A stretch of DNA of 40,371 nt, from positions 1 through 40,371 of the forward strand of contig CAISPG010000031.1 of NCBI GenBank assembly GCA_903887325.1, given 5' to 3'. The notes below the pieces were generated by a model. That model saw nothing but the letters and a program-made list of their open reading frames with translations. It was not told the origin of the DNA and searched no databases. Below are positions 1 through 40,371 of this stretch, piece after piece (position 1 is the stretch's first letter; every line of letters begins with the position of its first letter). This DNA comes from an uncultured Burkholderiales bacterium. GTDB taxonomy: Bacteria; Pseudomonadota; Gammaproteobacteria; Burkholderiales; Burkholderiaceae_C. Both the position numbers and the translations under genes were made by a program.

Positions 1-123
1 GAGAAATCGCTTGAAAATGCTCAAAAAGAGAGTGACTTTTCAAACAAATCAATGCGATTTTCACATGGTGATAATTTGTTGCCAGAGATCATTTTTAAAC
101 TGAGTTTTTCAGACAATCCTTAG
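1..123 (+). other. low-GC edge with the tail of an unidentified reading frame
   Basis: Frame 1 is open from the window edge to a TAG at 121-123, giving about 40 residues rich in Lys, Ser, Asn and Phe. I counted 40 G+C in the first 120 bases (33%), against 63% for bases 481-540, so composition changes abruptly near position 120. I recognise no family in the peptide. It may be the end of a horizontally acquired gene, or non-coding DNA that is open by chance. It directly precedes the truncated ATP-grasp gene, so it probably marks the junction that removed that gene's 5' end. Confidence 0.35.
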
Positions 124-142
124 CTTTGAGGGTCAGCATCAG

Positions 143-709
143 ATGCTGGGCATCAATGAAAAAACATTTTTTGATAAACCGTCGTTTGCGATTCGCGGCG
201 GTTGTTTCATGCCGTACAAGAATGAATTCCGGGCTATTCAGGATTATGTTTTTAGCTTGCTGGATGCGGTCGGCTTTGACACTGGCGCAGCGCACACCGA
301 GTTGATCGTGAATGAATCGGGTTTGCACCTGGTCGAAATCAATGCCCGGCTGGTGGGCGCCAAAATCCCGCGCCTCATGGGCCTGGCCTTGCACCGCTCG
401 GTGGCTTCTGATTTGATTGACTTGCATCTGGGCCGATACGCGTTTGCTGATAACGCATCAGCCGATGTTGCAGTCACCCGCTGGATCACCGCAGACCGAC
501 CCGGAGTGCTGGCCCATGTTCACACCCCGCCACAACTTGATGAACGTATCGTTCACGTTGAGATACTCAAGCACGCCGGTGACCACGTGCGCCTTCCCAT
601 GGAAAACGCAGACCGCATCGGTTATGTGATGAGTTGCTCGAATTCCAGAGCCGAGGCTGAAAGCGCAGCGGATCAATTTGTCAGCGAGTCGCACCTGATT
701 TTTGCCTGA
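143..709 (+). CDS. C-terminal fragment of an ATP-grasp ligase
   Basis: The 188 residues match only the end of an ATP-grasp catalytic domain. HTEL (about residue 51) and VEINARLVG (about 64-72) correspond to the late metal/ATP-binding strand-loop of carboxylate-amine ligases; a C-terminal domain of about 100 residues follows. Family members are usually around 400 residues, so the N-terminal and central thirds are missing. The frame is open upstream only to 104, after a TGA at 101-103, and the residues just before the first ATG (ending EGQHQ) still look family-like. The true homology therefore begins near 119-125, where the low-GC DNA ends. It is probably a truncated, possibly non-functional gene. 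The SDR gene starts 39 bases downstream on the same strand. The substrate cannot be inferred. Confidence 0.6.
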   Translation: MLGINEKTFFDKPSFAIRGGCFMPYKNEFRAIQDYVFSLLDAVGFDTGAAHTELIVNESGLHLVEINARLVGAKIPRLMGLALHRSVASDLIDLHLGRYAFADNASADVAVTRWITADRPGVLAHVHTPPQLDERIVHVEILKHAGDHVRLPMENADRIGYVMSCSNSRAEAESAADQFVSESHLIFA

Positions 710-748
710 CAATCTGTGGCTACAGCGTCAGACAAAGGATCAGGCACC

Positions 749-1543
749 ATGTGCGCAGAACAGAAACGGGTTTTCATCATCACCGGCGGCAGCAGCGGCG
801 TAGGCGCGGCCTGTGCCGTGCAACTGGCAGCCGCAGGTCACAGCCTGGTCATCAATTACAACAAGAGCGAAGCCCTGGCCCGCCAGGTCATTGAGGACTG
901 CGAAAAACTCGGCGCCCAAACCCTGCTGGTGCAAGCCGACATGGCGCAGGAAGCAGATTGCGTGCGTTTGGTCGACAAAACCGTCGAGCGTTTCGGCCGC
1001 ATAGACGGGCTGGTGAATTCAGCCGCTGTCACGCAGTTTGTGCCGCTCAACCGATTGGACGACCTCAAGTCCGAGGACTTCTTGCGGATTTATAACGTCA
1101 ATGCCGTCGGCCCTTTTCAAATGATGCGCGCCTGCGAAAAACACATGCCCGACGGCAGCGCCATCGTCAATGTATCTTCCATCGCAGGGCAGATCGGCAG
1201 CGGCAGCTCCATTCCCTACGTCATGTCCAAATCTGCCTTGAACATGCTGACCGTCACCATGGCGCGCGTGCTGGCTCCGCGAATTCGTGTGAACGCGGTG
1301 TTACCAGGTTTTATCGAGGGGCGCTGGATGCGCGAGGGTTTGGGCGACGAGGCCTACGACCGTGTCAAACAACAATATTCGGACAAATCGGCCCTTGGCA
1401 AAGTCACACAGCCTGAACATATTGCAGACGCTGTCGTCTGGCTGCTCAAGCCCGATTCAGTGATGACCGGTCAACATATTGTGGTTGACGGCGGCTTTGT
1501 GTTGGGCAAGTTGCCCATGATGGCGCGTTTACAAGATCAGTAA
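749..1543 (+). CDS. SDR family NAD(P)-dependent oxidoreductase
   Basis: Classical short-chain dehydrogenase/reductase of 264 residues. It has the nucleotide-binding TGGSSGVG at about residues 12-19, an NSA variant of the NNAG motif near 90, Ser143/144, and the catalytic Tyr157-x3-Lys161 (YVMSK). It ends in the usual C-terminal VVDGG segment. A 3-oxoacyl-reductase or alcohol dehydrogenase role is likely, but the substrate is not evident. I chose the ATG at 749 because AAAGGA lies about 9 bases upstream; a GTG at 716 would add 11 residues but lacks such a site. It follows the ATP-grasp fragment by 39 bases and may share its transcript. It converges with the small minus-strand gene ending at 1556. 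Confidence 0.85.
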   Translation: MCAEQKRVFIITGGSSGVGAACAVQLAAAGHSLVINYNKSEALARQVIEDCEKLGAQTLLVQADMAQEADCVRLVDKTVERFGRIDGLVNSAAVTQFVPLNRLDDLKSEDFLRIYNVNAVGPFQMMRACEKHMPDGSAIVNVSSIAGQIGSGSSIPYVMSKSALNMLTVTMARVLAPRIRVNAVLPGFIEGRWMREGLGDEAYDRVKQQYSDKSALGKVTQPEHIADAVVWLLKPDSVMTGQHIVVDGGFVLGKLPMMARLQDQ

Positions 1544-1555
1544 GCCGGGCAGACC

Positions 1556-1699
1556 TCAAGCTTTGACGTCAACCCGGTGAGGGACCGGCGCTTTGACCGG
1601 TTCGGCTTTTTGCTGTGGCTGCTCGGCGGCTTTGACTGGCCGGGCCTGAGGTTTAGGCGGCGGGGCGGTTTCTCTGGGACTGGATCCGTTCACTCTCAT
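1556..1699 (-). CDS. 47-residue Pro/Ala/Lys-rich small protein
   Basis: A short minus-strand frame starts with ATG at 1699 and stops with TGA at 1556-1558. The peptide is dominated by Pro, Ala, Lys, Gln and Arg (PPPKPQARPVK-type tracts), has no hydrophobic segment and is very basic, so it is predicted to be disordered. A GGAGAG Shine-Dalgarno sits 7 bases before the ATG. The start is 34 bases after the stop of the small membrane protein gene at 1734, so the two probably form a bicistronic unit. I recognise no family. The case for translation rests on the ribosome site, the position and the composition. Confidence 0.45.
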   Translation of the reverse strand: MRVNGSSPRETAPPPKPQARPVKAAEQPQQKAEPVKAPVPHRVDVKA

Positions 1700-1733
1700 G
1701 GCATCGCTCTCCGGGTTGACAACTTGTTATGAA

Positions 1734-2000
1734 TCATTCAGGCAGCCGGGGATTTTTGCCAGTCACCTCGCGAACTTCTGCCTCTATCACATCACCTCGA
1801 TCATAGCTTTGTTGCGCGGGCCGCTTGGCCAGGTCTTTGTAGCGTTGAACCGCATTGATCATCACCACAAAATCCGGTTTTCTGCCGGTGACCAGCCAGC
1901 GCAGGCAGGACAATAGCAGCATAAGCGCAGCCAGAGCCAGGAACAGCAGCAGCACCACGCCCGCCAGCAGTAAAAACAGTAAACGCATCAGCCATTTCAT
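1734..2000 (-). CDS. small single-pass membrane protein, unknown function
   Basis: An 88-residue protein opens with a long hydrophobic stretch (about residues 5-30, nearly all Leu, Ala, Val, Met). A hydrophilic, mostly charged tail of about 55 residues follows, containing VMINAVQRYKDLAKR and a Tyr-Asp-Arg-Gly-Asp segment. It is probably an inner-membrane anchor with a cytoplasmic tail. I chose the ATG at 2000 because AGTAGGG lies just upstream; longer versions add 17 residues without a ribosome site. The start codon and the ribosome site lie inside the inverted repeat at 1998-2019. It is divergent from the epimerase gene at 2127 and precedes the small Pro-rich gene. Function unknown. Confidence 0.6.
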   Translation of the reverse strand: MKWLMRLLFLLLAGVVLLLFLALAALMLLLSCLRWLVTGRKPDFVVMINAVQRYKDLAKRPAQQSYDRGDVIEAEVREVTGKNPRLPE

Positions 2001-2019
2001 GACCCTACTGTAGGTCATG
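1998..2019 (-). promoter_or_regulatory. inverted repeat over a start codon and ribosome site
   Basis: The arms CATGACC and GGTCATG are exact complements separated by 8 bases, and the centre is itself nearly self-complementary with one extra base. In the transcript of the small membrane gene the stem would pair the AUG with the region upstream and bury the AGUAGGG ribosome site. It could be a translational hairpin or a DNA operator in the divergent promoter region 2001-2126. Confidence 0.35.
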
Positions 2020-2126
2020 TAGAAAGCCGTACAAAGCAAGCGGGTTGCCAAAAGATTGAACGTATGATGGATTCAGTTAGGCGTTGACCAGCCCTGATCA
2101 CCCGCCCTGTACCTTTGGAGCCCCAC

Positions 2127-3098
2127 ATGTTTGAATATTTCCCTGTCTCTGCCAATGAATTTGACGGACCTGTGCTGGTCACCGGCGCGGGTGGCTGCAT
2201 TGGCAGTTGGACGCTGGCCTTGCTGGAGCGCGCCGGTGTCACCGTGCACGCATTTGATGTGCAAATCGATCAGCGGCGTCCATCGCTGCTGATGAATGAA
2301 GCCGCGCTCAAGCGCATCACCTGGCACGCCGGTGACATTGCGGATACAAAAGCGGTCAAAGACGTGGTGGCCAAAACCGGCGCGCGCGCCATCATTCATC
2401 TGGCGGCTTTGCAGGTGCCGTTTTGCCGCGCCGACCCGGTAGCCGGTGCGCTGGTGAATGTGGTCGGTACCGTGAATGTGTTTGAAGCCGCCAAGGCCAG
2501 CAAGGTGGAAAGAATCACTTACGCCAGCTCGGTGGCGGCTTACGGCGCACTAGACAACGGCGGTGCCATGTCCACGCTTTACGGCGCTTACAAATACTGC
2601 AACGAACAAACCGCCAAGGTGTATTCTGAGGAAGACGGCTTGCACAGTGTCGGCATACGCCCCGGTGTGGTCTATGGTGTGGCGCGTGACCAGGGCATGA
2701 CCTCCAAAACCACGGTGGCTATTTTGGCCGCTGCCGCCGGTCAACCCTACACCATTCCGTTCAGCGGCGATGTGTCCTGGCTGTTTGCCGGTGAAGTGGC
2801 CAGTGCCTTCATCCGCAGTGTCGCCAAGGTGCGCACAGGCGCGCCGGTGTTTGACCTCAACGGCAAACTTGCCAGCGTGGAAGAGGGCATGCACATGCTC
2901 AAAGCGCTTGCACCTGATGCGCATATATCGATCAGCGGAAAACCGCTGGCTTTCCCCATGGGCCACTCTGACGAACCCCTGAAAGCCTATATCGGCGACT
3001 ACGGTCAGATTCCCTTGCAAGCCGGTATTCAAGCCACGTATGAAAGCTTCCGGCAATTGCTCAAAAACAAGCAAATCGACGCCAAACAGATTCAGTGA
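2127..3098 (+). CDS. NAD-dependent epimerase/dehydratase family protein
   Basis: Extended-SDR protein of 323 residues. The Rossmann motif TGAGGCIG lies at 19-26. An ASS element near 133-135 and Tyr152-x3-Lys156 (YGAYK) form the catalytic set. DVQ near 45 may contact the NAD ribose. These enzymes act on nucleotide sugars, steroids or other hydroxy/keto compounds; the substrate cannot be told here. The ATG at 2127 is preceded by TTGGAG with 6-7 bases of spacing; a TTG at 2115 would add four residues. The Baeyer-Villiger monooxygenase follows 41 bases later on the same strand, so a shared pathway (alcohol to ketone to ester or lactone) is possible but inferred only from the neighbourhood. Confidence 0.8.
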   Translation: MFEYFPVSANEFDGPVLVTGAGGCIGSWTLALLERAGVTVHAFDVQIDQRRPSLLMNEAALKRITWHAGDIADTKAVKDVVAKTGARAIIHLAALQVPFCRADPVAGALVNVVGTVNVFEAAKASKVERITYASSVAAYGALDNGGAMSTLYGAYKYCNEQTAKVYSEEDGLHSVGIRPGVVYGVARDQGMTSKTTVAILAAAAGQPYTIPFSGDVSWLFAGEVASAFIRSVAKVRTGAPVFDLNGKLASVEEGMHMLKALAPDAHISISGKPLAFPMGHSDEPLKAYIGDYGQIPLQAGIQATYESFRQLLKNKQIDAKQIQ

Positions 3099-3139
3099 AC
3101 AAGGCTTGTGTGGCGGTTTGATGCGATAGGATCAGGCGC

Positions 3140-4759
3140 ATGAAAGACACACTGCCAACCGCGCGTCACTTGGACGCCATCATCGTCGGTGCCGGCTTGT
3201 CCGGCATGTACCAATTGCACAGCTTGCGCGACAAACTGGGCATGCATGTCAAAGTGATAGAAGCCGCAGCCGGTGTCGGCGGTACTTGGCACCACAACCG
3301 CTACCCCGGTGCGCGCTGCGACTCCGAGAGTCACTCGTACATGTTTTATTTTTCGCCCGAACTCGTGCAGTCCTGGGAATGGTCGGAACGTTACCCGCAG
3401 CAGCCGGAAATTCAGCGGTACATGGATCACGTGGCTGATTTTTTGAAGTTGCGCCAAGACATTATGTTCAATACCCGGGTCAATTCAGCCGACTATGACG
3501 AAGCAGCCAATCTGTGGCGGGTGCATACCTCGGACGGTCAGCATTGGAGCGCCACCTACTTGATCACAGCTGTCGGTTGTTTATCTAGCGCTAACGTGCC
3601 GGCTATCGTTGGCCTGGACAGTTTCAAAGGCCAATGGGTGCACACCAACGCTTGGCCTTTGGAAGGCATTGACCTCAAAGGTAAGCGCGTCGGCGTGGTC
3701 GGAACCGGCTCCACCGGCATTCAAGCGATTCCCGTGATCGCCGAACAAGCCGGTCATTTGACCGTCTTTCAGCGCACCGCCAACTACAGCATTCCGGCCA
3801 GAAACGCGCCGCTCAGCGATGACTTCAAACACTACGTCAAAACGAACGCAGAAGACATCCGTCAGTTGATGAATGAAACAACCAACGGGCATTGCTTTCG
3901 CATAGACCCGCGCTCGGCGCTCGAGGTCAGCGAGCAAGAACGCACGTCTGTGTATGAAGCCGCCTGGGCCAAAGGCGGCTTGCAGTTTCGTGCCACTTTC
4001 GGCGATTTGCTGAAAGATAAAAAAGCCAATGACACGGCTGCTGAATTTATCAAAACCAAAATCAGGCAAGTGGTGCAAGACCCTGAAAAAGCCGCCTTGC
4101 TCTCTGACATAGACCATCCGTTCGCTGCAAAGCGCCCGCCCATAGACAGCCATTATTTCGAGACCTTTAACCGAGACAACGTCAGCCTGGTCGATATACG
4201 CAGCCATCCCATAGAACGCATCACACCCGCAGGCATCAAGACCTCAAATGCAGAGTACGAGCTGGACGTGATTGTGTTTGCCACCGGTTTTGACGCCATG
4301 ACCGGCAGTTTGTTGCGCATGAATATTTCTGGCCGCCAAGGCTTGCGATTGAAAGACGCCTGGGCGGCGGGGCCGCGCACTTACCTGGGTTTGCAAATCC
4401 CGAAGTTTCCCAATCTGTTCACCATCACCGGGCCGGGCAGCCCGTCGGTGCTGTGCAATCTGCCGCCGCAAATCGAACAACACGTCAACTGGATCACCGC
4501 TTGTATCGCCTATATGCGCGACAACGGCATCTCACAGATTGAAGCCGATGAACAAGCCAGCGACGACTGGGTGCAACAGGTGAACGATGCGGCCAATGCC
4601 ACCTTGTTGCCGCAGGCGCACCACAGCTGGTACCTGGGCGCCAACGTGCCGGGCAAGCCGCGTGTGTTCATGCCGTATGCCGGCGGGTTTGCGCGTTACA
4701 CAGGTATTTGTGACGAAGTAGCCGCCAGCAAATACCGGGGCTTTCATTTGCACAGCTGA
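3140..4759 (+). CDS. FAD-dependent Baeyer-Villiger monooxygenase
   Basis: A 539-residue class B flavoprotein monooxygenase, matching the roughly 540 residues of cyclohexanone monooxygenases. GAGLSG at 17-22 binds FAD, GTGSTG at 188-193 binds NADPH, and between them FKGQWVHTNAWP at 162-173 fits the Baeyer-Villiger fingerprint FxGxxxHxxxWP exactly. A late VFATGFDAMTG segment is also typical. Such enzymes insert an oxygen next to a ketone using NADPH and O2, giving esters or lactones. The ATG at 3140 has AGGATCAGG upstream. It follows the epimerase gene and converges with livF, with only 16 bases between them and no clear terminator. The substrate is unknown; a cyclic or long-chain ketone is the family norm. 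Confidence 0.9.
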   Translation: MKDTLPTARHLDAIIVGAGLSGMYQLHSLRDKLGMHVKVIEAAAGVGGTWHHNRYPGARCDSESHSYMFYFSPELVQSWEWSERYPQQPEIQRYMDHVADFLKLRQDIMFNTRVNSADYDEAANLWRVHTSDGQHWSATYLITAVGCLSSANVPAIVGLDSFKGQWVHTNAWPLEGIDLKGKRVGVVGTGSTGIQAIPVIAEQAGHLTVFQRTANYSIPARNAPLSDDFKHYVKTNAEDIRQLMNETTNGHCFRIDPRSALEVSEQERTSVYEAAWAKGGLQFRATFGDLLKDKKANDTAAEFIKTKIRQVVQDPEKAALLSDIDHPFAAKRPPIDSHYFETFNRDNVSLVDIRSHPIERITPAGIKTSNAEYELDVIVFATGFDAMTGSLLRMNISGRQGLRLKDAWAAGPRTYLGLQIPKFPNLFTITGPGSPSVLCNLPPQIEQHVNWITACIAYMRDNGISQIEADEQASDDWVQQVNDAANATLLPQAHHSWYLGANVPGKPRVFMPYAGGFARYTGICDEVAASKYRGFHLHS

Positions 4760-4775
4760 TTCGCTGTGCCCGGTT

Positions 4776-5486
4776 TCAGACCGACAAATAACGCTGCTTG
4801 ATCTGCGCGTCGGCGTTCAGCTCGGCGATGCTGCCGGTGAATACATCGAGGCCTTTGTCTATGACCACGGCACGGTCGGCCAGTCCCAGACAGAAATGCA
4901 GATTTTGCTCGGCCAGCACAATGCTGGTACCGGTTTGCTTCAAGGCTTGAATCAGTTCACCTATTTTTTGCACCATGATGGGTGCCAGGCCTTCGCTGGG
5001 CTCGTCCAGCAGCAACAACCGGGGGTTGCCCATCAGCGCGCGTCCAACCGTCAGCATTTGCTGTTCACCGCCGGATAGCAGACCACCCGAGCGGTGGCGC
5101 AATGGTTTGAGCAGCGGCAGCATGTCGTAGACGCGCTCCATGGGCCAATCGTCTTCGCCGCCGGGGCCGCGTTTGGAGGCAATGTCCAGGTTGTCCTCGA
5201 CACTGAGCTCAGAAAAAATCTGTCTGTCCTCGGGCACGTAAGCCAGACCGGCGCGCGCGATCACATGGGCTTGCCTGCCCAGGATGGACTCGCCTTGAAA
5301 CATCACCGAGCCGCTGCGCGCAGAAATAGCGCCGGCAATCGCTTTCATGGTGGTGCTTTTGCCGGCCCCGTTGCGGCCCAGCAAGGCCAGCGTTTCACCC
5401 TGGCGCAGCGTCAGGTTCAGGCCGAACAAAACCTGGCTGGTGTCGTACAGCACTTCCAGATGTTGCACTTGCAGCAGATCACTCAC
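4776..5486 (-). CDS. livF: branched-chain-type ABC transporter ATP-binding protein LivF
   Basis: ATPase of 236 residues from a GTG start. Walker A is GRNGAGKS (37-44), the signature LSGGEQQ (137-143) and Walker B LLLLDEP (157-163); the SEGLAP following Walker B is characteristic of LivF. It powers the LivHM channel from the cytoplasmic face together with LivG. I prefer the GTG at 5486 because AGGAGAG sits about 5 bases upstream; the ATG at 5504 lies before that ribosome site. The start overlaps the livG stop by 8 bases, indicating translational coupling. Last gene of a livKHMGF run; substrates in this family include branched amino acids, amides, urea and aromatic acids. Confidence 0.9.
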   Translation of the reverse strand: MSDLLQVQHLEVLYDTSQVLFGLNLTLRQGETLALLGRNGAGKSTTMKAIAGAISARSGSVMFQGESILGRQAHVIARAGLAYVPEDRQIFSELSVEDNLDIASKRGPGGEDDWPMERVYDMLPLLKPLRHRSGGLLSGGEQQMLTVGRALMGNPRLLLLDEPSEGLAPIMVQKIGELIQALKQTGTSIVLAEQNLHFCLGLADRAVVIDKGLDVFTGSIAELNADAQIKQRYLSV

Positions 5487-6234
5487 CGGCTCTCTCCTGT
5501 GCATGGCCTAAGTAGGCTTCGATCACGCGCGGATTGGCGCGGATTTCCTCGGCGTTGCCCTGGGCCAGCAGTTTGCCGTAGGACAACACATGGATGTATT
5601 GCGCCACCCGGAAAACAATGTCCATGTCGTGTTCAATCAGCACAATGGTCAAGCCCCCTTTGCGCCAGAGTTGCTGAACCGTGTCCATCATCTGGCTGCG
5701 TTCATCCGGGCCCATGCCGGCCACCGGTTCGTCCAGCAACAACACCTTGGGGCGCATCACCAAAGCCAGCGCCATGTCCAGCAGCTTTTGATCGCCATGC
5801 GACAAATTGCCGCTGACAGTATCCGCCTTGCTCTGCAAGCCGAGTTGCTCCATGACTTCGTGCGCCCTGTCGCGTGTGGCCGGCAGCGGAAAGCTGCCAT
5901 GCATTTGCGCTGAATGGCCAAACGCGGATTGCAACGCGGCGCGCAGCGATTCCTCGACCGTTAGGCTTTTGAACAACTTAGCGACTTGAAACGCGCGGCC
6001 TATGCCTTTGTGAACAATGGCGTTGCGCGACAAGCCGACCATGTTTTCGCCGTCCAGCAGAATCTGTCCGCTGTCGGGTTGCAAACCGCCGGAAATCAAA
6101 TTGAAAAACGTGGTTTTACCGGCACCATTGGGGCCGATGACGGCGCTCAGCGAGCCTTCAGGGAATTCCATGGACACGTCCGAGATGGCGCTGACGCCGC
6201 CGAAGGATTTGTAGAGTTTGTCTATGCACAACAT
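5479..6234 (-). CDS. livG: branched-chain-type ABC transporter ATP-binding protein LivG
   Basis: ATPase of 251 residues with Walker A GPNGAGKT (34-41), signature LSHGDQK (144-150) and Walker B LLLDEP (165-170). The AGMGPDE after Walker B, the insertion between Walker A and signature, and the C-terminal IEAYLG segment are typical of LivG. It pairs with LivF to energise import. The ATG at 6234 shares its A with the livM stop (TGATG), so the genes are translationally coupled; an upstream alternative start would only lengthen the N-terminus into livM. Confidence 0.92.
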   Translation of the reverse strand: MLCIDKLYKSFGGVSAISDVSMEFPEGSLSAVIGPNGAGKTTFFNLISGGLQPDSGQILLDGENMVGLSRNAIVHKGIGRAFQVAKLFKSLTVEESLRAALQSAFGHSAQMHGSFPLPATRDRAHEVMEQLGLQSKADTVSGNLSHGDQKLLDMALALVMRPKVLLLDEPVAGMGPDERSQMMDTVQQLWRKGGLTIVLIEHDMDIVFRVAQYIHVLSYGKLLAQGNAEEIRANPRVIEAYLGHAQERAGE

Positions 6235-7208
6235 CAGCGGCCGCCTTCTTTGGTAGCGGGTAGCCACTTGCGCCAGCCTTTGAACACATCGGTGATGCCG
6301 CGCTGAAAACCCAGCGTGAACAGCAGAATCACCAGACCCAGGGCCAGACCGTGGTATTGGGTGTTGCGGGTGATGGTGTCATTGAACATTTGCAGCAGCG
6401 CCGCGCCCAGCACCGGCCCGGTGAAGACTTGGGTGCCGCCCATCATGATCATGAACACTGCTTCGCCGGACATGGTCCAGTAGCTGAAATCAGGGAAGGC
6501 ACCGGACACAAACAAGGCCATGATGACGCCGCCGACCCCGGCAAACATGCCGGCCAGGATGAAGGCGTACAAACGCACACGCCACACGTTGATACCTAGA
6601 AAAGCGGCGCGGTCTTCGTTGTCACGCAGCATGCGCAAGGTGTAGCCGAAGGGCGACTGCATCAGCAAGCGCATGGCCAGCAGACAGGCCACTGCCAGCA
6701 CGCAAGAGAACATATACACATGTTGGGTTTGGGTTAAATCGATGCCGATGAACACGGGGCGCGGGATGCCGCCGGTCAGGCCTTGATCGCCGCCGGTCAA
6801 ACCCGTCCAAGTGATGATGATGCTGTGCAGCAGCATTTGAAAAGCCAGCGTCAGAAAAGAAAAGTAAATGCCTTTGAGTCGCACGCAAATCGCACCAATG
6901 ACCGCGGCTAGTAGGGCGCAAAACACCACCGCCGTCAACAATGCCACCGGTACAGACACCGCTGCTTTTTGCAGCATCAAAGAGAAAGCATAGGCACCGC
7001 TGCCGAAAAACATGGCGTGACCAAAGGACACCATACCGCCGTAGCCGACCAGCATATTGAGCGAGGTGGCCAGCAGTCCGACGGCACACAAGCGGATGAT
7101 GAAATCGACAACCACGCGCGAAGGGTCTAGCAAAGGCAAGGCCAGCAGCAGCAACAGCGCAAGCGTCGCCCAGACACTGTCTTTTTGCCAGCGTTTGAGC
7201 CCGCTCAT
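6234..7208 (-). CDS. livM: branched-chain-type ABC transporter permease LivM
   Basis: Integral membrane protein of 324 residues with many hydrophobic segments, beginning with a Leu-rich helix near 14-28. The family element NMLVGYGGMVSFGHAMFFGSGAY (about 51-73) and a later GLTGGDQGLTG loop identify a LivM-type permease. It forms the channel with LivH. Its start overlaps the livH stop by four bases (ATGA), and its stop overlaps the livG start. The family transports branched-chain amino acids, amides and related small acids; the actual substrate is open. Confidence 0.9.
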   Translation of the reverse strand: MSGLKRWQKDSVWATLALLLLLALPLLDPSRVVVDFIIRLCAVGLLATSLNMLVGYGGMVSFGHAMFFGSGAYAFSLMLQKAAVSVPVALLTAVVFCALLAAVIGAICVRLKGIYFSFLTLAFQMLLHSIIITWTGLTGGDQGLTGGIPRPVFIGIDLTQTQHVYMFSCVLAVACLLAMRLLMQSPFGYTLRMLRDNEDRAAFLGINVWRVRLYAFILAGMFAGVGGVIMALFVSGAFPDFSYWTMSGEAVFMIMMGGTQVFTGPVLGAALLQMFNDTITRNTQYHGLALGLVILLFTLGFQRGITDVFKGWRKWLPATKEGGR

Positions 7209-8107
7209 GACTGGCCCTTGCCCATCAATCCGCTGGGTTTGTAGACCAGAATCAAGCCCATGGCCAGAAACATGATGCCTTCGACAAACAGCGGAAAGCC
7301 TATGGAGCCGAAAGAGCGGATCAGGCCTATCAGCAAAGCACCCAGCAAAGCGCCGCTGACCGAGCCCATGCCGCCTATGACGGTGACGATGAAAGATTCA
7401 ATGAGTATGGAAAAACCCATGCCGGGAGACATGGAGCGCACCGGCGCGGCCAGGCCGCCTGCCAGTCCGGCCAACAAACCGCCGAAGGCAAACACCGAGG
7501 CGTAAATCAGGCGGGTGTTCAAACCTAAGGCGGAGGTCATGCCGGGGTTTTGCGCCGCTGCGCGGATGATTTTGCCGGCGCGTGTGCGGGTCAGGGTGAA
7601 CCACAGCAAACCGGCGATCAACCCGGCAGCTGCCATCAAATACACATAAAACACAGGCACCACGCCGCCGCCTATGAACAAAGGCGCTTGCTGGAAGGCT
7701 TTGGGCATGCCCATGGACTGGAACTCGGCGCCCCAGACGATTATCACCACATCGTCCAATATCAAAATAAAAGCGTAACAAACCAGCAGTTGCAACAGCA
7801 CGTCTGACTTGTAAACCCGGCGCATGAAGAAACGTTCAAACACCAGCGCAAACAGGCCTACGCCCAAACCCGCGGCCACCGCCGCCAGCGCATAGCTGTC
7901 AGTGAAGCGGTAGGCCGACAGCGCCACATAAGCGCCGAGCATGTAAAACGAGCCGTGGGCGAAATTGATGACACCTAGCACGCCGAAGATCAGCGTCAAA
8001 CCGGCGGCCACCAGAAACAGCAGCGCACCGACGATCAAACCGGTGCTGGTCTGGGTCACGATGCATGACATTGAGCCCAGGCATTCAAACAAGGCATTGA
8101 GATCCAT
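7205..8107 (-). CDS. livH: branched-chain-type ABC transporter permease LivH
   Basis: Inner-membrane permease of 300 residues, polytopic, with the LivH hallmark LTLIFGVLGVINFAHG at about 39-54 and a C-terminal cluster of Gly-rich helices. It dimerises with LivM to form the transport channel. It begins 18 bases after the livK stop and overlaps livM by ATGA, so it is part of one polycistronic message. The N-terminus before the first helix is longer than usual and contains two cysteines (ECLGSMSC), which may simply reflect start choice; no better ribosome site was evident. Confidence 0.9.
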   Translation of the reverse strand: MDLNALFECLGSMSCIVTQTSTGLIVGALLFLVAAGLTLIFGVLGVINFAHGSFYMLGAYVALSAYRFTDSYALAAVAAGLGVGLFALVFERFFMRRVYKSDVLLQLLVCYAFILILDDVVIIVWGAEFQSMGMPKAFQQAPLFIGGGVVPVFYVYLMAAAGLIAGLLWFTLTRTRAGKIIRAAAQNPGMTSALGLNTRLIYASVFAFGGLLAGLAGGLAAPVRSMSPGMGFSILIESFIVTVIGGMGSVSGALLGALLIGLIRSFGSIGFPLFVEGIMFLAMGLILVYKPSGLMGKGQS

Positions 8108-8125
8108 CAGAAGCTGTCAGTGGTT

Positions 8126-9385
8126 TCAGGTATAGGACTTGCGCTTTTTCCACTGCACTTCCAACTCGGTGATCTGTTTCCAGTTACCGGGGCTGGGTTT
8201 GGACATGAAGGGTTCTTTGGGCTCAAGCGAGCCCCAGCCCACGGCGTAGTCGACCAAGGTGTTGTCCTCGGCGCGCATGGTGAGTTTGCCGTTAGCACCG
8301 AAAGGCGAATCTATGCTCATGCCGCGCAGTGCTTCGGCCATTTTTTTGCCGTCTGCGCTGTTGGTTTTCTTCATGGCGCTGGTCAGGAATTGGATCGCTG
8401 CGGCGTTTTGCCAGGCCCAGTTCAGCGGCAGGTCTTTGAAGCGGGCTTGGTAAGCGTTAGACCAGTTGGTGTTGGCAGGTGTGTTGGGAAAGCTTTTCAA
8501 ATAGCGGTTGCCTGAATGCAAGCCCTGGGGAACGTTTTTCACTGCATGCAGCACGGCGTAGTCAGCCATATTGACCGCAAAAAACTCGCGCTCGTTGAAC
8601 AAACCGTAAATACCGGCCTGGTCGATGAACGAGGTCAGATCGCCGCCCCACAGCGCCGAGTAAATGGCTTGCGGTTTGCCTTGCAGCAATCGCGTGATGG
8701 CTTCGGTGTAATCGGCTTGGAACAGCTTGGGCCAGACGTCGCCGACTATTTCAATCGAAGGATTGAAGAGCTTCAAATACTCCATGAATTCGGCGGTGGT
8801 GTCGCGGCCATAGGCGTAGTCGGGCGACACGGTCATCCAGCGTTTCAGGTTTTTCTCTTTGGCTACTTGCGCGGCATAAGCGCCGCCTACGATGGCGTCA
8901 TGCACACCTTGGCGGGCGCAGCGAAAGCCCAGCGGAGCGCGGATTTTCGGGTCGGCTGTGAGCGATGAGGTTTCAGAGCAGGTATGCATGACCAGTACGC
9001 CCAAGTCGCGCGCCACTTCGTGCACCGCAAAACCGCCGGATGAGGCTTCTGCGTCCAGAATGATTTCACAGTCTTCAGAAGTCACAAGCTCGCGGGCGAC
9101 GCGGGCTGCTTCTTGCGGCTGGCCTTTGGAGTCACGAATCACCAGTTCTATCTTGCGGCCGTTCAAGCCACCGGCGGCGTTGAATTTTTCAACTTCCAGC
9201 GTGGCTGCATTAGACGAGGCCTGGCCCAGCATGGCAACCCGGCCCGACAAAATGGTGGGCATGCCGATGCGAATGGTTTTGTTCTGCGCGCGAGAGATGA
9301 AAGGCGCGCTCAAAGCTGCGGTAGTGACGGCGGAGGCGCCGAATTTGAGCAGCTTGCGACGCTGTGACTGAGTGTTGTCTTGCAT
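8126..9385 (-). CDS. Tat-exported periplasmic substrate-binding protein of the Liv transporter
   Basis: Binding protein of 419 residues. The N-terminus has a twin-arginine signal (QRRKLLKFGASAV, RR at about 8-9) ending near ISRAQ, so it is predicted to fold before export. The mature part begins with IRIGMPTILSG, typical of periplasmic-binding fold type I (LivK/AmiC-like) proteins, and continues with VIRDSKGQPQEAARVARELV. It delivers ligand to LivHMGF. The ATG at 9385 has AGGAGA five bases upstream; an upstream start would lack it. It is the first gene of the operon, so its promoter should lie in 9386-9515. The ligand cannot be read from sequence; neighbours hint at an amide, acylated amino acid or organic acid. 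Confidence 0.85.
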   Translation of the reverse strand: MQDNTQSQRRKLLKFGASAVTTAALSAPFISRAQNKTIRIGMPTILSGRVAMLGQASSNAATLEVEKFNAAGGLNGRKIELVIRDSKGQPQEAARVARELVTSEDCEIILDAEASSGGFAVHEVARDLGVLVMHTCSETSSLTADPKIRAPLGFRCARQGVHDAIVGGAYAAQVAKEKNLKRWMTVSPDYAYGRDTTAEFMEYLKLFNPSIEIVGDVWPKLFQADYTEAITRLLQGKPQAIYSALWGGDLTSFIDQAGIYGLFNEREFFAVNMADYAVLHAVKNVPQGLHSGNRYLKSFPNTPANTNWSNAYQARFKDLPLNWAWQNAAAIQFLTSAMKKTNSADGKKMAEALRGMSIDSPFGANGKLTMRAEDNTLVDYAVGWGSLEPKEPFMSKPSPGNWKQITELEVQWKKRKSYT

Positions 9386-9515
9386 GTATGTCTCCTGTGA
9401 TGCGGGCGGTTCGCTTGAGGTCAATTCAGTCTAAGTCAAATCCGCAAGCGTTTGCTTAGGGGTTTAGGCGAGGCTTTGTAACGAAATTGCGAGTTTGAAA
9501 ACTCAAAAACGGGTT

Positions 9516-11213
9516 TTAAGCACTGAATTCGGTCAGCAATTCCCCGGCCAGTTCAGCCTGTTCTTTTAAGCCGCCAGCATCAGCCACCAGTTTGCCGTTG
9601 ACCCAGACGCCGTGCACGCCGACCGCGTGCGTGTTCAAACGGGCGGCACCGCCGGGCAGATCGAACACCCGGTGCTTAGGGCCACGACCCACGGTTTTAG
9701 GATCAAACAGCAGCAAGTCTGCGGCATAGCCTGCTTGAAGTAATCCGCGTTCCTTTAAACCCAAAATGCGCGCGGGTTGCGCCGTCAGTTTGTGCACTGC
9801 TTGCGTCATAGCCATGGCACCGACGTCCCGCGCCCAATGGCCGAGTAAGTGCAAGCCGAAACCGGCGTCATTGAAAAAAGTCAGATGCGCACCCGCGTCG
9901 CTGAGCGTCACCAGGCTGTGCGGGTCGTTCAGCAATTGCGCCACTGCTTGTGTATCGCTGTTGAGCAATTGCGCGGTGAACACGGTTTGCAGGTCTTCGG
10001 CCAGCGCCAGATCCAGCACAAAGTCCAAGGGATCCACACCAAGTTGCTCCGCCAGTTCGGCCACACTGCGTTGCTCGTATTTCTGGTGTTCCTGTTTTGC
10101 GGTTTGCACCACATGCACTTTGTCCCATTCGTTGTTGAACAAACGGAACGTGGTGGCCTGGGCAAGTTCGTTTTTCACACCTTGTCTGAAAGACGTATCA
10201 GCCAGACAGGTTTTCAATGCGTCGTGCGACAAGCCCATGGCGGGTTTCCAACTTGCCAGTCCTTCAACCGGGTAAGCCGATGCAAACGTGAAGTCCATGG
10301 TCAGCGGGCAACAAGACACCTGGCCTATCAGCGGCACGCCTTGTTCGTTGGCCTCGGCGATGGCTTTGAAATCATTGAACACGGCTTGCGGATTGGTACC
10401 GTTGTGCAGCAGGGCGGCGACCATCACCGGCCGGCCGCTGGCCTCGGACAGCGAGCGCAAAAACGTCATAGGCATCTGGCCGCCTTTGGTCACCATATAA
10501 ACGCCTTTGCCCTGGTGGCCCATGGCCAGGGTGAGTTGCATCATTTCTTCGTCGCTGGCCAGGCGCGACGGCATGGGCAGGCCGCCTTCGCCGTTGTGCG
10601 CCGGACTGGTGCTGCTGGCAAAACCGACGGCACCGGCGCTCATGGCTTCGCGCACCAGCGCGGCCATGGCTTCAATTTCCTGCGGCGTGGCCGCGCGTTT
10701 GTTGGCCTGTTCGCCCATCACCCAGGTGCGTACGGAGGAGTGGCCTATGTATGCTGCGATGTTGATGGCGCAACGCTTGCGCTTCAACATGGCCAGGTAC
10801 TCGGGAAAGGTTTCGAAATCCCAGTCTATGCCTTGCTCCAGCACCTCAAGCGACATGCCTTCGACCTGGGTCAGGTTGCGCATGGTCAGTTCGCGATCCT
10901 GCGGCCGGCACGGTGCAATAGTGAAACCGCAATTGCCGATGACGGCAGTGGTCACTCCTTGTGCAGGGGAGGGGCGCACATACGCGTCCCAGGTGATTTG
11001 CGCGTCAAAGTGAGTGTGGGCATCAATGATGCCCGGCATCAACGCCAGACCTTGCGCCTCAATCACCTGGCCTGCGCTATGGCTCAAACCAACGCCTATG
11101 GCCAGAATGAGGCCGTCGCGTATGGCGACATCTTGCACCAGCGGTTCTGTGCCGTTGCCGTCGAATACCAAAGCCTGGCGAATGAGAATATCTGCGTGTG
11201 AGTCGGTGTTCAT
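9516..11213 (-). CDS. N-acyl-D-amino-acid deacylase-type amidohydrolase
   Basis: Amidohydrolase of 565 residues. PGIIDAHTHFDAQ (about 60-72) supplies the first metal-binding histidines His66 and His68; a late SDAGAHLTFF carries the catalytic aspartate. The architecture, length and the NCGFTIAP segment fit the D-aminoacylase / N-acyl-D-glutamate deacylase branch, zinc enzymes that release D-amino acids from N-acyl forms. The ATG at 11213 begins just before the conserved ADILIRQ beta-sandwich strand; a longer version adds 30 residues of atypical sequence. It is transcribed toward the liv operon and preceded, after 64 bases, by the P1-type aminopeptidase on the same strand. Dihydropyrimidinase-like or other amidohydrolase specificity cannot be excluded. 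Confidence 0.8.
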   Translation of the reverse strand: MNTDSHADILIRQALVFDGNGTEPLVQDVAIRDGLILAIGVGLSHSAGQVIEAQGLALMPGIIDAHTHFDAQITWDAYVRPSPAQGVTTAVIGNCGFTIAPCRPQDRELTMRNLTQVEGMSLEVLEQGIDWDFETFPEYLAMLKRKRCAINIAAYIGHSSVRTWVMGEQANKRAATPQEIEAMAALVREAMSAGAVGFASSTSPAHNGEGGLPMPSRLASDEEMMQLTLAMGHQGKGVYMVTKGGQMPMTFLRSLSEASGRPVMVAALLHNGTNPQAVFNDFKAIAEANEQGVPLIGQVSCCPLTMDFTFASAYPVEGLASWKPAMGLSHDALKTCLADTSFRQGVKNELAQATTFRLFNNEWDKVHVVQTAKQEHQKYEQRSVAELAEQLGVDPLDFVLDLALAEDLQTVFTAQLLNSDTQAVAQLLNDPHSLVTLSDAGAHLTFFNDAGFGLHLLGHWARDVGAMAMTQAVHKLTAQPARILGLKERGLLQAGYAADLLLFDPKTVGRGPKHRVFDLPGGAARLNTHAVGVHGVWVNGKLVADAGGLKEQAELAGELLTEFSA

Positions 11214-11277
11214 GAGTAAAGTTGGCTCAAGGAAAGTAAAAAATTTTGCGACTGGAATACGTGTGTCAATACCGCAT

Positions 11278-12285
11278 TCAAAGAGAAGAGTGAAGAGTGC
11301 CAAGTTCAGCGGCGCAGGGAATCCATTGACCGTTGGATGTGACGGAGACCGCCGCGTGCACTGCGCACAAAACGGCTTGCGCCACCACTTCGGTGACCAG
11401 TGAGTGCATCAACATCGTATCAAGTGTGAGATCCGTTTTGCCTGTGCTTAGCGCAAACAGTGTGTCGCCGTCATACGGTGTGTGCACCGGGCGTATGGTT
11501 CTGGCGAGGCCGTCGTGACCGATTTGCGCCAGCCGGGTGGTTTGCAGCGGGCTCAGCCTGGCATCTGTGGCGATCACGCCTATGGTGGTGTGTTGACCGG
11601 CAGTCAGCGCTGCACTGGACATGCCTTGCAAATGCGCCAGGTGGATGTTGACCAGCTCGCGGCTGTCGGCATTTTTTCTGGCGCCTGCGATCACGCGACC
11701 GCTGTTTGGGTCAATCACGTCACCAAGCGCGTTGCAAACGACGAGAGCACCTACCGTGACGCCGTGTACCCGTAAGGCGGCGCTGCCTATGCCGCCGCGC
11801 ATGCAGTGTGGGAATCCGAATACCTTGCCCACTGTGGCACCGGTGCCCGTGCCTAGGTTGCCGTGCTGCATGGGATTTGCCGAGGCGGACTCGCAAGCCT
11901 GGTAGCCGTTGTCAGCTGTTGGTCTGATATGGGGGTTGCCGGTGGCCAGGTCAAAAATGACCGCAGACGTCACGATGGGCACATGCACGCCGCCAACTGA
12001 AAAACCGTGTTGGCGCTCTTCCAGCCAACGCATCACGCCGCCTGCCGCGTCCAGTCCGAAGGCCGAACCGCCACTCAACACCACAGCGTGCGCTTGTTGC
12101 ACCAGATTGCCCGGGCGCAAACTGTCGGTTTCGCGCGTGCCCGGTGCGCAGCCGCGTACGTCGACCCCGGCGACTGCACCATCTGGCGTCAACACCACGG
12201 TGCAACCCGTCAATGCCGTGGTGTCGGTGTAATGACCGACTGCAATACCGGGTACATCTGTGAAAGTTAATGGTGCGTCATTCAT
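11278..12285 (-). CDS. P1 family peptidase (DmpA / beta-aminopeptidase type)
   Basis: N-terminal-nucleophile hydrolase of 335 residues. VLSGGSAFGLDAAGGVMRWLEE (about 69-90) is the family hallmark, and GGIGSAAL contains the probable self-cleavage site Gly167-Ser168, after which Ser168 becomes the N-terminal nucleophile of the beta chain. Family members cleave N-terminal residues from peptides, amides or esters, including D-alanyl and beta-amino-acid substrates. Placed directly upstream of a D-aminoacylase-like gene on the same strand, it may join a D- or beta-amino-acid salvage route (inference). No strong Shine-Dalgarno is visible before the ATG at 12285. Confidence 0.85.
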   Translation of the reverse strand: MNDAPLTFTDVPGIAVGHYTDTTALTGCTVVLTPDGAVAGVDVRGCAPGTRETDSLRPGNLVQQAHAVVLSGGSAFGLDAAGGVMRWLEERQHGFSVGGVHVPIVTSAVIFDLATGNPHIRPTADNGYQACESASANPMQHGNLGTGTGATVGKVFGFPHCMRGGIGSAALRVHGVTVGALVVCNALGDVIDPNSGRVIAGARKNADSRELVNIHLAHLQGMSSAALTAGQHTTIGVIATDARLSPLQTTRLAQIGHDGLARTIRPVHTPYDGDTLFALSTGKTDLTLDTMLMHSLVTEVVAQAVLCAVHAAVSVTSNGQWIPCAAELGTLHSSL

Positions 12286-12371
12286 AGCAGGATTTTAGAT
12301 GCAGCACCGCCGTGTCATGTATGCGTCACAGTGGGAACGCATCAGCCCACTTGGCTTGGCAAAAGCAGTTC

Positions 12372-12920
12372 TCAGTCAGTCTCCTGCTTGATGTCCAAAG
12401 CCATCAACAAACGAGCCACCATGTTGTAAGCAGCAATCGAGGTGCTCAGTTCAAGCAGTTCAGTGGATGAGAAATATTTGGCCAGATCCGTGAACAAGGC
12501 CTGATCTACTTTCACATGAACTGTCATTTGCGCGGCGTAGCGGATCACCAGATGTTCAATCTCACCCAAGCCCGGGTGCGTAAACGCTTGGCAGGCATCA
12601 CCGTCCACCACTGCATCCAGCGCTTGCAATTCTTCTGCCGTGCCGCCTGCGCTAATGAAATCAGGCGCATGGTGGTGGTATTCATAGCGCGCACCAGTGA
12701 GCAAGGCCACGGTGCAAATCGCCAGTTCGCTCAATTTGCGGTCCACCGACAAACCGCTGCGTACCTTGCCCAGGAACACGTTCCAGCCGGATGCCACCGG
12801 TTCGCTCCACAGCAAAGCCTTGTCAAGATTGATCAAGCGACCGCCGCGCCGGGCCAGAATGGCATCGACCAGGGCAGCGGGTTGCGGGTGGGCTTGCGGT
12901 GTCCAGTCGGGAATGCGCAT
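12372..12920 (-). CDS. carboxymuconolactone decarboxylase family protein
   Basis: An all-helical protein of 182 residues with the CMD/AhpD-like core ELAICTVALLTGARYEYHHHAP (about 81-102), in which the YE-x-HHH part matches the conserved proton-relay region. The peroxidatic CxxC of true AhpD proteins is absent; only one cysteine remains there. It is therefore more like the decarboxylase or uncharacterised CMD branch than a peroxidase. I chose the ATG at 12920 (MRIPDW) by typical family start; in-frame ATGs at 12956 and 13007 would extend the N-terminus, and none has a convincing ribosome site. It is divergent from the secreted protein at 13023. Confidence 0.7.
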   Translation of the reverse strand: MRIPDWTPQAHPQPAALVDAILARRGGRLINLDKALLWSEPVASGWNVFLGKVRSGLSVDRKLSELAICTVALLTGARYEYHHHAPDFISAGGTAEELQALDAVVDGDACQAFTHPGLGEIEHLVIRYAAQMTVHVKVDQALFTDLAKYFSSTELLELSTSIAAYNMVARLLMALDIKQETD

Positions 12921-13022
12921 GGTTTGTATCCGTTGGTGTGAGTGAATTTCAAGCATAGCAGCGCGCTTGAGTGGCTGTTTAAAAGACTGACTTAAGATCA
13001 TTTGCATGAATAAAGGTATTTC

Positions 13023-13382
13023 ATGCGTTTGACCGGATTCAATATATTTTGCTGTTTGCTTGCAGTCACAGGCTTGCCTGTTGCGGCAGCCACCCGGCAG
13101 CCGGACATGCTGTATGTCACGCCGGCCAATTGCAAATTGATCAGCGGTTACGGCAAATACGATTTAGAAGGCGTCGCCAAAGAATTCAAAGTCAAGCCCG
13201 CCAAAGTGCGTTACCTCAAGGCCGAATGGGGACGCGCCCAGGACGGCAACCCTCAATGCAATATGGTGTTTGGTACGCCTAAGGGCAACAAATCCTGCAA
13301 GGTGTTCACCATCATGCACGATGAATTCACGTTCGGGATGGCGGTTCCTGTTCCCGGTAACCACGCGATTTGCAACGATTAA
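13023..13382 (+). CDS. secreted four-cysteine protein of unknown function
   Basis: A 119-residue protein with a Sec signal peptide (hydrophobic core about 6-22, cleavage probably after AAA near 23). The mature part has four cysteines at 37, 79, 92 and 117, an even number that fits two disulfides in the periplasm. It is basic and rich in Lys and Gly, and contains a Met/Phe-rich segment (TIMHDEFTFGMAV). AAAGGT precedes the ATG by about 8 bases. No family was recognised. It stands alone between a divergent CMD-family gene and the thiolase gene, which begins 104 bases downstream. Confidence 0.65.
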   Translation: MRLTGFNIFCCLLAVTGLPVAAATRQPDMLYVTPANCKLISGYGKYDLEGVAKEFKVKPAKVRYLKAEWGRAQDGNPQCNMVFGTPKGNKSCKVFTIMHDEFTFGMAVPVPGNHAICND

Positions 13383-13486
13383 GCCTGCCGAATAAATGTG
13401 TTTTGCTGTGTGAGGCGCGCCGGTAAGTTTGTTATCAGCCAGTTATGTTTTCATACACACATCAACCTCATCACTAGGAGCCTCTT

Positions 13487-14665
13487 ATGCAAGACATAGT
13501 CATTGTTTCAGCTGCCCGCACCGCCGTGGGCAAATTCGGCGGCAGCTTGTCCAGGCTCAGCGCCACCGAACTTGGCGGCTTGATCATCAAGGAAGTGGTG
13601 GCGCGTGCAGGCATAGACACTGCCCTGGTCGGTGAGGTCATCATGGGCCAGGTGCTGGCAGCAGGTGCCGGTCAAAACCCGGCGCGACAGGCGCTGATGA
13701 AAGCCGGATTGCCCAAGGAGATTCCCGGTTTGACTATCAATGCGGTCTGCGGTTCAGGCTTGAAAGCAGTCATGCTGGCGGCGCAGGCCGTGGCTTACGG
13801 GGACAGCGACATCGTCATTGCAGGCGGGCAGGAAAACATGAGTGCCGCGCCACACATTCTGAATAACTCGCGCGATGGTCAGCGCATGGGCGACTGGAAA
13901 ATGGTCGACAGCATGATCGTCGACGGCTTGTGGGACGTTTACAACCAATACCACATGGGCATCACAGCTGAAAACGTTGCCAAAGAAAACGGTATCACCC
14001 GGGATATGCAGGATGCGCTGGCATTGGCGTCTCAGCAAAAAGCCGCTGCGGCCCAAGCCGCCGGTAAGTTTCAGCAGGAAATAGTACCTGTGCTGTTGCC
14101 GCAGAAAAAAGGCGAGCCCGTGGCGTTTGCGCAAGACGAGTTCATTAACCTGAAAACCAGCGCCGAAGCTCTGGCCGGTTTGCGCCCTGCGTTTGACAAG
14201 ACCGGCAGCGTGACTGCAGGCAATGCCTCCGGCATCAACGACGGCGCGGCCGCCGTCATGGTCATGAGTGCAGCGCGCGCCAATGCGCTGGGGCTGACGC
14301 CGCTGGGGCGCATTGCTTCGTTTGCCACCACCGGCCTGGATCCGGCGACCATGGGCATGGGCCCGGTGTCTGCGTCTCGCAAAGCGCTGCAGCGCGCAGG
14401 CTGGAAAGCGGCTGATGTGGATTTATTTGAATTGAACGAAGCATTCGCCGCACAAGCCTGTGCGGTGAATCAGGCTTTGGATATCGACCCCAAGCGTGTC
14501 AATGTGAACGGGGGTGCGATTGCCATTGGTCATCCCATAGGCGCGTCAGGTTGCCGCATTTTGGTGACTTTGTTACATGAAATGCAGCGCAGCGGCGCTA
14601 AAAAAGGATTGGCCGCTTTGTGCATTGGCGGCGGTATGGGTGTGTCGCTGACGATTGAGTGCTGA
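13487..14665 (+). CDS. acetyl-CoA C-acetyltransferase (thiolase)
   Basis: A 392-residue biosynthetic-type thiolase. The nucleophile lies in NAVCGSGLKA (Cys88), the catalytic histidine in GHPIGASG (His349) and the second cysteine in CIGGGMG (Cys379), closely matching the triad of well-studied acetoacetyl-CoA thiolases. GGQENMS is also conserved. It condenses two acetyl-CoA to acetoacetyl-CoA, or runs in reverse, in polyhydroxybutyrate synthesis or fatty/ketone acid metabolism. No phaB or phaC lies nearby, so the pathway cannot be assigned. TAGGAG precedes the ATG. It converges with the HTH regulator gene, 20 bases away, with no obvious terminator. Confidence 0.92.
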   Translation: MQDIVIVSAARTAVGKFGGSLSRLSATELGGLIIKEVVARAGIDTALVGEVIMGQVLAAGAGQNPARQALMKAGLPKEIPGLTINAVCGSGLKAVMLAAQAVAYGDSDIVIAGGQENMSAAPHILNNSRDGQRMGDWKMVDSMIVDGLWDVYNQYHMGITAENVAKENGITRDMQDALALASQQKAAAAQAAGKFQQEIVPVLLPQKKGEPVAFAQDEFINLKTSAEALAGLRPAFDKTGSVTAGNASGINDGAAAVMVMSAARANALGLTPLGRIASFATTGLDPATMGMGPVSASRKALQRAGWKAADVDLFELNEAFAAQACAVNQALDIDPKRVNVNGGAIAIGHPIGASGCRILVTLLHEMQRSGAKKGLAALCIGGGMGVSLTIEC

Positions 14666-14684
14666 GCAGTTAAGGCTTGTTAAA

Positions 14685-15119
14685 TCATTCAGCCGCCAGC
14701 AATTCGGCGACTTGTTTTTTACCCAGTTTTCTGACCGCAGCGATAGCGTTCATCTGGCTGGCACGTGGCTTGGCTTTGCCTTGTTCCCATTTGTAAACGG
14801 ACTGGCCGCTGACGCCGAGCAGTGCGCCCATTTCGTTGGCGGAGACGCCGAGTTTTTTACGCAAACTGGCAAAACCTGCGACGCGAAAGCGCAGGGATTT
14901 TTCATCGTCTTCAGCGGTCACGACTTCTGCACCTGCTTTGGCAGCTTGTTTGCCGATTTTGCCGACCATGGATTCCAACGCGGCCAAACGGCGTTTCAAG
15001 GCGGCAATCTCTGAACGGTATTGGGTAGAAGCTTTTTTCAAGGCAGCGTTCTCTGCCTTGTTTTCTTTTTTTGCGATACGTGCAATTTCTGACTTCAATT
15101 GATTTGCAAATGTGCTCAT
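14685..15119 (-). CDS. XRE-type HTH DNA-binding protein with N-terminal coiled coil
   Basis: A 144-residue cytoplasmic protein. Residues about 1-60 are Lys/Glu/Ala-rich heptads (SEIARIAKKENKAENAALKK) predicted to form a coiled coil. Residues about 88-125 form a helix-turn-helix of the Cro/XRE class, with LGVSANEMGALLGVSGQSVYKWEQGKAKPR as the DNA-reading part. The C-terminus resembles short HTH proteins common in betaproteobacteria, but the coiled-coil extension is unusual for XRE and suggests oligomerisation or a nucleoid-associated role. No toxin partner lies beside it; the TlpA-like gene 23 bases upstream on the same strand may be co-transcribed. Targets unknown. Confidence 0.7.
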   Translation of the reverse strand: MSTFANQLKSEIARIAKKENKAENAALKKASTQYRSEIAALKRRLAALESMVGKIGKQAAKAGAEVVTAEDDEKSLRFRVAGFASLRKKLGVSANEMGALLGVSGQSVYKWEQGKAKPRASQMNAIAAVRKLGKKQVAELLAAE

Positions 15120-15142
15120 GATTACTTTCTAAATAATTAAAA

Positions 15143-15652
15143 TTACATGATGTATTTTGACAGATTTTCTATATCTTCTGAAAAAATTTGCCCTTTTTCA
15201 GCTTGCACCAGTTTCTCTTGAGGGTTAAAAATCAGTGTGGTCGGTATGCTGCGTGGTTTGTAAATAACTGTTTTAAGCTCAGGTTTAAGCCAGGCACTGT
15301 CAAAGTTGTAGCCGTTTTTTTGAAAATGAGTTTTGGCGTTTTGTAATTGCTTATCAATGGAAATACCCAGCACAGTCATGCCTTTGTTTTTGATTTTTTC
15401 ATGCAGTTTTTGCATCTCCGGTGTCTGCTGTGCGCAAAACGGACACCAACTCGCCCAGTAGTACAGCACCAGCCATTGCCCTTTGAGTTGCTGTGGATTC
15501 AGAACTTCACCGTTGAGCAACGGCAGCGCTTCAAGTTGCAGCCGACTGCCAATGGCCGGTAAATCAGCTTTTTCGTTTTCAGCATGCAGCAAAGCCCAGG
15601 GCAGGGCGAGACCGATACCGGCCAAAAGAAAATTTCGTTTATAGATATCCAT
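15143..15652 (-). CDS. TlpA/ResA-like periplasmic thioredoxin
   Basis: A 169-residue thioredoxin-fold protein with an N-terminal export signal or membrane anchor (about 8-24, GIGLALPWALLHA). The redox motif is WCPFC (Cys70, Cys73), and a cis-Pro is seen in RSIPTTLIF. The insertion and overall length fit the TlpA/ResA disulfide-reductase subgroup that reduces apocytochrome c or other periplasmic cysteines. The sox genes in this window encode several c-type cytochromes and SoxY, which need such reductants, but they lie 12 kb away and no sox-type thioredoxin sits among them, so a functional link is speculative. The gene diverges from the small gene at 15844 across a 191-base region in which I see no clear regulatory element. 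Confidence 0.8.
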   Translation of the reverse strand: MDIYKRNFLLAGIGLALPWALLHAENEKADLPAIGSRLQLEALPLLNGEVLNPQQLKGQWLVLYYWASWCPFCAQQTPEMQKLHEKIKNKGMTVLGISIDKQLQNAKTHFQKNGYNFDSAWLKPELKTVIYKPRSIPTTLIFNPQEKLVQAEKGQIFSEDIENLSKYIM

Positions 15653-15843
15653 TGTGTCGGTGACTTTAGTCTGAATTGCGCCGCAGAGCTTATCCGGATT
15701 TATTCAGCAGTTATTGATGTAAATCATGCTTTGCCTAGAAAGAAAAACCAGGCTTTTAATGTCATATATGAAGCTGTTTTTTGTGTTAACTTAGACGTGT
15801 CCAATTCGCATTAATTTTTCTTCTGACTTCGAGGGTAACTGAT

Positions 15844-16104
15844 ATGCGCGCTATTAAAAAAGCCAAAAAAATCATAGAAAAAACACCTGATCAGGCGCTT
15901 GCCAAAGTACTTTCGCACTTGGTCTTGTCGCTGGAGTCAGACACTGATTTCCAAATACGTCAGCTTTACGACTTGCCGCAAGCCGAATTCGATTTCGCCA
16001 TGCAAATCTTGAAGGAGTGGCGTATTGACAGGCATTACATGGGCAAGGCCAAGACTTTTGATGCCGCCTATCACGCGCACGCGGCAACCAGTTCCGCAGC
16101 TTAA
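15844..16104 (+). CDS. small cytoplasmic protein of unknown function
   Basis: An 86-residue protein without signal or membrane segment. The N-terminus is basic and amphipathic (IKKAKKIIEK), the centre is acidic-helical (LVLSLESDTDFQIRQLYDLPQAEFDFAMQ at about 27-55), and the tail is His/Ala-rich (AYHAHAATSSAA). GAGGGT precedes the ATG by about 6 bases. It has sensible codon use and a good start but resembles no family I can name. It stands alone upstream of the Pho-box-like repeats; its own promoter would lie in the AT-rich part of 15700-15830. Confidence 0.55.
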   Translation: MRAIKKAKKIIEKTPDQALAKVLSHLVLSLESDTDFQIRQLYDLPQAEFDFAMQILKEWRIDRHYMGKAKTFDAAYHAHAATSSAA

Positions 16105-16129
16105 AACGCTGTATGTCACCGCGCTGAAT

Positions 16130-16169
16130 CGTCACGCAGATGTAATTTAATCGTCACCAATTTGTCACG
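16130..16169 (+). promoter_or_regulatory. Pho-box-like array of 7-base direct repeats at 11-base spacing
   Basis: CGTCACG (16130), TGTAATT (16141), CGTCACC (16152) and TGTCACG (16163) recur exactly every 11 bases, separated by 4-base, mostly AT-rich spacers. This is the geometry of a PhoB box (TGTCA-type repeats, one helical turn apart), in double-box form. A fifth, weaker copy may start at 16174. The array ends about 42 bases before the TTG start of the cysteine-cluster protein gene at 16212, where it could replace the -35 element. Other OmpR-family regulators use similar spacing. Confidence 0.45.
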
Positions 16170-16211
16170 CTGACTGACGAGACTCTGATTTTCACTCCTG
16201 AGTCGATTGTC

Positions 16212-16670
16212 TTGAAAAAACACCACGCAGAAAAACTGGCCCGGGCCCTGGTTTTTATTTTTAAATGTCTGTTGCCCGTGTTACCCGCTGTGGCCGGCTT
16301 GTTGTTCTGGAAAAAGCAGTACCTGCTGAATTACAGGCATACCCTGGACAAAATGAAAATCCATTTAAATGCCATCAGCAACGGGCCGGTGCAGCATTAT
16401 TTCGAAGATATTTTGCGTTTCAACCCAGAGGTATGCGAGCCCGTGCAAGGCCATTGCTCACAATGCGGCAACTGCTGTTTGAACCGCCAATGCGTGTTTC
16501 TGGAGCAATCAGGCACTGATACCTATATTTGCGGCATTTACAGTTCGCCGCTGCGCCGCTTCTCCAATTGCAGCTCGTTCCCGATCAACGGTCACGACAT
16601 AGAGCGCTACCAGTGCCCGACTTACCGGGTCGTCAGCCCTTATCCGGTGATGCATTTGCAGCAGATTTAA
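16212..16670 (+). CDS. membrane-anchored cysteine-cluster (YkgJ-like) protein
   Basis: A 152-residue protein from a TTG start. Residues about 11-33 form a hydrophobic membrane anchor. The C-terminal half carries Cys82-x2-Cys85-x2-Cys88-Cys89 (HCSQCGNCC) plus Cys94, Cys107, Cys120 and Cys135, the pattern of the YkgJ family, thought to bind a metal or iron-sulfur cluster. CGIYSSPLRRFSNCSSFP matches the second family segment (CxIY...RP..C..FP-like). The TTG is weakly supported: no clear Shine-Dalgarno is seen, but the only in-frame ATG (residue 48) would remove the anchor. The Pho-box-like array lies just upstream. It converges with otnI, overlapping its stop region by four bases. Role unknown. 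Confidence 0.6.
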   Translation: MKKHHAEKLARALVFIFKCLLPVLPAVAGLLFWKKQYLLNYRHTLDKMKIHLNAISNGPVQHYFEDILRFNPEVCEPVQGHCSQCGNCCLNRQCVFLEQSGTDTYICGIYSSPLRRFSNCSSFPINGHDIERYQCPTYRVVSPYPVMHLQQI

Positions 16671-17557
16671 GCCGCTTTGTGCATCCAGCCCAAGCCGCCT
16701 GAGGTGCCGCTGGCAACAGCGCCCAGGGCAGGCCGGTATTCGCAGCCCAGCCAACCGTCCCAGCCGCACTCTTTGGAGACTTGTTCAATGGCTTTGAACA
16801 ACACGGCATAGTTCAATTCGCCGGTGTCGGGTTCATGGCGTTGCGGCACACCGGCTATTTGCAAATGCGCGACCCGCCCGGTTGGCAGGTAATGGCGGAT
16901 TTTGTTTTCCACATCGCCTTCCACAATCTGGCAGTGGTAGAGGTCAAACTGCACTTTCAAGTTGGGGCTATTGACTTCCTGCACGATGGCGTGCGCATCG
17001 TCCTGGCGGTTCAAGAAAAAATGCGGAATATCACGCGTGTTGATGGGCTCAATCAGCACATCCCGCCCGACGGCAGCGGCTTGTTCGGCGGCCCAGCGCA
17101 GGTTGCGCACATAGGTGTCACGCATAGGCCCCGGTGTTGAAGCGTGCGCTGCGCTGGTGGCTAAATGCACAGGCAAATGGCTGGCGACGCGAAACCCTTC
17201 AGGCACCAGACCGGCCATCACGTGTATGCGCGGGCAGTTCAAGGTCTCGGCGTATTCAAGGGCCAGCATGAAGCCGCGTTTGAACTCGTCTTCTTTGCCC
17301 GGCAAGCAGGTGGTGCCGCGCACGCCCTGGTCCCAGGCGGCTTGTGCGCTGTCGCGGTCATGGCCGGCAGGCGGGGCGTTGAACAGCACTTGTTGCAAAC
17401 CGGTGTCTTTCAGGGCCGCAGCGATTTCCTGTTTGCTGAACGCATAAGGCAACAAATATTCCACGCCCTTGAAGCCGTCTTTGGCGGCTGCCGCAAACCG
17501 CTCCATGAAAGGCAGTTCGTTGTACAAAAAAGAGAGGTTGGCGGCAAATTTCAACAT
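16667..17557 (-). CDS. otnI: 2-oxo-tetronate isomerase / hydroxypyruvate isomerase family
   Basis: A 296-residue TIM-barrel isomerase of the hydroxypyruvate isomerase family. It starts KFAANLSFLYNE, carries the metal-binding glutamate in LIEPIN and a late QFDLYHCQIVEGD segment, and ends with GCEYRPALG. In otn clusters OtnI interconverts 2-oxo- and 3-oxo-tetronates during erythronate/threonate breakdown. Context decides the name: otnK and otnC lie directly upstream on the same strand (23 bases from otnC). The ATG at 17557 fits the conserved N-terminus; a start at 17587 would add ten residues. Without this context it could equally be called hyi. Confidence 0.82.
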   Translation of the reverse strand: MLKFAANLSFLYNELPFMERFAAAAKDGFKGVEYLLPYAFSKQEIAAALKDTGLQQVLFNAPPAGHDRDSAQAAWDQGVRGTTCLPGKEDEFKRGFMLALEYAETLNCPRIHVMAGLVPEGFRVASHLPVHLATSAAHASTPGPMRDTYVRNLRWAAEQAAAVGRDVLIEPINTRDIPHFFLNRQDDAHAIVQEVNSPNLKVQFDLYHCQIVEGDVENKIRHYLPTGRVAHLQIAGVPQRHEPDTGELNYAVLFKAIEQVSKECGWDGWLGCEYRPALGAVASGTSGGLGWMHKAA

Positions 17558-17580
17558 GTTGTTTCTTTCGTTCTCAAGGA

Positions 17581-18276
17581 TTACCAATGGGCGCCAAAGG
17601 TCTGGCGCAATTCTTCAATGCTTTTTTCTTCAAGCGCTGTGGTCTGCGTCAACAGACTCAGGCGAGCGGTTTCTTCGAGTTCTTCCAGGGTGGCCATGGC
17701 TTGTGCCGGGCTGTCGTGCCAGACATTAGGGCCGAGGCGCGAAAGCATGACCGCGTGCAAAGGCAATCCTTGGTCAGCGTAGCGGGCAATCGCCTGTTCG
17801 ACGGCATCGGCAGACGCCACATCGCCGGGTTTGTGGTACGGGATCAGCGGCACATGACCGACTTTCATCACAAAATAGGGCGTGACAGGTGCCAGCAATT
17901 CCGAGCCCAGCGCGGTCTGCAAAGGCGTGTTTTTCAGGCTTAAGGCCACCAGATGCGTGCTGTGACTGTGAATCACGCAGGCTGTGGCAGGTGACAGGGT
18001 TTGTGTGGCACTGTAAATCCGCCGGTGCAAGGCCAGCGTTTTGCTGGCGCGCGCGCCGCTGAGTTGCACGCCATTCGCGTCTAGGTGCGCCAGATCGTTC
18101 GGGTCCAGAAAACCCAGGCAAGCGTCGGTAGGCGTGATCAAAAAACCACTGTCTATACGCATGCTGATATTGCCGGCGGTGGCGTGCACATAGCCGCGCT
18201 CGAACAGGCTGCGACCGACCCGGCATATGTCTTCGCGGGCCCGGTTCATGCCACTGTTCACCATCACTTGGCTCAT
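17581..18276 (-). CDS. otnC: 3-oxo-tetronate 4-phosphate decarboxylase (class II aldolase)
   Basis: A 231-residue class II aldolase/adducin-family protein. HATAGNISMR (about 30-39) is the phosphate-binding region and HSHSTH (about 100-105) holds the zinc-binding histidines, as in fuculose-phosphate aldolase relatives. In this operon type the enzyme removes CO2 from 3-oxo-tetronate 4-phosphate to give dihydroxyacetone phosphate. The ATG at 18276 overlaps the otnK stop by four bases (ATGA), which fixes the start; a start 126 bases upstream would lie deep in otnK. The order otnK-otnC-otnI supports the call. Confidence 0.87.
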   Translation of the reverse strand: MSQVMVNSGMNRAREDICRVGRSLFERGYVHATAGNISMRIDSGFLITPTDACLGFLDPNDLAHLDANGVQLSGARASKTLALHRRIYSATQTLSPATACVIHSHSTHLVALSLKNTPLQTALGSELLAPVTPYFVMKVGHVPLIPYHKPGDVASADAVEQAIARYADQGLPLHAVMLSRLGPNVWHDSPAQAMATLEELEETARLSLLTQTTALEEKSIEELRQTFGAHW

Positions 18277-19577
18277 GCAGCGCTGCCAGGTTGCAAGCAA
18301 GTGAAAGCCTTGCTGAAAAAATCCGTGCTGCCGAAATTGCCCGACTTCAAAGTCAAATGCAAGCCGCCGTGAGAGGAAAAGCTGCACGGCGCGTGGCACC
18401 ACGGCACGCCCGGGTCAATCTGCGCGCCAATGGACATCAGCGTCACGCCCAGCGCCTGCACGCAAGCCCCCGATGTTTCGCCGCCGGCCACCACCAGTTG
18501 GCCCACGCCCAGCTTGACCAGGCCGCGTGCCACCATGGCCAGCACCTGCTCGGTGTGTTCACCGGCTTGTTGTGTGCCGCGTTTTTGTTGCACCGATTTG
18601 ACCTGCTCTGCGTCCGCCGTGGAATACACCAGCACCGGGCCTTGGGCCAGCAGCGGCGTGGCCCAGGCCAGCACATGCGTGGCGATTTCTGCGGCCGGCG
18701 CATGGTCAGGCCAAGCCAGCGGATCGAGTTGGTAAGCGTGCCCGCCTTGCTGCACAAAATGCTCAACCTGCCCCTGGGTAGCGACTGAACAACTGCCGCT
18801 GATGATGGCTTTCAGGCCTTGCGGAGCTGGCAATCGTGCGCTGTCTGCGGCGGGTTCTATGCCCCAGTTACCCGGCAAGCCTATGGCGACGCCTGAACCG
18901 GCTGTCACCAGCGACATGTGCTTGAGCGCCGGTCCCAGACGCAGCAAATCCTCGTTGGAGAGCGCGTCCACCACGGCAATTGAAAAGCCTTGCGTTTTCA
19001 ACTCGGTGATGCGCTGCGCGATGGCCTCGCTGCCTTTGGCGACACAGCGGTAATCGATCAGACCAACGCGCTTGTTGCACTGAGCTTGCATGACGTTGAC
19101 CAGGTTGGCGTCTTGCATGGGTGTGAGCGGGTGGTTTTTCATGCCGCTGTCGCTCAGCAACACATCGCCGACAAACAAATGCCCTTTGAACACGGTGCGC
19201 TGGTTGTCGGGAAACGCCGGTGTGGCAATCGTGAAGTCGCAGTCCATGGCCTGCATCAGCGCCTCGGTGACCGGGCCGATATTGCCGCGGACCTCGCCCT
19301 GGTAAAGGCTGTCAAAAGTGGAGCAGTATTTGAAATACACCTGTTTGACTTGTTGCGATTGCAACCAGCGCAAGGCCTCAAGCGATTGAGCCACGGCCTC
19401 TTGCGGCGCGATGGTGCGCGACTTCAGCGCAATCACAACCGCGTTGCAATCGGCGGGCAAGGGCGCGTCCGGCACGCCTATGGTTTGCACCACGCGCATG
19501 CCTGCGCGCACCAGGTTGTTGGTCAGGTCGGTGGCACCGGTGAAATCGTCGGCGATACAACCAAGTAACAGGCTCAT
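18273..19577 (-). CDS. otnK: 3-oxo-tetronate kinase (four-carbon acid sugar kinase family)
   Basis: A 434-residue kinase of the former DUF1537 family. The N-terminus LLGCIADDFTGATDLTNNL holds the substrate-binding DDFTGATD (about 10-17), and the C-terminal nucleotide-binding domain contains VVAGGETSGACVQALG near 365-380. It phosphorylates 3-oxo-tetronate at C4 before decarboxylation by OtnC. It is the first gene of the operon; an AAGGTG sequence precedes the ATG at 19577. No threonate or erythronate dehydrogenase lies beside it, although such an enzyme is needed to make its substrate. The 209-base upstream region holds the palindrome at 19648-19666. Confidence 0.88.
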   Translation of the reverse strand: MSLLLGCIADDFTGATDLTNNLVRAGMRVVQTIGVPDAPLPADCNAVVIALKSRTIAPQEAVAQSLEALRWLQSQQVKQVYFKYCSTFDSLYQGEVRGNIGPVTEALMQAMDCDFTIATPAFPDNQRTVFKGHLFVGDVLLSDSGMKNHPLTPMQDANLVNVMQAQCNKRVGLIDYRCVAKGSEAIAQRITELKTQGFSIAVVDALSNEDLLRLGPALKHMSLVTAGSGVAIGLPGNWGIEPAADSARLPAPQGLKAIISGSCSVATQGQVEHFVQQGGHAYQLDPLAWPDHAPAAEIATHVLAWATPLLAQGPVLVYSTADAEQVKSVQQKRGTQQAGEHTEQVLAMVARGLVKLGVGQLVVAGGETSGACVQALGVTLMSIGAQIDPGVPWCHAPCSFSSHGGLHLTLKSGNFGSTDFFSKAFTCLQPGSAA

Positions 19578-19647
19578 GGCAGCACCTTAGGATGAAATTT
19601 TGTGTATTTTGTGCAGATGCTTGCCATATTGAGATTCTTTCAAAGAG

Positions 19648-19666
19648 AAACCTGCCAAGCAGGTTT
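19648..19666. promoter_or_regulatory. 19-base perfect palindrome upstream of otnK
   Basis: The arms AAACCTGC and GCAGGTTT are exact complements around a 3-base centre (CAA). It lies 71 bases upstream of the otnK start, inside the divergent region 19578-19786. A 3-base loop makes an RNA hairpin possible, and only four T residues follow on the plus strand, so a terminator is weak. A transcription-factor operator for the otn operon is the better reading. No regulator gene is adjacent. Confidence 0.4.
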
Positions 19667-19786
19667 TGCACAGGGCAGGGCGACAAGCATACCTAATGTG
19701 CTTTCAGGGTTTAGCCCCATGTCAAAATCAATCAAAGCCTTTTCAGTGCGCCAAAGCGTTGAAGGTATGAATAAACAGGAGACCCA

Positions 19787-19996
19787 TGGATTTGCCAGTA
19801 CTTGTCGCCGGTGGCGGCATCGGCGGTTTTGCCGCAGCACTTGCCTTGGTAAGACAGGGTTTTGCGGTCAAGGTGCTGGAGCAATCGCCCAGCATGACGC
19901 AGCCCCGAGCGTTTTTATGACGCCGTCGAATGGCTGTTCTGCTGGCGGGTGGACAATTGCCTGAACCTCACAGGCGCACATGCGTCTGTGGTTTGA
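19787..19996 (+). pseudogene. internally deleted FAD-dependent aromatic monooxygenase
   Basis: The first 40 or so codons from the ATG at 19787 encode a clear flavin-monooxygenase N-terminus: a beta strand, GGGIGGFAAALAL and VKVLEQSPSM (Rossmann GxGxxG-type FAD fingerprint). This frame stops at a TGA at 19917-19919. In another frame, the sequence up to the TGA at 19994-19996 encodes a C-terminus-like peptide (ERFYDAVEWLFCWRVDN...) resembling the end of salicylate/3-hydroxybenzoate hydroxylases. About 300 central residues are therefore missing and the ends are out of frame. AGGAGA still precedes the ATG. The intact gene probably fed the pathway using the hydrolase at 20026. Confidence 0.65.
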
Positions 19997-20025
19997 ATGG
20001 ATTTTTTTAAAAAAGGTATAACGAC

Positions 20026-20730
20026 ATGAATTATGTTTTACAACCGCAAGCCGTCAACGCCTTGCCCGTCGCAGGAAGCGCCTCGTTGTTTCCCGTGCGT
20101 CGCGTGTATTGCGTGGGACGCAATTACGCTGCGCATGCGCGCGAAATGGGCTTTGACCCGGACCGCGAACCGCCGTTCTTTTTCTGCAAACCCGGCGACG
20201 CCCAATCGGTGGTGGCGGTTCCTGCTGATCAAACCATCAGCATTCCCTACCCGCCCTTGACCGCCAACTTTCACTATGAAATCGAGCTGGTGGTGGCCAT
20301 CGGTACCGGCGGTAAAAACATCGCGATTGAACAGGCGGCTTCGCATATTTATGCTTACGCCGTCGGCCTGGATATGACGCGGCGCGACTTGCAGATCAAG
20401 ATGCGCGAACAAGGACGTCCGTGGGAAATCGGCAAAGCCTTTGACTTCAGTGCGCCCGTTGGTTTGCTGCATCCCAAGTCAGCCATTGGTGAATTGCTGA
20501 GCGCAGGTATTGCGCTTGATGTCAACGGTGAAACCTGCCAGAGCAGCAACCTCAGCCATTTGATATGGTCTGTGAATGAAACCATTGCCAATCTGTCGAC
20601 CTTGTTTGAACTGCAAGCCGGCGATTTGATTTTCAGCGGCACACCTGAGGGCGTGGGTGCCGTCAAACCTGGCGACACCATGCACGGGCGGATCGCAGGT
20701 TTGACGCCAATTTCTGTCAAAGTGATTTGA
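20026..20730 (+). CDS. fumarylacetoacetate hydrolase family protein, probable fumarylpyruvate hydrolase
   Basis: A 234-residue metal-dependent hydrolase. VYCVGRNYAAHAREMG (about 27-42) matches the start of the bacterial FAH fold. HYEIELVVAIG supplies Glu85 and Glu87, and GLDMTRRDLQ supplies Asp116 as probable Mg/Mn ligands; GTPEGVGAVKPGD is the family C-terminal signature. Short forms like this include fumarylpyruvate hydrolase of the gentisate pathway, 2-keto-3-deoxy-acid lyases and oxaloacetate tautomerases. The degenerate hydroxylase just upstream (30 bases) resembles 3-hydroxybenzoate hydroxylases that make gentisate, which favours the fumarylpyruvate role. AAAGG lies about 9 bases before the ATG. 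Gentisate dioxygenase and an isomerase are not in the window. Confidence 0.82.
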   Translation: MNYVLQPQAVNALPVAGSASLFPVRRVYCVGRNYAAHAREMGFDPDREPPFFFCKPGDAQSVVAVPADQTISIPYPPLTANFHYEIELVVAIGTGGKNIAIEQAASHIYAYAVGLDMTRRDLQIKMREQGRPWEIGKAFDFSAPVGLLHPKSAIGELLSAGIALDVNGETCQSSNLSHLIWSVNETIANLSTLFELQAGDLIFSGTPEGVGAVKPGDTMHGRIAGLTPISVKVI

Positions 20731-20825
20731 GGCTTGCGGGCTTCCCCGTGGAAGTCAGCTGAATGAAAAGAGAGTTCAGCTATTGGGCAACACAACAAAG
20801 ACCTGGGAATGCAACTCCGCTTAGC

Positions 20826-21044
20826 TTATTGAGTTCGGATAATGCGCCAGCCCCGGTCCATTTTGCGAAACACAAATTTCCAGTCCAGATTGCGCGATTT
20901 ACGAAGATAGTAGGACAAGACCCGCAGGCTTTCGGCTTTTTTCGCGTCTTCGCTGAATATGCTGTCGCCTATCTCCATGGACATTAACGTGGTCACGTTG
21001 TCGTGTGGTTTGATGCGTTTTAATTCAATAGGTTCAACAATCAT
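20826..21044 (-). CDS. 72-residue protein of unknown function, distal to the bigR operon
   Basis: A small soluble protein with mixed charge: an N-terminal acidic/hydrophobic part (DNVTTLMSMEIGDSIFSEDAKK) and a basic aromatic tail (LDWKFVFRKMDRGWRIIR). AAGGGG sits about 8 bases before the ATG at 21044. It begins 35 bases after the SulP permease stop on the same strand, so it may be the last gene of the bigR transcript, though its own promoter is possible. No family was recognised. A weak inverted repeat lies between it and the convergent hydrolase gene. Confidence 0.55.
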   Translation of the reverse strand: MIVEPIELKRIKPHDNVTTLMSMEIGDSIFSEDAKKAESLRVLSYYLRKSRNLDWKFVFRKMDRGWRIIRTQ

Positions 21045-21079
21045 GGCCGCGCCCCTTATCCGGTATCAGCGGTATCGGC

Positions 21080-22786
21080 CTATGTCTGAATTACTTTAAT
21101 CACTTCCGGCGTCAGCACTTGTATCGCCTGGTAATTGGTTAAAAACACCTGGCCGCTCAAGTGCTGCAAAAAGTCGGTGCGATGCAATTTATCCATCACC
21201 GGCCCCTTGACTTCGGACAAATGCAAAGCAATGCCCGCTTCTTTTAAGCGTTGCGCAATCGCTTCCAGGCTTTCCATGGCGCTGGCGTCTATGTCGTTGA
21301 CCGCCGAGCATTGCAGCAGCACGTGTTTCAATTCGGGCCGTGTGGCTACCTCGGCGTTGACCCGGTCTTCAATGCCGCGTGCGTTGGCAAAAAACATGCT
21401 CGCATCCACGCGCAAACACAGCAGACGCGGGCTGACTTGCACATCGTGGCGCAGCACATTGCGAAAGTGCTCGGTGCCCGGCACCAGGCCGACGGTGGCA
21501 ATATGCGGCCGGCTGGCGCGCCATAAAAACAAAGCCAGCGACACCGCCACGCCGGTGACCAAGCCTTGTTCGACGCCGACCAGCAAAGTCGCCAGCAAGG
21601 TGGCGCTGACCGCGATGAAGTCTGGTTTGGAAAACACCCAGGTTTGTTTGAAGATGCTCAAGTCCACCAGCGACAACACCGCCACGATGATGGTGGCAGC
21701 CAGTGTGGCTTGCGGCAGGTAATACAGCGCCGGGGTGAGCAGCAGCGAGGCCAAGGTGATACCGACAGCGGTAAACACGCCGGCAGCAGGCGTCACCGCA
21801 CCGGCGTCGAAATTGACCACCGAGCGGGCAAATCCGCCGGTCACCGGAAACCCTCCGGTGAATGCAGCCGACAGATTGGCCGCGCCCAGCGCCACCAGTT
21901 CCTGATCAGGTTCAATGCGTTGGCGGCGTTTGGCGGCCAGCGTCTGGCCGACCGATACTGATTCGACAAAGCCCACCACACTGATCAACAGCGCGGGCAC
22001 CAGCAGTTCCTGCCACAGTGCCAGATCCCACAGCGGCGCAGTCAAGGGCGGTAAGCCTTGCGGGACGGTGCCGACCAGCTTCATGCCCTGGCCTTGCCAA
22101 TCGAGTTGCCAGGCCAGCACGGTGGTGAGTGCAATCGCAGCCACCGGGCCGGCTTTGGCCGTCATATCAGCGGCGCGCGCTTGCATGCCTAAACTGATCA
22201 ACAGCGGTTTCAGGCCTTTGCGAACCCAAAACAAAAATAAAGTGGCAGCCACACCAACCGCCAGGGTCAACGCATGTGTGTGCGATATTTGCTGCTTCAA
22301 GGCGCTCAGCAGTTCAGCAAAGTTGTGTCCTTCGGCTTTGACACCCATCAATGTTTTCAACTGGCTGGCGGCAATCAGCAAACCTGAAGCTGAGATAAAG
22401 CCGGAGATCACCGGGTGGCTCAGAAAATTCGCCAGAAAACCCAGGCGCAGCAAACCCATGAGCAACAACATACCGCCGGACAAAAACGCCAGCGTCATCG
22501 CGACTTGCCAATAAGCGTGTGTGCCTGCGGCGGCGTGTTCGGCGACAGCGGCTGCCGTCATCAACGACACCACGGCCACGGGCCCTACCGCGAGCACCCT
22601 GCTGCTGCCTAGCAAGGCATACAAAAGCAGCGGTGCCACGCTGGCATACAAACCTACTTCCGGGGGCAAGCCTGCAAGCAACGCATAGGCCAGACTTTGC
22701 GGAATCAGCATGACGGTGACGATGATAGCCGTCGCCATGTCGCTACTAAAACTGGTCTTGCTGTAACTGCGGCCCCACTCCAACAC
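21080..22786 (-). CDS. SulP-family anion permease with C-terminal STAS domain
   Basis: A 568-residue transporter. IVTVMLIPQSLAYALLAGLPPEVGLYAS (about 22-49) is the SulP signature, followed by 10-12 hydrophobic segments and GGFPVTGGFARSVVNF. A cytoplasmic STAS domain occupies about 440-560 and includes LQCSAVNDIDASAMESL. Family members move sulfate, bicarbonate and other anions; sulfate or another sulfur oxyanion is favoured here by the neighbouring sulfur genes. The start is uncertain: GTG at 22786 is the first conventional choice, but family-like residues (DWLPSLP) continue upstream to a CTG at 22837 preceded by AGGA. It lies on the bigR-yeeE strand, downstream of the second YeeE-type gene. 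Confidence 0.88.
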   Translation of the reverse strand: MLEWGRSYSKTSFSSDMATAIIVTVMLIPQSLAYALLAGLPPEVGLYASVAPLLLYALLGSSRVLAVGPVAVVSLMTAAAVAEHAAAGTHAYWQVAMTLAFLSGGMLLLMGLLRLGFLANFLSHPVISGFISASGLLIAASQLKTLMGVKAEGHNFAELLSALKQQISHTHALTLAVGVAATLFLFWVRKGLKPLLISLGMQARAADMTAKAGPVAAIALTTVLAWQLDWQGQGMKLVGTVPQGLPPLTAPLWDLALWQELLVPALLISVVGFVESVSVGQTLAAKRRQRIEPDQELVALGAANLSAAFTGGFPVTGGFARSVVNFDAGAVTPAAGVFTAVGITLASLLLTPALYYLPQATLAATIIVAVLSLVDLSIFKQTWVFSKPDFIAVSATLLATLLVGVEQGLVTGVAVSLALFLWRASRPHIATVGLVPGTEHFRNVLRHDVQVSPRLLCLRVDASMFFANARGIEDRVNAEVATRPELKHVLLQCSAVNDIDASAMESLEAIAQRLKEAGIALHLSEVKGPVMDKLHRTDFLQHLSGQVFLTNYQAIQVLTPEVIKVIQT

Positions 22787-22861
22787 AGGCAGCGAGGGCA
22801 GCCAATCTTTAAGCGAAGAATGCGTTTGATGTTTCAGAAGATATCCTGTGTGACGCCAGCT

Positions 22862-23326
22862 TCAGTGCGGGTTAAGTGCAGCTTTGCGAGGCGAATGTAC
22901 GAAGCGGTCCAACAACTCAAAGCCAACCATGCCGATCAGCATGGCGACCACAAAAATCAAGGCTTTGGGCTGACCTGAGGCCATGGATACCAGCGCCGGG
23001 CCGGGACAAAAACCCGCCAAACCCCAGCCGGCGCCGAACAACACACTGCCGATGATCAGCGGCTTGTCAATTTGGGCGTTAGTGGGTAAGCGCAACATGC
23101 CGCCCAAGAAATTGATGGTGCGTTTTTTCGCCAATGTAAATGCAAAAAAACCAACCGCTATGGCGCCACCCATGACCAAGGCCAAAGACGGATCCCACAG
23201 GCCAAAAAGATCTAGAAAACCGGTGACCTTGCCCGGGTCGGTCATGCCGGAAAGTATGAGTCCCAGGCCGAACAACAGGCCGACCAGAAATTCGCTGACG
23301 CGGTGAAGAATGCTGTTTTTACTCAC
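22862..23326 (-). CDS. YeeE/YedE-type membrane protein, second copy
   Basis: A 154-residue polytopic protein with GLILSGMTDPGKVTGFLDLFGLWDPSLALVMGGA (about 20-53) and GAGWGLAGFCPGPALVSM (about 107-124), typical of the second half of the YeeE/YedE (DUF395) fold. The cysteine in GFCPGPA is in the position implicated in sulfur-compound transfer in thiosulfate importers of this family. It starts at GTG 23326, supported by AAGGAA six bases upstream, and lies 10 bases after the first copy. The two halves probably assemble as a pair for thiosulfate or other sulfur-species transport. Confidence 0.85.
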   Translation of the reverse strand: MSKNSILHRVSEFLVGLLFGLGLILSGMTDPGKVTGFLDLFGLWDPSLALVMGGAIAVGFFAFTLAKKRTINFLGGMLRLPTNAQIDKPLIIGSVLFGAGWGLAGFCPGPALVSMASGQPKALIFVVAMLIGMVGFELLDRFVHSPRKAALNPH

Positions 23327-23336
23327 GGCTGTTTCC

Positions 23337-23774
23337 TTAAATGATGTGACGTAGCAGATAGACCGTGATGAAGCCCGCGCCCATGAAGGACAGCGTGGCC
23401 ACCAACGAACGCGGTGACATGCGCGACAAACCACAAACGCCGTGGCCGCTGGTGCAACCCGAGGAGTAGCGTGTGCCAATGCCCACCAGCAGACCGGCGG
23501 TAACCACCGTCCATTCAGTTGCATCAATTCGCGGTGCAGATGCAAAACCTGCGGGTGCCAGTGCGTTAAACACCAGCGGGGCAGCGAACATGCCGAGCAA
23601 AAAAGCCACCCGCCAAACGCTGTCGCCGGCCTTGGGTGGCAACAAGCCGCCCAGAATGCCGCTGATGCCTAGGATGCGGCCGTTGAGCAGAATAAACATG
23701 GCCGAAGCCACGCCTAAGAGAACGCCGCCGCTGAGCGAGGCCCAGGGGGTGAAATGCAACCAATCGAGATTCAT
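23337..23774 (-). CDS. YeeE/YedE-type membrane protein, first copy
   Basis: A 145-residue inner-membrane protein with four or so hydrophobic segments and the family motif [12 protein letters not shown] at about 104-115, whose cysteines are thought to handle sulfur atoms. It corresponds to the first half of YeeE/YedE proteins. Its ATG overlaps the bigR stop by four bases (ATGA), so it is translated with the regulator; a second YeeE-type gene follows after 10 bases. The bigR-blh-DUF395 grouping is known from sulfide-detoxification operons of Xylella and Agrobacterium. Confidence 0.87.
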
Positions 23775-24100
23775 GCTTTGTCTCCTGTGTCAGGTTCGCA
23801 AAATTGCTGGTACATGACCGTCATCACGGCCATGGCCTGCGGGCTGGCGATCTGGTAGTAGATGTTTTTGCCGTCGCGCCGGGTGGTGACGAGTTCTTCT
23901 TCGCGCAAAACGGTGAGTTGCTGAGACAGGGTGGGCTGCAAGATACCCAGAATTTCTTCGAGTTCGCCGACGCGTTTTTCGCCCAGCGACAACTGGCACA
24001 GCAGCATGAGCCGGTCCGGGTTGGACATGACTTTCATCAGCCGCGAGGCCAGCGCCGCTGAGGCTTTCATTTTTTCAAGGTCAAAGGTGAGGGCTTGCAT
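23771..24100 (-). CDS. bigR: ArsR-family repressor of the BigR/SqrR persulfide-sensing type
   Basis: A 109-residue winged-helix regulator. Helix-turn-helix LGILQPTLSQQLTVLREEELV (about 51-71) and wing RRDGKNIYYQI (about 74-84) are typical of ArsR. It has only two cysteines, Cys35 (LLCQL) and Cys101 (QFCEP), 66 residues apart, the same separation as the reactive pair in BigR and SqrR, which form a disulfide or tetrasulfide with persulfides and leave DNA. The metal-binding motif of arsenic sensors is absent. Neighbours (persulfide dioxygenase, YeeE proteins) support sulfur sensing. It is divergent from the dioxygenase and probably represses both directions through the operator at 24141-24169. 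Confidence 0.88.
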   Translation of the reverse strand: MQALTFDLEKMKASAALASRLMKVMSNPDRLMLLCQLSLGEKRVGELEEILGILQPTLSQQLTVLREEELVTTRRDGKNIYYQIASPQAMAVMTVMYQQFCEPDTGDKA

Positions 24101-24137
24101 GGGGTGAATTCCTGAGCTTTGGGGAAGGGATGTGAAA

Positions 24138-24166
24138 ATTATATTGACAAATAGTTTGTTTGTAAA
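24138..24166 (-). promoter_or_regulatory. sigma70-type promoter of bigR
   Basis: On the minus strand, TTTACA (24166-24161) and a perfect TATAAT (24143-24138) are separated by exactly 17 bases. Transcription would start near 24130, about 30 bases before the bigR ATG. The -10 box abuts the -35 box of the opposing promoter. Confidence 0.7.
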
Positions 24167-24169
24167 TAT
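24141..24169. promoter_or_regulatory. palindromic operator, probable BigR binding site
   Basis: The arms ATATTGACAAA (24141-24151) and TTTGTAAATAT (24159-24169) are inverted repeats matching at 10 of 11 positions around a 7-base centre. Its AT-rich character and location resemble BigR boxes. It overlaps both -35 elements of the divergent promoters, so one bound dimer (or two) would block both. Confidence 0.65.
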
Positions 24170-24172
24170 ATT
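24144..24172 (+). promoter_or_regulatory. sigma70-type promoter of the persulfide dioxygenase operon
   Basis: A consensus -35 TTGACA (24144-24149), a 17-base spacer and -10 TATATT (24167-24172, one mismatch to consensus). Transcription would start near 24180, about 20 bases before the ATG at 24201. It may drive the long run of sulfur genes to soxB. Confidence 0.72.
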
Positions 24173-24200
24173 ATGATAAAACTAATTCAAAAGGATGTCC

Positions 24201-25076
24201 ATGACCACCGCCTCAGTTCAAACCCAAGTCCACGGTATGTTCGACCCGGCCACCTGGACAGTGACCTATGTGGTGTATGAAAAACCGGGCTCCGCCTGCG
24301 CCATCATTGACTCGGTGTTGGACTATGACCCCAAGTCCGGGCGCACCAGCCATGCCAGCGCCGACAAAGCCATTGCCTTTATCAAGTCCAACGATTTGAA
24401 GTTGGAATGGATTCTGGAAACCCATGCCCACGCCGACCATTTGTCTGCTGCGCCTTACCTGAAAGCACAACTCGGCGGCAAAACCGGCATCGGCGACCAC
24501 ATCACTGGCGTGCAAAAGGTGTTCAAAGGCATCTTCAACATGGAGAGCAGTTTCAAGCTCGACGGCTCGCAGTTCGACCATTTGTTCGCTGACGGCGAAA
24601 CCATTCACATCGGCAATATCAGCGGCCACACCCTGTTTGTACCGGGCCACACACCTGCTTGCGTGGCGTATCAGTTCGTTGATGCGGTGTTCGTGGGTGA
24701 CACCATGTTCATGCCGGATGTGGGTACGGCGCGCTGCGATTTTCCCGGCGGCAACGCCAAGACCTTGTATGCCTCGACCCGCAAGATTTTGAGCTTGCCA
24801 TCTGCTACCCGTTTGTTCATGTGCCACGATTACCCGCCGAACGACAGGCCGGTGGTGTTTGAAACCACGGTAGCCGAGCAACGCGCCAAAAACATACATG
24901 TGCATGACGGCATCAGCGAAGCCCAGTTTGTGGAGATGCGCACCCAGCGTGACGCCACCTTGGAAATGCCGGTGCTCATCCTGCCGGCGGTGCAAATCAA
25001 TATCCGTGCGGGAGAGCTGCCGCCCAAGGAAGACAATGGCATTTCCTACGCCAAGATTCCTTTGAATGCGCTTTGA
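24201..25076 (+). CDS. blh: persulfide dioxygenase, ETHE1/Blh-type metallo-hydrolase
   Basis: A 291-residue metallo-beta-lactamase-fold protein. THAHADHLSA (about 75-84) gives the HxHxDH metal motif, GHTPACVAYQ the third-site histidine region and VGTARCDFPGG the substrate-side loop characteristic of ETHE1-like persulfide dioxygenases. These non-haem iron enzymes oxidise glutathione persulfide to sulfite in the cytoplasm. No fused rhodanese is present. The ATG at 24201 has AAAGGA five bases upstream; the ATG at 24195 overlaps that site and is less likely. First gene after the BigR-controlled promoter; the thioredoxin gene starts 20 bases after its stop. The sulfite formed could leave the cell or be oxidised by SoxCD. 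Confidence 0.9.
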   Translation: MTTASVQTQVHGMFDPATWTVTYVVYEKPGSACAIIDSVLDYDPKSGRTSHASADKAIAFIKSNDLKLEWILETHAHADHLSAAPYLKAQLGGKTGIGDHITGVQKVFKGIFNMESSFKLDGSQFDHLFADGETIHIGNISGHTLFVPGHTPACVAYQFVDAVFVGDTMFMPDVGTARCDFPGGNAKTLYASTRKILSLPSATRLFMCHDYPPNDRPVVFETTVAEQRAKNIHVHDGISEAQFVEMRTQRDATLEMPVLILPAVQINIRAGELPPKEDNGISYAKIPLNAL

Positions 25077-25096
25077 AATTCAAGGAGGATAGAAAC

Positions 25097-25558
25097 ATGA
25101 ACGACAAAATGCATTTGGTTTGTCCCCATTGCAACGCCACCAACCGCGTGCCGTTTGACAAACTGAAAGCCGAATTGAACTGCGGTCAATGCCATGCACC
25201 CTTGCTTAGCTCGCATCCCGACAATTTGGGTGAAGTGTCTTTCAACGCGCAGTTGACCAAAAGTGATTTGCCGATGGTGGTGGATTTCTGGGCACCTTGG
25301 TGCGGCCCCTGCCGCATGATGGCGCCGGCTTATGAAAAGGTCAGCCAAGACATGCATGGACGTGCTCGTTTCGTCAAAGTCAACACTGAAGACGAACAAG
25401 GCTTGGCGAGCAAATACAACATTCGAAGCATTCCGACTTTGGCGGTTTTTGCGGGTGGCCGTGAAATTGCCAGACAACCTGGGGCGATGTCGGCCCCCGA
25501 TTTGGCGCGTTGGGTCAGCGCTGCGTTGCTGAAAGAGACAAACCATGGACGCTCTTGA
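25097..25558 (+). CDS. trxC: zinc-finger thioredoxin (TrxC / thioredoxin 2 type)
   Basis: A 153-residue thioredoxin with an N-terminal zinc ribbon, CPHC (about 9-12) and CGQC (about 29-32), and the active site WAPWCGPC at about 66-73; cis-Pro is in RSIPTLAVF. This is the layout of thioredoxin 2, an oxidative-stress reductase. An AGGAGG site 7 bases before the ATG at 25097 fixes the start. It overlaps the cydA start by 14 bases, so the two are translationally coupled. Embedded between a persulfide dioxygenase and sulfur-oxidation genes, it could reduce protein persulfides or polysulfides (inference). Confidence 0.88.
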   Translation: MNDKMHLVCPHCNATNRVPFDKLKAELNCGQCHAPLLSSHPDNLGEVSFNAQLTKSDLPMVVDFWAPWCGPCRMMAPAYEKVSQDMHGRARFVKVNTEDEQGLASKYNIRSIPTLAVFAGGREIARQPGAMSAPDLARWVSAALLKETNHGRS

Positions 25559-26891
25559 TCCCGTCGTACTGGCGCGTTTGCAGTTCGCTGCTAACGTTAC
25601 TTTCCATATTTTGTTTCCCACCATCAGCATTGCCATGGGCTGGTTTTTGTTGTTTTTCAAAACCCGCTTTGTGGCGACTGGAGAAAAGCATTGGATGGAC
25701 GCCTACCAGTTCTGGATCAAGATTTTTGCCCTGACTTTCGCCTTGGGCGTGGTCAGCGGCATCACCATGAGTTTTCAGTTTGGCACCAATTGGCCTGGAT
25801 TTATGAACACCGTCGGCAATGTGGCCGGGCCGTTGTTGGCTTACGAGGTGTTGACTGCTTTCTTTTTGGAAGCTACTTTTCTTGGCATCATGCTGTTCGG
25901 TCGTGGTCGCGTCAGCGAAGGCGTGCATACCTTGGCCACTTGGTTGGTGGCTTTGGGCACAACCGCTTCAGCGTTTTGGATACTTGCGCTCAACTCGTGG
26001 ATGCACACACCGGCGGGCTTTGAGATGATCAATGGGCAAGCCCATGTAACCAGTTGGTTCGAGGTCATCTTCAACCCGTCTTTCCCCTACCGCATGACGC
26101 ACATGTTGTTGGCCTCAGGTCTGACGGGTTCGTTTTTGTTGGCGGGTATCAGCGCCTATCGGTGGCTCAAAGGGGACCGCGCCAAAGACGTGATGGCCTC
26201 GCTGCGCACCGGCATCACGGTGGCTGCGGTGTTGATTCCAGTTCAAATTTTTGTGGGAGATATGCATGGTCTGAACACCTTGCATTACCAACCTGCCAAG
26301 CTGGCAGCGATGGAAGGCATTTGGGAAACCCAAACCGGTGTACCTGCGGTCTTGTTTGCTATCCCTGACCAAGCCACGCAGTCCAATAAATATGAAATTG
26401 CTATTCCCAAATTGGCGTCTTTTTACCTGACCCATGACTGGAACGGCGAGGTCAAGGGCATCAAGGATTTTGCTGAGCATCCCCCTGTGGGTCCTGTGTT
26501 TTGGGCGTTTCGCATCATGGTCGGGGTGGGTTTGCTGATGCTCGTCGTCAGCTGGTTCGCCAGTTACGAATTGACATTCAAAAACACTTTGTCAAAGCGA
26601 ACTGCCATGGTGTTGGTGGCCATGACCTTTGCCGGATGGGTGGCGCTGGTATCGGGTTGGTATGTGACAGAGATTGGCCGCCAACCATGGCTGGTGTATG
26701 GCTTGTTGACGACAGCTCAAGCGGCCTCTCAAGTGCCCGCAGGCAATATTGCGCTGTCCTTGGCTATGTACCTGACGCTGTATGCAGCCTTGCTCTCGGC
26801 CTATGTGTCTGTGGTGTTTTATCTGGCTAAAAAAGCGGTTGACGTCGGTGTTGACACGCCATTACAAGCACAGGGACTGAGTCATGTCTGA
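25545..26891 (+). CDS. cydA: cytochrome bd oxidase subunit I, cyanide-insensitive type
   Basis: A 448-residue haem protein with about nine membrane helices. His21 (TFHILFP) and His186 (YRMTHML) are candidate haem ligands, and Glu101/Glu109 (LAYEVLTAFFLEA) correspond to the conserved proton-path glutamates. GWYVTEIGRQPW is the family motif near the quinol site. The loop after the sixth helix is short (GDMHGLNTLHYQ...), as in the CIO branch, rather than the long Q loop of E. coli CydA. It oxidises ubiquinol and reduces O2. Bd oxidases resist sulfide inhibition, which fits the location. Its start overlaps trxC by 14 bases and its end overlaps cydB by 8. Confidence 0.93.
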   Translation: MDALDPVVLARLQFAANVTFHILFPTISIAMGWFLLFFKTRFVATGEKHWMDAYQFWIKIFALTFALGVVSGITMSFQFGTNWPGFMNTVGNVAGPLLAYEVLTAFFLEATFLGIMLFGRGRVSEGVHTLATWLVALGTTASAFWILALNSWMHTPAGFEMINGQAHVTSWFEVIFNPSFPYRMTHMLLASGLTGSFLLAGISAYRWLKGDRAKDVMASLRTGITVAAVLIPVQIFVGDMHGLNTLHYQPAKLAAMEGIWETQTGVPAVLFAIPDQATQSNKYEIAIPKLASFYLTHDWNGEVKGIKDFAEHPPVGPVFWAFRIMVGVGLLMLVVSWFASYELTFKNTLSKRTAMVLVAMTFAGWVALVSGWYVTEIGRQPWLVYGLLTTAQAASQVPAGNIALSLAMYLTLYAALLSAYVSVVFYLAKKAVDVGVDTPLQAQGLSHV

Positions 26892-27918
26892 ATTCGGTAT
26901 TGATTTGATGAGTCCTGCGGGCTGGCTGCCTTTGGTGTTTGCCTTGGTCATGGCGCTGTCCATGTTGGCCTACGTCATTTTGGATGGCTACGACTTGGGC
27001 GTGGGCGTGTTGCTTGACAGCGCCGACACGGTAGAGCAGAAGAACACCATGATCGCCAGCATTGGCCCGTTTTGGGACGCCAATGAAACCTGGTTGGTGT
27101 TGGGTGTGGGTGTGCTTTTGGTGGGTTTCCCGATGGCGCACGGTGTCATTCTGGGTGCCTTGTATTTGCCGGTAGCACTGATGCTGGTGGCGCTGTCTTT
27201 GCGTGGCGTTGCTTTCGACTTTCGTGTCAAAGCCAAATCACACCACCGACCCTTGTGGGACAAAACCTTTTACATCGGTTCAGTGTTGGCTTCATGGTCG
27301 CAAGGCTTCATGCTCGGGCAACTCATCACCGGCTTCAAGCAGGAAACCCCGGGATATTTGTTCAGTGCATTGATCGGATTTTGTTTGCTGTTTGCCTACC
27401 GATTACTGGGTGCGGGTTGGTTGATCATGAAAACCGAAGGAGCGCTTCAACTGCGTGCGGTCATGTGGGCCAAAGGCAGTTTGTGGTTGACTGCTGCAGG
27501 TGTGTTGGCTATTTCAGTGGCCACGCCTTGGGTCAGCCCGCGTATTTTCGACAAGTGGTTCAGCTTTCCCAACGTGCTGATGTTGTTGCCCATCCCAGTC
27601 ATGACCTTGGCCTTGTTCGTCATCATTCGGCGCAGCTTGTCCAGATTGCCCACGCGCTTTGCGAGCGGCAACCAATTCGGTGCAGGCGTGCCGTTTGCCT
27701 GCACCGTCGGCGTGTTTCTGCTGTCTTTTTACGGACTGGCCTACAGCTTGTTTCCCTGGCTGGTGATTGACCGAATCAACATTTGGCAAGCGGCCAGCGC
27801 GCCTGAAGCCTTGTTGGTGATTTTTTATGGCGTGGTGGTGGTCTTGCCCGTGATCATCGGCTACACGGTGTTTGCCTATCGTGTGTTTTGGGGCAAGTCC
27901 ACGCAGCTTCATTATTGA
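26884..27918 (+). CDS. cydB: cytochrome bd oxidase subunit II
   Basis: A 344-residue membrane protein with about eight helices. AYVILDGYDLGVGVLL (about 22-37) and IGPFWDANETWLVLGVGVLLVGFPMAHG (about 60-87) are CydB signatures. It forms the oxidase with CydA. It begins inside the end of cydA (8-base overlap). No small cydX-like gene follows; the next gene, soxC, starts after 61 bases. I see no convincing promoter in that gap, so transcription may continue into the sox genes. Confidence 0.93.
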   Translation: MSEFGIDLMSPAGWLPLVFALVMALSMLAYVILDGYDLGVGVLLDSADTVEQKNTMIASIGPFWDANETWLVLGVGVLLVGFPMAHGVILGALYLPVALMLVALSLRGVAFDFRVKAKSHHRPLWDKTFYIGSVLASWSQGFMLGQLITGFKQETPGYLFSALIGFCLLFAYRLLGAGWLIMKTEGALQLRAVMWAKGSLWLTAAGVLAISVATPWVSPRIFDKWFSFPNVLMLLPIPVMTLALFVIIRRSLSRLPTRFASGNQFGAGVPFACTVGVFLLSFYGLAYSLFPWLVIDRINIWQAASAPEALLVIFYGVVVVLPVIIGYTVFAYRVFWGKSTQLHY

Positions 27919-27979
27919 AGTTGAAAGATACAGATGGCGTATTAAGGCATATTTCAAATCACTTTGCAGGGGAACCGAT

Positions 27980-29326
27980 ATGAGTGAAGAACCGGGATTC
28001 ATTGTCAAAGCACCTGAGCATTTCTTGAGTACCTCAGACCTGCAAAGTCTGCACGCCAGCAACAGCAGCGGGCGGCGCGATTTTCTGGCCCGTGCGTTTG
28101 CGGCGGCAGCGGCTGTCGGCACCAGCGCAGTTGCGTACGCACAAACCAAGCAGGCAGAGGGCGAACTGGAGATATTGAACCTGCCAGCGCACACCACTGG
28201 TCTTGGTCAAGGCGTGGCTACCAAGCCTTATGGCCAGCCTTCGCAGTTTGAAGCCAATGTGCAGCGTCGCCAAAGCCCGGGCTTGACGCAAACCACGCAA
28301 GCCTCGGTGTCGTTCGCGCCTTTGCAATCGCTGTTCGGCATCGTCACGCCCAGCGGTTTGCATTTCGAGCGGCATCACCAGGGCTGGTGGGACATAGACC
28401 CGACCAAACACCGTTTCATGGTCAACGGCCTGGTCAAAACCCCGCGCGTATTCACCATGGACGACTTGATGCGGCTGCCGTCTGTCTCGCGTTTTCATTT
28501 CATCGAATGCGGCGCCAACACCGGCATGGAATGGGGCAACGTGGCTGTGCCCACGGTGCAATACACGCACGGCATGTTGTCTTGCAGCGAGTTCACCGGC
28601 GTGCCCTTGATACATGTGTTGAACCAGTGCGGTGTCGATTTGAAAACCGCGCAGTTTGTGCTGGCCGAAGGCGGCGACGGTTCCTCCTTGACGCGCACCA
28701 TTCCCATGTCGCTGGTCTCCTCAGGCGAAGTGCTGCTGGCCTACGGTCAAAACGGCGAAATGCTGCGCCCCGAAAACGGTTACCCGCTGCGACTGGTGGT
28801 GCCCGGTGTGCAAGGGGTCTCTTGGGTCAAATACCTCAGACGCATCAAAGTCGGAGACAAGCCTTGGGCCACCAAAGACGAAGCCGTGCATTACATGGAC
28901 TTGATGCCCGACGGCCAGCACCGCCAGTACAGCAGCATTCAGGAATGCAAATCGGTGGTCACCACGCCCTCAGGCGGGCAATTGTTGCAAGGCAAAGGTT
29001 TTTACAACATCACCGGGCTGGCGTGGTCTGGCAAAGGCGCGATCAAAAAAGTAGATGTGTCGGTGGACGGCGGCATCAACTGGAAACCGGCTCGCATGGA
29101 AACACCGGTGATGCGCAAATGCCTGACGCGTTTCAACATGGATTGGGTATGGGATGGCAAGGCTTGCATCATCCAAAGCCGAGCCAGCGACGACACAGGC
29201 TATGTGCAACCGTCCATGGTCCAACTGCGCGCGGTGCGCGGTACGCGCTCCATTTATCACAACAACGCCATTCAATCCTGGCTGGTGCAAGAAAGCGGAG
29301 AGGTGAAAAATGTGCAAACCACGTAA
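27980..29326 (+). CDS. soxC: sulfur/sulfite dehydrogenase molybdopterin subunit SoxC
   Basis: A 448-residue Tat-exported molybdoenzyme. The signal contains GRRDFLARAFAAAAA (RR at 32-33). The sulfite-oxidase fold follows, with the molybdenum-ligating cysteine in FIECGANTGMEW (Cys177) and a C-terminal dimerisation domain (VSVDGGINWKPA). SoxC with SoxD oxidises the sulfane sulfur carried by SoxY, giving six additional electrons in the Sox cycle. The ATG at 27980 follows AGGGGAAC; a longer reading frame starting at 27872 would overlap cydB. It overlaps soxD by 17 bases. Confidence 0.93.
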   Translation: MSEEPGFIVKAPEHFLSTSDLQSLHASNSSGRRDFLARAFAAAAAVGTSAVAYAQTKQAEGELEILNLPAHTTGLGQGVATKPYGQPSQFEANVQRRQSPGLTQTTQASVSFAPLQSLFGIVTPSGLHFERHHQGWWDIDPTKHRFMVNGLVKTPRVFTMDDLMRLPSVSRFHFIECGANTGMEWGNVAVPTVQYTHGMLSCSEFTGVPLIHVLNQCGVDLKTAQFVLAEGGDGSSLTRTIPMSLVSSGEVLLAYGQNGEMLRPENGYPLRLVVPGVQGVSWVKYLRRIKVGDKPWATKDEAVHYMDLMPDGQHRQYSSIQECKSVVTTPSGGQLLQGKGFYNITGLAWSGKGAIKKVDVSVDGGINWKPARMETPVMRKCLTRFNMDWVWDGKACIIQSRASDDTGYVQPSMVQLRAVRGTRSIYHNNAIQSWLVQESGEVKNVQTT

Positions 29327-30107
29327 ATATTTGCTTGCCGCGCTGTGTGGCTTGTTGTCGTTGTCGGCGCTGGCAGACACGGTTTTGTACCCCGGTGTAG
29401 GCCGTAACGCGACTGCGGCTGAAGTGGCGAAGTGGGACATCGATGTGCGCCCCGATTTTGCAGGCCTACCCAAAGGCCAGGGCACGGTAGCGCAAGGTCA
29501 GATCGTTTGGGAGGCCAAATGCGCCGCTTGCCATGGCGTGTTCGGTGAGTCCAACCAAACTTATAACCCGATCAGCGGCGGCGTGCAAGCGCAAGACGTG
29601 GTCAGCGGACATGTGGCCAATTTGCAGGACAAGGCTTACCCGGCGCGCGCCACCTTGATGAAACTCGCCACGGTGTCCACGCTGTGGGATTACATCAACC
29701 GCGCCATGCCTTGGTACGCGCCCAAGAGCCTGAGCACCAACGAGGTTTACGCGGTGACCGCCTTTGTGCTGCACTTGGATGGCATCGTTGCAGATGATTT
29801 TGTGTTGAACGAAAAAACCATCACACAAGTGCAGCAGCGCATGCCTAACCGCGACGGCATGAACACGCGCCACCACTTGTGGCCGGGCAATGAATTCGGC
29901 GGATTGGCAGCACCCGATGTGTCCAGCGTGGCCTGCATGTCTGCGTGCAAAACCGAAGTCAGCATCACGTCCTCTTTGCCTGAACACGCGCGTGACGCAC
30001 ACGGCAATCTCGCAGATCAAAACCGCCTCGTCGGCCAGCAAAAAGGCGTGAACACCTTGCGCAAAGATAAAGCTCCTCGCGCTTGTACAAAAGCAGAGAA
30101 CTGCTGA
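29310..30107 (+). CDS. soxD: c-type cytochrome subunit SoxD, single-haem form
   Basis: A 265-residue exported cytochrome with a Sec signal (about 5-22) and one haem site, CAACH at 71-75; AMPWYAP supplies a likely methionine ligand near 134. The characteristic SoxD region with NTRHHLWPGNEFGG and LPEHARDAHGNLADQNRLVG follows. Well-studied SoxD proteins have a second C-terminal cytochrome domain of about 100 residues; here the protein ends 20 residues after NRLVG with an odd Lys/Cys-rich tail, so that domain is absent. It passes electrons from SoxC to the respiratory chain. It starts inside soxC and is followed by soxY after 66 bases. Confidence 0.88.
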   Translation: MCKPRKYLLAALCGLLSLSALADTVLYPGVGRNATAAEVAKWDIDVRPDFAGLPKGQGTVAQGQIVWEAKCAACHGVFGESNQTYNPISGGVQAQDVVSGHVANLQDKAYPARATLMKLATVSTLWDYINRAMPWYAPKSLSTNEVYAVTAFVLHLDGIVADDFVLNEKTITQVQQRMPNRDGMNTRHHLWPGNEFGGLAAPDVSSVACMSACKTEVSITSSLPEHARDAHGNLADQNRLVGQQKGVNTLRKDKAPRACTKAENC

Positions 30108-30173
30108 CATGACCTACCATTGCCCGCTGGCTTGCCACGTGTGTCAAACTCTGAAATCGAAAGGAAATACTGT

Positions 30174-30629
30174 ATGCAAACACGACGTGAAGTATTAAAG
30201 CGCAGTGGCATGGTCGCCGCCCTGTTGCTCGGGGCAGGATTGTTGCCGGGCGCAGCGCTGGCCTATCAAAAAAATGCGTTTGAAGCCAAGAGCATGGAGG
30301 ACGCGTTCAAAGCCCTGGGTCTGCCCATGCCGGTGGAAAGCGCCGATGTCACGCTGACCGCGCCTGATATTGCCGAAAACGGTGCGGTGGTGCCTATGAC
30401 CATGGCCAGCAGTCTGAGCGGTGTAAAAAAAATGCTGTTGCTGGTTGAAAAAAATCCTTCGCCTTTGATTGCCCAGTTCATGGTCAATCCTGCGGTGGAT
30501 ATCCAATACCAGACGCGTGCCAAGATGGGCGAATCCTGCGACGTGTACGCCGTGGCGGTGATGGAAAACGGCAAAACTTTGTTCGCCCGAAAAGAAGTCA
30601 AGGTCACGCTCGGCGGTTGCGGCGGTTAA
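30174..30629 (+). CDS. soxY: sulfur-carrier protein SoxY
   Basis: A 151-residue Tat-exported protein (TRREVLKRSG at 3-12) ending in GGCGG, the swinging arm whose cysteine (Cys149) covalently carries thiosulfate and sulfane intermediates. The core is an immunoglobulin-like fold (VTLTAPDIAENGAVVP). It forms a heterodimer with SoxZ in the periplasm. GAAAGGA upstream supports the ATG at 30174; an upstream GTG-type extension would interrupt the Tat signal. soxZ starts 20 bases after its stop. Confidence 0.95.
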   Translation: MQTRREVLKRSGMVAALLLGAGLLPGAALAYQKNAFEAKSMEDAFKALGLPMPVESADVTLTAPDIAENGAVVPMTMASSLSGVKKMLLLVEKNPSPLIAQFMVNPAVDIQYQTRAKMGESCDVYAVAVMENGKTLFARKEVKVTLGGCGG

Positions 30630-30649
30630 TTCAATCAAGGAGAAAAAAT

Positions 30650-30961
30650 ATGCCAGATCCGATGCGCATACGCGCACAAGCAGCAGGTTCGAAAATCAAT
30701 GTGCGGGTGTTGATGAGCCATGAGATGGAGTCAGGCCAGCGCAAAGACGTCAACGGCGCGCCTATTCCCGCTTGGCACATACAAGAGGTCAGCGCTAGCC
30801 ACAACGGCGCTGAGGTATTGAGCGCCGAATGGGGCCCGGGTGTATCCAAAAACCCGTACCTGCAATTCACTGTCAAAAACGGCAAAGCGGGTGACAAAAT
30901 CACTGTCACTTGGAAAGACAACAAAGGCGAAAGCCGTACCGACGAGGCCACGGTGAGTTGA
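30650..30961 (+). CDS. soxZ: thiosulfate-oxidation scaffold protein SoxZ
   Basis: A 103-residue beta-sandwich protein (MRIRAQAAGSKINVRVLMSHEMESG, then HIQEVSASHNGAEVL and KAGDKITVTWKDNKGE). It lacks a signal peptide, as is usual: it is exported by piggy-backing on the Tat substrate SoxY. AAGGAGA lies seven to eight bases before the ATG at 30650. soxA begins one base after its stop, implying coupling. Confidence 0.95.
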   Translation: MPDPMRIRAQAAGSKINVRVLMSHEMESGQRKDVNGAPIPAWHIQEVSASHNGAEVLSAEWGPGVSKNPYLQFTVKNGKAGDKITVTWKDNKGESRTDEATVS

Positions 30962-30962
30962 T

Positions 30963-31772
30963 ATGGGCGTTTATGCATTTCCGCGCATGGCTTTATTGAT
31001 GCTCGCAGTGTGGGCCAGTGCGCCGTCTTTGGCACAAAAAACCGCCAGCGACAGCATCGCTGAGTACCGCGCCATGTTGCAAGACGGTAACCCCGCCGAT
31101 TTGTACGAGGCCAAAGGCGAAGACTTGTGGAAGCAATTGCGCGGGCCGAACAAAGTCTCGCTGGAGAATTGTGATCTTGGCAAAGGCCCGGGCGTGGTCA
31201 ACGGCGCCTGGGTAGAGATGCCTCGCTACTTTGCCGACACACAACAGGTGCAAGACTTGGAATCGCGTTTGCTGACCTGCATGGAAACACTGCAAGGTTT
31301 TGACGCGCAAACCATACGCAACACGCCCTATGGCAAAGGTGAGCAGGCCAACATCACTGCCTTGGCCACCTGGGTGGCGTCGCTTTCCAAAGGCATGGCA
31401 TTCAAACTGCCGCAAGCGCACGCTGAAGAAAAACGTTTGTTCGAATTGGGTCGGCAATTGTTTTATTACCGCGCCGGCAGCCACGATTTTTCCTGTGCCA
31501 CTTGCCACGGCCAGGACAACAAGCGCATACGTTTACAAGACTTGCCCAATCTCACTACCAACGCCGGTGCCGGGCTGGGCTTTGGGGCCTGGCCGGCCTA
31601 CCGCGTGTCCAACGGGCAAATGTGGGGCATGCAATTGCGCTTGAACGATTGCTACCGGCAGCAACGTTTTCCATACGCGCAGTTCGGCACCGAGGCAGGT
31701 ATTGCGCTGTCGGTGTTCATGGGTGTGACCGCCCAAGGCGTAGAAACCACTGCGCCTTCCATACGACGCTGA
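30963..31772 (+). CDS. soxA: SoxA, haem/persulfide subunit of the SoxAX enzyme
   Basis: A 269-residue periplasmic cytochrome with a Sec signal (about 9-24). The C-terminal domain has haem motif CATCH (178-182) and the catalytic cysteine Cys230 (NDCYRQQRFP), which becomes a persulfide haem ligand. In the N-terminal domain Cys70 and Cys106 replace a haem with a likely disulfide, giving the mono-haem SoxA type. With SoxX it couples thiosulfate to SoxY Cys149. soxX starts 17 bases downstream. Confidence 0.95.
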   Translation: MGVYAFPRMALLMLAVWASAPSLAQKTASDSIAEYRAMLQDGNPADLYEAKGEDLWKQLRGPNKVSLENCDLGKGPGVVNGAWVEMPRYFADTQQVQDLESRLLTCMETLQGFDAQTIRNTPYGKGEQANITALATWVASLSKGMAFKLPQAHAEEKRLFELGRQLFYYRAGSHDFSCATCHGQDNKRIRLQDLPNLTTNAGAGLGFGAWPAYRVSNGQMWGMQLRLNDCYRQQRFPYAQFGTEAGIALSVFMGVTAQGVETTAPSIRR

Positions 31773-31789
31773 GCGCACACGGACAAAAC

Positions 31790-32443
31790 ATGAAGAAAAC
31801 AACTGTCTCCTTGAAGATCTTTTGCGTCATTAGCTTGGCCTGCATGGCGTCAAGCGGCGCATCACTGGCACAGCAAGTTGATGCGGCATTGCAAAAAACC
31901 TTGAGCGCATCTTTTCGCGCTGAGGGTCAGGCCGGTATGGACCGCTTGTTGCAAGACGAGGCCAACCGCTTGTGCAGCCAAGCCGATGCCAGCGGCAAAA
32001 CTGTCAGCGACGAAGACGCAGAACGCATACGCCAAAGTAGTTTCAAAGCGATTGCCTGGCCGACTGACGGACAGTTTTTTGGCGATTTCAAACTCGGTGA
32101 AAAATTAGCGCAGGACGGGCGCGGCAAAACCTGGTCGGACAAACCCGGCTCTGAGAACGGCGGCAATTGCTACAACTGCCACCAGATCAGCAAAAGCGAA
32201 ATCGCTTACGGCACGCTAGGCCCCAGTTTGTACAACTACGGCAAATTGCGCGGTGTCAGCGATGTGAACATCGCCACGGCCAAACCCATCATCGACTACA
32301 CCTGGGGCAAGCTGTGGAACCCGCGCGCTTACAACGCCTGCTCGAGCATGCCGCGCTTTGGTCACAACAGCATATTGACGCAGGCGCAACTCAAGCACTT
32401 GATGTCATTGCTGCTGGATCCGCAATCGCCGGTCAACCAGTGA
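31790..32443 (+). CDS. soxX: SoxX, cytochrome subunit of the SoxAX enzyme
   Basis: A 217-residue exported cytochrome. A signal peptide occupies about 7-27; the haem site is CYNCH at 127-131 and the axial methionine is Met187 in SSMPRFG. It is longer than compact SoxX proteins because of a helical insert before the haem (about 30-110: QTLSASF..., LLQDEANRLCSQADASGK), also known from other betaproteobacteria. It receives electrons from SoxA. The ATG at 31790 follows the soxA stop by 17 bases; a longer frame beginning at 31502 lies within soxA and is not coding. Confidence 0.93.
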   Translation: MKKTTVSLKIFCVISLACMASSGASLAQQVDAALQKTLSASFRAEGQAGMDRLLQDEANRLCSQADASGKTVSDEDAERIRQSSFKAIAWPTDGQFFGDFKLGEKLAQDGRGKTWSDKPGSENGGNCYNCHQISKSEIAYGTLGPSLYNYGKLRGVSDVNIATAKPIIDYTWGKLWNPRAYNACSSMPRFGHNSILTQAQLKHLMSLLLDPQSPVNQ

Positions 32444-32453
32444 ATGTTGTGAC

Positions 32454-34181
32454 ATGAATTTATCCAAACGCGAGTTCATGCAGGTGCTGGGTGCCGGTGT
32501 CATGGCGGGTTTGCCCATGGGCAGTTATGCGCAAACACATGCAGGCGACGCCGAAGGTTTGTACGACATGCCGCGTTTCGGTCAGGTGTCTTTTTTGCAC
32601 ATGACAGATTGCCACGCGCAGTTGCTGCCCGTGCATTTCCGCGAGCCGCACATGAACCTGGGCTTGGGCAAGGCCAACGGTCAATTGCCGCACTTGGTGG
32701 GCGAACATTTGCTTCGGGCCACTGGCGTGCAAGCCGATACCGCGCTGGCGCATGCGCTGACCAGTCTGAATTTTGAAACTGCGGCGCAGCGTTATGGCAA
32801 GGTTGGTGGTTTTGCGCACCTGGCCACGCTGGTCAAACGCATGCGCAGTGCGCGTCCCGGTGCTTTGCTGCTGGATGGCGGCGACACCTGGCAGGGTTCG
32901 GCGACAGCCTTATGGACACGCGGCCAGGACATGGTCGACGCTTGCAGACTGCTGGGTGTGGATGTGATGACCGGGCATTTTGAATTCACCTATGGACAGA
33001 ACCGGGTGAACGAGCTGGTCGAACAATTGCAAAACAGTGGCACGGCATTCGTCGCGCAGAACATCAAAACGCGCGACTTCGGCGACCCGGTGTTCAAGCC
33101 CTATGTGATGTACGAGATGAATGGCGTGCCTTGCGCAGTCATCGGTCAGGCGTTTCCGTACACGCCGATTGCCAACCCGCGCTACATGGTCGCGGATTGG
33201 GAGTTCGGCATACAAGAAGACAACTTGCAAAAAACTATTCAAGATGCCCGGGCTCAAGGCGCTCAAGTGGTGGTGCTGTTGTCGCACAACGGCATGGACG
33301 TGGATTTGAAACTGGCCTCGCGTGTCAGTGGATTGGACGCCATCCTCGGCGGTCATACGCACGACGGCATGCCGGTGGCCAAAGTGGTTGCCAATAAATC
33401 CGGTCAGACGCTGGTCACCAACGCCGGTTCCAACGGCAAGTTTTTAGGCGTGCTGGATCTGCAAGTGAAAAACAAACAGGTCACCGATTACCGCTACAAG
33501 CTGATGCCGGTGTTTGCCAACCTGTTACCAGCCGACGCGCCCATGCAAGCCTTGATAGACCGTATTCGTGCGCCTTACCTGGACAAGCTGCAAACCACGT
33601 TGGCCTTCACTGATGGCGGCTTGAACCGAAGAGGTAATTTCAATGGCACAGGGGATCAATTGCTGCTGGATGCCATGTTGGATGTGCAGTCAGCTGAGAT
33701 TGCTTTTTCACCGGGTTTTAGATGGGGCACCACGCTGTTGCCCGGTCAGGCAATCACCCGTGAATGGTTGATGGACATGACGGCGACCACTTATTCCTAT
33801 GCCACCGTCACGTCTATGCGCGGCAGCATGATCAAAACCATACTCGAAGACGTGGCCGACAACTTGTTCAACCTTGATCCTTATTACCAGCAGGGCGGTG
33901 ACATGGTGAGGGTAGGCGGTTTGAGTTACAGCTGCAGCCCGCTGGCTGCCATGGGTCAGCGCATTCTGCGCATGGAGCTCAAAGGTAAACCCATAGACCC
34001 GGACAAGGTTTACAAGGTAGCAGGTTGGGCACCCGTATCAGAAGAAGCAAGCCAACAAAAGCTGCCGCCTATTTGGGACGTGGTTGAACAATGGTTGGGC
34101 GCGCAAGGGGGCAGGGTGACAACGCGCTCGCCGAATATTCCCAAGTTAGACGGCGTATTGCCTAACCAGGGATTCATCTGA
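32454..34181 (+). CDS. soxB: thiosulfohydrolase SoxB
   Basis: A 575-residue dimanganese hydrolase of the 5'-nucleotidase family. HMTDCHAQ (about 49-56), LLDGGDTWQGS (about 139-149), LSHNGMD and GGHTHDG give the metal-site residues. The N-terminus KREFMQVLGAGVMAGLP is a single-Arg variant of a Tat-type signal, a small oddity; export may still occur through Tat. SoxB releases sulfate from SoxY-bound thiosulfate. It starts 10 bases after soxX and ends the run, converging with the RND pump gene after 7 bases with no clear terminator. Confidence 0.95.
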   Translation: MNLSKREFMQVLGAGVMAGLPMGSYAQTHAGDAEGLYDMPRFGQVSFLHMTDCHAQLLPVHFREPHMNLGLGKANGQLPHLVGEHLLRATGVQADTALAHALTSLNFETAAQRYGKVGGFAHLATLVKRMRSARPGALLLDGGDTWQGSATALWTRGQDMVDACRLLGVDVMTGHFEFTYGQNRVNELVEQLQNSGTAFVAQNIKTRDFGDPVFKPYVMYEMNGVPCAVIGQAFPYTPIANPRYMVADWEFGIQEDNLQKTIQDARAQGAQVVVLLSHNGMDVDLKLASRVSGLDAILGGHTHDGMPVAKVVANKSGQTLVTNAGSNGKFLGVLDLQVKNKQVTDYRYKLMPVFANLLPADAPMQALIDRIRAPYLDKLQTTLAFTDGGLNRRGNFNGTGDQLLLDAMLDVQSAEIAFSPGFRWGTTLLPGQAITREWLMDMTATTYSYATVTSMRGSMIKTILEDVADNLFNLDPYYQQGGDMVRVGGLSYSCSPLAAMGQRILRMELKGKPIDPDKVYKVAGWAPVSEEASQQKLPPIWDVVEQWLGAQGGRVTTRSPNIPKLDGVLPNQGFI

Positions 34182-34188
34182 GTTCAGC

Positions 34189-37100
34189 TCATTGGTATGT
34201 CGGTTTACCGAAGCGCCCGAAGCGCAGCAGCAAGGCCGGCAGTATCAGCAAATTCAAAACAGTTGACGTCAATAAGCCACCGACAATGATGCAGGCCATG
34301 GGGCCTTCAATTTCACGCCCCGGCTCTCCGCTGCCTATGACCAGCGGAAACAAGCCCAGCGCCGTGACGATAGCTGTCATCAAAATAGAAGGCAGTCGTT
34401 CGGACGCACCGCGTACCGCGGTTTCCAGTCCCCAGGGCAGTCCTTCTATTTCAACCAGGTCTTTGTAGCAGGACACCAGCATGATGGTATTGCGCAGCGT
34501 GATGCCGAACAAAGTGACAAAGCCGACCAGCGAACCTATGGACAACCAACCGCTGGTCAACATCACCGCCAGCACACCGCCTATCAATGCAAAAGGTAGG
34601 TTCAAAAAAGTGATCAACAGATTGCGCAAATTACCCAGAGCCAGATACAGCAGCAGCATGACGCCGACCATGGCCAGGGTAGCGTGGGTCAGCAATTCAT
34701 TGCGAGCTTGCGCGACGGCGACGGCATCGCCGCCTATGCCAACGTAATTGCCCGGGGCCAGGCCTATGCGCGCCACCACCTCTTTGACCTCATTCACAAA
34801 AGCCGGCATGTCACGCCCGCTGATGTTGCAGGTGATGGTTTGAACCCGTTTACCGTCTTTGCGCAAAATCTTGCTGCGCCCGTTGGTCTCTCTTACCTCT
34901 GCGACATCGGATAAAGCGAATGAACCACCGTCGGCCATGGGAAAACGGAATTGATGGATGCGGTGCAAAGCCGTGCGCTGGTCGAGCGTGGCAATCGCCA
35001 CCAGAGGAATAACCCGGCCTTCCTGCACTACTTGTCCGACTTCCATGCCGCCGTAGAACGTGCGTATCAAATCCAGCACTTCGGTGGTGTGCAAACCTTT
35101 TTGTGCAATCCGCTGCGGATCCAACCGGAATTCAAGTTGCGGTGTACCGGGTTGCGACTGAGTGGTGACATCGCGCGCACCCGGAATAGCTGCGATGGCC
35201 TGGGCCAACAGTTTGGCGTCGCGGTCCAGCAAGTCCAGGTCTTGTCCAAAAATTTCAACCACAAATTCAGCGGCGTAACCCGACACGGTTTCTTCAATGC
35301 GTTCGGCCAAAAACGTGTTGATGCCGAAACTCACGCCGGGAAACGGCGTCACGCCAGGCTTGCCTTCGACTGAGTTAAGTTTCTTACGTATGGAATCAAG
35401 CACTTCTTTTTGCTCGCGGGCCGGTAGCGGTCCGATTTCCACTTCGATTTCGCTGTAATGCATGCCGAAGGTGTCAGCGCCGTTTTGCGCGCGGCCTACC
35501 CATTGGGTGACGGATTTCACGCGCTCCACACTGTGTATGGCTTGTATGACTTTGGCACCTATGCGCAGAGATTCGGATTCCGAGGTGCCGGGCAATGCTG
35601 TCATGTGAACAATGTAATGGCCTTCGCGCAACTCGGGCACAAACTCTATGCGAAACAAAGGAATAGCAGCCATGCCCAGCAACACCACCATCAAGGCAGA
35701 GAAGATCACCGGTTTGGCCGAGCCTTCAATGCCTCTGAGCAGTTTTTCATAACGATGTTTGAGCCAGTGCACCAAGGGCGGGTCGCCGTTTCGAAACGAC
35801 ACGCCTCGGTGCAGCATCAAGTAACACAAGGCCGGTGTCACCGTCAGCGCCACCAGCAGCGAAGCCAGCAGCGCGTAAATATAGGTCAGCGCCAGCGGCT
35901 GAAACATGCGCCCGGCTACGCCGGATAAAAACAGCATGGGCATGAACACCAGCACCACGATGAAAGTGGCATAGATGACAGAGCTTCTGACTTCAAGCGA
36001 GGCATTGAGCACCACCCGCCAGTCAGTGCGCGGGTTGCCGCGTTCACGGTTTTCGCGCAAGCGGCGGAAAATATTTTCAACGTCAATGATGGCGTCGTCC
36101 ACCACTTCACCCAGCGCGATCACCAGGCCGCCCAGCACCATGATGTTCAAGGACACGCCCTGATGCACCAGCACAATCACCGAGGCCAGCAGCGACAGCG
36201 GAATGGCAATCGCAGAGATCAAAGCGGCGCGGGCATTGAACAAAAACAAAAACAGCACGGCCACCACCAAGGCAGAGCCGAGCAATATGTCGTGTTGAAT
36301 ATTGGTGATCGATGTTTCTATGAAGCCGGCCGGTCTGAACAGGTTTTTATGCACCGTCAAGCCTTCGCGCTTGAGCATGGGCTCGAGTTGCGCCAGCCGT
36401 TCTTCAATCCGCAAGGTGGTTTCAAACGTATTGGCACCCAGTTGTCCTTGCACCATCAGGAACACGCCTGGCGTGCCGTTGATGCTGGCCGCGCTGATAG
36501 ACGGCGCCGGGGCTTCGACGATGTTCACCACATCGTGCATGCGCAACACCTGACCGCCGCGCATGACCAGCTTGGCCTGTGCCAGTTCTTCCACGCTGTC
36601 GATTTGGCCGTCGGCGCTGACGATCACACGTTGGTTGCGGCCTTCGACAAAGCCGCCGGGGCGCAAACCGCTGGCCCGGCGCGTGGCCTCAATCACTTCT
36701 TCCACAGTGACGCCGTGGCGTATCAATGCTTCAGTATCAAACTGCACCTGCCACTGACGCACTTTGCCGCCGAACACATTCACATCGGCCACGCCGCTGG
36801 CACCGAGCAAATGCGGTTTGACGGTGAATTCAGCGATGTCGTGCAAATCCATCAAATCGCGTTTGTCCGAGGTCAAACCTATGCCCAGCACCGAACTGGC
36901 AGAGGAGGTCAGCGGCGTGATGTTGGGCGCGGCCACACCCAGAGGCAAATAGTTGGCCAGCGTGGTCAGTTTTTCGCTGACCAGTTGCCGGTTGCGGTAC
37001 AAGTCGCCGTCATCCCCGAAGACCACGGTCACGATAGACAAACCGGGAATCGACTGGCTGCGCATGCTGATGACACCGACGGTGCCGAACATGGCGGATT

Positions 37101-37308
37101 CAATGTGGCGGGTGACCAAGGACTCCACCAGCTCAGCTGAAAACCCGGGTGCCTCGGTTTGAATCACCACCTGTGGCGGTGCAAATTCGGGAAACACATC
37201 TAGCTTGGCAATGCGTGTCGAGTACACACCGTATGCCAGCAGCATGAGCGCTAACACCAACACCACCGTCGGATGGCGGATAGAAAATCGAATGGTTTGG
37301 ACCAGCAT
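34189..37308 (-). CDS. heavy-metal-type RND efflux pump (inner-membrane subunit)
   Basis: A 1039-residue pump with 12 membrane helices in the RND 1+5+1+5 pattern and two large periplasmic loops. Early DVFPEFAPPQVVIQTEAPGF and VFGGKVRQWQVQFD are typical of the CusA/CzcA class. The fourth helix reads LGEVVDDAIIDVEN (Glu401, Asp404, Asp405, Asp409, Glu411), a distinctly acidic proton path unlike the motifs I recall for CzcA (DFGxxVDGAVVxVEN) or CusA. It exports a metal ion or another cation from periplasm or cytoplasm. It is the last of three genes and follows the adaptor by 6 bases. The substrate cannot be fixed from sequence. Confidence 0.9.
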   Translation of the reverse strand: MLVQTIRFSIRHPTVVLVLALMLLAYGVYSTRIAKLDVFPEFAPPQVVIQTEAPGFSAELVESLVTRHIESAMFGTVGVISMRSQSIPGLSIVTVVFGDDGDLYRNRQLVSEKLTTLANYLPLGVAAPNITPLTSSASSVLGIGLTSDKRDLMDLHDIAEFTVKPHLLGASGVADVNVFGGKVRQWQVQFDTEALIRHGVTVEEVIEATRRASGLRPGGFVEGRNQRVIVSADGQIDSVEELAQAKLVMRGGQVLRMHDVVNIVEAPAPSISAASINGTPGVFLMVQGQLGANTFETTLRIEERLAQLEPMLKREGLTVHKNLFRPAGFIETSITNIQHDILLGSALVVAVLFLFLFNARAALISAIAIPLSLLASVIVLVHQGVSLNIMVLGGLVIALGEVVDDAIIDVENIFRRLRENRERGNPRTDWRVVLNASLEVRSSVIYATFIVVLVFMPMLFLSGVAGRMFQPLALTYIYALLASLLVALTVTPALCYLMLHRGVSFRNGDPPLVHWLKHRYEKLLRGIEGSAKPVIFSALMVVLLGMAAIPLFRIEFVPELREGHYIVHMTALPGTSESESLRIGAKVIQAIHSVERVKSVTQWVGRAQNGADTFGMHYSEIEVEIGPLPAREQKEVLDSIRKKLNSVEGKPGVTPFPGVSFGINTFLAERIEETVSGYAAEFVVEIFGQDLDLLDRDAKLLAQAIAAIPGARDVTTQSQPGTPQLEFRLDPQRIAQKGLHTTEVLDLIRTFYGGMEVGQVVQEGRVIPLVAIATLDQRTALHRIHQFRFPMADGGSFALSDVAEVRETNGRSKILRKDGKRVQTITCNISGRDMPAFVNEVKEVVARIGLAPGNYVGIGGDAVAVAQARNELLTHATLAMVGVMLLLYLALGNLRNLLITFLNLPFALIGGVLAVMLTSGWLSIGSLVGFVTLFGITLRNTIMLVSCYKDLVEIEGLPWGLETAVRGASERLPSILMTAIVTALGLFPLVIGSGEPGREIEGPMACIIVGGLLTSTVLNLLILPALLLRFGRFGKPTYQ

Positions 37309-37314
37309 GTGCGG

Positions 37315-38358
37315 CTAGTCCTTGTTCTCGTTTTTGATCTGGAAACGGAACTCCTCAGACAGCAATAACTGTGTACCGCCGGTCACCACTGCTGTGTCGG
37401 CTTCGAATGCATCGGTGAAAAATCCGTCGCCCATGGCGCGGTCAACCGGTAAGGGCATGCGTTCAAACCGGTCTGCTTCGGTTTGCACATACACCCAGTT
37501 CTTACCGGCGAAGCGAATCATGGCCGACACCGGTACCAGCACGCCTTTTTGGGCTTTGCCTTGTTGGGCTATGACTCGCACCCGGGTGCCGGCACCGGCG
37601 CCGGTGGGCGAGGTACTCAGCAACCAGTTTTCACCTTGCAAGCCGGGCAAGGGTTGCGCGGCACGGCCCAGCAAGGCAGCGGGCACGCCGCTTGACTGGC
37701 CGGACGCAGACACATCCACTTGCCACTGCGGGTGGGGCGGCGATGAGCCGAAAGGCAAGGCAAATTGAACCACTTCCAATTGATGGTTGATGGCGCGCGC
37801 TACCAGTCCGTCTTTGTCGCCTAAGCGCCCGGCGAAAGCATCGCCCCACTGCATACGAACACTGTCGACGACAGCGCGTTGCTCTGCCTGCAAGGCAATA
37901 TCGTGTTGTTCTTCGGAGGCGAGGGCGGCGCGTGCAGCTTCCAAGTCGCGTTTGGATGCGTTGCGGCCGTCGTCGTACAGGCCTTGGGTGCGCGCCAATT
38001 CATTGCGACGCTGCAGCACTTGTGCCTGTGCCCCGGCAAGCTGAGCGGATAGGCTGGTGTAGCGTTGCCGGGCTTCCACCAAAGCACGCAAGTCGAGAAC
38101 CACACCGGCGAACTTTTGTGAGGCCAAGTATTTAGCGGCTTTCAAATTTTCCACCGCGATACCTGCTTGCTTTTGGGCTTCCTCGTCAATCACCACCACA
38201 TTGGGCTCGCTTGCAGCACGTTCAACCGAAGCGACCTTGTCGTCGTCTTCGTGCGCGTGTTGAAATTCGTCTCTGCCCATCCATGCCAGCGCCCACACCA
38301 GCAACAGGATGACCAGTGTCAGCACCAGAATGAGTTTGTTTTTCCAGGGTTTATCCAA
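37315..38358 (-). CDS. periplasmic adaptor subunit of the RND efflux system
   Basis: A 347-residue HlyD/CusB-type membrane-fusion protein. One N-terminal helix (about 8-27) anchors it, followed by FQHAHEDDDK (about 32-41), a His/Asp-rich patch that could hold metal. A barrel/lipoyl segment and an alpha-hairpin (QLAGAQAQVLQRRNELARTQGLYDDG...AARAALASEEQ) come next, then the second lipoyl and beta-barrel strands. It links pump and outer-membrane channel. The spacing is 6 bases to the pump and 17 to the outer-membrane gene upstream, so it is one operon. Confidence 0.87.
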   Translation of the reverse strand: MDKPWKNKLILVLTLVILLLVWALAWMGRDEFQHAHEDDDKVASVERAASEPNVVVIDEEAQKQAGIAVENLKAAKYLASQKFAGVVLDLRALVEARQRYTSLSAQLAGAQAQVLQRRNELARTQGLYDDGRNASKRDLEAARAALASEEQHDIALQAEQRAVVDSVRMQWGDAFAGRLGDKDGLVARAINHQLEVVQFALPFGSSPPHPQWQVDVSASGQSSGVPAALLGRAAQPLPGLQGENWLLSTSPTGAGAGTRVRVIAQQGKAQKGVLVPVSAMIRFAGKNWVYVQTEADRFERMPLPVDRAMGDGFFTDAFEADTAVVTGGTQLLLSEEFRFQIKNENKD

Positions 38359-38375
38359 AATACATTCCCCGCGCT

Positions 38376-39749
38376 TTATTGAGTGTTAATCGTTGTTAAA
38401 GGTGTTTGCATGGCCAGTTCCAATTCCCAACGGGCGCGCATGAGTGCGGCACGCGCATCGAACACAGCGCGTTCGGCCTGTAATTGCAAACTGCGTGCAT
38501 CAATCAGGTTCAAGGCGTCTACATTGCCTGCATCAAATTGCGCCGTGGTCAGCTTGACTTGCGATTGTGCCGCCTTCAGAGAAGCCCGTGCGATGTTCAA
38601 GGGTTGGGTCAGTGCCAGTGCGTTCAAGCGCAAACGCTCTACCTCGCCGATGATTTCCGATTGTTTGGCCAGCACCGCCGCACCTTGGGCGCTGCGGTTG
38701 GCTTCGGCGGTTTGAATGCCGGCCAGATTGCGGTTGAGCAAAGCGGCCGGCAGCGAAAAAGAAAACTGCCACACCGAGTCGCCCTGGCTCCACAACAAAC
38801 CTGGTCCTAACTTTAAGTTGGGGAATTGCCTGGCCACTTGCAGCCTGAGTTCAGCCTCGGCCATGTCGTATTGCAGGCGCTGACGCGCAAACTCCAATTG
38901 ATTCTTCAAAGCAAGCTGGCGTGCGGTTGACGCGTCCGCAATCTCCGGCATGGGCCAGTCATCCATGCGCAAGTTGTTCAGTGATTCAAAAGAAACCGCC
39001 AGCGCAGTGGCCAATTGGGCTTGGGCGGCCACCTTGGCAGCGTCGGCCTCGGCAGATTCACGGCGTGCGTCTTGCAAACGCTGAGCGGTGAGTTGCACCT
39101 CCATGGCGCCGGCCACGCCGTAGCGTTCGCGCACAGCCACGCTTTTCTCACGGGCCAAGGCCAACTCAAGCCCGGTCGCTGCGAGTTGCACGCGACCCAG
39201 TGAGAGTTGTCTGTCCAACATGGCAGCACCCAGCGCGCGGTACAAACGCCAGGCGGTGTCGCCTGGGGTCAATTTGACTTCCTGAGATTCAATGCTTGCA
39301 GCCTGGCTTAACGCGGATTTCACTGAAGCGGGCACCAGTTCCCATTGCAGACCTGCGCCGACCGCCCAGGGTGAATTTTTGCCATCGCTGGTTTGGCTGT
39401 GATGCTCCATCGTCGTGGTGAGTTCAGGCGCTGAGGGCTTTAAACCGGCTTGTATGCGGGTCAGTGCGGCAATGACTTTGGCGCGGGCTGCGCGTTGCTC
39501 CGGGTGTATGTTGAGCAAGGCCGTGGTCAGTGTGTCCCGGTTCCAGATGATGTTGGGCCAGCCTGTGGTGTCTTGTCCGTTGGCGGCCAGCGCGGCTTGT
39601 ACGCTGTTGTCGTCCAGGCGGCGCGCGGCATCCAATTCGGCGGCCTTGGGCAAATCCAACGGTGACGGCGTGTAAGTGCGCCAGGCGCAGCCTGAGAGGG
39701 CGACTAGTAAAAGCAGTCCGGACAAGCGCGTGCAGGTATTTTTATTCAT
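38376..39749 (-). CDS. outer-membrane factor lipoprotein (TolC family) of the RND system
   Basis: A 457-residue TolC/CusC-like channel. The signal peptide ends in the lipobox LSGC (Cys21), so it is probably lipidated. Long Ala/Gln/Leu-rich helices and repeats of the LEFARQRLQYDMAEAELRLQVARQFPNLKLGPG type mark the family. The ATG at 39749 starts the lipoprotein signal; a start at 39854 would add 35 residues without signal character. It is the first gene of the operon, in the CBA order (channel-adaptor-pump). Promoter expected in 39750-39880; no regulator gene is adjacent. Confidence 0.87.
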   Translation of the reverse strand: MNKNTCTRLSGLLLLVALSGCAWRTYTPSPLDLPKAAELDAARRLDDNSVQAALAANGQDTTGWPNIIWNRDTLTTALLNIHPEQRAARAKVIAALTRIQAGLKPSAPELTTTMEHHSQTSDGKNSPWAVGAGLQWELVPASVKSALSQAASIESQEVKLTPGDTAWRLYRALGAAMLDRQLSLGRVQLAATGLELALAREKSVAVRERYGVAGAMEVQLTAQRLQDARRESAEADAAKVAAQAQLATALAVSFESLNNLRMDDWPMPEIADASTARQLALKNQLEFARQRLQYDMAEAELRLQVARQFPNLKLGPGLLWSQGDSVWQFSFSLPAALLNRNLAGIQTAEANRSAQGAAVLAKQSEIIGEVERLRLNALALTQPLNIARASLKAAQSQVKLTTAQFDAGNVDALNLIDARSLQLQAERAVFDARAALMRARWELELAMQTPLTTINTQ

Positions 39750-39878
39750 GGCAGGCTGAGCGGAGCTGGGTACAAACGGGCGCTGGCAGTTAAAACAGCT
39801 TGCATCATAAGGAACTGGGTGTTGCGGGTTTTCAAGTGGCAGAACGCCGTTCAAACCGAGCGAATTTCAGAATGGATA

Positions 39879-39907
39879 TTGACTTGGAAATATTTCCTTA
39901 CAATAAT
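39879..39907 (+). promoter_or_regulatory. sigma70-type promoter of the AbrB-PIN module
   Basis: TTGACT (39879-39884), a 17-base spacer and AATAAT (39902-39907, one mismatch to TATAAT). Transcription would begin about 20 bases before the antitoxin ATG. Confidence 0.5.
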
Positions 39908-39920
39908 ACTTAACGTAAGG
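39896..39920. promoter_or_regulatory. inverted repeat at the antitoxin promoter
   Basis: CCTTAC (39896-39901) and GTAAGG (39915-39920) are perfect complements around 13 bases that contain the -10 box. AbrB-type antitoxins usually repress their own operon, so this is a candidate autoregulatory operator. Confidence 0.45.
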
Positions 39921-39935
39921 AATAGGGAGCATTCC

Positions 39936-40154
39936 ATGTCAAATATGGCCACATTGACCAGCAAGGGACAAACCACCATTCCCAAGGAAATACGGGACAG
40001 CTTGTCGCTGAAAACCGGTGACTTATTGACCTTTACCTTGATGCCGGATTCCACCGTGGTCATGCGCGTGAAAAACACCAGCGTCACTGAATTGGCTGGT
40101 AAGTTTCACCAAAAAGGGCGCAAGGCCGTTCCGGTTGAGCTGCTTTCACGCTGA
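39936..40154 (+). CDS. AbrB/MazE-type antitoxin
   Basis: A 72-residue swapped-hairpin DNA-binding protein. ATLTSKGQTTIPKEIRDSLSLKTGD (about 5-29) is the SpoVT/AbrB domain; a short tail (ELAGKFHQKGRKAVPVELLSR) would wrap the toxin. AGGGAGC precedes the ATG at 39936 by 5 bases; a longer frame upstream has no ribosome site. Its TGA overlaps the ATG of the PIN-domain gene (TGATG), the usual antitoxin-toxin coupling. It probably neutralises that toxin and represses the pair. Confidence 0.85.
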   Translation: MSNMATLTSKGQTTIPKEIRDSLSLKTGDLLTFTLMPDSTVVMRVKNTSVTELAGKFHQKGRKAVPVELLSR

Positions 40155-40371
40155 TGCTGGGAATTGACACGAATGTGCTCGTCCGTTTTTTGTTGCGCGA
40201 CGATGAGGCACAGTTTCAAAAAGCCAACAAACTGATTCAACAAGAAGTCACAGCAGGAAGTGGTGTTCTGGTCAGCCAATTGGTTTTGTTGGAAACAGAA
40301 TGGGTGTTACGCAGTCGCTACGGTTTTTCGAAAATTCAATTGCTTGAAGTCATAGCCAGCTTGCTGGACAC
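40154..40371 (+). CDS. PIN-domain toxin (VapC-like), cut by window end
   Basis: The first 72 residues are visible. GIDTNVLVRFLLRDD (about 3-17) contains the first catalytic aspartate (Asp5), and QLVLLETEWVLR (about 42-53) holds the conserved acidic Glu47, both features of Mg-dependent PIN ribonucleases. The gene continues beyond 40371, so about half is missing. Its start codon overlaps the antitoxin stop. It would cleave RNA (often initiator tRNA or rRNA) when the antitoxin is degraded. Confidence 0.8.
   Translation, partial: MLGIDTNVLVRFLLRDDEAQFQKANKLIQQEVTAGSGVLVSQLVLLETEWVLRSRYGFSKIQLLEVIASLLD

Follow-up and report, generated by a model that had tools for sequence, protein, structure and literature searches.

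The Sox system and the repressors BigR and SqrR are usually treated as separate subjects, Sox as a matter of energy and BigR/SqrR as a matter of defence. In the BigR operons (bigR-blh of Xylella and Agrobacterium, yeeE-yedE-pdo2 of Acinetobacter baumannii), a cysteine-pair ArsR repressor is found with an adjoining dioxygenase and YeeE-type transporters, according to excerpts of two papers (PMC5823870, PMC7315123). An excerpt of the latter describes the cydAB genes of A. baumannii as sulfide-induced and lists them apart from the BigR operon (PMC7315123). Meanwhile, SoxR-controlled sox clusters are known from Hyphomicrobium denitrificans and Pseudaminobacter, and in Comamonadaceae a SoxR-like gene lies near sox. 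The SoxR repressor belongs to the same ArsR subfamily as BigR and senses sulfane sulfur (excerpts of PMC10451225 and PMC12423496). SqrR of Rhodobacter capsulatus, which the title of one paper calls a master regulator, controls sulfide-dependent photosynthesis in that bacterium, according to an excerpt.

Here, we analysed a stretch of 40,371 nucleotides (the window) from the draft genome of an uncultured Burkholderiales bacterium (99.96% complete, 142 contigs). Its locus is like the BigR operons in the repressor, the neighbouring dioxygenase and the YeeE-type transporters, but the dioxygenase arm extends further, taking in trxC, cydAB and all of the sox core, and the dioxygenase has no sulfur-transferase domain. 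It is like the SoxR-controlled clusters in enzyme set and repressor subfamily, but no SoxR-grade gene was found in the genome and no sox leader in the window. SqrR is the closest solved relative of the window repressor, whose neighbours, in contrast, are pdo, cyd and sox. Two Comamonadaceae loci (L009 and L032) also display a BigR-type module beside sox, where bigR-yeeE-yeeE-sulP precedes soxC and shares its strand; they differ from the window in being joined via the sulP end, in a SoxR-like gene behind soxB, in the lack of cydAB and in a longer region upstream of soxC. In the open-access literature, judged on titles, openings of abstracts and excerpts, no description was found of sox and cydAB joined to a repressor of the BigR type. 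We consider it likely that a complete Sox core has been brought here under a BigR-type reactive-sulfur stress promoter, by way of the mechanism and the lineage-specific loss of the sox leader set out below.

Gene content of the locus

The first-pass annotation had described a bigR module, trxC-cydAB and a sox core in succession, and every gene that it named was found with an open frame (Table 1). The plus-strand run comprises eleven genes rather than the ten it had counted, while the single strand of the run and the 66-base maximum gap held. Genes are separated by 20 (pdo-trxC), 61 (cydB-soxC), 66 (soxD-soxY, the largest), 20 (soxY-soxZ), 1 (soxZ-soxA), 17 (soxA-soxX) and 10 bases (soxX-soxB), or overlap by 14 (trxC/cydA), 8 (cydA/cydB) and 17 bases (soxC/soxD). 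The genes of the proposed BigR/blh/YeeE/SulP operon are present, but bigR, both yeeE-type genes and sulP are encoded on the minus strand and run divergently from pdo, and the supposed blh is a plain dioxygenase. The frames of the two YeeE-type pieces overlap, and the real start of the one at 22862..23545 is probably internal.

Table 1 Features of the window and the evidence for their assignment
Feature	Coordinates	Strand	Evidence
sulP, SulP-family anion permease with STAS domain	21080..22786	-	PF00916 336 bits, PF01740; TIGR00815 above cut-off
YeeE/DUF6691-type transporter piece	22862..23545	-	PF20398 196 bits
YeeE-type (Sulf_transp) transporter piece	23337..23774	-	PF04143 31 bits; TsuA match weak
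bigR-type ArsR repressor, 109 aa	23771..24100	-	HTH_5; NF040642 100 bits, under cut-off 155
Inverted-repeat candidate operator over two divergent sigma-70-like promoters	24139..24175	.	Promoter scan; 20 spacers aligned
pdo, ETHE1-type persulfide dioxygenase	24195..25076	+	PF00753; NF040641, dioxygenase half only
trxC, thioredoxin with N-terminal zinc ribbon	25097..25558	+	NF008229 TrxC above cut-off; PF21352
cydA, cytochrome bd subunit I, 448 aa	25545..26891	+	PF01654 539 bits; single match in genome
cydB, cytochrome bd subunit II	26884..27918	+	PF02322 265 bits
cydB-soxC spacer, 61 bases, resembling a decayed rhodanese 5' end	27919..27979	+	Local alignment with 10 relatives and shuffles; leader test; operator matrix; promoter/fold check
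soxC, sulfane dehydrogenase molybdopterin subunit	27980..29326	+	TIGR04555 600 bits, cut-off 420
soxD, c-type cytochrome subunit	29310..30107	+	PF13442, PF00034; placed after soxC; homologues in related sox loci
soxY, carrier protein, C-terminal GGCGG	30174..30629	+	TIGR04488 above cut-off
soxZ	30650..30961	+	TIGR04490 above cut-off
soxA	30963..31772	+	TIGR04484 above cut-off
soxX, start codon picked by eye	31790..32443	+	TIGR04485 above cut-off (longer frame 31502-32443 scanned)
soxB, last gene of the run	32454..34181	+	TIGR04486 818 bits
RND efflux gene, convergent, right after soxB	34189..37308	-	PF00873

The repressor carries the cysteines C35 and C101, spaced 66 residues, which align with both sensing cysteines of its best PDB matches, SqrR and BigR. 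As its 100.2 bits lie below the NCBIfam BigR equivalog cut-off of 155, BigR-type is the safe name. The pdo product matched positions 138-423 of the 423 positions of the Blh model (393 bits, cut-off 625) and Lactamase_B alone in Pfam, so it lacks the DUF442-type sulfur-transferase half; the name blh, which denotes a bifunctional sulfurtransferase/dioxygenase, was rejected. The sox core is complete, as had been claimed, with SoxXA, SoxYZ, SoxB and SoxCD. SoxX, SoxA, SoxY, SoxZ, SoxB and SoxC pass NCBIfam cut-offs, and SoxD was assigned via its Pfam cytochrome domain, its position and its homologues in related sox loci. Both subunits of cytochrome bd, CydA and CydB, are present (PF01654, PF02322).

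Joined loci among relatives

Comparison of gene order, as the first-pass annotation had proposed, was run within the genus and revealed sox joined to the bigR/pdo operon in seven of 84 genomes (eight loci), a recurrence which argues that the joint is not due to chance. In five of these genomes (six loci), cydB is set apart from soxC by genes for a rhodanese and an MBL-fold protein and by an AT-rich leader of sox. All three are gone from the window and from genome G105, in which soxC, 95% identical to that of the window, follows the same junction, 61 bases behind cydB. Since the leader is intact in relatives and both extra genes are still present there, the window appears to be a derived state.

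The two systems had been described as normally separate. This is too strong, since pdo/bigR genes occur near sox in seven of 80 mapped sox loci, yet their arrangements are unlike that of the window. In the wider family, CydB was found in 36 of 399 genomes, and none of the 29 loci mapped besides the window's own (1.5 kb flanks, six matches left out) holds soxC or pdo.

Promoters, candidate operator and the missing sox leader

Four promoter-like sites (sigma-70 consensus 9/12 or better) were detected in 20700-34600. The best two, 11/12 each, overlap within the bigR/pdo spacer and point in opposite directions: a plus promoter at 24144 (TTGACA-17-TATATT) and a minus promoter at 24166 (TTTACA-17-TATAAT). 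On the plus strand, no promoter-like site was found from 24172 to the soxB stop, the next being at 34263, past soxB, and no intergenic gap of the run holds a terminator-like site. The scans thus showed neither the strong promoter nor the terminator between cydB and soxC that would have spoken against a single unit.

Both promoters are covered by a long inverted repeat that is present in 20 of 20 aligned bigR/pdo spacers, with a symmetry of 22-32 of 34 positions (26 in the window). A genome scan with its core pattern, allowing up to three mismatches, returned 23 rows against 15 for the reversed control, and the window site was the sole site within two mismatches. The 21 other rows, all with three mismatches, were weighed as further regulon members against the 15 control rows and none was credible. 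Hidden BigR operators before soxC and soxY were likewise rejected, with matrix scores of -13.3 in the cydB-soxC region and -24.1 in soxD-soxY; the leaders of the six relatives reached -0.1 at best, and the 20 training sites, the window among them, 42.7-57.8.

A less likely explanation, which still deserves weight, is that sox has its own promoter, invisible to such scans because it depends on a different sigma factor or on an activator site within the last part of cydB, so that the join would give readthrough at most. The sigma-70 scan is a weak witness here, since the AT-rich leaders in the six joined loci are clearly those of sox and yet score poorly as promoters (8.5-9, reached by 4-21% of random in-operon segments); a genuine sox promoter need not show up in it. 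The last 120 bases before soxC in the window score 8, which 33% of random segments reach. Furthermore, an arrangement in which a sox cluster with its own leader follows pdo-cyd was already tolerated in the genus. What speaks against an own promoter is the spacer itself. When the last 105 bases before soxC were compared with 19 unjoined sox leaders, 94 of 200 dinucleotide shuffles matched as well as the window and 75 of 200 as well as G105, that is, no similarity beyond shuffles; the same test on the six joined loci with a leader gave 0/200 in four, and 1/200 and 12/200 in the other two. Meanwhile, the 61 bases align with the rhodanese start in ten of ten relatives (scores 16-22), at a level reached by 0/2000 shuffles for eight relatives and 1/2000 for two. 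The spacer thus resembles the decayed start of the rhodanese gene found behind cydB in relatives, a scar that would account for it. Against this, only four of the ten scores exceed 17, the best of 3000 random 97-mers from one locus (L199), several others being 16-17. The SoxR-like gene that would read the old leader was also not found in the genome. A CTAGGG palindrome, considered as a conserved sox signal, was dropped because it is present in six of six joined leaders but in no more than a minority of unjoined ones.

Probable loss of the SoxR-like repressor

The search for SoxR-like repressors covered 20 genomes. All seven unjoined sox-bearing genomes tested encode one (E 1e-42 or better, 5-12 kb from soxC) and none of the seven joined genomes does, six of these being 58-96% complete. 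The sox genes of all eight joined loci fall into a single clade, so this correlation amounts to one evolutionary event and not seven. In the source genome no SoxR-grade gene was detected, and an 85-residue SoxR-like query best matched the BigR-type gene itself (36%). With the leader gone and the SoxR-like repressor not found, sox now probably depends on the BigR-type promoter. Hence the single regulon proposed at first pass is the best reading, as there is no plus promoter or gap terminator within the run, no leader and no SoxR-like gene. These findings are a caution against calling sox unregulated: sox without soxR need not be unregulated sox.

The regulon had also been proposed to sense reactive sulfur rather than thiosulfate. 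This contrast does not stand, since the SoxR of Hyphomicrobium denitrificans, a repressor of the same ArsR subfamily, itself responds to sulfane sulfur (excerpts of PMC10451225 and PMC12423496). The change would be one of repressor, not of signal class.

History of the joint

On the CydB tree, joined genomes are intermixed with unjoined ones (5 changes, at least 3 forced). The dN of soxC between the window and the six joined loci with a leader is 0.142-0.158, against 0.011-0.051 among the six, while for cydB the values are 0.022-0.075 and 0.012-0.066. By this measure the window's sox and cyd genes differ in their history, so replacement is as possible as deletion, and we doubt that simple deletion is the full history. 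The low dN/dS between the window and G105 (soxC 0.06, soxD 0.13, soxY 0.10) indicates that the sox genes are maintained.

That the joint is a passing by-product of gene-order drift, devoid of regulatory meaning, is quite improbable: the patchy, intermixed attachment in seven of 84 genomes and the further layouts with pdo/bigR near sox would suit it, but the joint was kept in eight loci of seven genomes, and the window sox genes are open with dN/dS of at most 0.13. An assembly artefact is largely excluded, for although the window belongs to a draft in 142 contigs and the relatives are mostly metagenome bins, the separate genome G105 has the same junction on one contig (L198), and the G103 locus and two G008 loci each run from bigR through soxB on a single contig.

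As to how sox came under the BigR-type promoter, we give about even chances to a stepwise capture, in which control of sox, a lithotrophic energy pathway, shifted within one genus from a dedicated sulfane-sulfur repressor to the persulfide-stress repressor of the cell. In a first step, sox would have been placed behind an operon of the order pdo-methyltransferase-trxC-YgaP-cydAB-rhodanese-MBL, keeping its leader but losing the SoxR-like gene. In a second step, in the window lineage, the extra genes and the leader would have vanished, leaving detoxification, sulfide-tolerant respiration and thiosulfate oxidation in one stress-driven operon. The earlier layout, with extra genes and a leader for sox alone, and the fused one both seem to survive in living relatives, so a few genomes and two promoters could suffice to test the rewiring onto a stress sensor.

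Proposed working and electron path

From the layout, the absent leader, the rhodanese scar, the absent SoxR-like gene and the lone candidate operator, we infer the following repressor binding, sensing chemistry, co-transcription and transport direction. The reduced BigR-type repressor would sit on the inverted repeat at about 24139-24175 and block both divergent promoters. A rise in intracellular sulfide, polysulfide or thiosulfate-derived sulfane sulfur would link C35 and C101 through sulfur and release it. The minus arm would then supply the YeeE-type and SulP transporters, and the plus arm one long message from pdo to soxB. Persulfide dioxygenase and thioredoxin would remove cytoplasmic persulfide, cytochrome bd would sustain respiration under sulfide, and Sox would oxidise thiosulfate and sulfane sulfur in the periplasm, yielding sulfate and supplying electrons to cytochrome c and the aa3 oxidase. 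The sox genes of relatives retain their own leader behind the rhodanese and MBL-fold genes, whereas in the window/G105 lineage these two genes and the leader are gone.

Cytochrome c is normally the entry point for electrons from Sox. The earlier idea of a quinol oxidase in one electron path with Sox conflicts with this point of entry, and the genome encodes a single heme-copper oxidase, of the CtaD type. For these reasons, a direct role of cytochrome bd in Sox is unlikely, and the enzyme more likely keeps respiration running while the CtaD-type oxidase is sulfide-inhibited. Sulfide-resistant cytochrome bd activity is reported in other bacteria (excerpt of PMC7315123).

The absence of soxR, soxV, soxW and SQR genes from the window was confirmed. 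Across the genome, none of 23 Pyr_redox_2 frames passes an NCBIfam SQR model cut-off, and SQR is likely, though not certainly, absent, because five of the 23 frames received no NCBIfam name at the thresholds used (E 1e-60 for four of them, E 1e-15 for one). The sole weak match in the SQR scan is flavocytochrome c sulfide dehydrogenase, whose flavin subunit the genome encodes. It also encodes one DsbD-like protein, its sole DsbD_TM match.

Layout and control signals of the operon

The window is contig C31 of a 2.47 Mb genome (142 contigs, completeness 99.96%). The first-pass annotation read it as a single BigR regulon of ten genes, an interpretation that our data support in part. The layout itself was borne out overall with small corrections, as the plus-strand run holds eleven genes and the product of pdo, formerly named blh, does not contain the sulfur-transferase half of Blh. 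The repressor scores under the BigR equivalog cut-off; among solved structures it is closest to SqrR and BigR, with which both of its sensing cysteines align.

Features of the window, related loci and the rest of the genome
Feature	Position	Strand	Remark
sulP, two YeeE-type pieces, BigR-type repressor		minus	
pdo, trxC, cydA, cydB, soxC, soxD, soxY, soxZ, soxA, soxX, soxB		plus	widest gap 66 bases; soxB is last
RND efflux system, CusA/CzcA-like group	34189-39854	minus	behind soxB, a gene at 34189 lying opposite it
bigR-yeeE-yeeE-sulP reading into soxC	L009:5267-16618; L032:5396-16600	one strand	join via the other arm; SoxR-like gene behind soxB; L007 reads yeeE-sulP-soxC at the start of its contig
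pdo-methyltransferase-trxC-cydA-cydB-rhodanese	L103:5128-9870; L102:1668-7368		fuller operon; L102 adds MBL-fold gene
YgaP-like membrane gene of G105	L207:3571-3783		between trxC and cydA
soxD of G105	L198:2402-2937		two pieces, middle missing; deletion or assembly fault
Flavocytochrome c sulfide dehydrogenase, flavin subunit	G000:C106:31590-32882 (L273:5591-6883)		own genome

The scan for promoter-like and terminator-like sites returned none in the spacer between cydB and soxC. Positions 20700-34600 held four promoter-like sites, fewer than in shuffled sequences (6.8). The two best form an overlapping divergent pair in the bigR/pdo spacer (11/12 consensus), and no further plus-strand site occurs within the scanned interval until 34263. 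Terminator-like sites numbered 27, against 20.8 in shuffles, and every plus-strand one in 24195-34181 falls inside a gene. A long inverted repeat was present in all 20 of a chosen set of aligned bigR/pdo spacers, with 22-32 of 34 positions symmetric (26 in the window). The window's copy is the sole site in its genome within two mismatches of the core pattern; at three mismatches there were 21 other rows, against 15 in a reversed control. The operator matrix gave no site upstream of soxC or soxY. According to PMC5823870, BigR of Xylella and Agrobacterium covers the -10 region and is released by polysulfide.

Joined loci in the genus

Among the best 80 of at least 587 SoxC relatives, cydB lay upstream of soxC in two (L004, on a contig of G103, and L005, from G061) and pdo was present in seven, contig ends cutting many of these loci. 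The 3752-base contig of L005 (also L189) bears the title of a Rickettsia typhi metagenome bin; it is the same contig as that of G061, and the title looks wrong. Genus member G011 and Limnohabitans sp. B9-3 have identical SoxC, which makes Limnohabitans, or a group split closely from it, the probable genus.

CydB matches came from 20 of the 84 genomes of the genus, our own included. The sox cluster lies behind cydB (joined, as opposed to unjoined, sox) at eight loci in seven of them: the window, G105, G103, G008 (two), G061, G068 and G080. Sox was absent behind cydB in 11 of the 13 other genomes, within a contig reach of 1.3 to 13.5 kb; the remaining two are G016, whose contig stops inside cydB, and G077, a weak CydB match left unmapped. 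The run from bigR to soxB is on a single contig in the window, G103 and both G008 loci. It is divided over two contigs in G105 and G080, with the break inside cydB, which is also where the contigs of G061 and G068 start. G008 (72% complete, 5% contamination) carries two differing copies of the whole module (L102 and L108), with mosaic divergence across soxC, soxD and soxA.

In a SoxC tree of 65 rows (eight joined, all 22 strongly matching unjoined genus loci and 35 of the other loci), the joined rows formed one clade (100/99), within which the window and G105 paired (100/100). In the CydB tree (37 rows), joined and unjoined rows were intermixed, with five changes, at least three of them forced. 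These topologies suggest that joining probably happened once in this sox lineage, followed by losses or transfers.

The junction between cydB and soxC

At six of the joined loci, from five genomes, soxC is set apart from cydB by genes for a rhodanese and an MBL-fold protein and then by an AT-rich leader of about 100 bases; at most of them a methyltransferase gene also follows pdo, ahead of trxC or cydA. In L103 and L102 this gene weakly matches TehB/TPMT-like families; its substrate could be sulfide or thiols. The window has none of these elements, nor the YgaP-like gene, and is thus the most stripped version among the joined loci seen.

The AT-rich leader is similar to those of unjoined sox clusters in the genus, 19 of which were compared: mean local alignment scores exceeded all 200 shuffles for G103, G080 and both G008 loci; one shuffle in 200 beat G061 and 12 beat G068. 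Likeness to these 19 leaders was ordinary in the window and G105, with 94 and 75 of 200 shuffles equally high. The window's 61-base spacer aligned to the rhodanese start of ten out of ten relatives (scores 16-22), values attained by 0/2000 shuffles for eight relatives and 1/2000 for two; four of the ten surpassed the best (17) of 3000 random L199 stretches. Nonsynonymous divergence (dN) between the window and the six was 0.142-0.158 for soxC (0.011-0.051 among the six; eight pairs measured) and 0.022-0.075 for cydB (0.012-0.066 among the six). On these values the history of the window's sox is older or faster than that of its cyd, which makes a replaced downstream segment no less possible than a deleted one. 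Between the window and G105, dN/dS was 0.045-0.131 across eight genes, so these genes are maintained. The parts are known and their arrangement is a new variant, of interest in that relatives still hold earlier layouts.

Repressors and signal

In unjoined sox clusters there is a second ArsR gene, whose product has two cysteines and 34-45% identity to the window's repressor. Using an 85-residue query from L019, we found SoxR-grade matches (E 1e-42 or better) in nine of 20 chosen genomes. Seven have unjoined soxC with the SoxR-like gene 5-12 kb away; the others, G093 and G100, were outside the soxC search. This query gave no such match in the seven joined genomes, a correlation weakened by incomplete bins and common descent, nor in G006, G022 and G029 (no strong soxC) or G092 (outside the soxC search). 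About 45-70 bases upstream of many unjoined soxC genes (L038-L139 leaders, e.g. L126, L121, L130) stands an AT-rich inverted repeat of the form TATATTAG...TTGATATATA, a candidate SoxR site.

The proposal that the regulon senses reactive sulfur rather than thiosulfate loses its contrast, since SoxR of Hyphomicrobium denitrificans is likewise a sulfane sulfur sensor according to PMC10451225 and PMC12423496. Because of this, a swap from SoxR to a BigR-type repressor would alter the wiring, and perhaps the threshold, and leave the kind of signal the same.

Physiology

The genome encodes one bd oxidase, one heme-copper oxidase (CtaD type) and one DsbD-like protein; a separate CcdA is absent. No cytochrome domain was found in nine neighbouring frames scanned around the flavocytochrome c flavin subunit. 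Sox electrons pass to cytochrome c, and the bd oxidase uses quinol. In Acinetobacter baumannii, cydAB is induced by sulfide and yeeE-yedE-pdo2 is under BigR control, as stated in PMC7315123. Read in this light, the operon would remove cytoplasmic persulfide, keep respiration going and burn periplasmic sulfur. Contig C132 of the same genome (L229, L238) encodes a BchP-type geranylgeranyl reductase and the 1-hydroxycarotenoid desaturase CrtD, which suggests aerobic anoxygenic phototrophy in this organism.
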